54,439 bases of DNA from a virus: positions 1-54,439 of the IMG/VR virus record IMGVR_UViG_3300025674_000054; one strand, given 5' to 3'. The notes beneath the pieces are model-generated. The model was not told where the DNA came from. It worked only from the letters and a program-made list of their open reading frames with translations, and made no database searches. Below are positions 1 through 54,439 of the stretch, in pieces; position 1 is the stretch's first letter; each line of letters begins with the position of its first letter. The translations under genes and the position numbers were made by a program.

Positions 1-411
1 ACTATAGGTGCCATTACTATATTGATTTGGTATAATTTTCTACATTGGTTATTTTATAGGGTCTAGTTCTACACAAGTGTGACCAACTAGGGTACAAACC
101 TAACCAACGGTTAGTTGACTAACTGTATTGGTTACGGTTCTATATGTTGTATATGACCCTAAACTGTGGAGTGACTGTTCTAAATGCAAGTGGGTGTTAA
201 CCCCTTTACACCGCGCTCCAACCCCTTTCGACTCGACGAGTATATATTTGTGAACACCGCAATGTTCATAGGTGATCATAACGTTTCACTTGGGGATACT
301 GCAATGAAACATTAGTGACATTGAATATTTAACAATTCAGTTAAAATAATGTATAAAAAATTTGGATACATGAGTGGGGGTTCGTATATTTACGTGTTGA
401 TAATTAAGGTT
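1..411. other. Non-coding region at the left edge
   Basis: I see no credible coding frame here. The stretch contains short inverted and direct repeats: GTTTCA at 283-288 against TGAAAC at 305-310, GGTGT against ACACC around 194-212, and a direct repeat AACCCCTTT at 199-207 and 220-228. A perfect TATATTTG lies at 243-250 but has no TG box at the spacing used by the other promoters. The sequence is less A-rich than the neighbouring genes. Its role is unknown; regulatory or structural-RNA DNA is possible. Confidence 0.5.
361..392 (+). promoter_or_regulatory. Bacteroidota-type promoter, TTTGG box plus TTCGTATATTTA
   Basis: TTTGG at 361-365 and TTCGTATATTTA at 381-392 give TTTG-N20-TATATTTA, close to the Bacteroidota -33/-7 consensus. 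The same spacing recurs at seven other places in the window. It lies about 20 nt before the small ORF at 412. Confidence 0.65.
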
Positions 412-510
412 ATGGTTGAATTAAATAAATTGATTGAGCAATACAATAACGATGAAATTACGTTTGATGAGTATCATGCGGGATTAGATCGTATTGGTTG
501 GATGAAATAA
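412..510 (+). CDS. Small hypothetical protein, 32 aa
   Basis: A 33-codon frame starting MVELNKLIEQ and ending GLDRIGWMK. It has a promoter-like element 20 nt upstream and the start context AAGGTTATG, which also precedes the genes at 3609 and 46983; that context is the main reason to believe it is translated. The product is predicted to be a short amphipathic helical peptide rich in Asp, Glu, Asn and Ile. No family is recognised. It could instead be a leader peptide for the structured RNA that follows (511-777). Confidence 0.5.
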   Translation: MVELNKLIEQYNNDEITFDEYHAGLDRIGWMK

Positions 511-777
511 TAAATATCAGACATATTAAATGTTACGGTGGTAATCCTTACCGCGGTGACACTTCCTTACGTGTACCTTACTACCCCCTTATTACATACT
601 GAATGCATACTTACTACCACCGTTGGCCATACCGCCGTACGCACATATAATACTATAATACCACGCGCGTTGATGTCCATATAGCGTGTATATGCAAAGA
701 AAAGGGTGTAGGGCCATTTATGAATCGAACACGAATCTATACCTCGGATTGTATATACTTATATTTAGGAAATAATT
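511..777 (+). other. Non-coding, potentially structured transcript region
   Basis: No coding frame is supported. ACGGTGGTA at 535-543 is perfectly complementary to TACCACCGT at 615-623. The same left arm can instead form a local hairpin, 538-544 with 548-554, around a TCC loop. An ACCGCGGT palindrome lies at 550-557. The region runs from the small ORF to the terminator at 778-801, so a transcript from the 381 promoter would carry it. It is a candidate ncRNA or regulatory 3' region; function unknown. Confidence 0.4.
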
Positions 778-801
778 AGCCCCCAATTAAGGGGGCTTTT
801 T
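778..801 (+). terminator. Rho-independent terminator
   Basis: A 7-bp GC-rich stem, AGCCCCC with GGGGGCT, around the loop AATTAA, followed by a run of T on the plus strand. The minus-strand operon ends at 884 and could also use the stem, but its downstream T-tract is weaker. The orientation best fits the end of a plus-strand transcript from 381 onward. Confidence 0.85.
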
Positions 802-883
802 CCATTTAACGCCAAATGTTAAAAATAGTAAAATGGCAACCTTCTTTTTTTAAAACCTCTTTGGCGTCGAGGAAAATATATAC

Positions 884-1486
884 TTATTCTATATAATCTT
901 GGAATACTTTTACGGCATCATCCCAATACAAATAACCATTATCATTACCTATAATAAAACATAAAGTCCATCTACCTACATTTGTAGGATTATATGATGA
1001 ATGGAATGTACCTACGTTTACTAAACTTGGTTTGTTTGTGTTTGCTTCATATATTAATTTGCAATCTTCTTCTTTCAACCTTATACTTCTATGTTGTAAG
1101 TAAGTATCCTTTAAACCAGAAAGTGCTTGGGTATCTTCATTACTCAATTCATTATCAAATTGATCATTATATTCTTTTTCATGATCAAAATTTAAAGGTT
1201 CCCACCACCTAGTAGTCCCTTCAGGTGGCCCATAAGAAATATTAATTTTAACATGATTATCTAACTCAGAATTATCTATATGAATAGGAAGTGATTTACC
1301 CCCAGGGGTAAAAAACACTTCAGTATTTAAAATACGTAAATTAAATTTATTTATAAAACTCTCTATTTGAGGATCAACATGATAAGGAATATGTTGATGT
1401 TTTAACTCTTTTAATGGAATATTACATATAGGAGGTTTTGTAATTTTAAAAGGTAAATTAAGATATCTATGATATATATTATTCAT
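884..1486 (-). CDS. 2-oxoglutarate/Fe(II) oxygenase-like protein
   Basis: A 200-residue protein with the metal-binding pattern of the 2-oxoglutarate-dependent dioxygenase fold: H69-x-D71 in LPIHIDNS, a distal H162 in GTFHSSYNP, and R172 ten residues later as the likely 2-oxoglutarate ligand. The start at 1486 is preferred over an upstream in-frame ATG at 1522, because it overlaps the stop of the preceding gene (translational coupling) and follows a GAAGAAG stretch. It is the last gene of a four-gene minus-strand operon whose preceding gene also looks like a 2OG oxygenase. The substrate cannot be told; protein or nucleotide hydroxylation are options. Confidence 0.6.
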   Translation of the reverse strand: MNNIYHRYLNLPFKITKPPICNIPLKELKHQHIPYHVDPQIESFINKFNLRILNTEVFFTPGGKSLPIHIDNSELDNHVKINISYGPPEGTTRWWEPLNFDHEKEYNDQFDNELSNEDTQALSGLKDTYLQHRSIRLKEEDCKLIYEANTNKPSLVNVGTFHSSYNPTNVGRWTLCFIIGNDNGYLYWDDAVKVFQDYIE

Positions 1487-2288
1487 CTTCTTCAATTTGA
1501 GGTTTAATATAACCCAAAGCAATACCTAACTCATTTTTTCTTTCCTCCGTTGTTTCCCTAGAGTAATATTCACTTACCATTTTCATTAGTTCCTCATCCG
1601 ATATTACATCATTAACAGTATTATTTCTTAGATTTTGAGTTTGCATTTTTGAAGCATATGGATAAAACTTATCCTCATCAAACACGCTTGATCTATTCCA
1701 CATCGGATTCTCCTCTATCGGTTTACAATCTGGATGCATCCAACCTTTCTTTTTAACTATTTCCTCATCCACATAATGTCCTATGCTAATCATGATACGA
1801 TCTTTTTCCCCTTCAATTTTAGTAGTACCATGTAAATTCAACCCAGCTAAACATAACCATACTTCATTTTCCTCCACACCTAATGTTTCTCCAGATATAA
1901 TAGGTAATCCACCTTTAGTAGGTTTTTGGATCATAAAATTAAATCTAACATTGATTTTACCTTTACGATTAGCATCTCTATGTGGGGTAACTTCTTTACC
2001 TTCAGATTGCCAACTAACCATATAACCAAATTCATCTAATGGGGTATCTCTATCTAAACCATAATGGTCTAAAATTATATGATCAATTTCCTCAATAGCA
2101 TCAACATCAATCCCTACATATCTAATTTGATCAAAATCTTCTTTCCAAAAATTCTTCGATCTCATATTATCGGGTTGATTTTCCGGAGGTGGTGGTAAAT
2201 ATGTCTCTCTATTTTCCTTAGAAGACATCCAATCTCGTATATACGTAGTTAATTCCTTGTCAATAAATAAGCCTTTTGGTTTACTCAA
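1479..2288 (-). CDS. 2-oxoglutarate/Fe(II) oxygenase-like protein
   Basis: A 269-residue protein with H103-x-D105 (VTPHRDANRKG), H153 (LNLHGTTKIEG) and R164 (EKDRIMISIGHYV), the HxD...H...R arrangement of Fe(II)/2-oxoglutarate dioxygenases. The core occupies roughly residues 85-175; the C-terminal 90 residues are charged and helical. It overlaps both neighbours by 8 bp, consistent with a coupled operon. The family assignment rests on the motif and its spacing. It is not an obvious relative of AlkB or PhyH, and the substrate is unknown. Confidence 0.65.
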   Translation of the reverse strand: MSKPKGLFIDKELTTYIRDWMSSKENRETYLPPPPENQPDNMRSKNFWKEDFDQIRYVGIDVDAIEEIDHIILDHYGLDRDTPLDEFGYMVSWQSEGKEVTPHRDANRKGKINVRFNFMIQKPTKGGLPIISGETLGVEENEVWLCLAGLNLHGTTKIEGEKDRIMISIGHYVDEEIVKKKGWMHPDCKPIEENPMWNRSSVFDEDKFYPYASKMQTQNLRNNTVNDVISDEELMKMVSEYYSRETTEERKNELGIALGYIKPQIEEDE

Positions 2289-2607
2289 AATTTATATCTT
2301 CGTTATTAATAATTTTTTCTATATCCATAAAAACAGTTTTACTGTTTAATGTTCCTTTATAATACCCATTTTCAAAATAAGCTATAGTTGGGTAATACCT
2401 TATTGATCTAGGATATAACATACTTGATTTTGGGAAAGTTCTTGCATCCACATAAACCATAGGAAGTAACCCACTTATTTCCCTTAACATAGGCTTTATC
2501 TGCTTACACCCCTTACAAGTTCTAGAACCAAAAATCACCAATAATTTTGGTGCTGTTATAAAACTAGATAAATTATCCCTAGTTAATTCAATAAAATTTG
2601 TATTCAT
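2281..2607 (-). CDS. Thioredoxin-like protein
   Basis: A 108-residue thioredoxin-fold protein with the redox pair C31-K-G-C34 after a beta strand (LLVIFGSRT) and the cis-proline P73 in YYPTIAYFENG. The length is that of a single-domain thioredoxin. It could reduce a phage or host partner. Operon partners are two oxygenase-like proteins downstream and a membrane-anchored coiled coil upstream. The CKGC active site differs from the CGPC of classical thioredoxins, so an exchange or glutaredoxin-like role is possible. Confidence 0.8.
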   Translation of the reverse strand: MNTNFIELTRDNLSSFITAPKLLVIFGSRTCKGCKQIKPMLREISGLLPMVYVDARTFPKSSMLYPRSIRYYPTIAYFENGYYKGTLNSKTVFMDIEKIINNEDINFE

Positions 2608-3015
2608 TTAATACCTATTTAAAAAATTAGGATCTTGCCCTAATGCCTTTAAATTACTTTTTAACTGTTGAATTTCATTAATATTATTTGAAACAGTACT
2701 TGTTAATGATTTATTACTATCCGAAACCTTACCGTTTATAACATTTATAAATTCTTCTAATTCGCTTACCCTTTTATTTATCTCAGAAACAGACTCATAT
2801 TGATCTTTTTCCATATTCGCCTGAATGTCATTTATCAAAACATTTACATCCTGAAAATCCTGTTTAAATTCCTCATATCTAATAGAGGAGATATTCGATT
2901 GTGATTGATATCGCGCCAGTAAATCCGTATGTGAAGACTTTACCATACGTAATAATTTAACCCCATATAATATTCCAACAGATAAAACCCCACTTATAAA
3001 GTATAATATTTCCAT
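2608..3015 (-). CDS. Membrane-anchored coiled-coil protein, unknown function
   Basis: A 135-residue protein with one N-terminal hydrophobic helix (about residues 3-20, ILYFISGVLSVGILYGV), then K/R residues, then about 90 residues of heptad-like coiled coil. The topology is probably N-terminal anchor with a cytoplasmic coiled coil. It is the first gene of the minus-strand operon, 18 nt from a Bacteroidota-type promoter. No family is recognised; the gene at 8097 has a similar plan. Confidence 0.6.
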   Translation of the reverse strand: MEILYFISGVLSVGILYGVKLLRMVKSSHTDLLARYQSQSNISSIRYEEFKQDFQDVNVLINDIQANMEKDQYESVSEINKRVSELEEFINVINGKVSDSNKSLTSTVSNNINEIQQLKSNLKALGQDPNFLNRY

Positions 3016-3032
3016 TTTTCTACATTTTGATA

Positions 3033-3062
3033 CAATATACGAACATTTATTATTGGGTCCAC
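3033..3062 (-). promoter_or_regulatory. Bacteroidota-type promoter for the minus-strand operon
   Basis: On the minus strand GTGG (3062-3059) precedes TTCGTATATTG (3043-3033) with the same 19-nt register seen at the plus-strand sites. It is 18 nt upstream of the start at 3015. The plus strand of this 155-bp divergent gap carries a different, late-type motif. Confidence 0.65.
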
Positions 3063-3150
3063 ATAATTTTTGTAATCTTCTTGTAATCGAGTAGTATATA
3101 CGGATAGATAGATGTGGATATGTAGAAGAGAAAAGGACGTCTTTTTCATA

Positions 3151-3163
3151 TATTTATAATAAA
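3151..3163 (+). promoter_or_regulatory. Late-type motif TATTTATAATAAA
   Basis: Exact copy of the 13-mer, 7 nt before the start at 3171. It lacks a TG box at the -33 spacing, so it looks like a different promoter class, possibly for the gp55-like sigma factor. Confidence 0.6.
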
Positions 3164-3170
3164 ATTTAAA

Positions 3171-3527
3171 ATGGCATCTTACACAGCAGAACAATTATAT
3201 GGAGAAGGAACACCTATAGAGGCTTTAACTGGGGGAGTTTCGTATGTTTTTACTATTACAAATACCACTAGTACTGGATCCGCTTATTTTACGGTTGAAA
3301 CCGTTAAAAATTATAGTGGTTCAAATGCTGGGGCCCCTACTAATGCTTTAGGTTCTTATGCTTCATTTTCCGATATTGATCAAAATACTTTAATTACGTC
3401 ATCTTATATTTCTTCTGTTGTAGTACCTGGCGGTGGAGGAGTATACCAATTTACTCCTGATGCTACTGTTGCTGTTAGTTCTTCTATGTTAAGAGGGACT
3501 GGTGGGATATCTCTTACTATTTCTTAA
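3171..3527 (+). CDS. Hypothetical protein, probably structural
   Basis: A 118-residue protein rich in Thr, Ser, Gly and Ala, predicted to be mostly beta strand, starting MASYTAEQLYGEG and ending GGISLTIS. No signal peptide, membrane segment or catalytic motif is visible. The late-type motif just upstream and the composition, similar to that of the tail proteins, suggest a virion component such as a small decoration or fibre protein. This is inference from context only. Confidence 0.55.
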   Translation: MASYTAEQLYGEGTPIEALTGGVSYVFTITNTTSTGSAYFTVETVKNYSGSNAGAPTNALGSYASFSDIDQNTLITSSYISSVVVPGGGGVYQFTPDATVAVSSSMLRGTGGISLTIS

Positions 3528-3530
3528 AAT

Positions 3531-3576
3531 CTCCTGCGTACTTATTTGGCTACCCAGGAGATCGTTCGTATATTTA
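3531..3576 (+). promoter_or_regulatory. Hairpin fused to a Bacteroidota-type promoter
   Basis: CTCCTG (3531-3536) pairs with CAGGAG (3555-3560). Inside lies TTTGGCTACCCAGG, whose TTTGG (3545-3549) is the -33 box for TTCGTATATTTA at 3565-3576. The element ends the gene at 3527 and begins the one at 3609. Similar cassettes occur at 3966-4002 and 46922-46953. Confidence 0.6.
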
Positions 3577-3608
3577 GCCATAGTTAAAAAGTTAAAATAA
3601 TAAAGGTT

Positions 3609-3953
3609 ATGACAAGTACAGAAGTTAAAAATTTCAGAAGTGATTTTCAAAATGCAGTTACTCAATTGCAAAACAAGTATGGTGTTAACATTAATACAGG
3701 TACTATTCGTTACACAGATAGTGAATTAAGATTTAAAGTTACCGCTCGTAAAGGTAAAGTTACTCCTAAATTAACAAAAGAAGCTTTTCAAGTAGGCGAT
3801 ACAGTTAAAATTAACCATAAAAGTGCTATTGGTAAGCAATTTAGGGTTGAGAAAATTATGACTAAAAATATTAGGGTTACAGAAATTAATCCCCCTAAAG
3901 GTCGTATTGCAGGTATGGTTAGAGTTTCACCAAGTTTATTAGAAAAACTTTAA
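3609..3953 (+). CDS. Hypothetical protein
   Basis: A 114-residue basic protein with a short N-terminal helix, then a beta-rich part around residues 60-100 containing FQVGDTVKINHK and FRVEKIM, which looks like a small SH3- or KOW-like barrel. Nucleic-acid binding is possible but not shown. It is preceded by its own host-type promoter and the start context AAAGGTTATG, and is flanked on both sides by hairpin-promoter elements, so it is probably monocistronic. No family is recognised. Confidence 0.6.
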   Translation: MTSTEVKNFRSDFQNAVTQLQNKYGVNINTGTIRYTDSELRFKVTARKGKVTPKLTKEAFQVGDTVKINHKSAIGKQFRVEKIMTKNIRVTEINPPKGRIAGMVRVSPSLLEKL

Positions 3954-3965
3954 AAGTAATACACA

Positions 3966-4002
3966 GGTAGCTTGGCTCCCCAGGCTACCTTTCGTATATT
4001 TA
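3966..4002 (+). promoter_or_regulatory. Hairpin fused to a Bacteroidota-type promoter
   Basis: GGTAGCTTGG (3966-3975) pairs with CCAGGCTACC (3980-3989) to give a 10-bp stem with a CTCC loop. The -33-like TTGG (3972-3975) is inside the stem and TTCGTATATTTA (3991-4002) follows directly. It could terminate the upstream transcript, or act as an operator, and start the DUF932 operon. Confidence 0.6.
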
Positions 4003-4029
4003 TCCAGTATTAATTATTAAAATAAAGTT

Positions 4030-4833
4030 ATGTTAGATTTATCAAATGTTGAGTTTAAAAGTTTAGAAGAGTTAAAAGAAATTACTCCTAGTATTTTTAC
4101 TAAAACCCCTTCAGGAAATGTTACTAAAAAGTATACACATATTCCTACTGATCAAGTTATTAAAGATATGGAATTACTTGGTTGGGGTGTTGTGGATGCT
4201 AAAGAAGTTAAAGCTAGAAAAGATGTTGGTTTCCAAAAACACTTAGTTGTATTTAGAAATCCTGATGTTGTTATTAATGGTGATGATGGTGATACTGTTT
4301 TCCCACAAGTATTACTTACTAATTCCCATGATGGTAAAAATGCATTCACCTTTACTGCAGGTCTTTATAGAATGATTTGTGAAAATGGTTTAGTTGTTGC
4401 TGATACTGAATTTGAAGATTTTAAGGTTAAGCATATGGGTTATGATTTTGAAACACTTCAAGATACAATTAAAGATATTGTTGGTAGTTTAGATTTAACT
4501 GTTGAGTCAATGAATAAAATGAAAGCTACCGAGTTGAATGAAAAACAAATGTTTGAATTAGCTAAATCATTCCTTGATATGAGAGTTGAAGGTTCACTTG
4601 CTAGCTATACAGATGAAGCAATTGAGGATGTTTTAGAACCACAACGTAAGCAAGATAAAGGAAATGGCTTATGGGAAGTGTTTAATAGAGTTCAAGAAAA
4701 CATTATTGAAGGTAATTTCCAATATCATGTTGGTAAAGGAGCTCCTAGACAAGCTCGTGTAATTAAGAATTTTAAACAAGATCAAGTTCTTAATAAGAAA
4801 ATGTTTAGTAAAGCTTTAGAATTTGTAGCATAA
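4030..4833 (+). CDS. DUF932 family protein
   Basis: A 267-residue protein with features of the DUF932 phage/plasmid family: an N-terminal region presenting a target (residues 30-60), the central NSHDGKNAFTFTAGLYRMIC followed by ENGLVV, and the C-terminal LWEVFNRVQENIIEG. Family members are common on plasmids and phages and of unsettled function. It is the first gene of an apparent operon (4030-5956); its stop overlaps the start of the lipoprotein gene by one base. It is read from a host-type promoter, suggesting expression before the structural genes. Confidence 0.75.
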   Translation: MLDLSNVEFKSLEELKEITPSIFTKTPSGNVTKKYTHIPTDQVIKDMELLGWGVVDAKEVKARKDVGFQKHLVVFRNPDVVINGDDGDTVFPQVLLTNSHDGKNAFTFTAGLYRMICENGLVVADTEFEDFKVKHMGYDFETLQDTIKDIVGSLDLTVESMNKMKATELNEKQMFELAKSFLDMRVEGSLASYTDEAIEDVLEPQRKQDKGNGLWEVFNRVQENIIEGNFQYHVGKGAPRQARVIKNFKQDQVLNKKMFSKALEFVA

Positions 4834-5483
4834 TGAGATTATTTATTTACATTAGTTTAGTAATTTCCCTCCTTGCGTGTAGTAAGGAGGAGATTACTTC
4901 ATCTCCATATCCATGTTTAGATGGAGATTGTGATACTTTATTCTATATTGACCCAGCAGTTTCTCCTGGGGTTTATCAAGATGAAAATGGGTATTGGCAT
5001 ATTCAACATTGGGGATATCAATATTTTACTATTAAAGGTGAATTAGATGAAATCCATCCAGATTATATTATTAATGGTACTCCTTTAGTTGAAACTATAT
5101 TCGATTCTAATTATTGGCTTTGGATAGATGGGCTTACTTTTACAGTACCTTTATATAGTGTTCTAAGTTTTTTTACTAGTGGAGATTACTTAAATCCTAT
5201 TCCTGTTGGTGATTTAACTTATACTATTGAAAATATGACTGAACTTCATCCTCCACTTAATATTGTGGGTTATGAAGTTAGTAAACATCAATGTTTAGAT
5301 TGTCCCTATACTCCTACATTATTAGGTACACGTAGTAAATACACTACATTTCCACAACAACAAATTTTCTTTGATAGTCAAATGGTAGGAGATACAGCTA
5401 CTGTATTTATAAAAACTATATTTAATACAGATATAGGACCTAAAGTTGAAGTTGAAAAAGAATTTAAAATAGTATTTGAATGA
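4833..5483 (+). CDS. Phage-encoded lipoprotein
   Basis: A 216-residue protein with a short signal peptide (RLFIYISLVISLLAC) and a lipobox ending at C16. The residues after the cysteine, S-K-E-E, resemble the K-(D/E)2 lipoprotein export signal that sends lipoproteins to the cell surface in some Bacteroidota. The mature part is beta-rich with many aromatic residues and a Cys pair (C-L-D-C) near residue 150. It would modify the surface of the infected cell; superinfection exclusion is a reasonable guess, as for other phage lipoproteins. TAATG overlap with the preceding gene. Confidence 0.7.
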   Translation: MRLFIYISLVISLLACSKEEITSSPYPCLDGDCDTLFYIDPAVSPGVYQDENGYWHIQHWGYQYFTIKGELDEIHPDYIINGTPLVETIFDSNYWLWIDGLTFTVPLYSVLSFFTSGDYLNPIPVGDLTYTIENMTELHPPLNIVGYEVSKHQCLDCPYTPTLLGTRSKYTTFPQQQIFFDSQMVGDTATVFIKTIFNTDIGPKVEVEKEFKIVFE

Positions 5484-5956
5484 GTTTAAGTAAAATTACA
5501 ACTAAGGAGGCAAAACAGTATATCCCATTAAAAGAAAATTATGGAAATACGGATTTAGAGCATGCTAGATATTTTACCCTAACACCCAGTGAAAAAGGTG
5601 ATGGATGGGAAACAGTAACGTATTATACCGATAAAAAATATGGTTTATATGCTGATAAAGGGGATGGAGATCAATGGGTTTATGTTTTATCAAACCCAAC
5701 AACCCCAGGTTTACTTAAAATAGGTTATACTAAAAAGTTACCTGAAGAAAGAGCAAAACAAATATCTGCAGCTACAGGTGTTGCTTTACCCTATAAAGTA
5801 GAATGGGCTTATCAATGTTTTAATGGTGAAACTGTTGAGCGTGAAGTACACCATAAATTAAAATCCCAAAGGGTAAATAATAGTAAAGAATTTTTCCAAA
5901 TTAGTTTGGAAGAAGCAAAAGAAGTAATTAACTTAATTGGAAATAAATTTAAATAA
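5480..5956 (+). CDS. T5orf172-like (GIY-YIG-related) domain protein
   Basis: A 158-residue protein whose C-terminal half (about 66-150) matches the T5orf172/Mug113 pattern: YVLSNPTTPGLLKIGYTKK, then ERAKQISAATGVALPYKV and ETVEREVHHKL, with a conserved Glu in the last motif and KEFFQI near the end. This fold is related to GIY-YIG nucleases and is often found next to DNA-binding domains. The N-terminal 60 residues are not recognised. It overlaps the lipoprotein gene by 4 bp. Nuclease activity is possible but not shown. Confidence 0.7.
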   Translation: MSLSKITTKEAKQYIPLKENYGNTDLEHARYFTLTPSEKGDGWETVTYYTDKKYGLYADKGDGDQWVYVLSNPTTPGLLKIGYTKKLPEERAKQISAATGVALPYKVEWAYQCFNGETVEREVHHKLKSQRVNNSKEFFQISLEEAKEVINLIGNKFK

Positions 5957-5958
5957 AA

Positions 5959-6138
5959 ATGTCGAAAGAAGAACAAAGAGCGGAATTAATTAATGATTTA
6001 ATTGCTGTTAATACAGTAATGGAAGAATTATGGAACTACCACCCAGATAATCCAGATAAAAAAGATGTAGTTACCGAATATAATACACTTCAGAATATTC
6101 AAAAGGATATTGAAAAAGAAATTGAGGAACTTAGTTAG
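5959..6138 (+). CDS. Small hypothetical protein, 59 aa
   Basis: Starts MSKEEQRAELINDL two bases after the preceding stop, so it is probably co-translated. The product is acidic and helical, ending in a charged helix IQKDIEKEIEELS; a helical hairpin or coiled coil is likely. No family is recognised. It ends 6 nt before the tRNA-Leu. Confidence 0.6.
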   Translation: MSKEEQRAELINDLIAVNTVMEELWNYHPDNPDKKDVVTEYNTLQNIQKDIEKEIEELS

Positions 6139-6144
6139 TAAATT

Positions 6145-6229
6145 ACCTTGGTGGCGGAATTGGTAGACGCGCCGGACTTAAAATCCTGTGGGCTGAAAGC
6201 TCGTGTGGGTTCGATTCCCACCCAAGGTA
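6145..6229 (+). tRNA. tRNA-Leu (anticodon UAA)
   Basis: An 85-nt class II tRNA. The acceptor stem is ACCTTGG (6145-6151) with CCAAGGT (6222-6228) and discriminator A6229. The D arm is GCGGAATTGGTAGACGC, the anticodon loop CTTAAAA, the variable arm is long, and the T arm is GTGGG-TTCGATT-CCCAC. CCA is not encoded. The anticodon stem CCGGA/TCCTG has one C-T mismatch. A phage copy would support UUA codons, frequent in this AT-rich genome. Confidence 0.95.
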
Positions 6230-6252
6230 CATATGTATAATTAAACGTTATT

Positions 6253-6597
6253 ATGTATATTTACAATGCTAAATGTTTAAGAGTTGTTGATGGGGATACT
6301 ATTGACGCTCAAGTTGATCTTGGTTTTAATACATTTAAAAAAATTAGAATTAGATTAGTAGGTATTAATACCCCAGAATCTCGTACTAGGGATTTAGAAG
6401 AAAAAGCTAGGGGATTAGCTGCTAAACAATTTGTAAAAGATATTCTTAAAAAACATAAAGATAATTTTATATTACAGTCTCAGGGTGTTGGGAAATTTGG
6501 AAGATGTTTAGGAGAAATATTTTTAGGTGATATTAAATTAAATGATTTACTAATTACAGAGGGACATGCTGTAGAATATTTTGGTGGAAAACGATGA
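6253..6597 (+). CDS. Staphylococcal-nuclease-like (SNase) protein
   Basis: A 114-residue single SNase (OB-fold) domain with the catalytic set of thermonucleases: D15 in VVDGDT, R34 and E42 in IRLVGINTPES, and R84 in GKFGRCLGEIF, matching R35/E43/R87 of the staphylococcal enzyme. It probably hydrolyses DNA or RNA in a Ca-dependent way. There is no signal peptide, so it acts in the cytoplasm and could help host DNA breakdown or nucleotide salvage. It is slightly shorter than the usual domain, ending soon after the last strand. Four bp overlap with the next gene. Confidence 0.88.
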   Translation: MYIYNAKCLRVVDGDTIDAQVDLGFNTFKKIRIRLVGINTPESRTRDLEEKARGLAAKQFVKDILKKHKDNFILQSQGVGKFGRCLGEIFLGDIKLNDLLITEGHAVEYFGGKR

Positions 6598-7019
6598 TAG
6601 ATAAAGATAAGATTTTTCAATTATTTGTTGATGGAAAGGAAATAACTGATGAAAGTACAAAAAAAGAAGTATTTGATTTTATGAATGGTCCTTTTACTAA
6701 AATTGGGATGTTTGTAAAACTTATAAAAAATCATTATGTATTCCATCAAAAATTAGAAAAATTCCTTAAAAAAGAAGAACCAAATTATAATATAGAATCT
6801 ACTAAAGAGGCTTCTGAATTTACAGTTTATAATAGAGCTTGGTACTATATTAAACATATTGATATAGATGAACCCGATTGTATTAATGCTATTATTAATT
6901 TTGATTCTGAGTTGTTTTATAATGCTTTAGATAGTGCAATATCTTATTTTGAAAGAATAGAAGAATATGAAAAATGCGCCCATCTTTATAGAATTCAGGA
7001 ACTAGTAAAAGAAATTTAA
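6594..7019 (+). CDS. Hypothetical helical protein
   Basis: A 141-residue, mostly helical, acidic protein starting MIDKDKIFQLFVDGKEI. The C-terminal half has a TPR-like look (FYNALDSAISYFERIEEYEKC). No catalytic or membrane motif is visible. It is translationally coupled to the SNase gene (ATGA overlap), so it may modulate that enzyme, but nothing in the sequence proves this. Confidence 0.6.
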   Translation: MIDKDKIFQLFVDGKEITDESTKKEVFDFMNGPFTKIGMFVKLIKNHYVFHQKLEKFLKKEEPNYNIESTKEASEFTVYNRAWYYIKHIDIDEPDCINAIINFDSELFYNALDSAISYFERIEEYEKCAHLYRIQELVKEI

Positions 7020-7026
7020 AAATTCC

Positions 7027-7057
7027 GTGACTTATTCCTTTTTTTCTCGTATATTTA
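7027..7057 (+). promoter_or_regulatory. Bacteroidota-type promoter variant
   Basis: CTCGTATATTTA (7046-7057) with GTGA at 7027-7030, the same 19-nt register as the other sites. It is flanked by the inverted repeat CCGTG (7025-7029) and CACGG (7061-7065). It would give a leader of about 75 nt, purine-rich with two GGGGG runs, before the gene at 7143. Confidence 0.5.
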
Positions 7058-7142
7058 TACCACGGGGTTTAGGAAAAAAGGGGGATAGATAAAGGATGTA
7101 AAATAGGGGGTAAAAATACCTCGGTTATAAATAAATAAAAAT

Positions 7143-7307
7143 ATGAGAAATAAAGATTACGTTATAAGGTTATTAGAAAAATTAGAGGGTAAATTATCAC
7201 AATTAGATTTTATGACTTCTAGACAAGAACCATTAGAAAATTTCAAAAATAAAATTACTGAAAGTAAAGAAGTAATTGAAAATATTAAAACTGAAGTCAA
7301 TAGATAA
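7143..7307 (+). CDS. Small hypothetical protein, 54 aa
   Basis: Starts MRNKDYVIRLLEKLEGKL and ends ENIKTEVNR. It is all helical and highly charged, probably a two-helix coiled coil. A host-type promoter lies upstream and the HD-domain gene 19 nt downstream, so the two may form one transcript. No family is recognised. A TATAAATA at 7127-7134 lies just before it but is probably chance in A-rich sequence. Confidence 0.6.
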   Translation: MRNKDYVIRLLEKLEGKLSQLDFMTSRQEPLENFKNKITESKEVIENIKTEVNR

Positions 7308-7326
7308 AATATTAATAAATTAGGTT

Positions 7327-8100
7327 ATGAAATTATCAGCAGAGCAAATCCAAGCAAATTGGGAAAGATTCCTATCTAACATTGAAGAACACATCCCAGG
7401 AAATAGAGGAGAACAATTACTTAATTTCTATAAACGTTATGAGGAACGTATAATCCTAATGCCAGCTGCTCATAAAAAAGAGTATCATGGTGCATTTCCA
7501 GGAGGTTATGTTGCTCATGTTAATAGAGTGGTTGATGGTGCCCTTCATTTATATGACACTTGGGATCATTTTGGAGCAGATATGACTACATTTACTAAAG
7601 AAGAATTAGTATTTTCTGCTATTAACCATGATTTAGGTAAACTAGGAGATAAAGACCATGACGCCTATATCCCACAGACTGATCAATGGAGAAAAGATAA
7701 ATTAGGTGAAGATTATATGTTTAATAAGAAATTAGCGTTTGCATCAGTACCTGATAGGGGTTTGTTTTTATTACAACAGCATGATATTTCTTATACGTTT
7801 AACGAAATGATAGCCATTCAAACACATGATGGTCTGTATGACGATGCTAATACTAAATATTTAAAAACATTCATGCCAGAACAAAAACCACGTACTTCAC
7901 TTCCATATATTCTCCACCAGGCAGATTTAATGGCTGCTCGTATAGAATTTGAACAAGAATGGTTACCTAAATTAAAGGGAGAAAATAGCGTGGAGCCCCA
8001 AAAGAAAAATTTTACATTGAAGTCGAAAACAAATTCGAAATCTAAGGCATTAAATACATTATCAAGCCCTGGATTAAAGAATATGCTAGATAACTTATGA
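7327..8100 (+). CDS. HD-domain phosphohydrolase-like protein
   Basis: A 257-residue protein with the HD-superfamily metal ligands in order: H64 (GGYVAHVNRV), H101-D102 (AINHDLGKLGD) and D200 (LHQADLMAARIE). H167-D168 (IQTHDGL) gives an additional pair. HD enzymes hydrolyse phosphoesters, often nucleotides or cyclic nucleotides. The C-terminal 45 residues are basic and low in complexity. It overlaps the next gene by 4 bp in a cluster leading to the late sigma factor. Nucleotide metabolism or removal of a host signalling nucleotide are both plausible. Confidence 0.75.
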   Translation: MKLSAEQIQANWERFLSNIEEHIPGNRGEQLLNFYKRYEERIILMPAAHKKEYHGAFPGGYVAHVNRVVDGALHLYDTWDHFGADMTTFTKEELVFSAINHDLGKLGDKDHDAYIPQTDQWRKDKLGEDYMFNKKLAFASVPDRGLFLLQQHDISYTFNEMIAIQTHDGLYDDANTKYLKTFMPEQKPRTSLPYILHQADLMAARIEFEQEWLPKLKGENSVEPQKKNFTLKSKTNSKSKALNTLSSPGLKNMLDNL

Positions 8101-8372
8101 TATTAGAAATTATAATTGGAATTTTAGGTTTTTTAGTCGTTATCCTTGGATATACGACTTTTAACCTTTTACGTAAAAATGAAAGAGCAGAGGACATTTT
8201 AGTTCAATATAATGAATATCTAACAGAATTAAATAAGCAAATTACATATACTAGTAAGCGCCTTAAAAAAATAGACGAAAAAGGTATTTTTGAAAGCGAT
8301 GATGAAATTGGTTGGTTTTTCAAACAAATAAAAAATTTACAAGAAGGAATAGATAGATTCCGAATCAACTAA
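8097..8372 (+). CDS. Small membrane-anchored coiled-coil protein
   Basis: A 91-residue protein with one N-terminal membrane helix (about 2-22, ILEIIIGILGFLVVILGY) followed by a charged coiled coil ending KQIKNLQEGIDRFRIN. It is translationally coupled to the HD gene. Small proteins of this plan sit beside the late sigma gene in other T4-like marine phages as I remember them, but no function is assigned. Confidence 0.6.
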   Translation: MILEIIIGILGFLVVILGYTTFNLLRKNERAEDILVQYNEYLTELNKQITYTSKRLKKIDEKGIFESDDEIGWFFKQIKNLQEGIDRFRIN

Positions 8373-8375
8373 CCA

Positions 8376-9080
8376 ATGGTAAGAAAAAGAAGAAAAAAGA
8401 GTAAAAATTACTTTACTCAGGAGACAGAGGACTATATTGTAAGATATAATAATGAACCAGATCCAGAAGTAAGAAGTAAGATATATGAAGACCATATCCA
8501 TTATCCTTTCTTTAAACTCACCCAAAATATCATTCATACATTTAAATTTTACCATACAGAAGTAGAAAATTTAGAACATCTACAACATGAAATAATTACA
8601 TTTCTTTTATCTAAAATGCATTTATTTGACCCATCTAGAGGAGCAAAAGCATATTCTTATTTTGGAACTATAGTTAAGCGTTGGTTAATATTATATAATA
8701 CTAAAAATTATAATAAAAAGATTAAAAAAGTAGGAGTGGATGAATTAGTTAAAGAAAATTCCTCACACACTTATAATATGGGGGATGATAAAATAAAAAG
8801 TGATTTAGATAAATATGTAGATATTTTTGTTACCCATGTATCAGATAATATACTTGAATTATTTCCTAAGAAAAATGATGCCCAAATAGCAGATGCAATT
8901 TTAGAGTTATTCCGTAAAAGAGAATCATTAGAAGTTTTTAATAAAAAAGCACTTTACATATACATAAGAGAAATGGTAGATGTAAAAACTCCTAAAATAA
9001 CCAAAATAGCTGATAAACTTCATGACATATTTAAATCCCAATATATATTTTATTTAGAAAACGGGTATACTAGATTCTAA
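8376..9080 (+). CDS. 55: Late-transcription sigma factor, T4 gp55-like
   Basis: A 234-residue protein with a sigma region-2-like core at about 65-110: HLQHEIITFLLSKMHLFDP, then SRGAKAYSYFGTIVKRWLI. The FDP-S-R-G-x-K-A-x-S-Y-F signature is typical of gp55 of T4-like phages. The basic N terminus (VRKRRKKSK) and the helical C terminus, where T4 gp55 binds the sliding clamp, also fit. It should direct host RNA polymerase to late promoters, for which TATTTATAATAAA is the candidate here. It directly precedes the structural block, as expected for a late regulator. Confidence 0.8.
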   Translation: MVRKRRKKSKNYFTQETEDYIVRYNNEPDPEVRSKIYEDHIHYPFFKLTQNIIHTFKFYHTEVENLEHLQHEIITFLLSKMHLFDPSRGAKAYSYFGTIVKRWLILYNTKNYNKKIKKVGVDELVKENSSHTYNMGDDKIKSDLDKYVDIFVTHVSDNILELFPKKNDAQIADAILELFRKRESLEVFNKKALYIYIREMVDVKTPKITKIADKLHDIFKSQYIFYLENGYTRF

Positions 9081-9096
9081 ACCTTATCTATATCCA

Positions 9097-9110
9097 TATT
9101 TATAATCAAA
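9097..9110 (+). promoter_or_regulatory. Late-type motif, variant TATTTATAATCAAA
   Basis: One-base variant of the 13-mer, 6 nt before the start at 9117, at the beginning of the baseplate block. Confidence 0.5.
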
Positions 9111-9116
9111 AACATT

Positions 9117-9473
9117 ATGGGAGCATTAGATAACATTGTATTTAAAAAGAAAAAATTCTCTGATATTCTTAGTGAGATTTATGACAATCAAAAAAGAAAA
9201 GAAGCCCAAATCACTGGTCTGATTTCAGAACTAAAACCACTTATAAACGATATAGGTGACGCTACTTTAATCGTTCCATTAATTAAAGAATATATGGAAA
9301 TTGGCGTTCGTAACGATGAACAATTAATTAAAATGGCTACTATAGTACAACGTGCGCTTAATAATAGTGGTGGTGAAGATTCACTAGGAATAACAGATGA
9401 AGAAAAAGCTGAACTAATGGCTGAGTTAGATAAGCTTAACGAAAATTTCGAACAAAATAAAGATGGCAAATAA
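9117..9473 (+). CDS. Hypothetical phage protein upstream of the spike gene
   Basis: A 118-residue helical protein starting MGALDNIVFKKKKF, with a central amphipathic part (VPLIKEYMEIGVRNDEQLIK) and an acidic C terminus. It overlaps the gp5-like gene by 11 bp and has a late-type motif at its start, so it is probably made with the baseplate. A baseplate or tail-assembly role is inferred from position only; no family is named. Confidence 0.6.
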   Translation: MGALDNIVFKKKKFSDILSEIYDNQKRKEAQITGLISELKPLINDIGDATLIVPLIKEYMEIGVRNDEQLIKMATIVQRALNNSGGEDSLGITDEEKAELMAELDKLNENFEQNKDGK

Positions 9474-10779
9474 TTTAGGATTTAGTGGATTAAATAATAC
9501 CCTTAATTCTCAAGACCCAACCCAAGAAATTTTTCAAAATTTAGATATTTTAAACTCTAAATTTATTACGGGTAGAGTTACAGATATTATTATTAGTAAT
9601 ACCCATCCCTTATTTGATGATTACGGGGGGTGGAATGGTTTAGGTACTATATTTTTTGAATCAACGGATAATTTAACCCCTATTGATTCTTCAAAAAATT
9701 CTGTCGCATATCCATTAATACCCTATTTAAAAAATTATCCTTTAGTTAACGAAGTAGTAATGATTTTCCAATTACCTTCTACTAATGTAAATCCACTAAA
9801 TAATAATTCTTTATCTAATCAATATTACTATTTAAATCCTATTAGTCTTTGGAATAGTACACATCATAATGCGTATCCTAATACATTCCAATCTAGTACA
9901 TCAAACCCCCCACAAAAAAGTTACCAAGAAATAGAAGGAGGTTCCCCTAGAATTACAACCCAAAACCAACCAGAGGTAAATTTTAATAGTCCTTTAGTAG
10001 GGGGGACATTTGAAGAAAAATCAGATATCCATCCTCTATTACCTTATGAAGGAGATATTATAACAGAAGGAAGATGGGGAAATTCTATTAGATTAGGTAG
10101 TACAGTTTCAGGGTCTACAAATACAGAAAATTATCAAAGTACATGGTCTAATGTAGGTGATAATGGAGATCCTGTTACTATTATAAGAAATGGTCAACCA
10201 ACAGATGCTAGTAAAACAGGATGGTTACCAATTATAGAAAATATAAATAAAGATTTATCATCAATTTATCTTACTTCATATCAAAAAATCCCCCTAAAAG
10301 CATCAAGTGAAAACTTTTCAGCATTATCACCAACCCCATTACTACCAAGGGAATATTATAATCCCCAAATTATATTAAATTCAGGACGTTTAGTGTTTAA
10401 TGCTTCTAAAGATAGTATTATTTTAAGTGCCCAAGATTCAATTGCTCTTTCTTCTAATAACCAAATAGGAATAACTTCTAATAATGTTAATATAGCAGCA
10501 GATAGTATAAAAATTGGAGGACCAGATGCAACAGACCCTGCTTTATTAGGTGGGGCATTTATTAATCAATTTAGAGAACTAGTTGAACAAATTCAAACAT
10601 TAGCTTATGCTTGTTCTGGTTTGGAAGGATATGATAGTGAAGTAACTAATATAGAAACATCTGGTATAGATGTTGCGGGTCAATCTTTAGATGAAGTGTG
10701 TCAAAATATTTTAGATTTATTACCCAATGAAAATAAAATTACTTCTCCACTTTTATCTAATACAATTAGATTAAAATAA
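9463..10779 (+). CDS. 5: Baseplate hub/central spike protein, T4 gp5-like
   Basis: A 438-residue protein with an N-terminal OB-like part, the signature GDIITEGRWGNSIRLGS at about 198-214, shared with gp5 of T4-like phages, and a C-terminal repetitive beta-helix (about 305-352: SGRLVFNASKDSIILSAQDS followed by similar octads). This forms the membrane-piercing trimeric needle in T4. I do not see an inserted lysozyme domain between them, unlike T4 gp5, so cell-wall digestion must come from another protein. It is followed by the structural gene at 10782 and the gp25 and gp6 genes. Confidence 0.82.
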   Translation: MANNLGFSGLNNTLNSQDPTQEIFQNLDILNSKFITGRVTDIIISNTHPLFDDYGGWNGLGTIFFESTDNLTPIDSSKNSVAYPLIPYLKNYPLVNEVVMIFQLPSTNVNPLNNNSLSNQYYYLNPISLWNSTHHNAYPNTFQSSTSNPPQKSYQEIEGGSPRITTQNQPEVNFNSPLVGGTFEEKSDIHPLLPYEGDIITEGRWGNSIRLGSTVSGSTNTENYQSTWSNVGDNGDPVTIIRNGQPTDASKTGWLPIIENINKDLSSIYLTSYQKIPLKASSENFSALSPTPLLPREYYNPQIILNSGRLVFNASKDSIILSAQDSIALSSNNQIGITSNNVNIAADSIKIGGPDATDPALLGGAFINQFRELVEQIQTLAYACSGLEGYDSEVTNIETSGIDVAGQSLDEVCQNILDLLPNENKITSPLLSNTIRLK

Positions 10780-10781
10780 TT

Positions 10782-12242
10782 ATGTCAATAGCAACTCAAA
10801 CATATTTAGCTTCTTCTTCAACCATTACTGATGGTGTTAATGAGGTTGGAGTAGTTAATATACTAACCCTTGATGATGGGGCTCTTCAAACAGAAACAGT
10901 TCCCACAGCTGAGGGTGTGGAAACTTTTTATTCATCCCCACAATTTAGTATTCCCAATGACGAATTAATTATTGACGCTATACAGCAATTAGAAATAAAT
11001 ACAAATGTAGCCCCTGATACCTATGTAATAAAGGATACACAATATTTTAATGTTCCAAATACTATAAAAAAAGAATTTATTATTAAAGGAACAATAATTG
11101 ATTTTTATCAAAATATCCCAATAAAAGGAGCTAATGTTATATTACCCCTTCCTGGGACTAAATTTAATACTAAAACAGACAAAAACGGTAAATTTACTAT
11201 TAAAGCAATCTACCCAGTTAATAAAAACACAGAAGTAGCTACATTACGTCCCCCTATTCTAGTAACAGCCGAGGGATATATACCTAAAAAACTAACTCCT
11301 TATGCCCTAGATCAAACTGTAAGAGAAGATCTAAATACAACACAATTAAAATCCACAGAAGGATTAATAGAGGAAGAAAAAGCTAAGGTAGCAAAAATTA
11401 AGAAAAAAACCATTACATTAATTCAAGCTTTAAAGGCATCAAAATTAAGTATAAAAATATTAATAAAATCTTTTATTTCAGTTCTTAAACAAAGATTAAT
11501 ACCTTTTATATTAGCTTTATTAGGTCCTTTTTTAATAGGTAAAATTGGCGATATTTTAGCATCAAAAATTTCAGTAGATGATGCTCAGGGGGAATGTCCA
11601 TCACCTGAAGAAGTTGCTAGGATAAGAGCACAAAGAAACAAAACAGTAAGAGAATTAAATAATATCTATAGTGTAGTAGACACAGCTCTTACAGTTGCGG
11701 GGATTTTAGGTGGATTAGCTATTATTTTAAAAGTAGCAGCAGGAATTATAAAAAATATCCCCCTACCAACTTCAGTCCCTCCTGGTATTGGTTTCCCAAC
11801 TAGTTTAATTTTAAAATTCCAAGAATTAATTACAAAATTAGAAGGGGTAGCTGAAAAAGTAATTACTATATCTTTAGGCATAAGTGCAGTATTATTAGTA
11901 CTTTCTTCACTGTTATTACAAGCACTTAGATTATTAAAATTATTAGATCAACAGTTAGAAAGATGTAGTGCTGAAGGTGATTTAGAAGCTGTTTCATTTG
12001 AAGCTATACTAATAGATGAAGAATCACAACAACCAGGGGATGATATAGTAAATGGTTTTAAATTAGGAATTAAAACTGATGACAAAACACCAATAGGAGA
12101 ATTAAAAAGAAGATTTGCCATAGCAACTAATGCCCAAGGGGTAGTAGTGTTAAAAGGAGAACCATCATTTAGTGCAAGTGAACAAATCCTTAAAGATGAA
12201 CTTGCATTTTATATACGATCAAATAATTTAAAAGCTAACTAG
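10782..12242 (+). CDS. Baseplate-region protein with a carboxypeptidase-regulatory-like domain and hydrophobic helices
   Basis: A 486-residue protein. Residues about 98-165 form a CarboxypepD-regulatory/Ig-like beta sandwich (IIKGTIIDFYQ, GANVILPLPGT, TDKNGKFTI). A charged helix at 190-235 is followed by three strongly hydrophobic segments near 238-256, 301-324 and 366-388, then an acidic beta-rich end. It lies between the spike and gp25 genes, where a hub protein is expected. Membrane-like helices in a baseplate protein suggest a pore or a hub core buried until injection. It may replace T4 gp27 or gp29, but no sequence match is visible. Confidence 0.55.
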   Translation: MSIATQTYLASSSTITDGVNEVGVVNILTLDDGALQTETVPTAEGVETFYSSPQFSIPNDELIIDAIQQLEINTNVAPDTYVIKDTQYFNVPNTIKKEFIIKGTIIDFYQNIPIKGANVILPLPGTKFNTKTDKNGKFTIKAIYPVNKNTEVATLRPPILVTAEGYIPKKLTPYALDQTVREDLNTTQLKSTEGLIEEEKAKVAKIKKKTITLIQALKASKLSIKILIKSFISVLKQRLIPFILALLGPFLIGKIGDILASKISVDDAQGECPSPEEVARIRAQRNKTVRELNNIYSVVDTALTVAGILGGLAIILKVAAGIIKNIPLPTSVPPGIGFPTSLILKFQELITKLEGVAEKVITISLGISAVLLVLSSLLLQALRLLKLLDQQLERCSAEGDLEAVSFEAILIDEESQQPGDDIVNGFKLGIKTDDKTPIGELKRRFAIATNAQGVVVLKGEPSFSASEQILKDELAFYIRSNNLKAN

Positions 12243-12247
12243 TTTAA

Positions 12248-12260
12248 TATTTATAATAAA
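12248..12260 (+). promoter_or_regulatory. Late-type motif TATTTATAATAAA
   Basis: Exact 13-mer, 9 nt before the start at 12270, just after the stop of the preceding gene. Confidence 0.6.
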
Positions 12261-12269
12261 TCATTATAT

Positions 12270-12611
12270 ATGAAAGTAAGTCAATTAAAATCAATTGTAA
12301 AAGAAGCTGTAAAAGAAGCTATTCAAGAAGAAATGAAAGACATTTTGCTTGAAGCGGTACGTGTACCAAGAGCTGTTGTAAAAGAAACAGTTACCCAAGA
12401 ATCTCTTCCTAAAGCTGATAAAGCTCAATTAAGAGAAAACATGATGAATGTATTAGGAAGTATGAGACCTGGTGCAGATGGTAATATAAATGCAACAACT
12501 GCTAATATGCCATTACAAGTTAGTTCATTTGGTGATACCACATCTCCTAATGGTAAATTACCTGAAGGAAATGTAAGTATGGATCAAATTATGGGATTAA
12601 TGAATAAATAA
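12270..12611 (+). CDS. Hypothetical protein with a helical leader and a possible prohead-protease site
   Basis: A 113-residue protein. The first 28 residues form a charged amphipathic helix (MKVSQLKSIVKEAVKEAI) ending in D-I-L-L-E28|A29, which fits the (L/I)-x-E|small pattern cut by T4-type prohead proteases. The rest is disordered and rich in Asn, Pro, Gly and Thr, ending SMDQIMGLMNK. It lies between the hub-type gene and gp25, after an exact late-type motif. It may be a processed virion or scaffold-related protein; function unknown. Confidence 0.5.
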   Translation: MKVSQLKSIVKEAVKEAIQEEMKDILLEAVRVPRAVVKETVTQESLPKADKAQLRENMMNVLGSMRPGADGNINATTANMPLQVSSFGDTTSPNGKLPEGNVSMDQIMGLMNK

Positions 12612-12619
12612 TTTATTAA

Positions 12620-13027
12620 ATGGCATTTGGAGCAACTAGAATATTCCCAAACGATCAAAGGCCTAGAGTAGCCATTGGTTTTAACCTTCCTATGAATGAG
12701 GCAGGGGTATTTACTTCTAATTACCAAACAAAACAAGCTATAAAAAGCAATCTAATAAATTATTTTTTAACAAACCCAGGGGAAAGACCAGGCAATCCAG
12801 CATTTGGTGCGGGGTTAAGAAATTTTATTTTTACTCAAATTGACAATCAGGATTTATCTTTTATAAAAGAAGATGTACAATCAAAAATAACGGAATTTTT
12901 CCCTGATGTTGAAGTAAGTGAAATAACAGTTTTACCAACTGAAACATCAAATACAATTAAAATAAATATAAATTATAGTGTAAGAGACACAGGAATAAAC
13001 GATGCACTATCATTAAGCTTTAACTAA
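12620..13027 (+). CDS. 25: Baseplate wedge protein, gp25-like
   Basis: A 135-residue protein of the GPW/gp25 family. The conserved part is LINYFLTNPGERPGNPAFG (about 45-63), containing the family P-G-E55-R turn, followed by GLRNFIF and a C-terminal strand pair (SEITVLPTE, IKININYSVRD). In T4, gp25 forms the core of the wedge with gp6 and gp53 and is homologous to a component of contractile systems in general. It is immediately followed by the gp6-like gene with a one-base TAATG overlap, the usual order. Confidence 0.92.
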   Translation: MAFGATRIFPNDQRPRVAIGFNLPMNEAGVFTSNYQTKQAIKSNLINYFLTNPGERPGNPAFGAGLRNFIFTQIDNQDLSFIKEDVQSKITEFFPDVEVSEITVLPTETSNTIKININYSVRDTGINDALSLSFN

Positions 13028-14916
13028 TGGCAGTAAGAAGAACAATAAATTATTTAAATAAGGATTTTAGTGATTATAGGTCTCAACTTATAGATTTCTC
13101 ACAGACATATTTTCCTAATACTTATACAGACTTTTCGGAAGCATCCCCAGGAATGATGTTTATGGAACAAGCATCTTACATAGGTGATGTTTTATCCTTT
13201 TATATAGACAATCAAGTTCAAGAAAACTTCCTACAATACGCAAGACAAACAAGCAATTTGTACGATTTATCTTACATGTATGGTTATAAACCAAAAGTAA
13301 CAGGATTAGCTTCAGTAGACTTAGATTTTTACCAATTAATCCCTTCAGTAGCATCCTCAAGTGGAGCAGATACAATTTATGTTCCTAATTATGATTATGC
13401 CATTTTTATTGATGCTAATACTACTTCTCAAACAGAACAAGGAACTTCTTTTATTATAGAAGATGCCATTGATTTTACAGTTTCTAATTCCTTAGATCCT
13501 ACAGAAATATCTGTAGCCCAAGTAACAAATGATAACCCAGATTATTTTTTATTAAAGAAAACCAGAAAAGCACTATCTGGAGAAATAAAAACAGTAACTT
13601 TTCCATTTACTACCCCACAAGAATTTCCAACAGTTTTAATTAATGATCAAAATATAGGAGGTATTATTGACTGTTTTGATACTGAAGGATATCAATGGTA
13701 TGAAGTAGATTATTTAGGGCAAGAACAAGTTTTTGATAGTATTAAAAATACTAATACTAATGATCCTAACAATTATACTGAAAGTGACGATACTCCTTAT
13801 TTACTCCAAACAAAACAAGTACAAAGAAGATTTAATACTAGATTTTTAAGTAGAGAACAATTACAAATACAATTCGGATCAGGAAATCCATCTGATACAG
13901 ATGAAGAAGTTATACCAAATCCAATGAATGTAGGTTTAGGATTACCTTTTGAACGTAATAAGTTAACAACAGCTTATAGTCCTACAAATTTTATATTTAC
14001 TAACACATATGGAATTGCCCCAAGCAATACTACTTTAACATTAAGATACTTAAAAGGTGGGGGTGTTTCTTCTAATGTAGCTGCTAATACAATAACAACA
14101 TTAAATACAAATTTATCTAAATTTTTAAAACAAAGTTTAGTGTCAAATACTGCCCAATATATTTTTAATTCTTTACAAGTAAATAACCCAAGAGCAGCTA
14201 GTGGGGGTATGGATGGGGACACGGCAGAAGAATTAAGGCAAAATTCTATATCCCAAATATCAAGCCAGCTAAGAAATGTAACGGCAGATGATTATTTAGT
14301 TAGAGCTTTAAGTATGCCTCCAAAATTTGGTATAATTTCAAAGGCAATAACCCAAAAACCAACAGCGGCACAATCAGATTCTACTTTGTGTATTTATGCT
14401 TTATCGCAAGATAGTAATGGAAATTTAACAACTCCTTCAAATGCATTAAAAAATAATCTAAAAACCTATATCAATCAATACAGAATGATAGGGGATTCAA
14501 TTGATATTAAAGATGCTTTTATTATTAATATTGGTGTTAATTTTGAAATTGTAACATTACCTAATTATAATAATAACCAAGTAATGGCAAATTGTATAAG
14601 TGAACTTAAAGCATTTTTTAATATAAATAATTGGCAAATAAATCAACCAATAATTTTAAAAGATATTAGCGTAATATTAGATAATGTACAGGGGGTTCAA
14701 ACAGTTAATAATATAACAATAGTAAATAAAGCGGGTACAGTAGCTAATTACTCTCAATATGCTTATGATATATCATCTGCATCACAAAATGGAACAATTT
14801 TTCCTTCTATAGACCCAATGATATTTGAAGTAAAATTCCCAGATACTGATATTATAGGTAGAATTGTAAGTCTTGGTCAAACTAGTACACTTAGTGGTGG
14901 AGGTAGAAACTATTAA
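13027..14916 (+). CDS. 6: Baseplate wedge protein, gp6/baseplate-J-like
   Basis: A 629-residue protein close in length to T4 gp6 (660). The N terminus INYLNKDFSDYRSQLIDFSQ and EASPGMMFMEQASYIGDVLS are typical of gp6 in T4-like phages. The J-like domain lies at about 385-480, including TAEELRQNSISQISSQLRNV and TADDYLVRAL. It dimerises to form the ring joining the baseplate wedges. Adjacent to gp25, with which it interacts. Confidence 0.9.
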   Translation: MAVRRTINYLNKDFSDYRSQLIDFSQTYFPNTYTDFSEASPGMMFMEQASYIGDVLSFYIDNQVQENFLQYARQTSNLYDLSYMYGYKPKVTGLASVDLDFYQLIPSVASSSGADTIYVPNYDYAIFIDANTTSQTEQGTSFIIEDAIDFTVSNSLDPTEISVAQVTNDNPDYFLLKKTRKALSGEIKTVTFPFTTPQEFPTVLINDQNIGGIIDCFDTEGYQWYEVDYLGQEQVFDSIKNTNTNDPNNYTESDDTPYLLQTKQVQRRFNTRFLSREQLQIQFGSGNPSDTDEEVIPNPMNVGLGLPFERNKLTTAYSPTNFIFTNTYGIAPSNTTLTLRYLKGGGVSSNVAANTITTLNTNLSKFLKQSLVSNTAQYIFNSLQVNNPRAASGGMDGDTAEELRQNSISQISSQLRNVTADDYLVRALSMPPKFGIISKAITQKPTAAQSDSTLCIYALSQDSNGNLTTPSNALKNNLKTYINQYRMIGDSIDIKDAFIINIGVNFEIVTLPNYNNNQVMANCISELKAFFNINNWQINQPIILKDISVILDNVQGVQTVNNITIVNKAGTVANYSQYAYDISSASQNGTIFPSIDPMIFEVKFPDTDIIGRIVSLGQTSTLSGGGRNY

Positions 14917-14926
14917 AAAATAAAAA

Positions 14927-16078
14927 ATGGCAGTATATAAAATTTTTCCATTACAAGACGCAGCATTATATTCAAGATATCCTGAAATGAATACCGGGAT
15001 TGATTCAATATTAGAAATATCAAACCTTAACCCTTCAACGGTTTCTACTCCTGTAGTAGCTAGATCTATAATTGAATTTGACCAATCAGAAATTAATAGT
15101 GCTATAGATACCCTTAATACAGGATCAACTGCAATTTCTGCTAGCTTAAGATCATTTATAGCTAACGCAGAAGGAGTAGTAATGCAATCAGATTTATACG
15201 TTTACCCAGTTTCGGGTTCTTGGAATAATGGTAGTGGTGAATTTTTAGATAATCCCCATACTACTAATGGAGTTAGTTGGGAATTTAGATCTAATTCTGG
15301 TTCTAATGCTTGGACAACTGAAAGCTTTGCAGAAAATGTAACAGGATCTTACATATCTGCTTCACCTGGAGGAGGTACTTGGTATACGGCTTCTTCAGAC
15401 ACTAACCTTACTTTAGAAGTAAGCCAATCTTTTAACCTTAGAACAGAAAAAGACATTAATATTAATGTAACTGATATAGTTAAAACTTGGTACTCAAGTT
15501 CTAAATCAATAGCAGGAACTTATACTAATATAGAAAATAATGGGTTTTTATTAAAATGGAGTGATGATATTGAATTTGATTCTAATTTATCAACTCAACC
15601 TAACATGCAATTCTACTCAGTTGATACAAACACTATATACCCTCCTCAATTGGAAATTAAATGGAGAGATTTTGTGTATAATACTGGTAGTTTACCTGTT
15701 ATTAATACCCCTGATTTATTTGTTGCAGTGGATAATAACCAAGGAATATTTTATAGTGAAAGTATTAATAATTTTAGATTAAATGTTAGACCAGAATTTC
15801 CAGTTCGTACATTCCAAACAGCTTCATTATATACTACAAATCACGCTTTACCAACCTCTTCTTATTATGCTATTAAAGATTTAGATACAAATGAATTTAT
15901 TATAGATTTTGATACTGAATTTACACAAATTAGTTGTGATGAAAGTGGTAGTTATTTTACAATTTATATGAACGGTTTAGAACCAGAAAGATATTATGAA
16001 ATTTTAATACAAACTACAATTAATGGGAATACTATAGTAAAAGATGATCAGTATTATTTTAAAGTTGTAAATGGGTAA
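14927..16078 (+). CDS. Baseplate/fibre-associated structural protein, DNRLRE-like
   Basis: A 383-residue beta-rich protein. The N-terminal half begins VYKIFPLQDAALYSRYPEMN, which resembles DNRLRE-type domains (a strand followed by a D-x-x-L-Y start and NTGxxxxL). INVTDIVKTWYSSSK follows near 185. The C-terminal third looks like an Ig-like or fibronectin-like module. It follows the gp6-like gene and precedes the giant protein, so it is probably a wedge or fibre connector. No T4 equivalent can be named. Confidence 0.6.
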   Translation: MAVYKIFPLQDAALYSRYPEMNTGIDSILEISNLNPSTVSTPVVARSIIEFDQSEINSAIDTLNTGSTAISASLRSFIANAEGVVMQSDLYVYPVSGSWNNGSGEFLDNPHTTNGVSWEFRSNSGSNAWTTESFAENVTGSYISASPGGGTWYTASSDTNLTLEVSQSFNLRTEKDININVTDIVKTWYSSSKSIAGTYTNIENNGFLLKWSDDIEFDSNLSTQPNMQFYSVDTNTIYPPQLEIKWRDFVYNTGSLPVINTPDLFVAVDNNQGIFYSESINNFRLNVRPEFPVRTFQTASLYTTNHALPTSSYYAIKDLDTNEFIIDFDTEFTQISCDESGSYFTIYMNGLEPERYYEILIQTTINGNTIVKDDQYYFKVVNG

Positions 16079-16080
16079 TC

Positions 16081-16545
16081 ATGATTCAAACAAAAAATGT
16101 AGATTTAATAAAAGAAGTTTTTGATAAAAACCAGTATGAACAAGTAATTGATACTAGTTTTTCTCAATTGGGAGTACCTTCAATTAGTTCAAGTGCAGAA
16201 AATCAAGTAAGCGTTGAAGAATTCTTTGGATATTACAATAATCTTTTTTATGATATACCCGCAACTGGTGAAACTAATTCTCATGAATTTTTAGTTAAAA
16301 ATAGTGGTAGATATATTAATTTTGATCAAATATCAGATGAAATTAGAGCACTACAAGAAGAAATTACAGGACTAAGGGAAGATTTGCTAGCAGAACAAAT
16401 AAAAGTAGCAGAACTAGAATCTGGTATAACAATAGATACTGGTTCATTAGATTTAGGAACTAATACCTCAATTGTAGGTAGTAACATAGTTAGTAGTGGG
16501 GGTTCAACAGCAACCGGTACTTCTAATTTAAATACAAGCTATTAA
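16081..16545 (+). CDS. Structural protein with a short coiled coil
   Basis: A 154-residue protein with helical residues 1-30, a central EEFFGYYNNLFYDIPATGE and a coiled coil at about 85-120 (ISDEIRALQEEITGLREDLL). The tail is Gly/Ser/Thr-rich. The start follows the preceding stop by two bases and the stop is 3 nt before the giant gene. A trimeric connector or a gp53-like wedge component is possible by position and size, but not shown. Confidence 0.5.
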   Translation: MIQTKNVDLIKEVFDKNQYEQVIDTSFSQLGVPSISSSAENQVSVEEFFGYYNNLFYDIPATGETNSHEFLVKNSGRYINFDQISDEIRALQEEITGLREDLLAEQIKVAELESGITIDTGSLDLGTNTSIVGSNIVSSGGSTATGTSNLNTSY

Positions 16546-16548
16546 TAA

Positions 16549-19500
16549 ATGAAAGAACAAATAATAATCCAATCAGTATCACCAGATACTTTTGAATTTC
16601 AGGACTATTCTAGTAGTGATCAAACTTTAATTACTACTAATGAACTAGATACTGTATTTTCAGGTTCTATAGATTATATTGAAGCTTATGTTTTTGATGC
16701 TAATAAAGTATCAATAACTAGTGCTGTTCCTTTTACTAATTATAAAGTTACAGAAGGAAATGTTGTGTTAAATCCTTCTGAAGATTTAGAAAGATTTGGA
16801 TTTGATGTTGGTGAATATTTTATATCTTATGAATTTTATAGACCTAGATTAGGTTCAACATTAAACACTACATATTACATTAGTGAAATTAGTTCTGATA
16901 GGACTGAAATAAGATTAGATACAACAGTAATAGATAACGCTTTAGTAATAAGTTCAAGTTTAGAATTTATAGAATATAGAGATACTGCTGAATATTTTGT
17001 AGACTTTTTTCTTAATTTTGGTGATAACCAACAAATTATAGCTAATAACTTAGAATTAGATACTACAGATGAAAATAATCCTACTTTATTAGTTAAATTA
17101 TATGACCCACTCCCAAGTGAATTTGATTTAAAATCAGTTTGTAGTGTAGTAGAAGAAATTTCAACCCCACAATCTTATAAAGTTACATTCCCTCCTTTAG
17201 AATTTACTCAAGATGATTTTACTTATATATCGGGACCAAATTATAGCCTAAATATTAAAGGACAATCAGGTACTCCGGGTATGGATTTTTCTTATTCAAC
17301 CCTTATATCATCTGATGTAACTAGTTCTACTAATCAAATTGATAGTTTATTAAATAAAAAAGAAATTGAGATAAGTGTAGATTATGAAGATTATAATGAT
17401 TTTATTTATTTTTCATCTGCATATACTAGACTTCAAAACTTTTATTATAAAGTAGGATTAATTCAATCTGCAAGCGCCCAATTAGGATCTATTACTTCAG
17501 CAACAACAGGATCAGTAGTTTATAGTGCTAGCCAAGCAACATTATCTAATATAGTTTCTGATACTATTAAAAACTTTGATGGATATGAGTATTTCCTTTA
17601 CTTTAATAGTGGTTCACAATATTCTTATCCAAAATCTAATAGTGAACCTCCATATATTTTATATCCAACAGGGAGTACAGAAGCTTTAAATTGGTTAGGA
17701 TCTACTGATGCTAGCAGTGCTTATTATGGAGGGCAAGCAGTATCTGCTTCTAATTATGATGAAAATAACCAAGATTCATTATATTATGCTATCCCTGAAT
17801 ATTTGAGAAGCGATCCCCAAAATGCTAAATATGAATTATTTGTTGATATGGTTGGTCAACATTATGATAATATATGGCTTTATACTAAAAATATTACTAC
17901 AAAATTTGATGCGGATAATAGATTAAATTATGGTATTTCCAAAGACATGGTTGCAGATGCAATTAGAGATTTTGGTGTAAAACTTTATTCTAATAATTTT
18001 AATACTGATGATTTATATGTAGCCTTTTTAGGATTAACTCCATCTGGTAGTTCATTCCCTTTCCCATATATAACAGGTAGTACACCCGCAGATACTGGGT
18101 ATGAGTATGTAAATTCTCAAATATCTGCTTCAAATGATATAATCCCACTAGACGATATAAATAAACGTTTATATAAACGAATTTACCATAATATACCATA
18201 TTTACTAAAAACTAAAGGTACAGTAGCTGGTTTAAGAGCATTAATTACATCCTATGGAATCCCAGATACAATTTTAAGAATAAATGAATTTGGAGGTAAA
18301 GATAGAAATAATTCTCAAGATTGGGATTTAAAACAAGATTTTTATAATGTAGGACTAAATACAACTAGTTCAGCATTTACATCTTCATTTGTACTAAACA
18401 GTGCTTTTTCTTCATCAATCATTCCTCCTTCATCGGATCCAACTCCAATTGTTTCACGACCAGGAGCTATGCAATTTAGATTTAAAACTAATGGTATTCC
18501 ATCAGCTTCAAATTCGCCAACAACTCAATCTTTCTTTGAAACTGATTCAACTAGTACAGTTGCTATGGGCATCGAATATAATGAAGCATTATTAGTTACA
18601 GGTTCATATTCTGGTTCAGTCGAAAGTCAATATAAAAATTATGGAACTATAAAATTTTGGCCTAATATTGATACTAACCCTACTAACTATGCCTCTTTAT
18701 ATTTACCATTTTGGGATGGGAATTGGTGGTCAGTACAAGTAAATAGAAATTCAGAAAATGCAACATTTACTTTACTTGCAGCTAATAAAATAGGTGAAAA
18801 CTTAGGGTTTACTGGAAGTGATACCATTAGTGCTGATTTAGGTCCTTGGAATAGTTCTGATTCTATACTTTGGTTACCTCAAACTTATAAACAATTTGCA
18901 GGAATATATTATTTCCCTCTTACAGGTTCACTTCAAGAAGTAAGATATTATACAGAAGCTATAAGTGAAAGTATTTTCCATGATTACGCAATGAATCCAT
19001 ATTCATTTGAAGGAAATAGTACTAATAGTGCCCCTGATAAATTAGCCTTCAGACTATCGTTAGGAACATTATTAAATACAGGATCATATGAAGATTCAAT
19101 TCATCCTAAAATAACTGGATCATGGATTACTACTTCTTCTTTTAATGGACAAAGCTCAGCATCATTTTCAGGAACACCAACTTGGTTAAATAATGTAGAA
19201 GATATTTATCTTGACCAAACACCTTCAGGAATAAGAAATAGAGTTACAGATAAAATTCAAACTGAAGAATTAATATTACCTGAAGGAGATACTTTATCTG
19301 CTTATAGATCAGTCCAACAAAACTCTTATTCAAGTGGTAGTTTTACTCCTAGTGTTAATTATTTAGAAGTAGCTTTTTCACCCCAAGATCAAATTAATGA
19401 TGATATAACAGCCCAAATGGGTTACTTTAATTTAGGAGATTATATAGGAGACCCTAGATTAATATCATCATCAGCTACAAGTTATCCTGACTTAGATTTA

Positions 19501-22500
19501 TTAAGGGATGCTTATTTTGAAAAGTATATTACAAATTATGATTTAACTGATTTTATTAGGTTAATTAAATTCTTTGACAATTCATTATTTAAAATGATAG
19601 AAGATTTTACACCTGCAAGAACTAGTTTATCATCTGGGGTAGTAATAAAACAACATTTATTAGAAAGAAATAGACAACGTCCTGCAATTGTAACATCTTC
19701 ATTTGAACAATTTTCGGGATCAGTTAAAAATTTACCAAAAGATTACAGTACAGGTTCTTCAGATCAACCACAATATGCAACCTCAGGATCTGCTATTTAT
19801 GTATTTAAAGGAGGAACAGGTGGTTCATTTGAGCCTTTTAATGGGTTACAAACTTACCCATCAGGTACTTTAGGAATTGGTCCTGATAATAGATATTTCT
19901 TAACTCAAAGTTGGGAAGAATCATGGATGACTTTTTCGGGATCTGCTCCTATTCAAAGAGTTGATCAAAGAGAATTTTATAATGGGGAATTTAGTGGGTC
20001 AATTATACCAGTAGGAATAGAAGATATTTGTAGTGCTTATTTTAAACCTGGAATGCAAGAATATAGGTATGTTCCTGTATTTTGGAGTGCAGATGGCAAT
20101 AATTCAACATTAACTATTAGTGAATCAGAATTTTTATCTCCTACAAACCAACCTCCAACAGGGTATGTTTGGTTTTGGAATAATGGAGATAATATTGTTT
20201 ACATTAAACTATCATTAGAAAGTTATAATGGTATTAATATTTCAACTTTTATACAAAATGTAGAATATGTTACCTTCCAGTTTACAGCTCCAGTAGATAG
20301 TAATGGAGAATTTATAGTTCCAAATACACCCCAAACTTTTTACTTAGAATCTATTGTAATACAACCTGGGACATCAGCAGTCCCTCCAGGGGTTGGAGAT
20401 GCATTAGCATATACAGTACCAGGAATTTCTTCAACAGTAGTTTCCTCTGCAGATGCTTCATTTTATAATTTTAATTTTTCAGCAAGTGGGGATTATCAAT
20501 GGCATGCTACACAAAACACAGCTACAGATCCTAACCCAGTATTAGATACTGGAATTTCTGCCTCTGTACCACAAGGTTATTTTCCGTTAACAGCAGATTA
20601 CCCAACTGAATCTTTCTTTAGAGGATGGGCTTCATCTAATTTTTATACAAATGGTACTTATAATTCCTATAATGGAATTTTATATGATCCTTTAGATAAT
20701 TTCAATACAGGATCTCATGAAAGAGATAATACAGATACTACTTTATTAAGTGGTGTTGATCCTGCAAGTAATTTCCCATGGTTTATGAATGCCGGAGTTG
20801 AAGGTGAAGGATTAAGTTGGATACAAGTCCCATCAGAATCATTCCTAGATTATGCTAATATACCTGATTCAACAGTAGGACCTGTTGCTACAAATAATTA
20901 TTTTAATATAGCTTGGACAAGCCAAAGCTCAGCTGAATCCCCAGCAATACAAGGAGTAAATTATTATTATAATGCTAGTAATAATGCTATTTATATGTCT
21001 GGTTCAGAATATCAAAATGAACTTAAAATTATAAATCCATTATATTCTAGTAGTTTAATGTTTAAAATTAGTGGAACTAGCCAACTTTCAAGCACTGCTA
21101 CATCATATACTCCATTAGGTCAAACTAATTTAGTTATTCCTATTGACCCATCAAGAGGTCAAGAATTATGGGTTTACAGAGGAGAATCATTTGCCCCAGT
21201 TGCAGACTCAAATGCTTGGAGATATAATAGATATATCCATAGACCTTATAAGGTATACTACCTAACAGAAACAGGATCTGGTTCTCCATCTGATCCTTAT
21301 GGTGAATATGATCCTATGGTAAGATTACCTTTAGCACCTAATCCACTTGATAGACCTACTCCATATACTACTATATGGCATGGTGAAACTGTAACTATGT
21401 TAGGTACTCAAGGAGATTCAATTCAAAGAGCATACCAAAAACCATTAAATGCAACAGAAACCCTTCCATCACTTGAAATGGTATCTGGTAGTTTTAATGT
21501 ATTTAGTAGTTTAAGACAAGTAAAACCATTTATATTTACAACTTATAAAATAGTAAAACCAAACCCACCAGTAGGAGGTGCTATTGGTAGTGGATCATTT
21601 GTTTCAATTTCACAATCAGATGGAACACCATTTGCAAGATTACAAATGTTCCAATACCAAAACCCAAATTTAATTCTTTGTCAATACCAATTATATATGG
21701 TTCACCAAGTTGGTGGAGGATCTACTACTATAAATTATTTTGATGGTGATGGAATTCAACGAAGTGAACAAGTTAATGCTGGAGAATTTTTTGCATGGTG
21801 TGTTGATGGTTTATTAGTTGCCCCATATCCTGGTGGTCAATATTACCAAATAGACTCAACTTCCGGAGGTGGGCTTTTAGTTGGAGATTTTTATGATTCA
21901 CCTATATGGAATTCATTTAGCCCACCAGCGGAATCAACTTTTGAAAATTGTAACCAATATTGTTTATCAGAAACAGATGGTAGTTCAGGTACACTAAGTG
22001 TTACATCAGAAAACACTCAACCTTATTTTTATTATCCTCCTTTCAAAACATTAAATGCTCCAACTGTAGGTCATCAAAATGGTCAGTATAATATTCCATA
22101 TGGTGGAAACTTTGATGGACTAAATACTTCTTCCTTATCACTAACAACAGGAACTTCTCCATTTGGTAATAATTTTCAACCACAAGGGTTAGTATTCCCT
22201 CCTGGTAGTTATATTTTTACTATGAGTGCATTTGATACAAATCAAATGGAAGGTGGAAAAACTGAATTTGGTTTATGGACAACTTATGGAGATTATGCTC
22301 AATATGATTTACAACATCTTGATGGATCAGGAGTAAGTTCTTATACCTTTAATTATACAGATCAACAAGGCAACTCAGTAAATAATACTATTGGAGAAGA
22401 TAATGAAGCTTACGTATTTGCACAATTAGGTACACCAAATGTATCAGGAATTTTTGATCCAGATTATGTTGTAACTAGTTCAATCTCAACTCGTTATGCT

Positions 22501-25422
22501 TCAGGTGTAGCTTTACCAAGTTCTTTTGCTACTAAAGTAGTTGATGCCTATTTAGTTTATTCACAATCGGCTTCAGGTAGTTTAGATGGTGGATACTTAT
22601 TTGATGTAGTTCCTACTTTAACTAATATATCATTTACAGCTTCAGTTGTAGTGAGTTCATTTACAGATGCTCAATCAGCCCTTTATGGTAATGCTATATA
22701 TGGAACAGATGAATATGGAGGTGGAAATAGTGGAGGAGGAACAACATGGACAACAGCATCTATACACCTATATTCTGGATCGGCTAATAATTTCCCAAAT
22801 AAAATGCCTGTAATTGGCGATGGTAATATTTTAGCTTCTACTAGTTCTTATAGTCTAACCCACCATGAAGGAGAAAGAATAACTTTAATGGCAGATTTCC
22901 CTGCTGGTAGCTTTGAATATAATGAAGTATTAAAATTAGCTTTAAAAGTTGAAAGTGGGTCAAATGCATCTTCTGTTGTACAAAATTCATTAGTAGTAAC
23001 AGAATATAGTATGAGCTTTTCAAGTTCATATGATCCAACAATAGATCCTTCTATCCCAACTGTATTTGATAGTGATAATAACTTTGCATTAGCTTATGAT
23101 TGCCAACCTTTATTAAATAACTACCAGGACGGAAGATTAAATCTTAGATTACAAGATATAGATTATAATGATGGAATTTTAACACCTAGTAATTTCCAAC
23201 AAATTATAGAATTTTCAGCTTCTAGAGCATCTGTACCTGAATCTAATTATACAGCTATAAGATCAAGAGGACCAAGGTATATTGGAAAACAAAGCACATC
23301 AGCAATAATAAACCAGTGGAGTGCCGGGGATGCAGGTTCATATGGTAAATTACCTAATGTAGAAATTGCAAGAGCATACACGACATATTTTAATGCTCTT
23401 TCAGACCCTTATCCTTTATTAAATAATAAAGTACAATATAGTTTACAATATTTAATTGGACAAGATGGAGATATTTCTCAACCAAAATTATCTAATACTT
23501 CTATTTATAATATACAAGGAACTTTTGATGAGTGGGGAATAAATAGAGTTGTTGAAAATCCTCCTTATACATCAAGTGGGGTTGTTTCATTAGTAAACCC
23601 TGATGATAATAATTTATTACCATTACAAGGAGAAGTTCCAATATATAAAATAGGACAAAGATTAGTACCTGTAATTTATACCCAACAATCAGGAGTATTT
23701 CCTTTTATGATACCTGGAGAAACTGCAGGTGTGTTAACAGCATCTATTCAATTAATAGGTAATGAACCTGTTGATGTAAATATTCAACCAGAATTTAATA
23801 ATTATACTTCTACGGCTATTGGAGAAAGTTCTCAATCTGGTAACCAAAGTACTTTTGGTCCTGTAACATTTAAAGCAAATAATGTCACACCGTCATCAGA
23901 TGGAAACTCCTCAGCAACATCCCCAACAAGGAATGTTACAGCATCTGTTACTAATACAGGAACAGGCTTACCTGTGTATCAAACTTCTACTGGTGCCTCA
24001 CATGGATTTTTAACAATTCCAGTTACAGATGGTACAGCATTTGCTGCAGACACTGGTATTACCCCTGGTACTGGTAATGATTTATCACAACCTTATGATT
24101 TAAACTTTAGTTTAGGTATTGATACAACACCACTAACATATAGAGTACAAACCACAAACCCAAATAAATCAAACAACTTCAATACAAATCCAAATGTTGG
24201 GTCCTTAAATGTTATACTTGATAGAAAAGAAAATTATGCATCTGGTGTTTTTGCAGGAGCAAGACTCCAAAATGTTAAAGTAACATTTACTAATTATTAT
24301 TCTGCAATAGGTGGTTCAAATAGACAAGTTACATTTGATTATGGGTCAGCAGCATCACAATTTGTAGAAGTAAACGCTGGTTCAGGAACAGGAGGTGTCA
24401 CAGTTAGGTTTAATACAGATATTATTGAAGAAATTATAACAGATGTAGGTGAAAGTGCAAAGGCAGTATCAGATGGTGGTGGTTTATTAAAACAAAGATG
24501 GACAATATCAGCTAAATTAAGACAAACAGGTGGTGGAGGATTTTCCGCATATCCTGCTAATCCTTTAAAACAAGGACAACAATTTAGAATAGAAGCATCC
24601 GGAGATTTTATAACAGGAGCTTCACAATTTAATGCTAATTTAAATCCTAAATTTTTCCCATCAGCTCAAGATGGTTCAGCTTTTTATAAATTAGAGCTAC
24701 AAGGTAGATCTAGTAACCCTATTGAAGATGCAATAGCACCATTCTGGGAATTTTCGGGAAGTTCTCAATCTACTTTAATTTGTGTTTCACCTCAATTAAA
24801 TAAAGCATACGGTAGAGATTTTAAACAAAAAGATTTAATTTATACCGCAAGTCAAAATAAAGATTTCCCTGGTGGGTTAGAACCATTCTATACTTCTTTT
24901 CCAACTGTACAAGAAAATTGGAGTGTACAACAAGGAGATCAAATTAGATTTAAGAATGACGAGGAACATGCTTATACTATAACTAATGTAACAACCCCAG
25001 AAGCAAATACGGATAGTAACACTTGGGTTGATAATTTCCCTTCATTAATAATTGAAGTTGATGGGGATATTCCTACAAGTTTTGATCAAAGATATACAGC
25101 TTCTTTAAATATTTTAGGTAGAGCTCTTAACCCATTATTTAGTCAATCTTTATTTGATACTGGCCCAGAAACGGTAGTTCCCCAATATGAAGACATATTA
25201 GTTGATGGAGCAAGAATTGTAAGAGGGTTAGATTTCTTTGTACTTAGAAGATTTAAAGATGATGCTGGGGTTATAATAATGGATCAACAAGTTCCTTATA
25301 ATAATCCACCTAATACAGGTTCATCAGCTGGATTTATATTTCCACCATACCCAACGGAACCTTTATCAGTAGAACCAGATAATTTATTAGAAGACCTTAG
25401 AAATAATAAACTAATTGAATAA
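16549..25422 (+). CDS. Giant baseplate/tail structural protein, 2957 aa
   Basis: Residues about 425-585 carry LFVDMVGQHYDNIWLYTK and KRIYHNIPYLLKTKGTVAG...LRALITSYGIPDTILRINEFGG, a region I associate with large structural proteins of marine phages. Residues about 640-830 look like a LamG/concanavalin-type sandwich (AMQFRFKTNG, GNWWSVQVNR, SLQEVRYYTEAISES). Residues about 990-1060 hold FDNSLFKMIEDFTPARTSLS and LLERNRQRP. The remaining 1900 residues are Ser/Thr/Gly/Asn-rich beta modules. There is no signal peptide or membrane helix. It sits where T4 has gp7-gp10 and probably combines wedge and short-fibre functions, with a carbohydrate-binding role for the LamG-like part. Confidence 0.65.
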   Translation: MKEQIIIQSVSPDTFEFQDYSSSDQTLITTNELDTVFSGSIDYIEAYVFDANKVSITSAVPFTNYKVTEGNVVLNPSEDLERFGFDVGEYFISYEFYRPRLGSTLNTTYYISEISSDRTEIRLDTTVIDNALVISSSLEFIEYRDTAEYFVDFFLNFGDNQQIIANNLELDTTDENNPTLLVKLYDPLPSEFDLKSVCSVVEEISTPQSYKVTFPPLEFTQDDFTYISGPNYSLNIKGQSGTPGMDFSYSTLISSDVTSSTNQIDSLLNKKEIEISVDYEDYNDFIYFSSAYTRLQNFYYKVGLIQSASAQLGSITSATTGSVVYSASQATLSNIVSDTIKNFDGYEYFLYFNSGSQYSYPKSNSEPPYILYPTGSTEALNWLGSTDASSAYYGGQAVSASNYDENNQDSLYYAIPEYLRSDPQNAKYELFVDMVGQHYDNIWLYTKNITTKFDADNRLNYGISKDMVADAIRDFGVKLYSNNFNTDDLYVAFLGLTPSGSSFPFPYITGSTPADTGYEYVNSQISASNDIIPLDDINKRLYKRIYHNIPYLLKTKGTVAGLRALITSYGIPDTILRINEFGGKDRNNSQDWDLKQDFYNVGLNTTSSAFTSSFVLNSAFSSSIIPPSSDPTPIVSRPGAMQFRFKTNGIPSASNSPTTQSFFETDSTSTVAMGIEYNEALLVTGSYSGSVESQYKNYGTIKFWPNIDTNPTNYASLYLPFWDGNWWSVQVNRNSENATFTLLAANKIGENLGFTGSDTISADLGPWNSSDSILWLPQTYKQFAGIYYFPLTGSLQEVRYYTEAISESIFHDYAMNPYSFEGNSTNSAPDKLAFRLSLGTLLNTGSYEDSIHPKITGSWITTSSFNGQSSASFSGTPTWLNNVEDIYLDQTPSGIRNRVTDKIQTEELILPEGDTLSAYRSVQQNSYSSGSFTPSVNYLEVAFSPQDQINDDITAQMGYFNLGDYIGDPRLISSSATSYPDLDLLRDAYFEKYITNYDLTDFIRLIKFFDNSLFKMIEDFTPARTSLSSGVVIKQHLLERNRQRPAIVTSSFEQFSGSVKNLPKDYSTGSSDQPQYATSGSAIYVFKGGTGGSFEPFNGLQTYPSGTLGIGPDNRYFLTQSWEESWMTFSGSAPIQRVDQREFYNGEFSGSIIPVGIEDICSAYFKPGMQEYRYVPVFWSADGNNSTLTISESEFLSPTNQPPTGYVWFWNNGDNIVYIKLSLESYNGINISTFIQNVEYVTFQFTAPVDSNGEFIVPNTPQTFYLESIVIQPGTSAVPPGVGDALAYTVPGISSTVVSSADASFYNFNFSASGDYQWHATQNTATDPNPVLDTGISASVPQGYFPLTADYPTESFFRGWASSNFYTNGTYNSYNGILYDPLDNFNTGSHERDNTDTTLLSGVDPASNFPWFMNAGVEGEGLSWIQVPSESFLDYANIPDSTVGPVATNNYFNIAWTSQSSAESPAIQGVNYYYNASNNAIYMSGSEYQNELKIINPLYSSSLMFKISGTSQLSSTATSYTPLGQTNLVIPIDPSRGQELWVYRGESFAPVADSNAWRYNRYIHRPYKVYYLTETGSGSPSDPYGEYDPMVRLPLAPNPLDRPTPYTTIWHGETVTMLGTQGDSIQRAYQKPLNATETLPSLEMVSGSFNVFSSLRQVKPFIFTTYKIVKPNPPVGGAIGSGSFVSISQSDGTPFARLQMFQYQNPNLILCQYQLYMVHQVGGGSTTINYFDGDGIQRSEQVNAGEFFAWCVDGLLVAPYPGGQYYQIDSTSGGGLLVGDFYDSPIWNSFSPPAESTFENCNQYCLSETDGSSGTLSVTSENTQPYFYYPPFKTLNAPTVGHQNGQYNIPYGGNFDGLNTSSLSLTTGTSPFGNNFQPQGLVFPPGSYIFTMSAFDTNQMEGGKTEFGLWTTYGDYAQYDLQHLDGSGVSSYTFNYTDQQGNSVNNTIGEDNEAYVFAQLGTPNVSGIFDPDYVVTSSISTRYASGVALPSSFATKVVDAYLVYSQSASGSLDGGYLFDVVPTLTNISFTASVVVSSFTDAQSALYGNAIYGTDEYGGGNSGGGTTWTTASIHLYSGSANNFPNKMPVIGDGNILASTSSYSLTHHEGERITLMADFPAGSFEYNEVLKLALKVESGSNASSVVQNSLVVTEYSMSFSSSYDPTIDPSIPTVFDSDNNFALAYDCQPLLNNYQDGRLNLRLQDIDYNDGILTPSNFQQIIEFSASRASVPESNYTAIRSRGPRYIGKQSTSAIINQWSAGDAGSYGKLPNVEIARAYTTYFNALSDPYPLLNNKVQYSLQYLIGQDGDISQPKLSNTSIYNIQGTFDEWGINRVVENPPYTSSGVVSLVNPDDNNLLPLQGEVPIYKIGQRLVPVIYTQQSGVFPFMIPGETAGVLTASIQLIGNEPVDVNIQPEFNNYTSTAIGESSQSGNQSTFGPVTFKANNVTPSSDGNSSATSPTRNVTASVTNTGTGLPVYQTSTGASHGFLTIPVTDGTAFAADTGITPGTGNDLSQPYDLNFSLGIDTTPLTYRVQTTNPNKSNNFNTNPNVGSLNVILDRKENYASGVFAGARLQNVKVTFTNYYSAIGGSNRQVTFDYGSAASQFVEVNAGSGTGGVTVRFNTDIIEEIITDVGESAKAVSDGGGLLKQRWTISAKLRQTGGGGFSAYPANPLKQGQQFRIEASGDFITGASQFNANLNPKFFPSAQDGSAFYKLELQGRSSNPIEDAIAPFWEFSGSSQSTLICVSPQLNKAYGRDFKQKDLIYTASQNKDFPGGLEPFYTSFPTVQENWSVQQGDQIRFKNDEEHAYTITNVTTPEANTDSNTWVDNFPSLIIEVDGDIPTSFDQRYTASLNILGRALNPLFSQSLFDTGPETVVPQYEDILVDGARIVRGLDFFVLRRFKDDAGVIIMDQQVPYNNPPNTGSSAGFIFPPYPTEPLSVEPDNLLEDLRNNKLIE

Positions 25423-25437
25423 AATTATAATTTAACA

Positions 25438-25468
25438 TATTTATAACATATAACAATATTTATATAAA
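25438..25468 (+). promoter_or_regulatory. Tandem late-type motifs
   Basis: TATTTATAACATA (25438-25450) and TATTTATATAAA (25457-25468), two degenerate copies of the 13-mer, the second ending 8 nt before the start at 25477. They lie in the only sizeable gap of the structural block. Confidence 0.5.
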
Positions 25469-25476
25469 AATACACA

Positions 25477-26142
25477 ATGGGATACTTAAACAACGCAGTA
25501 ATAACAGTAGATGCTATTCTCACAAGAAAAGGTAGAGAAACATTGGCTGCTAATGATGGTTCATTTCGAATTACCCAATTTGCTTTAGCTGATGATGAAA
25601 TAGATTATACATTATATAATCCTACACATCCCTCAGGTTCTGCTTATTACGGTGAAGCAATCGTAAATCAACCTTTATTAGAGGCATTTCCTTTAGAAAG
25701 CCAAATAATGAAATATAAACTAACAACGTTACCTAGAGGTACAGCTAAAATGCCAGTATTAAATCTTGGATATGCAGCAATTACTCTTCAACAGGGTGCT
25801 CAATTAGCAATTACTCCTCAAACATTAAACTATTTAGGTAATGATCAAACATTTGAAACAAGCGGATATTCAGCTACAATTGGTGATGTAAGAACTATGG
25901 CTTCATTTGAAGGTTTAGGTATCCAATCTACAGCAGCAGCTGATGCTAATGCTACTGCAACAACAACAATTGGAACAAATGTATCTGCAACAGTAATTGG
26001 TACTCAAATTAACTTAAGAGCTACTACTGTTAACACTTTATTTGGTAATCAAACATCATTAGTTACAACTTTAACTGTAATTGGTTTAGATAGTGGGGCA
26101 AGAATAACAGTTCCTGTAACAATAACTAAAACCGCTACTTAA
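25477..26142 (+). CDS. Structural protein, unknown
   Basis: A 221-residue protein. The N-terminal half has AILTRKGRETLAANDGSFRI and FALADDEIDYTLYNPTHP, a pattern I have seen in structural proteins of Bacteroidota and marine phages. The C-terminal half is a Thr/Ala-rich beta region (TTTIGTNVSATVIGTQINL) that may form an Ig-like module. Late-type motifs precede it. It is probably a tail-fibre base or decoration protein. Confidence 0.6.
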   Translation: MGYLNNAVITVDAILTRKGRETLAANDGSFRITQFALADDEIDYTLYNPTHPSGSAYYGEAIVNQPLLEAFPLESQIMKYKLTTLPRGTAKMPVLNLGYAAITLQQGAQLAITPQTLNYLGNDQTFETSGYSATIGDVRTMASFEGLGIQSTAAADANATATTTIGTNVSATVIGTQINLRATTVNTLFGNQTSLVTTLTVIGLDSGARITVPVTITKTAT

Positions 26143-26155
26143 AAAAATATTATAA

Positions 26156-27202
26156 ATGAGCTTTAAAAGATTAGATCCAGAAGATTTTGTAGTAAGTGCA
26201 GATGCTGTTTCATCAACAGTTTGGTCTGGGAATGTTCCTAACTTAACTACTTTTTTCACCTCTTCTACCCAAGAAACAGGACAATCAGGTGAATATTATT
26301 TAAATGTATTAAACACGGCCTCAGATGAAGCTAGTTCTGCTATACAATATGCAATAGCTTATGGTGATGATACAGGTGGAGGAGCAGCAGCATATAATTA
26401 TGCAGTTAATTCCTATTCTCCTTCTACTACAATTTATGGTTCCTATAGAACCTTAGTTTTAGAAGATGAAAATGCAGAATTTATTTTTGGTGATGTATCT
26501 GGTTCCTATTTTTATGCCCTAAGTGTAGATAGAGCTCGTTATAAAGAATCATTATTTCCTGGTTCTTTAAATTTACAACTATCAAGTAGTGTGAGTGGAC
26601 AAACTAATGCTTTAGTTTTAACTGATAATTCCCAAGATGTTACTACACCTACCTATTATGGAACACAAAGAGCTTATCAAATAGTAAGTGGTTCAAATGG
26701 TAGTGCTTATAATAAAGCATCTGGTGGGACAGGATACACAACAAACTCAGGATCTTATGGTTTATTTTTACCAGATATTTCAACTATTATTTTAAATGGA
26801 GCAGCATTAGATGAAAATTCTGTAGAAGGAATTAATCTAGGAACTGATAGAACAGAAAATACTGATGCTAACAATGCCCAAAAATTATTCTTACACATGT
26901 CAGGTAGTGCAACATCTGGTGGGTCTTTCTTTGGATTAGGTTCCCAAGAAACAATAACATCAGATTATGTATTTGTAAGAGCAAGAAGTTCTGAATTTAA
27001 TTATTCAGAAAACCCATCATTTATATCGGGTTCAACAGGTGAAGTAATATATTCTTATTTTATAAATAACCCTAATGTATTTCCTACAACAGTTGGTTTA
27101 TATAATGATAATAATGATTTACTTGCTGTAGCAAAATTATCAAAACCAATTTTAAAAGATTTTACAAAAGAAGCTCTAATACGAGTTAAACTAGATTTCT
27201 AA
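26156..27202 (+). CDS. Structural protein, paralogue of the 27208 gene
   Basis: A 348-residue beta-rich protein. The N terminus FKRLDPEDFVVSADAVSSTV and the C terminus FNYSENPSFISGS...PTTVGLYNDNNDLLAVAKLSKPI correspond to the ends of the next protein, so the two arose by duplication with a diverged middle. The shared C-terminal TTVG(L/M)YN..(D/E)LLAV.KL motif probably forms an attachment or trimerisation unit. Likely a fibre or baseplate-periphery component. Confidence 0.6.
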   Translation: MSFKRLDPEDFVVSADAVSSTVWSGNVPNLTTFFTSSTQETGQSGEYYLNVLNTASDEASSAIQYAIAYGDDTGGGAAAYNYAVNSYSPSTTIYGSYRTLVLEDENAEFIFGDVSGSYFYALSVDRARYKESLFPGSLNLQLSSSVSGQTNALVLTDNSQDVTTPTYYGTQRAYQIVSGSNGSAYNKASGGTGYTTNSGSYGLFLPDISTIILNGAALDENSVEGINLGTDRTENTDANNAQKLFLHMSGSATSGGSFFGLGSQETITSDYVFVRARSSEFNYSENPSFISGSTGEVIYSYFINNPNVFPTTVGLYNDNNDLLAVAKLSKPILKDFTKEALIRVKLDF

Positions 27203-27207
27203 GATGA

Positions 27208-28170
27208 ATGGCGGCTTTCAAACAATTCAATTCACAGGATATAATTGTATCGCCATTAGAAGTAAATAAATCATTTACTTTTAAAGGTGACGGCGAGCTC
27301 TCTGCTTCCAATGCCGATGTTAATAGATTTTTAGGAAAAAATGTAAATTTTACAGCTTCGGATAATTATATAACAGGATTTAATTCTGGTAGTTTAATTT
27401 TATCCCAATCTTCAGTATATGATTCAGTAAAAGAATTATATTATTCTAATTACTTAACTCAAAGCTTTGGTGATGATGCAATAACTGCTAGCGTACTTTT
27501 AGGCGCTGATAGAGCTGGCGATGTATTAATAGGTCCTAATGGATCTAACGGAAGATACGTAAATTATTTGCAATCTACATTAACACAATCACGTTACTTT
27601 CCAACAGGATCAAGTGAACAGGTTTTAGTATTTTCTATACCCTCTAAATTATATGGAGATTATATCCAACCAGAATCATTTGTATTAACTCTTGGTTATG
27701 ATAGTACTAATTTTACTGATTTAGCAGAAATTACAGATGATGGAGAAGGCAATTTATTATCTGCTAGTATTAATGTAGGACAAATATTTTATCCTCATGG
27801 TATTGCTGTAATAACACAACAAGATTTTGATGGAAACAGCTTAGAAAATGCATATTCTAATACAGAAATATCTTGTTCATTTTCAAGTTCATATACAATT
27901 TATGAAACACAATATAAATGTACTATAGATGAAACTGAATTTAATTTTTCACAAAATCCAAGTATAATATCAAGTAGTGTAACTAATAATGTTAATACTT
28001 CAAGTGGGGTGCCTTATGATTTTGCAACTGGTTCTTATTTTAGTCCTTATGTAACAACAGTAGGTATGTATAATGAAGACTTTGAATTATTAGCTGTGGG
28101 TAAATTAGCTCAACCTTTACCTACTTCACAAACAACTGATACAACAATTTTAGTAAATATAGATAGATAA
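27208..28170 (+). CDS. Structural protein, paralogue of the 26156 gene
   Basis: A 320-residue protein beginning FKQFNSQDIIVSPLEVNKS and ending VTTVGMYNEDFELLAVGKLA, aligned end to end with the 348-residue protein upstream. The middle differs. The last base of its stop is the first base of the next start (TAATG). The pair may form a hetero-oligomer linking fibre to baseplate; this is inference from duplication and order. Confidence 0.6.
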   Translation: MAAFKQFNSQDIIVSPLEVNKSFTFKGDGELSASNADVNRFLGKNVNFTASDNYITGFNSGSLILSQSSVYDSVKELYYSNYLTQSFGDDAITASVLLGADRAGDVLIGPNGSNGRYVNYLQSTLTQSRYFPTGSSEQVLVFSIPSKLYGDYIQPESFVLTLGYDSTNFTDLAEITDDGEGNLLSASINVGQIFYPHGIAVITQQDFDGNSLENAYSNTEISCSFSSSYTIYETQYKCTIDETEFNFSQNPSIISSSVTNNVNTSSGVPYDFATGSYFSPYVTTVGMYNEDFELLAVGKLAQPLPTSQTTDTTILVNIDR

Positions 28171-29303
28171 TGGCTTGTACTCTTTCAAATGTTGGAATTC
28201 AGACAGGATGTGTAATACAACCAAAACACGTATCACAATCTGTAGATGCTTTTACTAAAGCAGAAGCATATGATGTTACACTATCAGGTTCATTAATTGT
28301 AACAGGTAGTGTTGAATTTACAAGTTCTAATAGCTGTGTTATAGTAAAAGGAATTCCTCAAGTATCCCAAGATCATGTATTATCTTATAATTGTAATACT
28401 GGTAATATAAATTATGTTGCAGTTAGTGCACTTGGAATAGAAGCAGCTGCAAGTCCCTATATAACAGGAAGTAATTGTGTTATTTTACCTCGAGATGGAG
28501 ATAATGAATTAACAGGAGAACTTTCAGTAATTGGAGGTGGATATAGAAACTGTATTTTTGGTGTTTCAGAATACTCTGGGATACAATCCGGAATAGATAA
28601 TGTTATATCTGGTTCTAATTTTAACAATCAAAATTATATTGGAGGTGGAAATACAAATATAATGTGTAGTTATGACCTTCTTAGAAATACTATAGGAGGA
28701 GGATCAAATAACAAAATATGTGGGGATCTTGGTAATCTTACAGGAGGCGGTATTCAAACTAGTGTAATAGTAGGAGGAGATCAAAATATAATTTCCGGTT
28801 CTGCAGCTAGAACTGTAATTGTAGGTGGATTTAGAAACTGTATTATAGGATGTCAATCTTCACCATCTGCAAATGTAATTGTAGGTGGTATAGATAATAG
28901 TATTAAACCTAATTGTGTATACTCTAATTTTATTGGAACAGGAGGTAAAAATACTATTGATCCCACTATTGCAAACCCATCATGTGACCATATAGCTAAT
29001 GCTGTTATTGTTGCTGGATGCCTTAATACTGGCTCATGTCATAATACTTTTATCGCTGCAGGATGCTGTAATTACGCGTGTCATGAAGAAGCTTTTATTT
29101 TAGGTTCTTGTATTACAAGTTGTGCTGCATGTACAACCCACGTAAATAATTTAAATGTAGGATGTACTACACAAATGCAATTAAGAGATCCTATTGGTAC
29201 AGGCCAAATAGGAATGTTAGTAGCTTGTGATGCAGGGGGTGGAGCAGCTGAGTTGTATTTTCATGATGGAACTTCATATAAAAAAGTTTGTTTAGTACCA
29301 TAA
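28170..29303 (+). CDS. Cys-rich IGGG-repeat fibre protein
   Basis: A 377-residue protein. The N-terminal segment HVSQSVDAFTKAEAYDVTLS (about 19-40) is also at the start of the 4070-residue fibre. Residues about 115-320 consist of short repeats of the form (V/I)(I/V)GGGxxNxI, like the YadA-type head beta-roll, with many N-C-I steps and unusually many cysteines. The C terminus includes TTHVNNLNVG, also repeated in the giant fibre, and ends in a small beta domain (AAELYFHDGTSYKKVCL). It is probably a trimeric fibre. Confidence 0.7.
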   Translation: MACTLSNVGIQTGCVIQPKHVSQSVDAFTKAEAYDVTLSGSLIVTGSVEFTSSNSCVIVKGIPQVSQDHVLSYNCNTGNINYVAVSALGIEAAASPYITGSNCVILPRDGDNELTGELSVIGGGYRNCIFGVSEYSGIQSGIDNVISGSNFNNQNYIGGGNTNIMCSYDLLRNTIGGGSNNKICGDLGNLTGGGIQTSVIVGGDQNIISGSAARTVIVGGFRNCIIGCQSSPSANVIVGGIDNSIKPNCVYSNFIGTGGKNTIDPTIANPSCDHIANAVIVAGCLNTGSCHNTFIAAGCCNYACHEEAFILGSCITSCAACTTHVNNLNVGCTTQMQLRDPIGTGQIGMLVACDAGGGAAELYFHDGTSYKKVCLVP

Positions 29304-29317
29304 AAGAAAAAAGTTAA

Positions 29318-29330
29318 TATTTATAATAAA
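29318..29330 (+). promoter_or_regulatory. Late-type motif TATTTATAATAAA
   Basis: Exact 13-mer 5 nt before the start of the giant fibre gene. Confidence 0.6.
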
Positions 29331-29335
29331 ACCTG

Positions 29336-32300
29336 ATGGCCAAACAGTTAGAAAATATTTTTGACCCAAATGTTGATGAAATATCACAAGGGTTTACTAT
29401 TAATTCTTGGCATGTATCTCAATCCGTAGATGCATTTACAGCTCAAGATGCTTATGATATTTCAATATCAGGTTCTTTTAATAATACAGGTTCAGCAGGA
29501 TTTTCAGGAAGTGTATTTACCCCAGATTTACCAGACACAACAGCAGATTTTGAAGTAGTTGTTGTAGATAACACTTCAAAAGAATTAAAGAAAACAAACT
29601 TATTAAATGCCGGTTCTTCAGGTACAAGTGGTTCTTCAGGAACTTCAGGTAGCTCAGGTACATCAGGTTCATCAGGAACAAGCGGATCAAGTGGAACAAG
29701 TGGATCTTCAGGTAATAGTGGTTCTTCAGGTACATCAGGTGCGGATGGAGATAGATATGCTACTACTTCAGGTACATCAGAAACATTAGGAGATGGTAAT
29801 CAATGTATAACTGTTGAAACAGGACTAGCTTATACTGCAGGTCAAGAAATGATAATGGCCAACAGTGATACGGCTCTTCAAACAGCTTTAGTTGTTAGTT
29901 ACGACTCAGTTACTGGAATTTTATGTTATGGAGCTATTATACTTCAAATTGGTTCTGGAACTTATAGTAGTTGGCAAGTTAACTTATCAGGAAATGTAGC
30001 AGGTTCAAGTGGTACAAGTGGTTCATCAGGTACTTCAGGAACTTCTGGCTCATCAGGTCAACAAGGAGATCCAGGTACCTCAGGTTCATCGGGTACATCA
30101 GGTTCATCAGGAACAAGCGGATCAAGTGGTACCTCAGGATCTTCAGGTGAATCTGATAAATATGCAACAACTTCAGGTACATCATTTACTTTAGGTGGAA
30201 ATGGTACTATTACTGTAGAAACAGATTTAGCTTATACGCCTGCTCAATCTATTATTATTGTATATGATGTTAATAATTTTCAAGAATGTGAGGTTATAAC
30301 CTATAATAGTTCAACTGGTGAATTGGTATTTGGCTCACCTACAAGAACAGTAGGATCAGGAACATATTCAACTTGGACAGTTAACTTAGATGGTGCATCT
30401 GGTGGAGATGGTTCTTCTGGTACAAGTGGATCAAGTGGAACTTCAGGTTCTTCTGGTACAGCAGGTACAAGTGGCTCAAGCGGTACATCAGGAACATCTG
30501 GTTCTTCAGGAGTAAGTGGTTCTTCTGGTTCATCCGGAACATCAGGTTCAAGCGGTACGTCAGGTTCATCTGGCACTTCAGGTAGTTCAGGTAGTTCAGG
30601 AACAAGTGGTTCAAGTGGTAACTCTGGTACTTCAGGTTCTTCAGGAACTTCAGGCTCAAGTGGTGACTCAGGTACAAGTGGTTCTTCAGGTACATCAGGT
30701 ACATCAGGTACAAGTGGAACTAGCGGAACTTCTGGTTCATCTGGAACTTCAGGATCTTCAGGAACATCTGGTTCTTCAGGTACTTCTGGAACAGATGGAA
30801 CATCAGGTTCATCAGGAACAAGTGGTACATCAGGTTCAAGTGGTACTTCAGGAACTTCTGGAACTTCAGGAACAAGTGGATCAAGTGGAACTTCAGGTAG
30901 TTCAGGTGAAGATGGAACTTCGGGTAGTTCAGGAACAAGTGGTAGTTCAGGAACAAGTGGAACAAGTGGAACTAGTGGTTCTAGTGGAACAAGTGGTACA
31001 TCAGGTTCAAGTGGAACATCTGGAAGTTCTGGTTCAAGTGGAACTAGCGGAACTAGTGGTACAAGCGGAAGCTCAGGTACTAGTGGTACATCTGGAACTT
31101 CAGGTACATCAGGTTCATCAGGAACTAGTGGAACTTCAGGTTCAAGCGGTACAAGTGGTACTTCAGGAACTTCTGGAACAAGTGGAACTTCAGGTTCATC
31201 TGGCTCTTCAGGTACATCAGGAAATAGTGGTACAAGTGGATCGAGTGGTAATTCTGGAACTTCAGGTTCAAGTGGTACTTCTGGTTCATCTGGGACGTCA
31301 GGTACATCCGGTTCTTCTGGAACATCAGGAACAAGTGGTACATCTGGAACTTCGGGTAGTTCAGGAGAAGATGGTACTTCAGGTTCAAGTGGTACAAGCG
31401 GTTCAAGTGGTACATCAGACAAGTACGCAACAACTTCAGGTACATCATTTACTTTAGGGAATAGTGGGACAATAACAGTAGAAACAGGCTTAGCTTATAC
31501 AACAGCACAATCTATTATTATTGTATATGATATTGATAACTTCCAAGAATGTGAAGTTACATCTTATAATAGTGCAACAGGAGAACTTTCGTTTGATAGT
31601 CCTACTAGAACAGTAGGTTCAGGTACGTATTCAACATGGGAAGTAAACCTTGATGGTGCTTCAGGTGGAGATGGTAGTTCAGGTACAAGTGGTACTTCAG
31701 GTACATCAGGTTCAAGTGGTACAAGTGGAACATCCGGTACTAGTGGTTCATCAGGAACAAGTGGAACATCAGGTTCATCAGGAACAAGTGGTACATCAGG
31801 AACATCAGGATCATCAGGTAATTCAGGAACTTCAGGAAGTTCAGGTACAAGTGGTACTTCAGGTACATCAGGTACTTCTGGTACTAGTGGTACAAGTGGA
31901 TCTTCAGGTACATCAGGTACTTCAGGTTCATCGGGAACAAGTGGTACAAGTGGAACAAGTGGTTCAAGTGGAAATTCTGGAACATCTGGTTCATCAGGTA
32001 CATCAGGTTCAAGTGGAAATTCTGGAACATCTGGTTCATCAGGTACAAGTGGTACAAGTGGAACATCAGGTACAAGTGGATCAAGTGGTACTAGCGGTAG
32101 TTCTGGAGAAGACGGTACTTCAGGATCTTCAGGAACAAGTGGAAGTTCAGGTACAAGTGGTTCATCAGGAACAAATGGTACTTCTGGTACTTCAGGTTCA
32201 TCTGGAACAAGTGGTACAAGTGGTTCTTCTGGAACATCTGGGACATCTGGAACTAGTGGTTCTTCAGGAACTTCTGGTACATCAGGTTCAAGTGGAACTA

Positions 32301-35300
32301 GTGGTACAGATGGTACTTCTGGAACAAGTGGAACTTCAGGTTCATCAGGAACATCTGGTTCTTCAGGAACTTCAGGAACAAACGGAACAGATGGTACATC
32401 TGGTTCTAGTGGTAATTCTGGAACATCAGGTTCAAGTGGTACTAGCGGATCATCAGGAGATAGTGGTACAAGTGGTTCTTCAGGAACTTCAGGTACAGAC
32501 GGAACCTCAGGTTCAAGCGGTACAAGTGGTACAGATGGTACTTCAGGAAGTTCAGGTACGAGTGGGACCAGTGGAACTTCAGGTTCTAGTGGAACTAGTG
32601 GAACTTCAGGAACAAGTGGATCTAGTGGTACAAGTGGAACATCTGGAACTAGTGGTTCATCAGGAACAAGTGGTACAGATGGTACTTCAGGAAGTTCAGG
32701 TACTTCGGGTACAAGTGGAACTTCAGGTAGTTCAGGAACAAGCGGTCAAGATGGAACTTCAGGTTCATCAGGAACTTCTGGAACATCTGGTACATCTGGA
32801 ACAAGTGGATCTTCAGGAACTTCAGACAAATATAGAACAACTTCAACTACTTCGTTTACCTTAGGTAATAGTGGTACTTTAACAGTTGATGTTGGTTTAG
32901 CATATACACCTGCACAATCTATTATTATTGTTTATGATGTAGATAATTTCCAAGAGTGTGAAGTTATAACTTATAATGATGCAACAGGTGCTTTAGCATT
33001 TGATACCCCTACAAGAACAGTAGGTTCAGGTACATACACTTCTTGGACAGTTAATTTAGATGGTGCTTCAGGAGGAGATGGTTCTTCAGGTACAAGTGGA
33101 TCTTCTGGTACATCAGGTACTAGTGGTACAAGTGGTTCAAGTGGAACTAGTGGCTCAAGTGGTACTTCAGGTACATCTGGAACAAGTGGCTCTTCGGGAA
33201 CTTCAGGAACAAGTGGCTCATCAGGAACAAGTGGAACAAGTGGAAGTTCAGGTGAATCTGGTACAAGTGGAACTTCAGGTACTTCAGGTACATCAGGTAC
33301 TAGTGGTTCATCAGGTACAAGTGGATCTTCAGGAGTATCTGGTACATCAGGTTCAAGTGGTACAAGTGGTACAGATGGTACTTCGGGTACAGACGGAACT
33401 TCAGGATCAAGTGGAACTAGTGGAACTTCAGGAACAAGTGGTTCATCTGGAACTTCTGGTACTAGTGGAACATCAGGTTCAAGTGGTACAAGTGGTACAG
33501 ATGGTACTTCAGGAAGTTCAGGCACTTCAGGCACATCAGGAACTTCAGGTTCAAGTGGTACATCAGGTACTTCAGGAACAAGCGGTTCATCTGGTGCAAG
33601 TGGTCCAATAGGCCCTTATGAATATAATATTCCAGGAGACGAAGATTCAGGTATCCATCCTGTAAGTGGTTCAAATACTGCTGCAGGTTGTTGGTCAACT
33701 ATTGCTGGTGGTGAAAATAATTATGTTGGTCTTGGGGGTACAAAATACCACTTTATAGGAGGTGGTTGTGATAATACGGTAGGAACTTGTGCTGCAGGTC
33801 AAGTTATTGTTGGAGGATATTGTAACTATTCACAAGGTAGTGTTTCTGCTAATAAATCTGATTGGAACTTTATAGGAGCTGGTATTGAAAACTGTAATAT
33901 TGGTGGTGTAGCTGCTATTGTAGCTGGTAGAAATAATAAAATAGAAGGAACAGGCTTAGGAGCAGCTTATACGGGTGCATCTGGTAGTTTTATTGGAGCT
34001 GGTGCTAATAACTGCATTATTGCTGCATGTTGTTCTACAATTGTAGGAGGAAAATCAAACGTTAACTGTGGAGATCATAGTTTTATAGGAAGTGGACTTG
34101 AAAATAGTATTTCTAATAATGTTAGTGGAGGACCTCATGTTTTAGTAGGTGGTAGCTGTAATAAACTAGTTTCTTATGCAACAGCCTTTTTAGGAGGTGG
34201 ATCTAATAATACAATTGAAGTATCAGCAAATCAAACATCAGGTAACGTTTTAGTAGGTGGTAACAGTAATAAAATAACTGGTAGTTGCCAAGCCTACATG
34301 TTTATTGGGGGTGGTGCAAGTAATGTAATTTCAGGTAGTGATTCTGTATGTTATAGTAGTATTGTAGGTGGTCGTGGAAATATTCTAAAAGAAACTGAAA
34401 GATCCTTTATTGGAGGAGGTCAAGAAAATACAAGTTCTGCAGATTATACTTTTATAGGAGGTGGTTATCAAAACCGTGTTTTAGGAATATGTAGTACTAT
34501 AGTAGGAGGAAGAAATAATATAATAACTAGTGGTTGTAACTTTATAGGAGGTGGTCTTATTAACTGTATTTGTACAAGTACAACATCAGTAATTGTTGGT
34601 GGGATATATAATGAAATTCAAGGCTCACATTCTGGTGGATTTGTTGGAAGTGGTAATTGTAATACTATTTTAGGTTCTACAAATTCAGGACATGCAATTG
34701 TTACTGGTACATGCAACCGTGTTAGTAACCAAAACACTGGTGGGGGACATAATTTCATAGGAACTGGATGTCATAACCTTGCTTCAGGTTGTGCTGATAT
34801 TATTGTAGGAGGTTTCCATAATACAGCTTCTGCTAATTTTGCCTTTATAGCAGGTGGATGTGATAACTGTGTTACTCACCAACACTCTGTTATTCTAGGA
34901 TCAGAAATAACTTCAGTTTCAGATTGTACAACACACGTAAACCAACTTAATATTGGTACAGTTTCTACAGGTACAGAAAATGACGTACTAATCATTGCGT
35001 CAGATGGTACTGTTAAAAAGAAAACAGCAGCAGCAACTTCAGGTACATCAGGTACAAGTGGCTCAAGTGGAACTTCAGGTACTTCAGGTTCTTCAGGAAC
35101 AGGTGGTACTTCAGGTTCTTCAGGTAATAGTGGAACATCTGGTTCTTCAGGTACAAGTGGCACTAGCGGTACTAGTGGTACAAGCGGAAGTTCAGGTAAT
35201 TCAGGAACAAGCGGTTCTTCAGGTACATCAGGTACATCAGGAACAGATGGTACTAGTGGTTCAAGTGGTACTAGCGGAACAAGTGGTACATCAGGTTCAA

Positions 35301-38300
35301 GTGGTACAAGTGGTACAGATGGTACTTCAGGAAGTTCAGGCACTTCAGGTACATCTGGAACTTCAGGAACAGATGGCACTTCAGGTTCAAGTGGTACAAG
35401 TGGTTCTTCTGGAACTTCAGGATCAAGTGGTACAAGTGGAACTTCTGGATCAAGTGGTACAAGTGGTACAAGTGGCACTTCGGGAACATCAGGTTCAAGT
35501 GGTACAAGTGGTACATCAGGAACTAGTGGTTCAAGTGGATCATCAGACAAATATGCAACTACATCAGGAACTTCGTTTACATTAGGTAATAGCGGAACTA
35601 TAACTGTAGAAGCAGGTTTAGCATATACCCCGGCACAATCTATTATTATTGTATATGATACATCAAACTTCCAAGAGTGTGAAGTAATAACATATAACGA
35701 TTCTACAGGTGTTTTAGAATTTGATTCACCAACTAGAACAGTTGGTAGTGGAACATATTCAGTTTGGACTGTAAACCTAGATGGTGCTTCAGGTGGAGAC
35801 GGTAGCTCAGGTACAAGTGGTACTTCAGGTACATCTGGTTCTTCAGGAACAAGTGGAACTTCAGGAACAAGTGGTTCAAGTGGAACATCTGGTACATCAG
35901 GAACTAGTGGTTCTTCAGGAACAAGTGGCACTTCAGGAACTAGTGGTTCAAGTGGATCATCTGGTACATCAGGAACATCTGGTACTAGTGGTTCAAGTGG
36001 AGATTCAGGAACAAGTGGTTCAAGTGGAACATCTGGTACATCAGGAACAGATGGTACTAGTGGTTCAAGTGGTACTAGCGGAACAAGTGGTTCAAGTGGA
36101 ACATCTGGTACATCAGGAACTAGTGGTTCTTCAGGTAATAGTGGAACAAGCGGTTCTTCAGGTACTTCAGGAACAGATGGTACAAGTGGTACTTCTGGAT
36201 CTTCTGGAAATTCTGGTACATCAGGTTCAAGTGGTACTAGTGGTACTGATGGAACAAGTGGTACATCTGGAACTTCAGGAACAGATGGTACTTCAGGTTC
36301 AAGTGGTACAAGTGGAACAAGTGGAAGCTCAGGTACTTCAGGAACAAGTGGAACATCAGGAACCTCAGGTAGTAGTGGTAATTCAGGAACCAGTGGTTCA
36401 AGTGGAACTAGTGGTACAAATGGTACAAGTGGTACATCAGGTACTTCTGGTACAAGTGGTTCATCTGGTGCAAGTGGTCCAATAGGTCCTTATGAATATA
36501 ATACACCAGCATCAACAACTTCAGGTATTCAACCTGTAAGTGGTTCAAATACAGCTTCGGGTTGTATGTCAAATATTGGAGGAGGAGAAAATAATACTTC
36601 TGGGGGAGCTTGTTCAGTAATAGGAGGAGGAAGACAGAATGTAAATTGTTCAAACCTTAGTTTCGTAGGTGGTGGAGCACGCCATACTCTTGGAAGCGAC
36701 GTAACCCAGGATGTTTATAGCGTAATTGTAGGTGGTCTTTGTAATTGTGCTTTTGATTTTTACAACTTTATTGGTGGTGGTAATAAAAACTTTATCTCTT
36801 CTAGTGTAGGTGAAACTGGAACTGCAAATGTTGTAGTTGGAGGACAATGTAACCGTATTGGAGGTGCGTATAGTTTTATAGGAGGTGGTATTTGTAATTT
36901 CCTTACTGGTTCACGTGGTATTATTGTTGGGGGTTCAACTAACAAAAGTGTTTGTTTTGCTAATGATGATTTTGTTATAGTTGGAGGTTTTAGTAATGAA
37001 AACTGTGCAGATTATACTTTTATAGGGGGTGGTTGTTGCAATATAGCAAATCATAATCATGCTTTTATTCTTGGATCAGATATAACTTCAGTTTCAGCTT
37101 GTACAACACACGTAAACCAACTTAATATAGGCACTGTTAATACAGGTACAGAAAATGATGTTCTTATTATAGCATCAGATGGTACTGTTAAAAAGAAAAC
37201 AGCAGCAGCAAGCTCAGGTTCTTCTGGTACATCAGGTACAAGTGGCACTTCAGGTACAAGCGGTACTTCAGGTACATCTGGTTCTTCAGGAAACAGTGGT
37301 ACTTCAGGTTCATCGGGCACTAGTGGAACTTCAGGAACTAGTGGAACAAGTGGTTCATCAGGAAACAGTGGTACTAGCGGATCTTCAGGTACATCAGGAA
37401 CTAGCGGTACATCAGGTACTTCAGGTTCAAGTGGTACTAGTGGTACAAGCGGAAGTTCAGGCACAAGTGGTACTTCAGGAACATCAGGTACTTCAGGTAC
37501 AAGTGGTTCAAGTGGAACTTCAGGAACTTCAGGATCAAGTGGTACATCAGACAAATATAGAACAACATCAACTACTTCGTTTACTTTAGGTAACAGTGGA
37601 ACAATAACTGTAGAAACAGGATTAGCATACTCACCTGCACAATCCATTATTATTGTTTATGACGTTGATAATTTCCAAGAATGTGAGGTAACAACATACA
37701 ATAGTGGAACAGGTGCCCTTTCATTTGATAACCCAACAAGAACTGAAGGATCAGGAACATATACAAGTTGGACAGTTAACTTAGATGGTGCTTCAGGTGG
37801 AGACGGTAGCTCAGGAACTTCTGGTACTAGTGGATCATCAGGTACATCTGGTACAAGCGGAACTAGTGGTACAAATGGAACAAGTGGTTCATCTGGTACT
37901 TCTGGTACTAGTGGATCATCAGGTACATCTGGTACAAGTGGAACTAGTGGAACTAGTGGTACTTCTGGATCTTCTGGAAATTCTGGTACTTCAGGATCTT
38001 CAGGAACAAGTGGTACAAGCGGTACTTCAGGAACAAGTGGTTCTTCAGGAAACAGTGGAACAAGCGGTTCAAGTGGAACATCTGGTACAAATGGAACAGA
38101 TGGTACTAGCGGTTCAAGTGGTACAAGTGGTACAAGCGGAAGCTCAGGTACTTCAGGTACTAGTGGATCATCAGGTACTTCTGGAACAAGTGGAACTTCA
38201 GGTACGTCAGGAACAAGCGGTACAAGTGGATCTTCAGGAGTATCTGGAACATCAGGTTCATCTGGTACAAGCGGAACTAGTGGTACAAATGGAACAAGTG

Positions 38301-41300
38301 GTTCTTCAGGTGTATCAGGTACATCTGGTTCAAGTGGAACAAGTGGTACATCAGGTACAAGTGGAACTTCAGGAACTTCAGGTACATCAGGTTCAAGTGG
38401 TACTTCTGGTACTTCTGGTTCAAGTGGAACTAGTGGCACAAGCGGAACTTCAGGTACATCAGGTACAAGCGGAACAAGCGGTTCTTCAGGAAATAGTGGA
38501 ACTTCAGGTTCAAGTGGTACTTCAGGATCTTCAGGAAACAGTGGTACAAGTGGATCAAGTGGAACTTCGGGAACCAGTGGCACATCAGGTACATCAGGTA
38601 CAAGTGGTACTTCTGGAGCAGCTACTATTAATAACAATGCTGATCATAGAGTAATAACTGGAGATAACACAGCTGGAGTTTTAAATGCTGAAAGTTGTTT
38701 TACTTTTGGCCCTTCATATAGAGTTACAATAGGACAAGGCCATACTAATAGTAATTCAACTTGGGCAGCAGTTCTTAGTGGATGTGGTAACCAAGTTTGT
38801 ATGCCTGCTGCTGTAATTGGTGGTGGATTAGATAACTGTATTCAAAACCTAAGTGGTGCTGGATGTATTGATGTAATTGGAGGAGGACAAAATAATAAAA
38901 TATGTGGATGGAAATCAAATACAATTTCAGGTGGATGTAATAACACCATAGCAAATTATAATACTGGGACTTTCAACTATCAATTAGGTCATACAATTGG
39001 AGGAGGATATAACAATGATATATCAGGTTCAGGTGGAAATGAATTTGCCAGTACTATAGCTGGTGGTAATGATAACTGCATATTTGGATCAAGCACAGGG
39101 GCTATTGGAGGAGGAGCAGGTAATGATATTATTGGAGGTAGTGCTAATACTATTGCAGGAGGGTGTTTCAGCAGAATTATTGGTAGTGTTTATTATACAA
39201 CTATAGCAGGGGGAAATTGTAACTGTATTAGCGTTAGTTCAAACTATGCTTCTATTGGAGGTGGTACTTGTAACTGTATTATTTCTTCACACTTTGGAGC
39301 TATAGGAGGAGGTTATGATAATGAGCTTAATGGTGGTCAATGTGCTGTAATTGGAGGTGGGTATAATAACTGTATAAAATCTAATGAAGGGTTTATTGGA
39401 GGTGGTAGACTTAACTGTATTGTAAGTTCAGTTTGTTCTGTTATTGGAGGTGGTTATACTAACTGTATTAGTACTTACAGCTTTAGTACTATACTTGGTG
39501 GTTGTGATAATTTCGTTGGAGGTTGTTTATCTTTTATAGGTGGGGGTCATGGTAACAACATAACCCTTGCTTCATCAGGTACTGTTATAGCAGGAGGAAT
39601 TGGCAACACTGTAGATGGATGTATGACTAACACTATTGGAGGAGGTTGTCAGAATTGTATTGATGGGGAACAGTATGGAAGTCATAATACAATCCCAGGT
39701 GGTGCATTAAACTGTATAATAGGTAATTGTAGTGAAGCTTATAGTACTATAGGAGGAGGACTTTGCAATACTATATGTGTTGGTGATAGTAACGTTATAG
39801 CTGGTGGTAGACAAAACAAAACATCAGGAGAATGTTCCGTAATCGGTGGAGGTTATTTAAATACAGGTTCATGTAGTTTCTCATTTATAGGAGGTGGATG
39901 TAGTAACTTTAATGCAAGAGAATGTGCTACTTTAGTTGGTGGACATAATAACTGTATGAATGGTATTGCATCATTTATAGGTGGTGGTGACACTAACTGT
40001 GTTACTTACTGCTCAGCTTTCACTAATATAGTTGGTGGAGCTCATAACACAGCTTCGGATGCAGCTTGTTATTCATCTATAGTTGGTGGGTGTAAAAATA
40101 GTATTAATAGAGCTGACTACTCTGCTATAGTTGGAGGGTGTTTGAACTTTATTTCAGGTAGTAATGGAAATCTTGCTGATTTTAGTACAATAATTTCAGG
40201 TAAAGAAAACTTAGTTGGAGGATGTTATGCCGTAGCAGGTGGAGAATTTTCACAAGCATTAGGTAACCAAGCAATTGCTTATGGGTATGCAGTATCAGCC
40301 TCAGGTGGTGCTAGTGCGGCATTTGGAGCTTTATCAAAAGCAATAGGTGATAATTCTTTTGCAACTGGTAGAAGTGGAAGTGCTGGGGGTTGTGATTCAT
40401 TTGTAGGTGGGTTTGGTAACGATATTGATGCTGATGCTCCTCAAGCAGTTGCCTTTGGGTATGAAAATATAATTGCTTCAACTGGTGATAATTCAGTAGT
40501 ATTTGGTTCTTCTAACTGTATAGGTGGGGCGAATAACTTTGTACAAGGTACTAATAATGATTCATTTTGTGATCATAATGTTATAATAGGAGGATGTAAT
40601 CATAGAATTTCAAATGTTGGTGGTTCAACTAGAGCTACACTTAGTGCTATAATAGGAGGAATTAACAACTGTATAACTTGTGCAGATAGTAACTTCATTG
40701 GAGCTGGTGCAGGAAACTTAATCAATAGAGGATGTAATAGTATTATAGCTGGTGGTAATAACAAAATATGTATTGACACTCTAACCCAAGGTTATTCAGC
40801 AGTATTTGGAATTTGTAACGTAACAAATGGAGATGGTAGTTACTCATTCATGGCAGGAGGTTACGGTAATAACTTTGGAGCATATAGTGCAGTTATTGGA
40901 GTTGGATCAGTAGGAAGTAAAGGTGATGTTCAAATTGCTCTAGGTTGTGGTATTACTACTCCAACAGGTGCAACAGCAGCTAGAGGAGATTCTCAAATTG
41001 TTGTTGGTAAATTTAATGATTATACTACCAGTTGTATACATAGATTTGCTGTTGGTAATGGTACTTCCGATACATCCAGAACTACTAAATTTGCTGTAAT
41101 AGGAGGTGGTACATCTAATGGTCAGGTAGCAGTTAACTCTTCAAATGGATGTTCTAGTTATAATTTCTTTGTAAATGGTAGTGCAGCTAAACCATTTGGT
41201 GGAAGTTGGACAAACTCTTCAGATGAAAGATTAAAAACTAATATTCAAAACTATACTAAGAGTTTAAGTGATATTATACAAGTTCAACCAAGAACATTTG

Positions 41301-41548
41301 ATTATACTGGTGCAGCTAATCATCCGACAGGAAGTGGAATTGGTATCGTAGCCCAAGAAATACAAAGTATCTTCCCAGAAACAATTCATAACTTTTCAGC
41401 TAAACTAAATGAAAATGATGAAGAAGAAACTACAGATTTATTAGGTTTCCAACAAGATCCACTTTTATATGCTGCTATTAACTCAATAAAAGAATTAAAT
41501 ACTAAAATAGAACAACTAGAACAACGTATCCAGGAACTAGAAGGATAA
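29336..41548 (+). CDS. Giant tail fibre, 4070 aa, with Gly-Ser/Thr-Ser repeats and C-terminal S74 chaperone
   Basis: Residues 1-92 are the attachment part, including HVSQSVDAFTAQDAYDISIS shared with the previous protein. From residue 93 long collagen-like triplet tracts (G-S-S-G-T-S, with some G-T-D, G-N-S and G-E-D) alternate with six copies of a beta domain of about 82 residues (SIIIVYDVDNFQECEV, VGSGTYSTW), and with three IGGG beta-roll blocks at about 1422-1898, 2380-2623 and 3095-3955. The C terminus has S3962-D-E-R-L-K3967, GIVAQEIQSIFPE and a coiled coil, the S74 intramolecular chaperone that trimerises fibres and is auto-cleaved. It is probably the receptor-contact fibre. Confidence 0.85.
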   Translation: MAKQLENIFDPNVDEISQGFTINSWHVSQSVDAFTAQDAYDISISGSFNNTGSAGFSGSVFTPDLPDTTADFEVVVVDNTSKELKKTNLLNAGSSGTSGSSGTSGSSGTSGSSGTSGSSGTSGSSGNSGSSGTSGADGDRYATTSGTSETLGDGNQCITVETGLAYTAGQEMIMANSDTALQTALVVSYDSVTGILCYGAIILQIGSGTYSSWQVNLSGNVAGSSGTSGSSGTSGTSGSSGQQGDPGTSGSSGTSGSSGTSGSSGTSGSSGESDKYATTSGTSFTLGGNGTITVETDLAYTPAQSIIIVYDVNNFQECEVITYNSSTGELVFGSPTRTVGSGTYSTWTVNLDGASGGDGSSGTSGSSGTSGSSGTAGTSGSSGTSGTSGSSGVSGSSGSSGTSGSSGTSGSSGTSGSSGSSGTSGSSGNSGTSGSSGTSGSSGDSGTSGSSGTSGTSGTSGTSGTSGSSGTSGSSGTSGSSGTSGTDGTSGSSGTSGTSGSSGTSGTSGTSGTSGSSGTSGSSGEDGTSGSSGTSGSSGTSGTSGTSGSSGTSGTSGSSGTSGSSGSSGTSGTSGTSGSSGTSGTSGTSGTSGSSGTSGTSGSSGTSGTSGTSGTSGTSGSSGSSGTSGNSGTSGSSGNSGTSGSSGTSGSSGTSGTSGSSGTSGTSGTSGTSGSSGEDGTSGSSGTSGSSGTSDKYATTSGTSFTLGNSGTITVETGLAYTTAQSIIIVYDIDNFQECEVTSYNSATGELSFDSPTRTVGSGTYSTWEVNLDGASGGDGSSGTSGTSGTSGSSGTSGTSGTSGSSGTSGTSGSSGTSGTSGTSGSSGNSGTSGSSGTSGTSGTSGTSGTSGTSGSSGTSGTSGSSGTSGTSGTSGSSGNSGTSGSSGTSGSSGNSGTSGSSGTSGTSGTSGTSGSSGTSGSSGEDGTSGSSGTSGSSGTSGSSGTNGTSGTSGSSGTSGTSGSSGTSGTSGTSGSSGTSGTSGSSGTSGTDGTSGTSGTSGSSGTSGSSGTSGTNGTDGTSGSSGNSGTSGSSGTSGSSGDSGTSGSSGTSGTDGTSGSSGTSGTDGTSGSSGTSGTSGTSGSSGTSGTSGTSGSSGTSGTSGTSGSSGTSGTDGTSGSSGTSGTSGTSGSSGTSGQDGTSGSSGTSGTSGTSGTSGSSGTSDKYRTTSTTSFTLGNSGTLTVDVGLAYTPAQSIIIVYDVDNFQECEVITYNDATGALAFDTPTRTVGSGTYTSWTVNLDGASGGDGSSGTSGSSGTSGTSGTSGSSGTSGSSGTSGTSGTSGSSGTSGTSGSSGTSGTSGSSGESGTSGTSGTSGTSGTSGSSGTSGSSGVSGTSGSSGTSGTDGTSGTDGTSGSSGTSGTSGTSGSSGTSGTSGTSGSSGTSGTDGTSGSSGTSGTSGTSGSSGTSGTSGTSGSSGASGPIGPYEYNIPGDEDSGIHPVSGSNTAAGCWSTIAGGENNYVGLGGTKYHFIGGGCDNTVGTCAAGQVIVGGYCNYSQGSVSANKSDWNFIGAGIENCNIGGVAAIVAGRNNKIEGTGLGAAYTGASGSFIGAGANNCIIAACCSTIVGGKSNVNCGDHSFIGSGLENSISNNVSGGPHVLVGGSCNKLVSYATAFLGGGSNNTIEVSANQTSGNVLVGGNSNKITGSCQAYMFIGGGASNVISGSDSVCYSSIVGGRGNILKETERSFIGGGQENTSSADYTFIGGGYQNRVLGICSTIVGGRNNIITSGCNFIGGGLINCICTSTTSVIVGGIYNEIQGSHSGGFVGSGNCNTILGSTNSGHAIVTGTCNRVSNQNTGGGHNFIGTGCHNLASGCADIIVGGFHNTASANFAFIAGGCDNCVTHQHSVILGSEITSVSDCTTHVNQLNIGTVSTGTENDVLIIASDGTVKKKTAAATSGTSGTSGSSGTSGTSGSSGTGGTSGSSGNSGTSGSSGTSGTSGTSGTSGSSGNSGTSGSSGTSGTSGTDGTSGSSGTSGTSGTSGSSGTSGTDGTSGSSGTSGTSGTSGTDGTSGSSGTSGSSGTSGSSGTSGTSGSSGTSGTSGTSGTSGSSGTSGTSGTSGSSGSSDKYATTSGTSFTLGNSGTITVEAGLAYTPAQSIIIVYDTSNFQECEVITYNDSTGVLEFDSPTRTVGSGTYSVWTVNLDGASGGDGSSGTSGTSGTSGSSGTSGTSGTSGSSGTSGTSGTSGSSGTSGTSGTSGSSGSSGTSGTSGTSGSSGDSGTSGSSGTSGTSGTDGTSGSSGTSGTSGSSGTSGTSGTSGSSGNSGTSGSSGTSGTDGTSGTSGSSGNSGTSGSSGTSGTDGTSGTSGTSGTDGTSGSSGTSGTSGSSGTSGTSGTSGTSGSSGNSGTSGSSGTSGTNGTSGTSGTSGTSGSSGASGPIGPYEYNTPASTTSGIQPVSGSNTASGCMSNIGGGENNTSGGACSVIGGGRQNVNCSNLSFVGGGARHTLGSDVTQDVYSVIVGGLCNCAFDFYNFIGGGNKNFISSSVGETGTANVVVGGQCNRIGGAYSFIGGGICNFLTGSRGIIVGGSTNKSVCFANDDFVIVGGFSNENCADYTFIGGGCCNIANHNHAFILGSDITSVSACTTHVNQLNIGTVNTGTENDVLIIASDGTVKKKTAAASSGSSGTSGTSGTSGTSGTSGTSGSSGNSGTSGSSGTSGTSGTSGTSGSSGNSGTSGSSGTSGTSGTSGTSGSSGTSGTSGSSGTSGTSGTSGTSGTSGSSGTSGTSGSSGTSDKYRTTSTTSFTLGNSGTITVETGLAYSPAQSIIIVYDVDNFQECEVTTYNSGTGALSFDNPTRTEGSGTYTSWTVNLDGASGGDGSSGTSGTSGSSGTSGTSGTSGTNGTSGSSGTSGTSGSSGTSGTSGTSGTSGTSGSSGNSGTSGSSGTSGTSGTSGTSGSSGNSGTSGSSGTSGTNGTDGTSGSSGTSGTSGSSGTSGTSGSSGTSGTSGTSGTSGTSGTSGSSGVSGTSGSSGTSGTSGTNGTSGSSGVSGTSGSSGTSGTSGTSGTSGTSGTSGSSGTSGTSGSSGTSGTSGTSGTSGTSGTSGSSGNSGTSGSSGTSGSSGNSGTSGSSGTSGTSGTSGTSGTSGTSGAATINNNADHRVITGDNTAGVLNAESCFTFGPSYRVTIGQGHTNSNSTWAAVLSGCGNQVCMPAAVIGGGLDNCIQNLSGAGCIDVIGGGQNNKICGWKSNTISGGCNNTIANYNTGTFNYQLGHTIGGGYNNDISGSGGNEFASTIAGGNDNCIFGSSTGAIGGGAGNDIIGGSANTIAGGCFSRIIGSVYYTTIAGGNCNCISVSSNYASIGGGTCNCIISSHFGAIGGGYDNELNGGQCAVIGGGYNNCIKSNEGFIGGGRLNCIVSSVCSVIGGGYTNCISTYSFSTILGGCDNFVGGCLSFIGGGHGNNITLASSGTVIAGGIGNTVDGCMTNTIGGGCQNCIDGEQYGSHNTIPGGALNCIIGNCSEAYSTIGGGLCNTICVGDSNVIAGGRQNKTSGECSVIGGGYLNTGSCSFSFIGGGCSNFNARECATLVGGHNNCMNGIASFIGGGDTNCVTYCSAFTNIVGGAHNTASDAACYSSIVGGCKNSINRADYSAIVGGCLNFISGSNGNLADFSTIISGKENLVGGCYAVAGGEFSQALGNQAIAYGYAVSASGGASAAFGALSKAIGDNSFATGRSGSAGGCDSFVGGFGNDIDADAPQAVAFGYENIIASTGDNSVVFGSSNCIGGANNFVQGTNNDSFCDHNVIIGGCNHRISNVGGSTRATLSAIIGGINNCITCADSNFIGAGAGNLINRGCNSIIAGGNNKICIDTLTQGYSAVFGICNVTNGDGSYSFMAGGYGNNFGAYSAVIGVGSVGSKGDVQIALGCGITTPTGATAARGDSQIVVGKFNDYTTSCIHRFAVGNGTSDTSRTTKFAVIGGGTSNGQVAVNSSNGCSSYNFFVNGSAAKPFGGSWTNSSDERLKTNIQNYTKSLSDIIQVQPRTFDYTGAANHPTGSGIGIVAQEIQSIFPETIHNFSAKLNENDEEETTDLLGFQQDPLLYAAINSIKELNTKIEQLEQRIQELEG
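29612..38617 (+). repeat. Imperfect 9/18-bp repeat tracts coding Gly-Ser/Thr-Ser triplets
   Basis: Near-identical units such as GGTACAAGTGGTTCTTCA fill several tracts here, separated by repeated domains. Synonymous codons vary (GGA/GGT, AGT/TCA/TCT, ACA/ACT), so the tract is not a clean microsatellite, but identical stretches recur often enough to allow unequal recombination and assembly errors. The lack of stops on the complement produces long false antisense frames. Confidence 0.9.
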
Positions 41549-41555
41549 AAATATA

Positions 41556-41568
41556 TATTTATAATAAA
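41556..41568 (+). promoter_or_regulatory. Late-type motif TATTTATAATAAA
   Basis: Exact 13-mer, 8 nt before the start at 41577. Confidence 0.6.
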
Positions 41569-41576
41569 TACAAATT

Positions 41577-41921
41577 ATGGAACACATTTGGAAAGTTTAT
41601 GAATTGAATAGAACTATAGCTGATGGTGTAGTTAATAAAGTTACATATGCATGTGAATCTACAGTTACTAGTGGAAGCGAAGATTATTCAACAAGAAAAA
41701 TAGGAGAAATAGAATTATCAAATGGTAATCCATCTGATGGAAACTTTATCCCTTTTGAAAACTTAACAGAAGGTGATGTGCTAGCTTGGGTAACTGGTTC
41801 TATTGATTATGAATCATACCAAACATGGAATTCTGCTTCTTTAGCATCTAGACTAGTAGAAATAGCAGGTATAACAGAAGCAACAGGAAAACCTTGGGAT
41901 AACGTGGAAAACCCAGAATAA
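41577..41921 (+). CDS. Hypothetical phage protein downstream of the fibre
   Basis: A 114-residue protein starting MEHIWKVYELNRTIADGVVN, beta-rich, with FIPFENLTEGDVLAWVTGSI near 72-92 and a short C-terminal GKPWDNVENPE. Proteins of this size and pattern (W-K-V..., F-E-x-L-T-E-x-x-V-L-x-W-V) occur next to fibre genes in other phages and remain unnamed. A late-type motif precedes it, so it is probably structural or a fibre-assembly factor. Confidence 0.6.
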   Translation: MEHIWKVYELNRTIADGVVNKVTYACESTVTSGSEDYSTRKIGEIELSNGNPSDGNFIPFENLTEGDVLAWVTGSIDYESYQTWNSASLASRLVEIAGITEATGKPWDNVENPE

Positions 41922-41933
41922 TATTGTATATTG
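41904..41933 (+). promoter_or_regulatory. Bacteroidota-type promoter variant
   Basis: GTGG (41904-41907) and ATTGTATATTG (41923-41933) with the same register as the other sites. The -33 box lies inside the end of the preceding gene. It would transcribe the glycosyltransferase gene at 41957. Confidence 0.5.
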
Positions 41934-41956
41934 TTTTTACTAAATTAAAGTTATAA

Positions 41957-42835
41957 ATGAATATATTCTTTCAAATAGACGGCGGTCTAGGTAAATCTAT
42001 TATGGCAACTGCCATGACTAAGGTTTTAAGAAAACGCTATAAAAATGCTCATATTATAGTAGTTACAGCTTATCCTGATGTATTTTTAAATAATCCTAAC
42101 ATCAATGAATGCTTTAGACAAGATCAAATAAATGGAGCTTATTTAAAATATATTAAGGATCAAGATTGTAAACTTTTTGTTGAAGACCCCTACCGTAATA
42201 CTGCTTTTTTAACGGATAAAGAACATTTATTTAGAACATGGTGTAGAATTTATGGACTTCATTACAATAATGAACAACCAGAACTTTATTTAACTCAACC
42301 TGAAATAGAATATTTTACCCCTTTTTATCAAACAGATAAACCTATTATGGTTATTCAACCTCATGGAGGCCCACAAGAACAAGGATTCCAATATTCTTGG
42401 ACTAGAGATATTCCACAACCTATAGTTGAACAAATAATTGAGCATTATGCAAATGATTATACACTTATTCATATAAAGAGGCAAGATCAACATGCTTATC
42501 CAAATACTATGCAAGCTTTAGATGGGTTTAGAAGTATAGCTATATTGTTACAATTATCTAAAAAACGATTATTAATAGATTCTTTCGGTCAACACTTAGC
42601 AGCAGCTATGAATAAAAAATCTACTGTATGTTGGGTTACTACTAAACCTAAGGTGTTTGGTTATAAATTACATGACAATATTTTAGCAGAACCCTTTACA
42701 AAAGAACCTCAAATTCAAAATTCTATTTACCAACCATTTAATTTAGCACAAGATATTTCATCTATTCCTTATAATGATTTAAGAGAAGTGTTTGATGTAA
42801 ATAAAATAATAGAATCCTTAGATAAACAGTTATAA
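41957..42835 (+). CDS. Glycosyltransferase family 9-like protein
   Basis: A 292-residue GT-B-fold protein. The N terminus IDGGLGKSIMATAMTKVLR (7-25), the following strand IIVVTAYPDVF and the C-terminal LLIDSFGQHLAAAMNKKS (205-222) match the ADP-heptose:LPS heptosyltransferase type. It is shorter than bacterial GT9 enzymes (about 320-350). It could glycosylate a virion protein or a host surface glycan; the giant Ser/Thr-rich fibre immediately upstream is an attractive acceptor. The donor cannot be told from sequence. Confidence 0.75.
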   Translation: MNIFFQIDGGLGKSIMATAMTKVLRKRYKNAHIIVVTAYPDVFLNNPNINECFRQDQINGAYLKYIKDQDCKLFVEDPYRNTAFLTDKEHLFRTWCRIYGLHYNNEQPELYLTQPEIEYFTPFYQTDKPIMVIQPHGGPQEQGFQYSWTRDIPQPIVEQIIEHYANDYTLIHIKRQDQHAYPNTMQALDGFRSIAILLQLSKKRLLIDSFGQHLAAAMNKKSTVCWVTTKPKVFGYKLHDNILAEPFTKEPQIQNSIYQPFNLAQDISSIPYNDLREVFDVNKIIESLDKQL

Positions 42836-42844
42836 ATTTACCCA

Positions 42845-42857
42845 TATTTATTAACAC
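42845..42857 (+). promoter_or_regulatory. Late-type motif, degenerate (TATTTATTAACAC)
   Basis: Partial match to the 13-mer, 12 nt before the start at 42870. Weaker than the exact copies. Confidence 0.35.
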
Positions 42858-42869
42858 AAAATTTAAACT

Positions 42870-43352
42870 ATGAGTTGGACCTATAAAACACACGAAATAG
42901 GCGACATCACTCAATTTCCAGAAAATACATTTGGTTTCGTTTATATAGTTACTCATAAACCTTCTGGGAAGTCTTATATTGGAAAAAAAGTATTATTCCA
43001 TAACAAAAAGCAAAAAATTGGAAAACGAGAATTAGAAAAACTATCAGGTGTAGTAGGACGTCGCCCTGCCTATAAATTAGTAGTTAAAGAATCAGACTGG
43101 CTTAATTACTATGGTTCCCAAAAAGATATTAAACAATTACTTTTAGAAGGTAAAAAGGATGAATTTGAACGTACTATTTTAAAATTATGTCCTAATAAAA
43201 AATCACTAACTTACTTTGAGATAAAATATCAAATGATATACCAAGTATTAGAAAAACCAGATGAATTTTTCAATGATAATATTTTAGGTAAATTTTTTAC
43301 TAAAGACTTAACAGATATAGAATTTGAAGATTTCGTGTCTGATACAGTATAG
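42870..43352 (+). CDS. GIY-YIG-type endonuclease-like protein
   Basis: A 160-residue protein with the GIY and YIG halves at about 22-39 (GFVYIVTHKPSGKSYIGK), SDWLNYYGS near 75-83 and a Glu at 117 (SLTYFEIKYQ) in the position of the metal-binding residue, then FFNDNILGKFF. It resembles the stand-alone Seg-type or putative endonucleases of T4-like phages. It lies between structural-type and replication genes, where free-standing homing endonucleases are common. No intron or inserted gene is visible next to it. Confidence 0.75.
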   Translation: MSWTYKTHEIGDITQFPENTFGFVYIVTHKPSGKSYIGKKVLFHNKKQKIGKRELEKLSGVVGRRPAYKLVVKESDWLNYYGSQKDIKQLLLEGKKDEFERTILKLCPNKKSLTYFEIKYQMIYQVLEKPDEFFNDNILGKFFTKDLTDIEFEDFVSDTV

Positions 43353-43364
43353 TTTTGTATATTA
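43335..43364 (+). promoter_or_regulatory. Bacteroidota-type promoter variant
   Basis: GTGT (43335-43338) and TTTGTATATTA (43354-43364) in the common register, overlapping the end of the GIY-YIG gene and 23 nt before the start at 43388. Confidence 0.45.
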
Positions 43365-43387
43365 GTTATGTATAAACTAGTTATTGA

Positions 43388-44836
43388 ATGCAATCAAACG
43401 ATTTAATCTATAGGCAAAAACAAGAAGCCCATAAATATACATCTACTAACCAATATCCTCCTTTTAAGTGGCAAGTAGATTCTAATCACATGGAAACTAA
43501 AAATGGTATCCCTCAGGGAAATATCCGTTATAGTTTTTATGATGATGATAATAATCTAAAATATGAAGGTGATATTCGCATAATTGAATGTGAAGATGGT
43601 TTAGTTAGACAAGATATTGATTTTAAATTAGTAGATGGTCAATATGAAGATGTAGTAAATTCTTTTAACATTTATAGGTTATACTCTACTCAAATAGCTA
43701 TTGGTTATTGGGTTTGTGATAATTACCAACATATTAATATTATTTGTTTAAGAGGTTATGGTGAAAAAGCTGATATTAGAGCCAGGTTAGCAGCTCGTTA
43801 CTGGAAGAAAATCTTAGGTATAGATGCAACCCCAGGTAAATTTTTAGGTGAAGATGTTTTAGAGGTTAAATTTAATATGCCCGAACCTTATTTTTATCCT
43901 ACAGATGATATTCCTATACTTCAAGAAATAAAAGCTAACTTTCCCCAAATAAAAAAAGAAATATTAGAAATGATAGAGGCAATTAATTGGGAAGATTTTC
44001 CTAAATATGAAGCCCAATATCATCCTAAATATGGGGGTTCATTATATGAAAATGATTGGAAAGTAATACCTTTAAGTTCTTTTAAAGGTATTTATGGTGT
44101 AGAAAAATATGCAAAAGGAGAAGCTGAAAAATTATTTCAAAAAGTAAAAAAATTAATCCCAACTTATAGAAGTATAATTAAAAAAGGTGAAAAAGAAGGA
44201 TGGATTGCCAATTCATTTTTATCAAAGCTTGTTCCCGGGAGTATTATCAATCCTCATAAATCATGGACAGAAGATTACCTCAGAGCCCATATTTGCATTA
44301 CAGAAGATAAAGATTGTATTATTTCAAAATTTCACCCTGATACCCCAGAAATTAAAGAATCCCGAACTTGGAAAGAAGGTGAATTACTTGCGTTTCATGA
44401 TGGGGGTAATTATTTGCATGCTGTAAAACATAAAGGTAAAAAACCAAGAATTATTATATCTTTAGATTTAAAAATAGACCATATATTTGATGGGCATTAC
44501 TTAAAATATGCTAATTTACCTATCCGCCCCTCTAAATTTAAGTTTACAACTACTATTATTAAAGGAGTTCAAATTGATTCTATTATAGGTTTACCTTCTG
44601 CCAATCTTAAAGAACAACCTGATTTAAGATGTGGTATTTATACTGTTGATACTAATTTTGGAAAAGGGGTTTTAAATAATTATGATATTAAATCTACTGT
44701 TCATATATTAGACTTTGATAAAGAAATCTATGGGGAAAAAATTACAATTACAAACCCCCAACTAATTGATAAAAAACATAAATTTGCAAATCCATTATTT
44801 GATTTTTATAATGAGTTTTGTGATAAATGTGAATAA
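43388..44836 (+). CDS. AspH-like oxygenase fused to a riboflavin-kinase-like domain
   Basis: A 482-residue protein. Residues 1-190 are not recognised. Residues about 225-362 resemble aspartyl/asparaginyl beta-hydroxylases: PGSIINPHKSW (H290), RAHICI (H301), GELLAFHDGGNYLHAV (H344) and R354. Residues about 391-482 match the riboflavin kinase domain: IIGLPSANL like G-x-P-T-A-N-L, P-D-L-R-C-G-I-Y-T-V, then HILDFDKEIYGEKITI and the final K-F. The usual Thr of P-T-A-N is Ser. The fusion is odd; the flavokinase part may be a binding fold rather than active. Upstream of primase and nuclease genes. Confidence 0.6.
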   Translation: MQSNDLIYRQKQEAHKYTSTNQYPPFKWQVDSNHMETKNGIPQGNIRYSFYDDDNNLKYEGDIRIIECEDGLVRQDIDFKLVDGQYEDVVNSFNIYRLYSTQIAIGYWVCDNYQHINIICLRGYGEKADIRARLAARYWKKILGIDATPGKFLGEDVLEVKFNMPEPYFYPTDDIPILQEIKANFPQIKKEILEMIEAINWEDFPKYEAQYHPKYGGSLYENDWKVIPLSSFKGIYGVEKYAKGEAEKLFQKVKKLIPTYRSIIKKGEKEGWIANSFLSKLVPGSIINPHKSWTEDYLRAHICITEDKDCIISKFHPDTPEIKESRTWKEGELLAFHDGGNYLHAVKHKGKKPRIIISLDLKIDHIFDGHYLKYANLPIRPSKFKFTTTIIKGVQIDSIIGLPSANLKEQPDLRCGIYTVDTNFGKGVLNNYDIKSTVHILDFDKEIYGEKITITNPQLIDKKHKFANPLFDFYNEFCDKCE

Positions 44837-45766
44837 ATGGTAAACCAATTATTAGTAACATTAGTTAATTCTGTATTAGGATCAGGCAAGGCAACTGCTA
44901 GAAACAACTACGCATACCATTGTCCCTTTTGCCATCACCATAAACCTAAATTAGAGGTTAATTTAACAGAAAACCGTGAAGGGAAAAACCCTTGGCATTG
45001 TTGGGCTTGTGATGCTAGAGGTACTACTATATATAATTTATTTAAACAACTTAAAGTAGAAGCTAAAAAATTTAGTGAACTCAAATCATTAGTTAAAACT
45101 TCTAAATCCATAAAAGAAACACAAGTTGTTAGTAGTGTTACATTACCTAATGAATATATTAGTTTATATAACGGTGATAATAGCGGGATAATGGCTAGGC
45201 ACGCGCTGGCATACTTAAAAAAGAGAAACATCAGTAAACACGATATACTCAAATATAATATAGGGTATTGTAAAGAAGGGTTATATAAAAATATGATTAT
45301 ATTACCGACTTACAATAAAGACGGAAATATAAATTATTATATCGCCCGCTCATTTGAAAAAGAACCATATATAAAATATCGTAACCCACCAGCAAGTAGA
45401 GATATAATTCCAAATGAACATTTAATTAATTGGAATATACCAATTATATTATGTGAAGGAATGTTTGATGCAATTGCTATTAAACGAAATGCAATACCAT
45501 TATTAGGAAAAAATATTCAAAGTAACTTAATGAAAAAAATAGTTACTTCTGTAGTAGATAAAATTTACATTGCGTTAGATAGGGATGCAATTAAACAAGC
45601 TTTAAAATTCTGTGAAAGATTAATGGCGGAAGGAAAAGAAGTCTATCTTGTAGATTTACAAGATAAGGACCCGAGTGAAATGGGTTTTAAAAATTTCACT
45701 AGACTTATACAAAAAACAGTTCCACTAACCTATTCTAATCTATTGGAACAAAAACTAGCTTTATGA
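44837..45766 (+). CDS. 61: DNA primase, T4 gp61/DnaG-like
   Basis: A 309-residue primase. The zinc-binding domain has C29-x2-C32 (YHCPFCHHH) and C55-x2-C58 (WHCWACDARG). The Toprim core has E207 (ILCEGMFDAIA), D248-R-D250 (IYIALDRDAI) and D278 (LQDKDPSEMG). It makes RNA primers for lagging-strand synthesis at the phage replisome. It is compact, like T4 gp61 (342 aa). It abuts the upstream gene and overlaps the PD-(D/E)XK nuclease gene by 4 bp. Confidence 0.9.
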   Translation: MVNQLLVTLVNSVLGSGKATARNNYAYHCPFCHHHKPKLEVNLTENREGKNPWHCWACDARGTTIYNLFKQLKVEAKKFSELKSLVKTSKSIKETQVVSSVTLPNEYISLYNGDNSGIMARHALAYLKKRNISKHDILKYNIGYCKEGLYKNMIILPTYNKDGNINYYIARSFEKEPYIKYRNPPASRDIIPNEHLINWNIPIILCEGMFDAIAIKRNAIPLLGKNIQSNLMKKIVTSVVDKIYIALDRDAIKQALKFCERLMAEGKEVYLVDLQDKDPSEMGFKNFTRLIQKTVPLTYSNLLEQKLAL

Positions 45767-46530
45767 TCAAAAAATCATATGATAGAATACTAGAGGTCTC
45801 AAATGACCACAAACAAATAACTCTACCAGATTCACGTTACTATAGACGTAATGGAGAGTATTATCCATCTATAACTTATGTTCTAAATTGTTATCCTAAA
45901 GGCAAACATTTTCAAGATTGGCTTAAAAAAGTAGGTTATAGCGCAGATTGGATTGTTAAAAAGGCATCTGAAGAAGGTACAGCAGTACATGAATTAATAG
46001 AAGAATATTTCGAAGGTAAAGAAATGAATTTTCTAAACGATTATGGTAATCCTAAAATGAATCCTGAAATATGGAGAATGTTTTTACGTTTTGTAGATTT
46101 TTGGGAAACATATAAACCTACATTGATAGAAACAGAAGTACATTTATTTAGTGAAGAACTTAAAGTAGCAGGTACTTGTGATTTGATTTGTGAAATTGAT
46201 GGTGTGTTATGGGTTATCGATTTTAAGACAAGTAATCATCTCCAAACAACTTATGATTTACAAGGTGCTGCCTATGCTCAATGTTATAAAGAATGTTTTG
46301 GTAAAGAAGCTGAACGTATAGGGGTATTATGGTTAAAATCAAAATCTAGAGGAAAAGATAAATCCGGAGTTAGATTAAAGGGTAAAAACTGGGAGATTTA
46401 TGAATCACCAAGATCCCAAGAAGAAAATCTTGACATATTTAAATCAGTAAAAAGAATTTTTGATCTAGAAAATCCAAAACATAAACCAGCTACTACTTCA
46501 TTTCAAACAACAGTGAAAAGAACAGTTTGA
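45763..46530 (+). CDS. PD-(D/E)XK nuclease, RecB/Cas4-like
   Basis: A 255-residue protein with the RecB-family nuclease motifs: GTAVHELIEEYFEGK (H76), E125 in IETEVHL, GTCDLICEIDG (D140), VIDFKTS (D153, K155) and DLQGAAYAQCY (Q167, Y171). It is a metal-dependent DNA exonuclease or endonuclease. Position after the primase suggests a role in replication or recombination, perhaps end processing, or host DNA degradation. I see no cysteines forming an Fe-S cluster, so it is not a Cas4 in the strict sense. Confidence 0.88.
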   Translation: MIKKSYDRILEVSNDHKQITLPDSRYYRRNGEYYPSITYVLNCYPKGKHFQDWLKKVGYSADWIVKKASEEGTAVHELIEEYFEGKEMNFLNDYGNPKMNPEIWRMFLRFVDFWETYKPTLIETEVHLFSEELKVAGTCDLICEIDGVLWVIDFKTSNHLQTTYDLQGAAYAQCYKECFGKEAERIGVLWLKSKSRGKDKSGVRLKGKNWEIYESPRSQEENLDIFKSVKRIFDLENPKHKPATTSFQTTVKRTV

Positions 46531-46543
46531 TATTTATAATAAA
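46531..46543 (+). promoter_or_regulatory. Late-type motif TATTTATAATAAA directly at a start codon
   Basis: Exact 13-mer ending immediately before the ATG at 46544. If it is a promoter the transcript would be leaderless, which makes this the most telling copy. Confidence 0.6.
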
Positions 46544-46918
46544 ATGGAACCTAATCAAATTCAAAAAATTGCAAACAAAGTATACCCTAAAATTAGGGCT
46601 CACTATGGTTTAGGTAAAAAAGAATATCCACAAATTGAAGTTCACAAAAATATTTTAGTTAGATTAACAGGCGAACCAGAAGCTGAAGGTGAACCTGCTG
46701 ATGCTGAATTTGATAGAAAAGAAAATAAGTTATTCCTATATTCAGATTATAATGATAGTGTTGAAGATGTAATTAGGGGAATTATACATGAATATATACA
46801 TTATTTACAATCTGGATCTTGGATGAAAAGATACTACAATATGGGTTATACTTATGGCAATCACCCATATGAAATTGATGCTCAAAAAGCTGAGGAAGAT
46901 TGGAAGAAATTCGTGTAA
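46544..46918 (+). CDS. Small zinc-metallopeptidase-like protein
   Basis: A 124-residue protein with an H-E-x-x-H motif (IIHEYIHYLQSG, about 86-97) and a downstream Glu in HPYEIDAQKAEEDW that could be the third ligand. The fold seems to be a minimal metallopeptidase. The same plan, HEMIHHIQ then EKEAYVRGN, occurs inside the 964-residue polyprotein downstream. There is no signal peptide. A late-type motif touches the start codon, suggesting late expression. The substrate is unknown. Confidence 0.65.
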   Translation: MEPNQIQKIANKVYPKIRAHYGLGKKEYPQIEVHKNILVRLTGEPEAEGEPADAEFDRKENKLFLYSDYNDSVEDVIRGIIHEYIHYLQSGSWMKRYYNMGYTYGNHPYEIDAQKAEEDWKKFV

Positions 46919-46921
46919 AAA

Positions 46922-46953
46922 TTTGGCTACCCAAGTAACCTTTCGTATATTTA
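46922..46953 (+). promoter_or_regulatory. Hairpin fused to a Bacteroidota-type promoter
   Basis: TTTGGCTACCCAAG (46922-46935), with TTGG and CCAA able to pair, followed by TTCGTATATTTA (46942-46953); TTTG-N20-TATATTTA as at 361, 3545 and 3972. It stands between the metallopeptidase gene and the operon from 46983. Confidence 0.6.
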
Positions 46954-46982
46954 CCCTGTAAATGAGTAAAAAAATAAAGGTT

Positions 46983-47249
46983 ATGTCAATTTTAAGTAAA
47001 AAAATCAAAAATTTAAAAGAAGGAGATAAATTCATCTTTACCTATGGTGATAAAGATTATGAATTTTATTGTCATTCATATTCAGAAAATTTTGGTCCTA
47101 GTTTCTCAATCCATGAAGCTGGTAGTTTTTTAGGTAGATCAATGAATGTTGATAAAGTTACTAAAAAGTATATCACATTATATGATTATAATTTATTTTC
47201 AGTTAGATCATCATTTAAAATTCCAATTAACTCAATAGAGATTAAGTAA
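46983..47249 (+). CDS. Small hypothetical protein, 88 aa
   Basis: Begins MSILSKKIKNLKEGDKF. I prefer this start over the in-frame ATG at 46962 because it has the AATAAAGGTTATG context seen at 3609, and because 46962 would leave almost no leader after the promoter. The product is beta-rich with many aromatic residues (DYEFYCHSYSENFGPSFS), compatible with a small barrel. No family is recognised. First gene of the 46983-49049 operon. Confidence 0.6.
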   Translation: MSILSKKIKNLKEGDKFIFTYGDKDYEFYCHSYSENFGPSFSIHEAGSFLGRSMNVDKVTKKYITLYDYNLFSVRSSFKIPINSIEIK

Positions 47250-47716
47250 TGAAAAAAATAGTTTATCTTCACGGTTTAGAAAGCAAAGCAGGTGGTCCTA
47301 AGGTTGATTTCCTTGCTACTAAAGGTATGGTTTATGCCCCTGAGATGGATTATGAAACATTAGATTTAGAAGAGTTAATGGGTAAAATTGGTAAACCTGA
47401 TATAATTATAGGTTCTAGTATGGGTGGTTATATTGCCGATATATTAGGATCTCAATTGGGAGTAGATGTTTTACTGTTTAACCCTGCTTTGCATAGTAGA
47501 AGTATTGAGTTTGATTTTGATGGTGGAACTGGTTATGGAAATAAAAATTATAAACGTACTATTATTTTAGGTACTGAAGATGATGTTATAAATCCTGAAG
47601 TGACCAAAAAACTATGGCCAGTTTATGATAATTCTGCTAAATTTGAGGAAATAGAGGGCATGGGTCATAGAACGTCACTTGATGTGTTTGTTAATATGTA
47701 TAATAAACATGCTTAA
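47249..47716 (+). CDS. YqiA-like alpha/beta-hydrolase (esterase)
   Basis: A 155-residue small hydrolase of the UPF0227/YqiA type: YLHGLESKAGGPK at the N terminus, the nucleophile elbow G-S-S57-M-G, LLFNPAL, the acid D112 in LGTEDDVINPE and H140 in EGMGHR. The triad is complete, so esterase activity is expected. It is shorter than YqiA (about 190) because the lid region is reduced. Its start overlaps the preceding stop by one base. The substrate is unknown; it lacks the L-x-E leader of the genes that follow. Confidence 0.8.
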   Translation: MKKIVYLHGLESKAGGPKVDFLATKGMVYAPEMDYETLDLEELMGKIGKPDIIIGSSMGGYIADILGSQLGVDVLLFNPALHSRSIEFDFDGGTGYGNKNYKRTIILGTEDDVINPEVTKKLWPVYDNSAKFEEIEGMGHRTSLDVFVNMYNKHA

Positions 47717-47718
47717 TT

Positions 47719-48252
47719 ATGATCAAGTTAGTAGATCTTCTTAATGAAATAGATATACCTAAGAATGAATGGAAACCTATTTCTAAAGATGAATTAAAGG
47801 GTATTGAAAAACAAATTCTAGATTTAATTAATACAGCTTATGGACCTATTGGTGGTCATCCTAACTATAAATCTGTAGATGATTTAGTAGGTTCTGAATA
47901 TCAAGTAATCGATTTAGATAGTGATCCTGAATTAGATGCTGTTACAGTAACTAAACAAAGATCAGGAGGTACAAAACATGTTGGAATAGGTCATGATAAT
48001 TCAAGCCCAGCTAAAAGAGCAACTATAACTCGTACAATTGATAAATTAGATGAACCTGGAAATTATATAGAAGCATCAGGTGCTATTGAAGGTATCTTAC
48101 GTAAAGCAGGAGTAGTACAAGTTACAGATGAAGAAACTATTCGTAAAGCTTTAAAAGGCAAAGAAATAGAAATGCATAGTGATGGTTCTTACGATAGAAT
48201 CTTAGGTGGTAAAAAATATAAAAAAACAATGTTTGGAATTCCAAGAGTATGA
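47719..48252 (+). CDS. Phage protein with a 10-residue LxE leader, candidate capsid-targeted protein
   Basis: A 177-residue protein whose first ten residues MIKLVDLLNE (then I) parallel the leader of the next gene and the 10-residue capsid-targeting sequences of T4 internal proteins. The mature part has ILDLINTAYGPIGGHP, LDSDPELDAVTVTKQ, KHVGIGHDNS and a basic end (DRILGGKKYKKTMFGIPR). I remember similar proteins annotated as hypothetical or acetyltransferase-like in other phages but see no acetyl-CoA motif. Overlaps the next gene by 4 bp. Confidence 0.5.
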   Translation: MIKLVDLLNEIDIPKNEWKPISKDELKGIEKQILDLINTAYGPIGGHPNYKSVDDLVGSEYQVIDLDSDPELDAVTVTKQRSGGTKHVGIGHDNSSPAKRATITRTIDKLDEPGNYIEASGAIEGILRKAGVVQVTDEETIRKALKGKEIEMHSDGSYDRILGGKKYKKTMFGIPRV

Positions 48253-49049
48253 TAAGTTTAATGCAATTATTAAAAGAAGCACAAGGCGAACCTAAAGCCA
48301 TTATATTAGCAGGAGCACCTGGAGCAGGTAAGGGGTTTATCTTACGTGGTCTAGATTTAGGAGGTTTAAAAGTATTAAATGTAGATAATATTTTTATTGA
48401 AAAATTAAAACAGGCTAATGTCAGTTTGGATTTAAAAAATGCTACACCTGAAGAAAGAAGTGAGCAAGCAAAACAAATGGCGGCAGCTAATAAAGAGTTT
48501 AAAGGTGAATTACAAAATGTAATAGATGGTAAACAATCATTTATATTAGATGGAACGGCAGCTTCAGTTAAAACAACAACTAAATTAAAGGATGAATTAG
48601 AAGAAGCGGGATATGATGTATTTATGCTTTATGTTTATACTGATTTAGAACGTTCACTAATGCAAAATCAAGATAGATTTGAAAAATCAGGTGGTGAAGA
48701 TAGAAGTTTAGCACCTGCTATTGTAATGCGTACTTGGCTATCAGTAACTAAAAATTGGGCACCTTATAAAGAAATGTTTGGTAATAATTTTGTTTCCGTA
48801 GCTAATACATTAGAAGATGAAAAATTAAAAGATGTTGCTGATGTAATTAAAAAATATTTAGACCCATTTAAACCAACAGGAACTAAACCTAAAACAGCAG
48901 CTCAACAAGCTAGAAGTGATAAACAAAAGGCTGAAACAAATGCCCAAATACAAGCTTTATTAAGTGATGATGGAGCTAAAGAAATTATAGATGGTTCTGT
49001 ATCTAAAGAAGAAGCACAATCTAAAATTAAACAATTTTTATCTAAATGA
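48249..49049 (+). CDS. P-loop kinase / zeta-toxin-like protein with LxE leader
   Basis: A 266-residue protein. Leader MISLMQLLKE10|A11, then a Walker A at 22-29 (GAPGAGKG, with Gly in place of the last Ser/Thr), a strand ending in D46 (LKVLNVDNIF) and SFILDGTAAS near 97-106, as in AAA_33 or zeta-toxin type kinases. The C-terminal 60 residues are a charged helical tail. The substrate could be a nucleotide or sugar nucleotide; zeta toxins phosphorylate UDP-N-acetylglucosamine. The leader suggests packaging into the head. Overlap of 4 bp on both sides. Confidence 0.65.
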   Translation: MISLMQLLKEAQGEPKAIILAGAPGAGKGFILRGLDLGGLKVLNVDNIFIEKLKQANVSLDLKNATPEERSEQAKQMAAANKEFKGELQNVIDGKQSFILDGTAASVKTTTKLKDELEEAGYDVFMLYVYTDLERSLMQNQDRFEKSGGEDRSLAPAIVMRTWLSVTKNWAPYKEMFGNNFVSVANTLEDEKLKDVADVIKKYLDPFKPTGTKPKTAAQQARSDKQKAETNAQIQALLSDDGAKEIIDGSVSKEEAQSKIKQFLSK

Positions 49050-51940
49050 GTTTAGTAAATGAGTTAGTAAAAGGGTTATTACCTGAAGAAGAAAAAAAGG
49101 TAGTAGCAGTATATGGAGGTGGTTTTAAACCACCAACTAAAGGTCATTTTGAAGTTGTAAAACAAGCAATTAAAGAAAATCCTAATATTGATGAGTTTGT
49201 TATTAACATAGGTGGTAAAGCTAGAGATGGTGTTACACCTGAAGAATCAATTCAAATTTGGGATATCTACAAACAATACCTCCCAGTTTCAGCTAACATT
49301 AATATCCAATATAGTAGTACTCCTCCTATAAAGGCAACTTATGATTATGCTAAAAACCACCCTGATGAAGAAGTATTATTTATTTTAGGTGCTAGAGAAG
49401 GTAATGAAGATGATTTTAAAGATATATCTTCTAGAACTAAATCTTTAGATAAATATCCTAATTTAAATTTACGTACTATAGTAACCAAAGGAGGTGTATC
49501 TGGTACAGCGGCTAGAAATGCTGGTAAAATAAGCAAAGAAAAAATAAGACCATTCCTACCAGATGAATTAAAAGACGAAGAAGTAGAAGAAATTTACCAA
49601 ATGGTATCTGATAAAGTAACTGAAAATATAAGTGAAAGTAAACAGGTTGGTACTTTATATCATTATACATCAGCTAATGGATTAAAGGGTATACTTCAAT
49701 CTAATAGTATTAAAGCTTCTGAGGAATACTATTTGGGTAATGATTTATATTTTGTATCTTTTACTAGAAATAAAAATTTCCATAAAAAAGGTTCAGCATT
49801 TGATGTTTCAATGGATTATAGAATTGCATTAGATGGTAATAAATTATCTAATAAATATAAAATTACACCTTTTGCTTATATACCTGGATGGAATTACAAA
49901 GACAATTGGGAATATGATTGGTTAGATGACGAGCCAGAAAGTGTGGTAAGGGATTTTTTAAATGCTTCTGGAGATTATGATGAACAAGAAGAAAGAATAA
50001 ATTTTAAAAAACCAGGTAGTTCAATAACTAATATAAAAGATTATATTTTAAAAATAGATAAGGTATCTGAATTAACTGAAGGTAGAAAAAAGAAAAAAGA
50101 TCCTAAAAAAGGTACAGGTAAAAAACCAGAAGGTTCAGGACGTAGATTATACACAGATGAGGATCCAAAAGATACAGTTGGTATTAAATTTAGTACTAGA
50201 CAAGATATAGTAGATACTTTAAATAAAAAATCATTTAAAGCTAAATCACATGCTAGACAATCTCAAATTATTAATTTAATTCATCAAAGAACTAGAGCAG
50301 CTTATAACAGAGCTAAAGATCCTAAAGTTAAAAAACGTTTAAAAACAGCTTTAGACTATATTACTAAACGTAAAGAAGCATCTAAAAAGAAAACACAACG
50401 TTTGAAAAATTTAAAAGAAAATGCTACCTATTCTCAACACATAGACATAATTGAAAAAATAGCTGAATTAACTAACTATATGATAGAAAGTGGTTTAAAT
50501 ATTGAACCACTACCTAGTATGGAATTTATAGATGGGGATACAGAAAATGCTAAAGATTTTTTCGGTAAAACAGCATATTACGATCCCAATAAACAACATA
50601 TTGTTTTATATACTGAAGGTAGACATCCTAAGGATATATTACGTTCATATGCACATGAAATGATACATCATATCCAGTATTTAGAAGATAGATTACATAA
50701 CATCACTACTACAAATACTAATGAAGATGAAGATTTAGATGCTATTGAAAAAGAAGCATATGTAAGAGGTAATATGACATTTAGAAATTGGACAGATTCA
50801 ATTACAGGTGATAAGTTAGAAGAAAATTTAAACAATCCTAATTTAACAAAGCAATTAAAAAATTATATAGAGGATTACACAGATATTAATATAAATTTAT
50901 TAAAAGACCTACTTAAAATAAAAAATAAATATCCTAAACAATTAGACCCTAGAGTTGGAGGTAATAAATTTGGATATAGAGGTACTACATTTAGTAAAGA
51001 GTTTATAGATAAATTAAAAGTGAAATCTAAGGTTAATGGAGTAACAGAATATGAAGTTCCTCCTAATTTAAAAATTAATTCAAGAGGAAAAAGAGGTTTT
51101 TTAAGTTTTTCAACAGATGAAGAAGTAGCAAAGGGATTTGGACACTATTCAGGATATGTAGATTATAAAAAATCAGATGATAGAGTAGGGGGATATGTAA
51201 AAGTATCTTTAGATAATCCTAACTTTATTATCCATCCAGATTATATGGGAGAACTTTCTAAAGATATGGAATATTCTAAAGATAATGAAAAAGAAACTTT
51301 ATATGTAGGTAATTCTTTTACACCCGAAAGTATATTTGTTATTGATAAAGATATATATGATACTTTAACAGAAGGTAAGAAAAAAGATCCATTTGGTTTA
51401 TTAGCATATGCTCAAGAATTAGGTCGTTTAAGAGAGGAAGAAAGCGAGTATAAAGTTTATTTAGATATGGATGGTGTATTAGCTGATTTTGATCAACGTT
51501 TTAGAGATATATCTGGAATGGAACCTAAAGATTTTGAAAATAAATATGGTACAAAAGAATTTTGGAATCTTATAGACGAAGAAAATAAAATTAAATTTTG
51601 GGTTGGTATCCCCGTAATGTCAGGTGCTGCTGATTTAGTAGATGCTGTTAAAGATTATAATTATGAATTATTAACATCACCATCATCTAAAAAGCAATCT
51701 TATTTAGGAAAAATACTTTGGGTAAAAAATCATACAGGTGACGTGTTTCCCTCAAAACCTCGTATTAACTTTAAGAAAGCAAAAGAGAAACACCTTGTTA
51801 AACCACAGCTAGCAAAAACAGATATTCTAATAGATGATAGAGAAGATACTATTGGAAGGTGGAATGCATCAGGTGGTACTGGTATAGTGTATAAAAGTAT
51901 AGGTCAGGTATTAGGTGATCTAAAAAAATTAGGTTTATGA
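49046..51940 (+). CDS. Multi-enzyme polyprotein: nucleotidyltransferase, H-Y-T ART-like, basic module, metallopeptidase-like, ADP-ribosyltransferase-like, HAD nucleotidase
   Basis: A 964-residue protein. Domains in order: 15-197 cytidylyltransferase/NMNAT-type (GGFKPPTKGHFEVV; GVSGTAAR); 198-345 a TLYHYTSANGLKGIL ART-like fold; 346-458 a Lys/Arg-rich module (GSGRRLYTDEDP, KSHARQSQIINLIHQR); 459-635 metallopeptidase-like (SYAHEMIHHIQ, AIEKEAYVRGN); 636-776 ADP-ribosyltransferase-like with Y-R645-G, F-L-S-F-S-T and E748-K-E750; 798-964 HAD 5'-nucleotidase (VYLDMDGVLADF, DILIDDRED). (L/I)-x-E sites at 14, 197, 345, 458, 776 and 797 fall at the linkers. It may be cleaved by the prohead protease and delivered with the DNA. 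Confidence 0.7.
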   Translation: MSLVNELVKGLLPEEEKKVVAVYGGGFKPPTKGHFEVVKQAIKENPNIDEFVINIGGKARDGVTPEESIQIWDIYKQYLPVSANINIQYSSTPPIKATYDYAKNHPDEEVLFILGAREGNEDDFKDISSRTKSLDKYPNLNLRTIVTKGGVSGTAARNAGKISKEKIRPFLPDELKDEEVEEIYQMVSDKVTENISESKQVGTLYHYTSANGLKGILQSNSIKASEEYYLGNDLYFVSFTRNKNFHKKGSAFDVSMDYRIALDGNKLSNKYKITPFAYIPGWNYKDNWEYDWLDDEPESVVRDFLNASGDYDEQEERINFKKPGSSITNIKDYILKIDKVSELTEGRKKKKDPKKGTGKKPEGSGRRLYTDEDPKDTVGIKFSTRQDIVDTLNKKSFKAKSHARQSQIINLIHQRTRAAYNRAKDPKVKKRLKTALDYITKRKEASKKKTQRLKNLKENATYSQHIDIIEKIAELTNYMIESGLNIEPLPSMEFIDGDTENAKDFFGKTAYYDPNKQHIVLYTEGRHPKDILRSYAHEMIHHIQYLEDRLHNITTTNTNEDEDLDAIEKEAYVRGNMTFRNWTDSITGDKLEENLNNPNLTKQLKNYIEDYTDININLLKDLLKIKNKYPKQLDPRVGGNKFGYRGTTFSKEFIDKLKVKSKVNGVTEYEVPPNLKINSRGKRGFLSFSTDEEVAKGFGHYSGYVDYKKSDDRVGGYVKVSLDNPNFIIHPDYMGELSKDMEYSKDNEKETLYVGNSFTPESIFVIDKDIYDTLTEGKKKDPFGLLAYAQELGRLREEESEYKVYLDMDGVLADFDQRFRDISGMEPKDFENKYGTKEFWNLIDEENKIKFWVGIPVMSGAADLVDAVKDYNYELLTSPSSKKQSYLGKILWVKNHTGDVFPSKPRINFKKAKEKHLVKPQLAKTDILIDDREDTIGRWNASGGTGIVYKSIGQVLGDLKKLGL

Positions 51941-52512
51941 GCAAAGATAATGTCTTAAAAAAGCAATTTCAAGAAAAAGATGTACAACGTTTACGTAATT
52001 TAATAACTGGTAAACATGGTGCTAAAACACGTTCTAGTGTTGGTTTCTCTAAAGCAGATGAATTTTATGCCGAAGGTGACATTTGGGAAGCAGATGGCCG
52101 TACTTGGACTATCAAAGATGGTATTAAACAAAATATAACAAAGCTAGATAAAGCTAAAAAAGCACATATTATGCCTTTACTTTGCCCTAAATGTAGCAAA
52201 GTAATGAAAAAACGAAACGATAAACCTGCTTACAATTTACATAAAATGTGTTTTGATTGTGTTGCTAAAATGGAACATCAAATTAGATTAGATGGTAAAT
52301 GGGAAGATTATACTAATAAGCTTCATAATCAGCAAATTGACCATAATTTAGAAGAATTTAAAGCTTTTATAGAAGAAAAATTGGTAGAATCAAATAATTC
52401 ATTTGTATCAGAAGATGGAGATGTTGAAAAGTGGGTAGGTAAACTAGATAAAGAAAAAGTAAAAGAATATGTAGATTCAGTAGTTGAATATGCTAATTCA
52501 CTTAAAAAGTAG
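51937..52512 (+). CDS. Phage zinc-ribbon protein, unknown function
   Basis: A 191-residue protein. The N-terminal half is basic (KKQFQEKDVQRLRNLITGKH) with WEADGRTWTIKDGIKQNIT near 53-71. A zinc ribbon follows at about 83-114: C-P-K-C and C-F-D-C. The C-terminal part is a helical, acidic segment. It looks DNA- or protein-binding. It lies between two candidate packaged proteins, overlapping the polyprotein gene by 4 bp, but has no LxE leader. Confidence 0.6.
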   Translation: MSKDNVLKKQFQEKDVQRLRNLITGKHGAKTRSSVGFSKADEFYAEGDIWEADGRTWTIKDGIKQNITKLDKAKKAHIMPLLCPKCSKVMKKRNDKPAYNLHKMCFDCVAKMEHQIRLDGKWEDYTNKLHNQQIDHNLEEFKAFIEEKLVESNNSFVSEDGDVEKWVGKLDKEKVKEYVDSVVEYANSLKK

Positions 52513-52519
52513 CTTTATA

Positions 52520-52532
52520 TATTTATAATAAA
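52520..52532 (+). promoter_or_regulatory. Late-type motif TATTTATAATAAA
   Basis: Exact 13-mer, 9 nt before the start at 52542. Confidence 0.6.
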
Positions 52533-52541
52533 CACTCTATT

Positions 52542-53807
52542 ATGAAAGATAATTTTGACCTTTATTCATGGAATAAAAATCGCTATTTGGGGAAAGCTCA
52601 TGTAGCTAAAGAAACTAAAGACGAAAATTTCGATTTACATGAATGGAATAAAAAACGTTATTTAGGTGAATTGGATATTAATACCACTGGTGGTGATACT
52701 GATGTTGATAACCTAAATATAGATAAAGGTGGAGATGATGCTAAAATGGGAGCGGAATTAGAATCAGATGCTAATGTAGTAGGAGAAAACCAATCTCATT
52801 TAGAGTTTTTACAAAAGTATTTATCAAAAATGCACCCTGAATTAAGGTGGGAAATTAGTTTTGGAGAAAGGCTTGATGCATACGGCTCAGCCCAAGACTT
52901 AGCAAATTTTGGAAATAAATATCATGGTAAAAAATTTGGTGACTATGAAGTATTTCATGTAGATGATGATGATAGATTAGATATTGTTCGTGTTATTAAA
53001 TCTTCTAAATTAAGAGAAAATAAATCTTACCATACAGAAGAACATGCTAGATTTTTAACAGCATTGAGAGACTCAGGTGTTACTAATATGTTTGGTGCTG
53101 GTCCTTATTTAGCAGCAGAATTTGATTTAGACCAAAGAGAAGCTAGAAAAATATTAGCTAGTTGGATGGAATCATTTTCAGAAAATTTAAATGAAAGTTA
53201 TATGTACAAAGGATATAAAGACAAACATTTTGATATTTGTCCAACAGCTGAGGCTTTAAGAGATAGATTATTAGCAGGTGAATTTAAAGATACTAGTTGG
53301 GCTACAGGAACTGATTTTGAGAAAGAAGTAGGTGAGTGGCTTTACCAACATGATATTTTATTTGGTACTGAAAAACAAATATTAAAAGATAAAGAAGGGG
53401 ATGAAAATGATTTAGAAGTAGCAGAACAAGCTGTAGATAGAATTGTAAATTTATCTCGTGATTTAGGTATTCCTGCTAGTGAAATAAATGCTTATATTCC
53501 TGCTCATATTAAAAAAATTAAGGATATAGTTGAATATAGTTCATTAACTGAAAGCATTAAAGAAACAATTCGTTTTATCAAAGAAAACAACCCAGAATTT
53601 ACCAATGAAGAGATTAAAGCTGAATTAAAAGAAATTAAAGCATTAGGTGAGCAATTAGATGAATCTATGTGTAAAAGAGGAAAAAATTATATGGCTGCTA
53701 GAAAAAGAGCAGGCGAAAAATCCTCAGCTTACTTATCAGGTCGCGGTGTTAAAGTATGTAAAGGTCAGATTAAAGGAGCTGATGGTAAAAAGAAAAAATC
53801 ATATTAA
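52542..53807 (+). CDS. Modular virion-type protein with N-terminal repeat and LxE-linked modules
   Basis: A 421-residue protein. Residues 4-17 and 29-42 are a direct repeat (NFDLYSWNKNRYLG and NFDLHEWNKKRYLG). Modules follow, separated by L-x-E sites at 159 (KLRE|N), 218 (NLNE|S), 337 (SLTE|S) and 374 (QLDE|S). Residues 165-212 contain FLTALRDSGVTNMFGAGPYL and ILASWMESF. The C-terminal module (375-421) is basic with CKRGKNYMAARKRAGEKSS and VKVCKG. No catalytic motif is recognised. A late-type motif upstream and the LxE spacing suggest a packaged, processed protein. Confidence 0.55.
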   Translation: MKDNFDLYSWNKNRYLGKAHVAKETKDENFDLHEWNKKRYLGELDINTTGGDTDVDNLNIDKGGDDAKMGAELESDANVVGENQSHLEFLQKYLSKMHPELRWEISFGERLDAYGSAQDLANFGNKYHGKKFGDYEVFHVDDDDRLDIVRVIKSSKLRENKSYHTEEHARFLTALRDSGVTNMFGAGPYLAAEFDLDQREARKILASWMESFSENLNESYMYKGYKDKHFDICPTAEALRDRLLAGEFKDTSWATGTDFEKEVGEWLYQHDILFGTEKQILKDKEGDENDLEVAEQAVDRIVNLSRDLGIPASEINAYIPAHIKKIKDIVEYSSLTESIKETIRFIKENNPEFTNEEIKAELKEIKALGEQLDESMCKRGKNYMAARKRAGEKSSAYLSGRGVKVCKGQIKGADGKKKKSY

Positions 53808-54079
53808 TGATTCCAAATTACGAAGAAATATTACGTGAATCTTTAAAAGATTGGTTTGGCAAAGAAGATTGGGTCCGAATTAACACTTCAGGTAATATAG
53901 CTGGTAAATGTGGTACAATGAAAAAAGGCAAAGCTACAACAAGATGTTTGCCTAGAAAAAAAGCACAATCACTTACAAAGGCAGAGCGTAAAGCAACTGT
54001 AGCTAAGAAAGTACGTGGTAGTAAAAAAGGCAAACAGTTTGTGAAAAACACAGATAAAGCCGAATTTAAAAAGAAATAA
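53807..54079 (+). CDS. Small basic protein with LxE leader, internal-protein candidate
   Basis: A 90-residue protein starting MIPNYEEILRE11|S12, then DWFGKEDWVRINTSGNIAGK, CGTMKKGKATTRCLPRKKAQ and a very Lys/Arg-rich end. Small and basic after an acidic leader, it has the profile of T4 internal proteins IPI-III. The CGTM...RCLPRKKAQSLTKAERKA block is one I remember as a recurring module in phage proteins of unknown function. TAATG overlap with the preceding gene. Confidence 0.6.
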   Translation: MIPNYEEILRESLKDWFGKEDWVRINTSGNIAGKCGTMKKGKATTRCLPRKKAQSLTKAERKATVAKKVRGSKKGKQFVKNTDKAEFKKK

Positions 54080-54439
54080 ATGAAATTTATATATTCATTA
54101 TTAATACTACTTCTTACTAGTTGTGGTGTCCAATGGCAATACACAACCTTAAATCACGCTGCTCAAGTAGATTCTATCTATAGTTCCCCAAATATTCAAA
54201 TTGATACTATCAATTCAGCATCAGATTTAAGATGGAAATTAAGAACCGATTTTAATTTTAGATATGATTTTGCACAATATGCAATGCAACAACCTTATTC
54301 TTGGTATTGGAATAATCCAAGATTAGAAGGTATTTGGAGACCATATAATAGATTTGATGTATATTTTTATAGTAATTGGTTTTGGAATGATTGGGCATTT
54401 AATTATCCATTTCATCATACTTGGGGCTGGAATAATTGG
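54080..54439 (+). CDS. Phage lipoprotein, partial (runs off the window)
   Basis: Starts immediately after the preceding stop: MKFIYSLLILLLTSC with lipobox LTSC, lipidated C15 followed by G-V-Q. The visible 120 residues after the signal are rich in Trp, Tyr, Phe and Asn (SWYWNNPRLEGIWRPYNRF, WFWNDWAFNYPFHHTWGW), so the mature protein is aromatic and probably membrane- or surface-associated. There is no K-(D/E)2 export tag, unlike the lipoprotein at 4833. The 3' end is missing. Confidence 0.7.
   Translation, partial: MKFIYSLLILLLTSCGVQWQYTTLNHAAQVDSIYSSPNIQIDTINSASDLRWKLRTDFNFRYDFAQYAMQQPYSWYWNNPRLEGIWRPYNRFDVYFYSNWFWNDWAFNYPFHHTWGWNNW

Follow-up and report, generated by a model that had tools for sequence, protein, structure and literature searches.

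At positions 47719-54079 of the window, by which we mean the whole 54,439-nt stretch of viral DNA analysed, lies a cluster of six genes. The first (47719..48252, + strand) encodes a 177-aa protein of unknown fold that had no match in a Pfam search and starts with a 10-residue capsid-targeting-type leader, MIKLVDLLNE (47719-47748), whose form MIxLxx(L/I)LxE is retained across the homologues listed. Next to it, a 266-aa zeta-toxin-type P-loop kinase (48249..49049, + strand; PF06414, E=1.6e-18) carries the leader MISLMQLLKE (48249-48278). Among 34 unique leaders of this kinase, residue 4 is L in 32, residue 7 is L/I in 32, residue 8 is L/I in 33 and residue 10 is E in 32, with residues 3, 5, 6 and 9 variable. 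The positions conserved in the cluster leaders are those of the determinants in the T4 IPIII capsid-targeting sequence, where residues 4 and 7 act in targeting and 8 and 10 in processing (PMC9026906). The third gene (49046..51940, + strand) encodes a predicted modular cargo polyprotein of 964 aa with the N-terminus MSLVNELVKGLLPE. The 191-aa gene that follows (51937-52512) falls inside the cluster interval and was dropped as a cargo candidate, being without a leader of this kind, as are all 22 distinct relatives listed. A second predicted modular cargo protein, of 421 aa (52542..53807, + strand), has a leader that is duplicated in tandem (FDLYSWNKNRYLG and FDLHEWNKKRYLGE43) through a 44-nt repeat, and is followed by a 90-aa basic protein (53807..54079, + strand) in which the leader MIPNYEEILRE precedes an SLKDWF module.

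These reading frames and leaders, and the longer start of the 964-aa protein, match the description in the sequence-only reading made earlier of this DNA. Four of the six cluster genes have a leader site whose end falls within residues 8-14, versus 3 of 38 other genes in the window (Fisher p = 0.003). Run over all genes, the leader test is inflated if families are not clustered, and with family clustering the peak at residue 10 persists (4.9x); a broader test for a majority leader at residues 8-18 rises only modestly over the neighbouring control interval (36/169 vs 30/167). PADLOC gave zero matches.

The 964-aa protein can be divided into a leader, six modules and one internal peptide, all on the + strand. 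Residues 1-14 (49046..49087) form the leader, which ends in LLPE, its LxE at 14 being present in 20 of 22 aligned relatives. Module 1 (residues 15-193; 49088..49624) is a NadD/PPAT-like nucleotidyltransferase of the HIGH superfamily, with structure matches to 8aih (Foldseek, E=2.1e-6) and the PPAT 5o0a (TMt 0.80). It ends at VTE193, which is retained in 24/25 colinear relatives and generally closes the first domain, and a second site, ISE197 (in NISE), lies four residues further on, close to a breakpoint at 199 with 38 partners. Module 2 (residues 198-345; 49637..50080), ending in LTE345, is an ADP-ribosyltransferase (ART) of the Tox-ART-HYD1 type. It exceeds the PF15633 cut-off by a narrow margin (25.8 bits versus 25), the same family being matched by 16 of 47 module 2 homologues at E <= 0.01, and its best fold matches are the KptA/Tpt1 ARTs, at a weak E of 0.07. 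Module 3 (residues 346-458; 50081..50419) is basic and helical (GRKKKKDPKKGTGKKP) and ends in LKE458, a site kept in 29/29 cases; [LIV]xE stands before it in all 15 contexts as listed, with 32 of 40 copies within the scored interval and the rest just outside. Module 4 (residues 459-593; 50420..50824) resembles HExxH metallopeptidases (AHEMIHH), with H537, E538 and H541 invariant and weak Pfam matches to PF14891 and PF18818 (E=0.075 for the latter). It ends in KLEE593 and has [LIV]xE upstream in 54/54 copies and in 17/17 unrelated upstream contexts.

Module 5 (residues 594-776; 50825..51373; ending in LTE776) is rare, occurring only in the window, in L006/L114 and in L113. It matched neither a Pfam family nor, convincingly, any PDB sequence, and its relatives are too few for a good model; an ART-like fold is suggested by its motif (YRG ... 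LSFST ... EKE). An internal leader-like peptide (residues 777-797; 51374..51436) then ends in KDPFGLLAYAQELGRLRE, with LxE797 kept in 24/26, and leads into module 6 (residues 798-964; 51437..51940), a 5'(3')-deoxyribonucleotidase of the NT5C type with a HAD fold (phrog_2643, E=1.9e-24; PF06941). Of the domains assigned beforehand, the NadD/PPAT-like, ART, HExxH metallopeptidase-like and NT5C modules are thus backed by profile, motif or fold, and residues 594-776 by motif. Catalytic motifs are conserved (HIGH-type TxGH and SGTxxR, HExxH, DxD and DD), and model confidence (pLDDT) dips exactly at residues 9-15, 454-460, 590-595 and 769-799.

All (L/I)-x-E sites listed for this protein by the sequence-only reading (14, 197, 345, 458, 776 and 797) are present. 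Their number is no argument in itself, and was discarded as such: the protein contains 12 versus 11.0 expected from composition, a chance level, so individual sites that are not conserved may escape cleavage. Their placement, however, is non-random. The protein has five well-supported, homology-defined breakpoints, each no more than four residues away from a site (p about 1e-5), the sites being 193/197, 345, 458, 593 and 776. VTE at 193 indicates that V is accepted at P3 beside L/I, so that V-x-E has to be counted too. In an alignment of colinear relatives (one of module fragments misplaced fragments and was set aside), junction sites 14, 193, 345, 458, 776 and 797 are kept at 79-100%, versus 21-54% for sites 44, 182, 470, 474 and 845 inside domains; site 50, within the fold of domain 1, is nonetheless kept in 20/28. 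In the multiple alignment, conservation is lower at 593 and 197 (5/14 and 5/12), in part because the sequence downstream of them differs. Two sites had been put down to chance: I42-K-E (E44) is indeed conserved in just 9/28, but L591-E-E proved to be a junction, as alignments to 24 relatives stop at E593. In the 421-aa protein, the sites proposed at 159, 218, 337 and 374 are likewise all there, with breakpoints at 151/157, 217, 337 and 370/373, and the leader site LGE at 43, after the duplicated leader, has to be added to them.

Among 65 non-redundant relatives, domains are swapped, permuted or split off as separate genes. Breakpoints lie within eight residues of (L/I)-x-E in 179/349 and 192/351 cases, versus 66 and 64 (sd 7) in the shift-null, although the breakpoint sets are not mutually independent because the relatives share ancestry. 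Counted conservatively, with each of 186 distinct left/right junction types taken once, 50% are on a site versus 23-28% at random positions. The last module of the 421-aa protein (CKRGK) has [LIV]xE before it in 22/23 contexts, and the SL(K/R)DWF module in 29/29, be it a free-standing gene or part of a fusion. The cultivated phage immuto (gp87) and several relatives encode the NT5C module on its own, and in such genes a leader at the start (for example, MANLFDLYKLIKE) takes the place of the internal peptide. We extended the analysis to a held-out ART module at 62 further loci, where it mostly stands alone as a leader-bearing gene (for example, MIKLIDLLNE), and 48 of 52 contexts have [LIV]-x-E in front of it. 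At the C-terminal end, 7/7 polyprotein copies listed show the junction site, and the free-standing copies in L124 and L120 end before it. In line with a role of the protease, a 223-kb record that has the module without a preceding [LIV]-x-E has neither S77 nor gp23; one record (L173) speaks against it, with a leaderless ART module although it encodes an S77 protease. Modules are thus exchanged at [LIV]-x-E, with leaders and junctions interchangeable, and the conservation of L-x-E at linkers with varying flanks, set beforehand as a check, was seen in both the original relatives and the held-out set.

Linker swapping is common in modular proteins, and a multidomain protein packaged in the head and injected whole could carry [LIV]-x-E at its borders as flexible linkers or recombination hot spots. 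Linkers, however, require no fixed motif, and at the borders [LI]-x-D is depleted (0.48x) and [LI]-x-K/N/Q not enriched, nor is x-x-E lacking L/I/V. Borders and free-standing leaders, moreover, share one motif, and relatives encode, further downstream, a protease that cuts there. We regard injection of the intact chain as highly improbable.

A gp21-type protease had been named as something to look for. No S77 protease was found in the 54-kb window, which ends 2.5 kb past the polyprotein, because the record stops before the expected place. Among 20 related records, PF03420 exceeds its cut-off in 12, including immuto and all seven other related records longer than 66.2 kb. In relatives, the S77 gene follows the polyprotein gene on the same strand at a distance of about 15-25 kb, syntenic with gp20 and gp23 genes, and its product has conserved ELDHP and SSRG motifs and [LIV]xE at its own ends (invariant LxE21 and [LIV]xE172; for example, LNE|GKQ). 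The propeptide of the major capsid protein also appears to end in VxE. Alternatively, the 964-aa chain might be a polyvalent protein cut by its own metallopeptidase domain, with L-x-E peptides as mere linkers: an HExxH domain is conserved in nearly every member, and according to a proposal of Iyer et al. (PMC5512222), domains of this type split polyvalent proteins into units. Yet [LIV]-x-E also occurs at the leaders of peptidase-less genes (266, 177 and 90 aa) and at junctions of the 421-aa protein, which lacks a peptidase domain, and the junction motif is the known gp21 motif and that of the S77 protease's own predicted terminal sites. Self-processing is, in our view, highly improbable.

Protease presence in relatives and junction conservation both support the sequence-only reading of a capsid-targeted polyprotein with prohead-protease-type sites. 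We consider it highly probable that the 964-aa protein is a modular T4-type head cargo polyprotein, which we infer to have a single capsid-targeting leader, to be processed by the prohead protease and to be delivered into the host. The leader would dock the entire chain within the core of the prohead, and the gp21-type (S77) protease would cut after [L/I/V]-x-E at module borders, freeing about six small proteins: the NadD/PPAT-like nucleotidyltransferase, the ADP-ribosyltransferase, the basic module, the metallopeptidase-like and ART-like modules and the deoxyribonucleotidase. These would remain in the head, enter the host with the DNA and presumably act there as enzymes. The 177-, 266-, 421- and 90-aa neighbours may be cargo of this kind too, with one module each or a smaller set of them. 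Since a number of modules are both basic and short, and gp21 makes several fragments of T4 core proteins (PMC9026906), parts of a prohead core, cut up and largely expelled like gp22, gp67 and gp68 of T4, might be envisaged in place of effectors; catalytic motifs are nevertheless conserved, superfluous for scaffold duty, and a separate scaffold-like gene exists (immuto gp67), which leaves this as the least probable of the readings considered. For the cargo polyprotein, modules would behave as cassettes because each has an identical flanking cut site, and could be exchanged, permuted or converted to leader-bearing free genes with processing undisturbed. Prohead-protease sites would then be the standard punctuation of an exchangeable cassette system for injected effectors, encoded as leader-bearing genes or spliced-in modules and separated by the capsid protease, a generalization we think probable.

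The cluster resembles T4 internal proteins and Alt in its leaders (10-19 residues), determinant positions and (L/I)-x-E motif (PMC9026906), and T4 also in the S77 protease and gp20/gp23-type head (here in relatives) and in an ADP-ribosyltransferase as cargo, here predicted to be injected. In T4, however, each cargo protein is one functional unit cut at its ends. The cluster differs in joining several enzyme modules into a single chain punctuated by sites, in accepting V at P3 as well, and in shuffling its modules at these points. A second comparison is with polyvalent proteins (Iyer et al. 2017; PMC5512222), which are likewise multidomain, with shuffled architectures and ART and zincin-like domains, and are probably head-packaged in phages; the proteins described here also combine at least two effector-type domains per chain with shuffled architectures. 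Processing of polyvalent proteins is, however, credited to the metallopeptidase domain, whereas the punctuation here is a prohead-protease motif accompanying T4-type heads. In phiKZ and SPN3US, a prohead protease also matures inner-body or ejection proteins, sometimes at multiple sites, but the cleavage motif differs, L/I/V being needed at P3 here; of 14 sites mapped in SPN3US, 13 serve to remove N-terminal propeptides, the remaining one being the protease's own (PMC10052503). In motif and propeptide pattern, the cluster does not fit that inner-body class. We found no account of such an arrangement in the open-access literature. The same locus is present in Flavobacterium phage immuto, a cultivated relative with S77 protease (gp070) and gp23 in one genome, as gp088 and gp087. 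Their annotation goes no further than NMN adenylyltransferase and 5'-nucleotidase; in gp088 a site, LAE286, stands ahead of the nucleotidyltransferase domain, and NT5C has a gene of its own, with the leader MKKVMGNLADLLLEE.

If correct, a group of T4-like aquatic phages would string several enzymes together so that one tag suffices to bring the complete set of host-modifying enzymes into the head, which would account for how large T4-like phages load many enzymes per head with one tag and in fixed ratio, and for how pieces small enough for tail exit are made. Leaders and junctions with [LIV]-x-E would also provide a readable code by which the proteins injected by uncultivated phages could be predicted from sequence. 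Between the polyprotein and terminase genes, five relatives have 95 genes, 48 of them with leader sites of this type, which points to a large predicted cargo, most of it unstudied, that is likely to comprise anti-defence and host-takeover functions. Among outgroup nucleotidase genes, those of Melnitz (SINE) and HTVC008M (LVQE) have leader-like starts and that of Cr30 has none.

The record is linear, 54,439 bases long and viral, with T4-like genes for a primase, a baseplate wedge and, by a weak match, a late-sigma-like protein, and every ORF, leader and (L/I)-x-E position listed in the sequence-only reading was found in it. The 964-aa protein (49046..51940, + strand) contains 12 copies of this T4 gp21 cleavage motif against 11.0 predicted from composition, so that the argument for processing depends on position, conservation and relatives. 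In its AlphaFold2 model, confidently predicted domains alternate with abrupt drops in confidence at residues 9–15, 454–460, 590–595 and 769–799, which coincide with sites 14, 458, 593, 776 and 797; residues 198–345 and 594–776 were poorly predicted with that alignment. In fold searches, NadD and PPAT adenylyltransferases matched the first domain and HAD hydrolases, as expected, the last. The ART module, modelled alone (47 sequences), reached a pLDDT of 77, with KptA/Tpt1 ARTs as its best, weak, fold matches, and narrowly passed the Tox-ART-HYD1 cut-off. Among colinear relatives, border sites were kept in 91% (site 14), 96% (193), 83% (345), 100% (458), 79% (776) and 92% (797), and in-domain sites in 32% (44), 21% (182), 38% (470), 31% (474) and 54% (845), site 50 (71%) being the exception. 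On this per-site basis I42-K-E (site 44) is, as first supposed, a chance site, L591-E-E, also taken for one, is not, and V191-T-E (site 193) forms the principal border of domain 1.

From 253 relatives found by scanning IMG/VR, 79 loci were retained, and comparison with their ORFs revealed the window-protein domains recombined, reordered or as stand-alone genes. In locus L009, for instance, the order is nucleotidyltransferase, basic, metallopeptidase, ART, nucleotidase; L061, L023, L028 and the cultivated Flavobacterium phage immuto encode the nucleotidase separately. Recurrent alignment breakpoints in 65 non-redundant polyproteins (349 starts, 351 ends) were compared with positions shifted along the same proteins. 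An (L/I)-x-E lay within 8 residues of 179/349 starts versus 66 (sd 7) when shifted, and of 192/351 ends versus 64 (sd 7), its E most commonly at a fixed offset of +2 from starts and 0 from ends. At these breakpoints [LI]-x-D was depleted (0.48x), [LI]-x-K/N/Q did not exceed expectation and, in the same 65 proteins, x-x-E lacking L/I/V was not enriched. With each of the 186 left/right junction types counted once, [LIV]-x-E occurred in 50%, versus 23–28% at random positions.

The motif also precedes individual modules. It lies upstream of the metallopeptidase-like module in 54/54 distinct copies and 17/17 mutually unrelated contexts, versus 15% of random 12-residue stretches, bearing out the expectation that L-x-E would be kept at linkers while flanks vary. 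It likewise stands ahead of the CKRGK module of the 421-aa protein in 22/23 contexts and of the SL(K/R)DWF module of the 90-aa protein in all 29. The former reads MDRIKDLVKE|KLCKKGEA at a gene start (bar, predicted cut) and ELGKQLNE|KLCKKGEA after another module, the latter MTQDRITEIIRE|SLKDWF and KEEQIREVVKE|SLRDWF respectively; leader end and internal junction are therefore one element. In a held-out test, the ART module alone as query retrieved 62 further loci, mostly on other contigs, with [LIV]-x-E directly ahead of its conserved start (KQVG) in 48/52 contexts. Most were short genes standing on their own, with leaders that include MIKLIDLLNE|A, MKKSELKQLIKEETHKILNE|G and MKRFKEFLNE|S, the last of which closely resembles the T4 IPIII leader. 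A C-terminal site (KVSELTE|G, KVEDLKE|G) was seen in all seven polyprotein copies listed; the free-standing L124 and L120 stop ahead of it, at KVADL and AVDKIK respectively.

In 34 unique leaders of the neighbouring zeta-type kinase, residues 4 (L, 32/34), 7 (L/I, 32/34), 8 (L/I, 33/34) and 10 (E, 32/34) were conserved and 3, 5, 6 and 9 variable; in T4 IPIII, residues 4 and 7 are important in capsid targeting and 8 and 10 in processing (PMC9026906). Across five relatives, a leader site was present in 48/95 ORFs between polyprotein and terminase versus 14/75 in the tail and post-capsid sets (p = 1.3e-5), and the MDNFDLKKYLAE|G leader occurred several times per genome. In this region (L094, L098, L099, L101, L105), several different genes per genome share the leader M(D/N)NFDLKKYLAE|G and form a paralogous leader family. 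The leader of the 421-aa protein is tandemly duplicated at 52542–52670 (44-nt repeat, 75% identical, spacing 75), and its relatives L007 and L029 have a single copy; a doubled capsid-targeting leader, if such it is, would be unusual.

The search for a gp21-like protease proposed in the sequence-only reading was answered in part, through relatives: PF03420 (S77) scored above cut-off in immuto and 11/19 other related records, all the longest among them, about 15–25 kb downstream of the polyprotein in the conserved order terminase–gp20–gp73–gp21–scaffold–gp23. ELDHP and SSRG are both conserved in the protease, which also has an invariant L-x-E (21) and [LIV]-x-E (172) at its own termini; there, LNE|GK and LTE|N resemble polyprotein junctions. 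The major capsid protein appears to lose a propeptide after V-x-E (QLVVE|S), in agreement with V at some polyprotein junctions. Its gene match in the 155-kb record G021 (L191) holds one in-frame TAA, which may reflect recoding, an inserted element or an error in the sequence. S77 was found in 12/15 records from the ART scan. The ART module lacks a preceding [LIV]-x-E in L174, L173 and L152; the 223-kb record of L174 (G024) had neither S77 nor gp23, and L173 (G023) is an exception, lacking the motif although S77 is present, where the protease may differ in specificity.

We infer that the polyprotein is cleaved, packaged and injected. A single leader would bring the entire chain into the prohead core, where the active protease would cleave after [LIV]-x-E, and fragments of ~110–185 residues would stay with the DNA and exit via the tail. 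Such small pieces would fit the argument that the fold of T4 IPI is small enough that it should traverse a portal channel of about 30 Å (PMC9026906). Capsid-targeting leaders with gp21 processing are already known, as are shuffled polyvalent head proteins; for their combination, with prohead-protease sites bordering exchangeable enzyme modules, we found no description in the open-access literature searched. In SPN3US, the mapped cuts, the protease's own aside, all remove N-terminal propeptides.

Elsewhere in the window, positions 1–880 form a long, apparently non-coding stretch with no ORF of at least 60 aa, and a tRNA-Leu(taa) lies at 6145–6230. Two giant proteins of 4070 aa (29336–41548) and 2957 aa (16549–25422; no PHROG or Pfam match) contain few L-x-E motifs, at densities of 0.1 and 0.6 per 100 residues respectively. 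The gene at 42870–43352 matches homing-endonuclease PHROGs and phrog_447, whose label 'NAD synthetase' is probably wrong. Adjoining the cargo genes upstream is a leaderless 155-aa UPF0227/alpha-beta hydrolase gene (47249–47716), present in only about 11 relatives.
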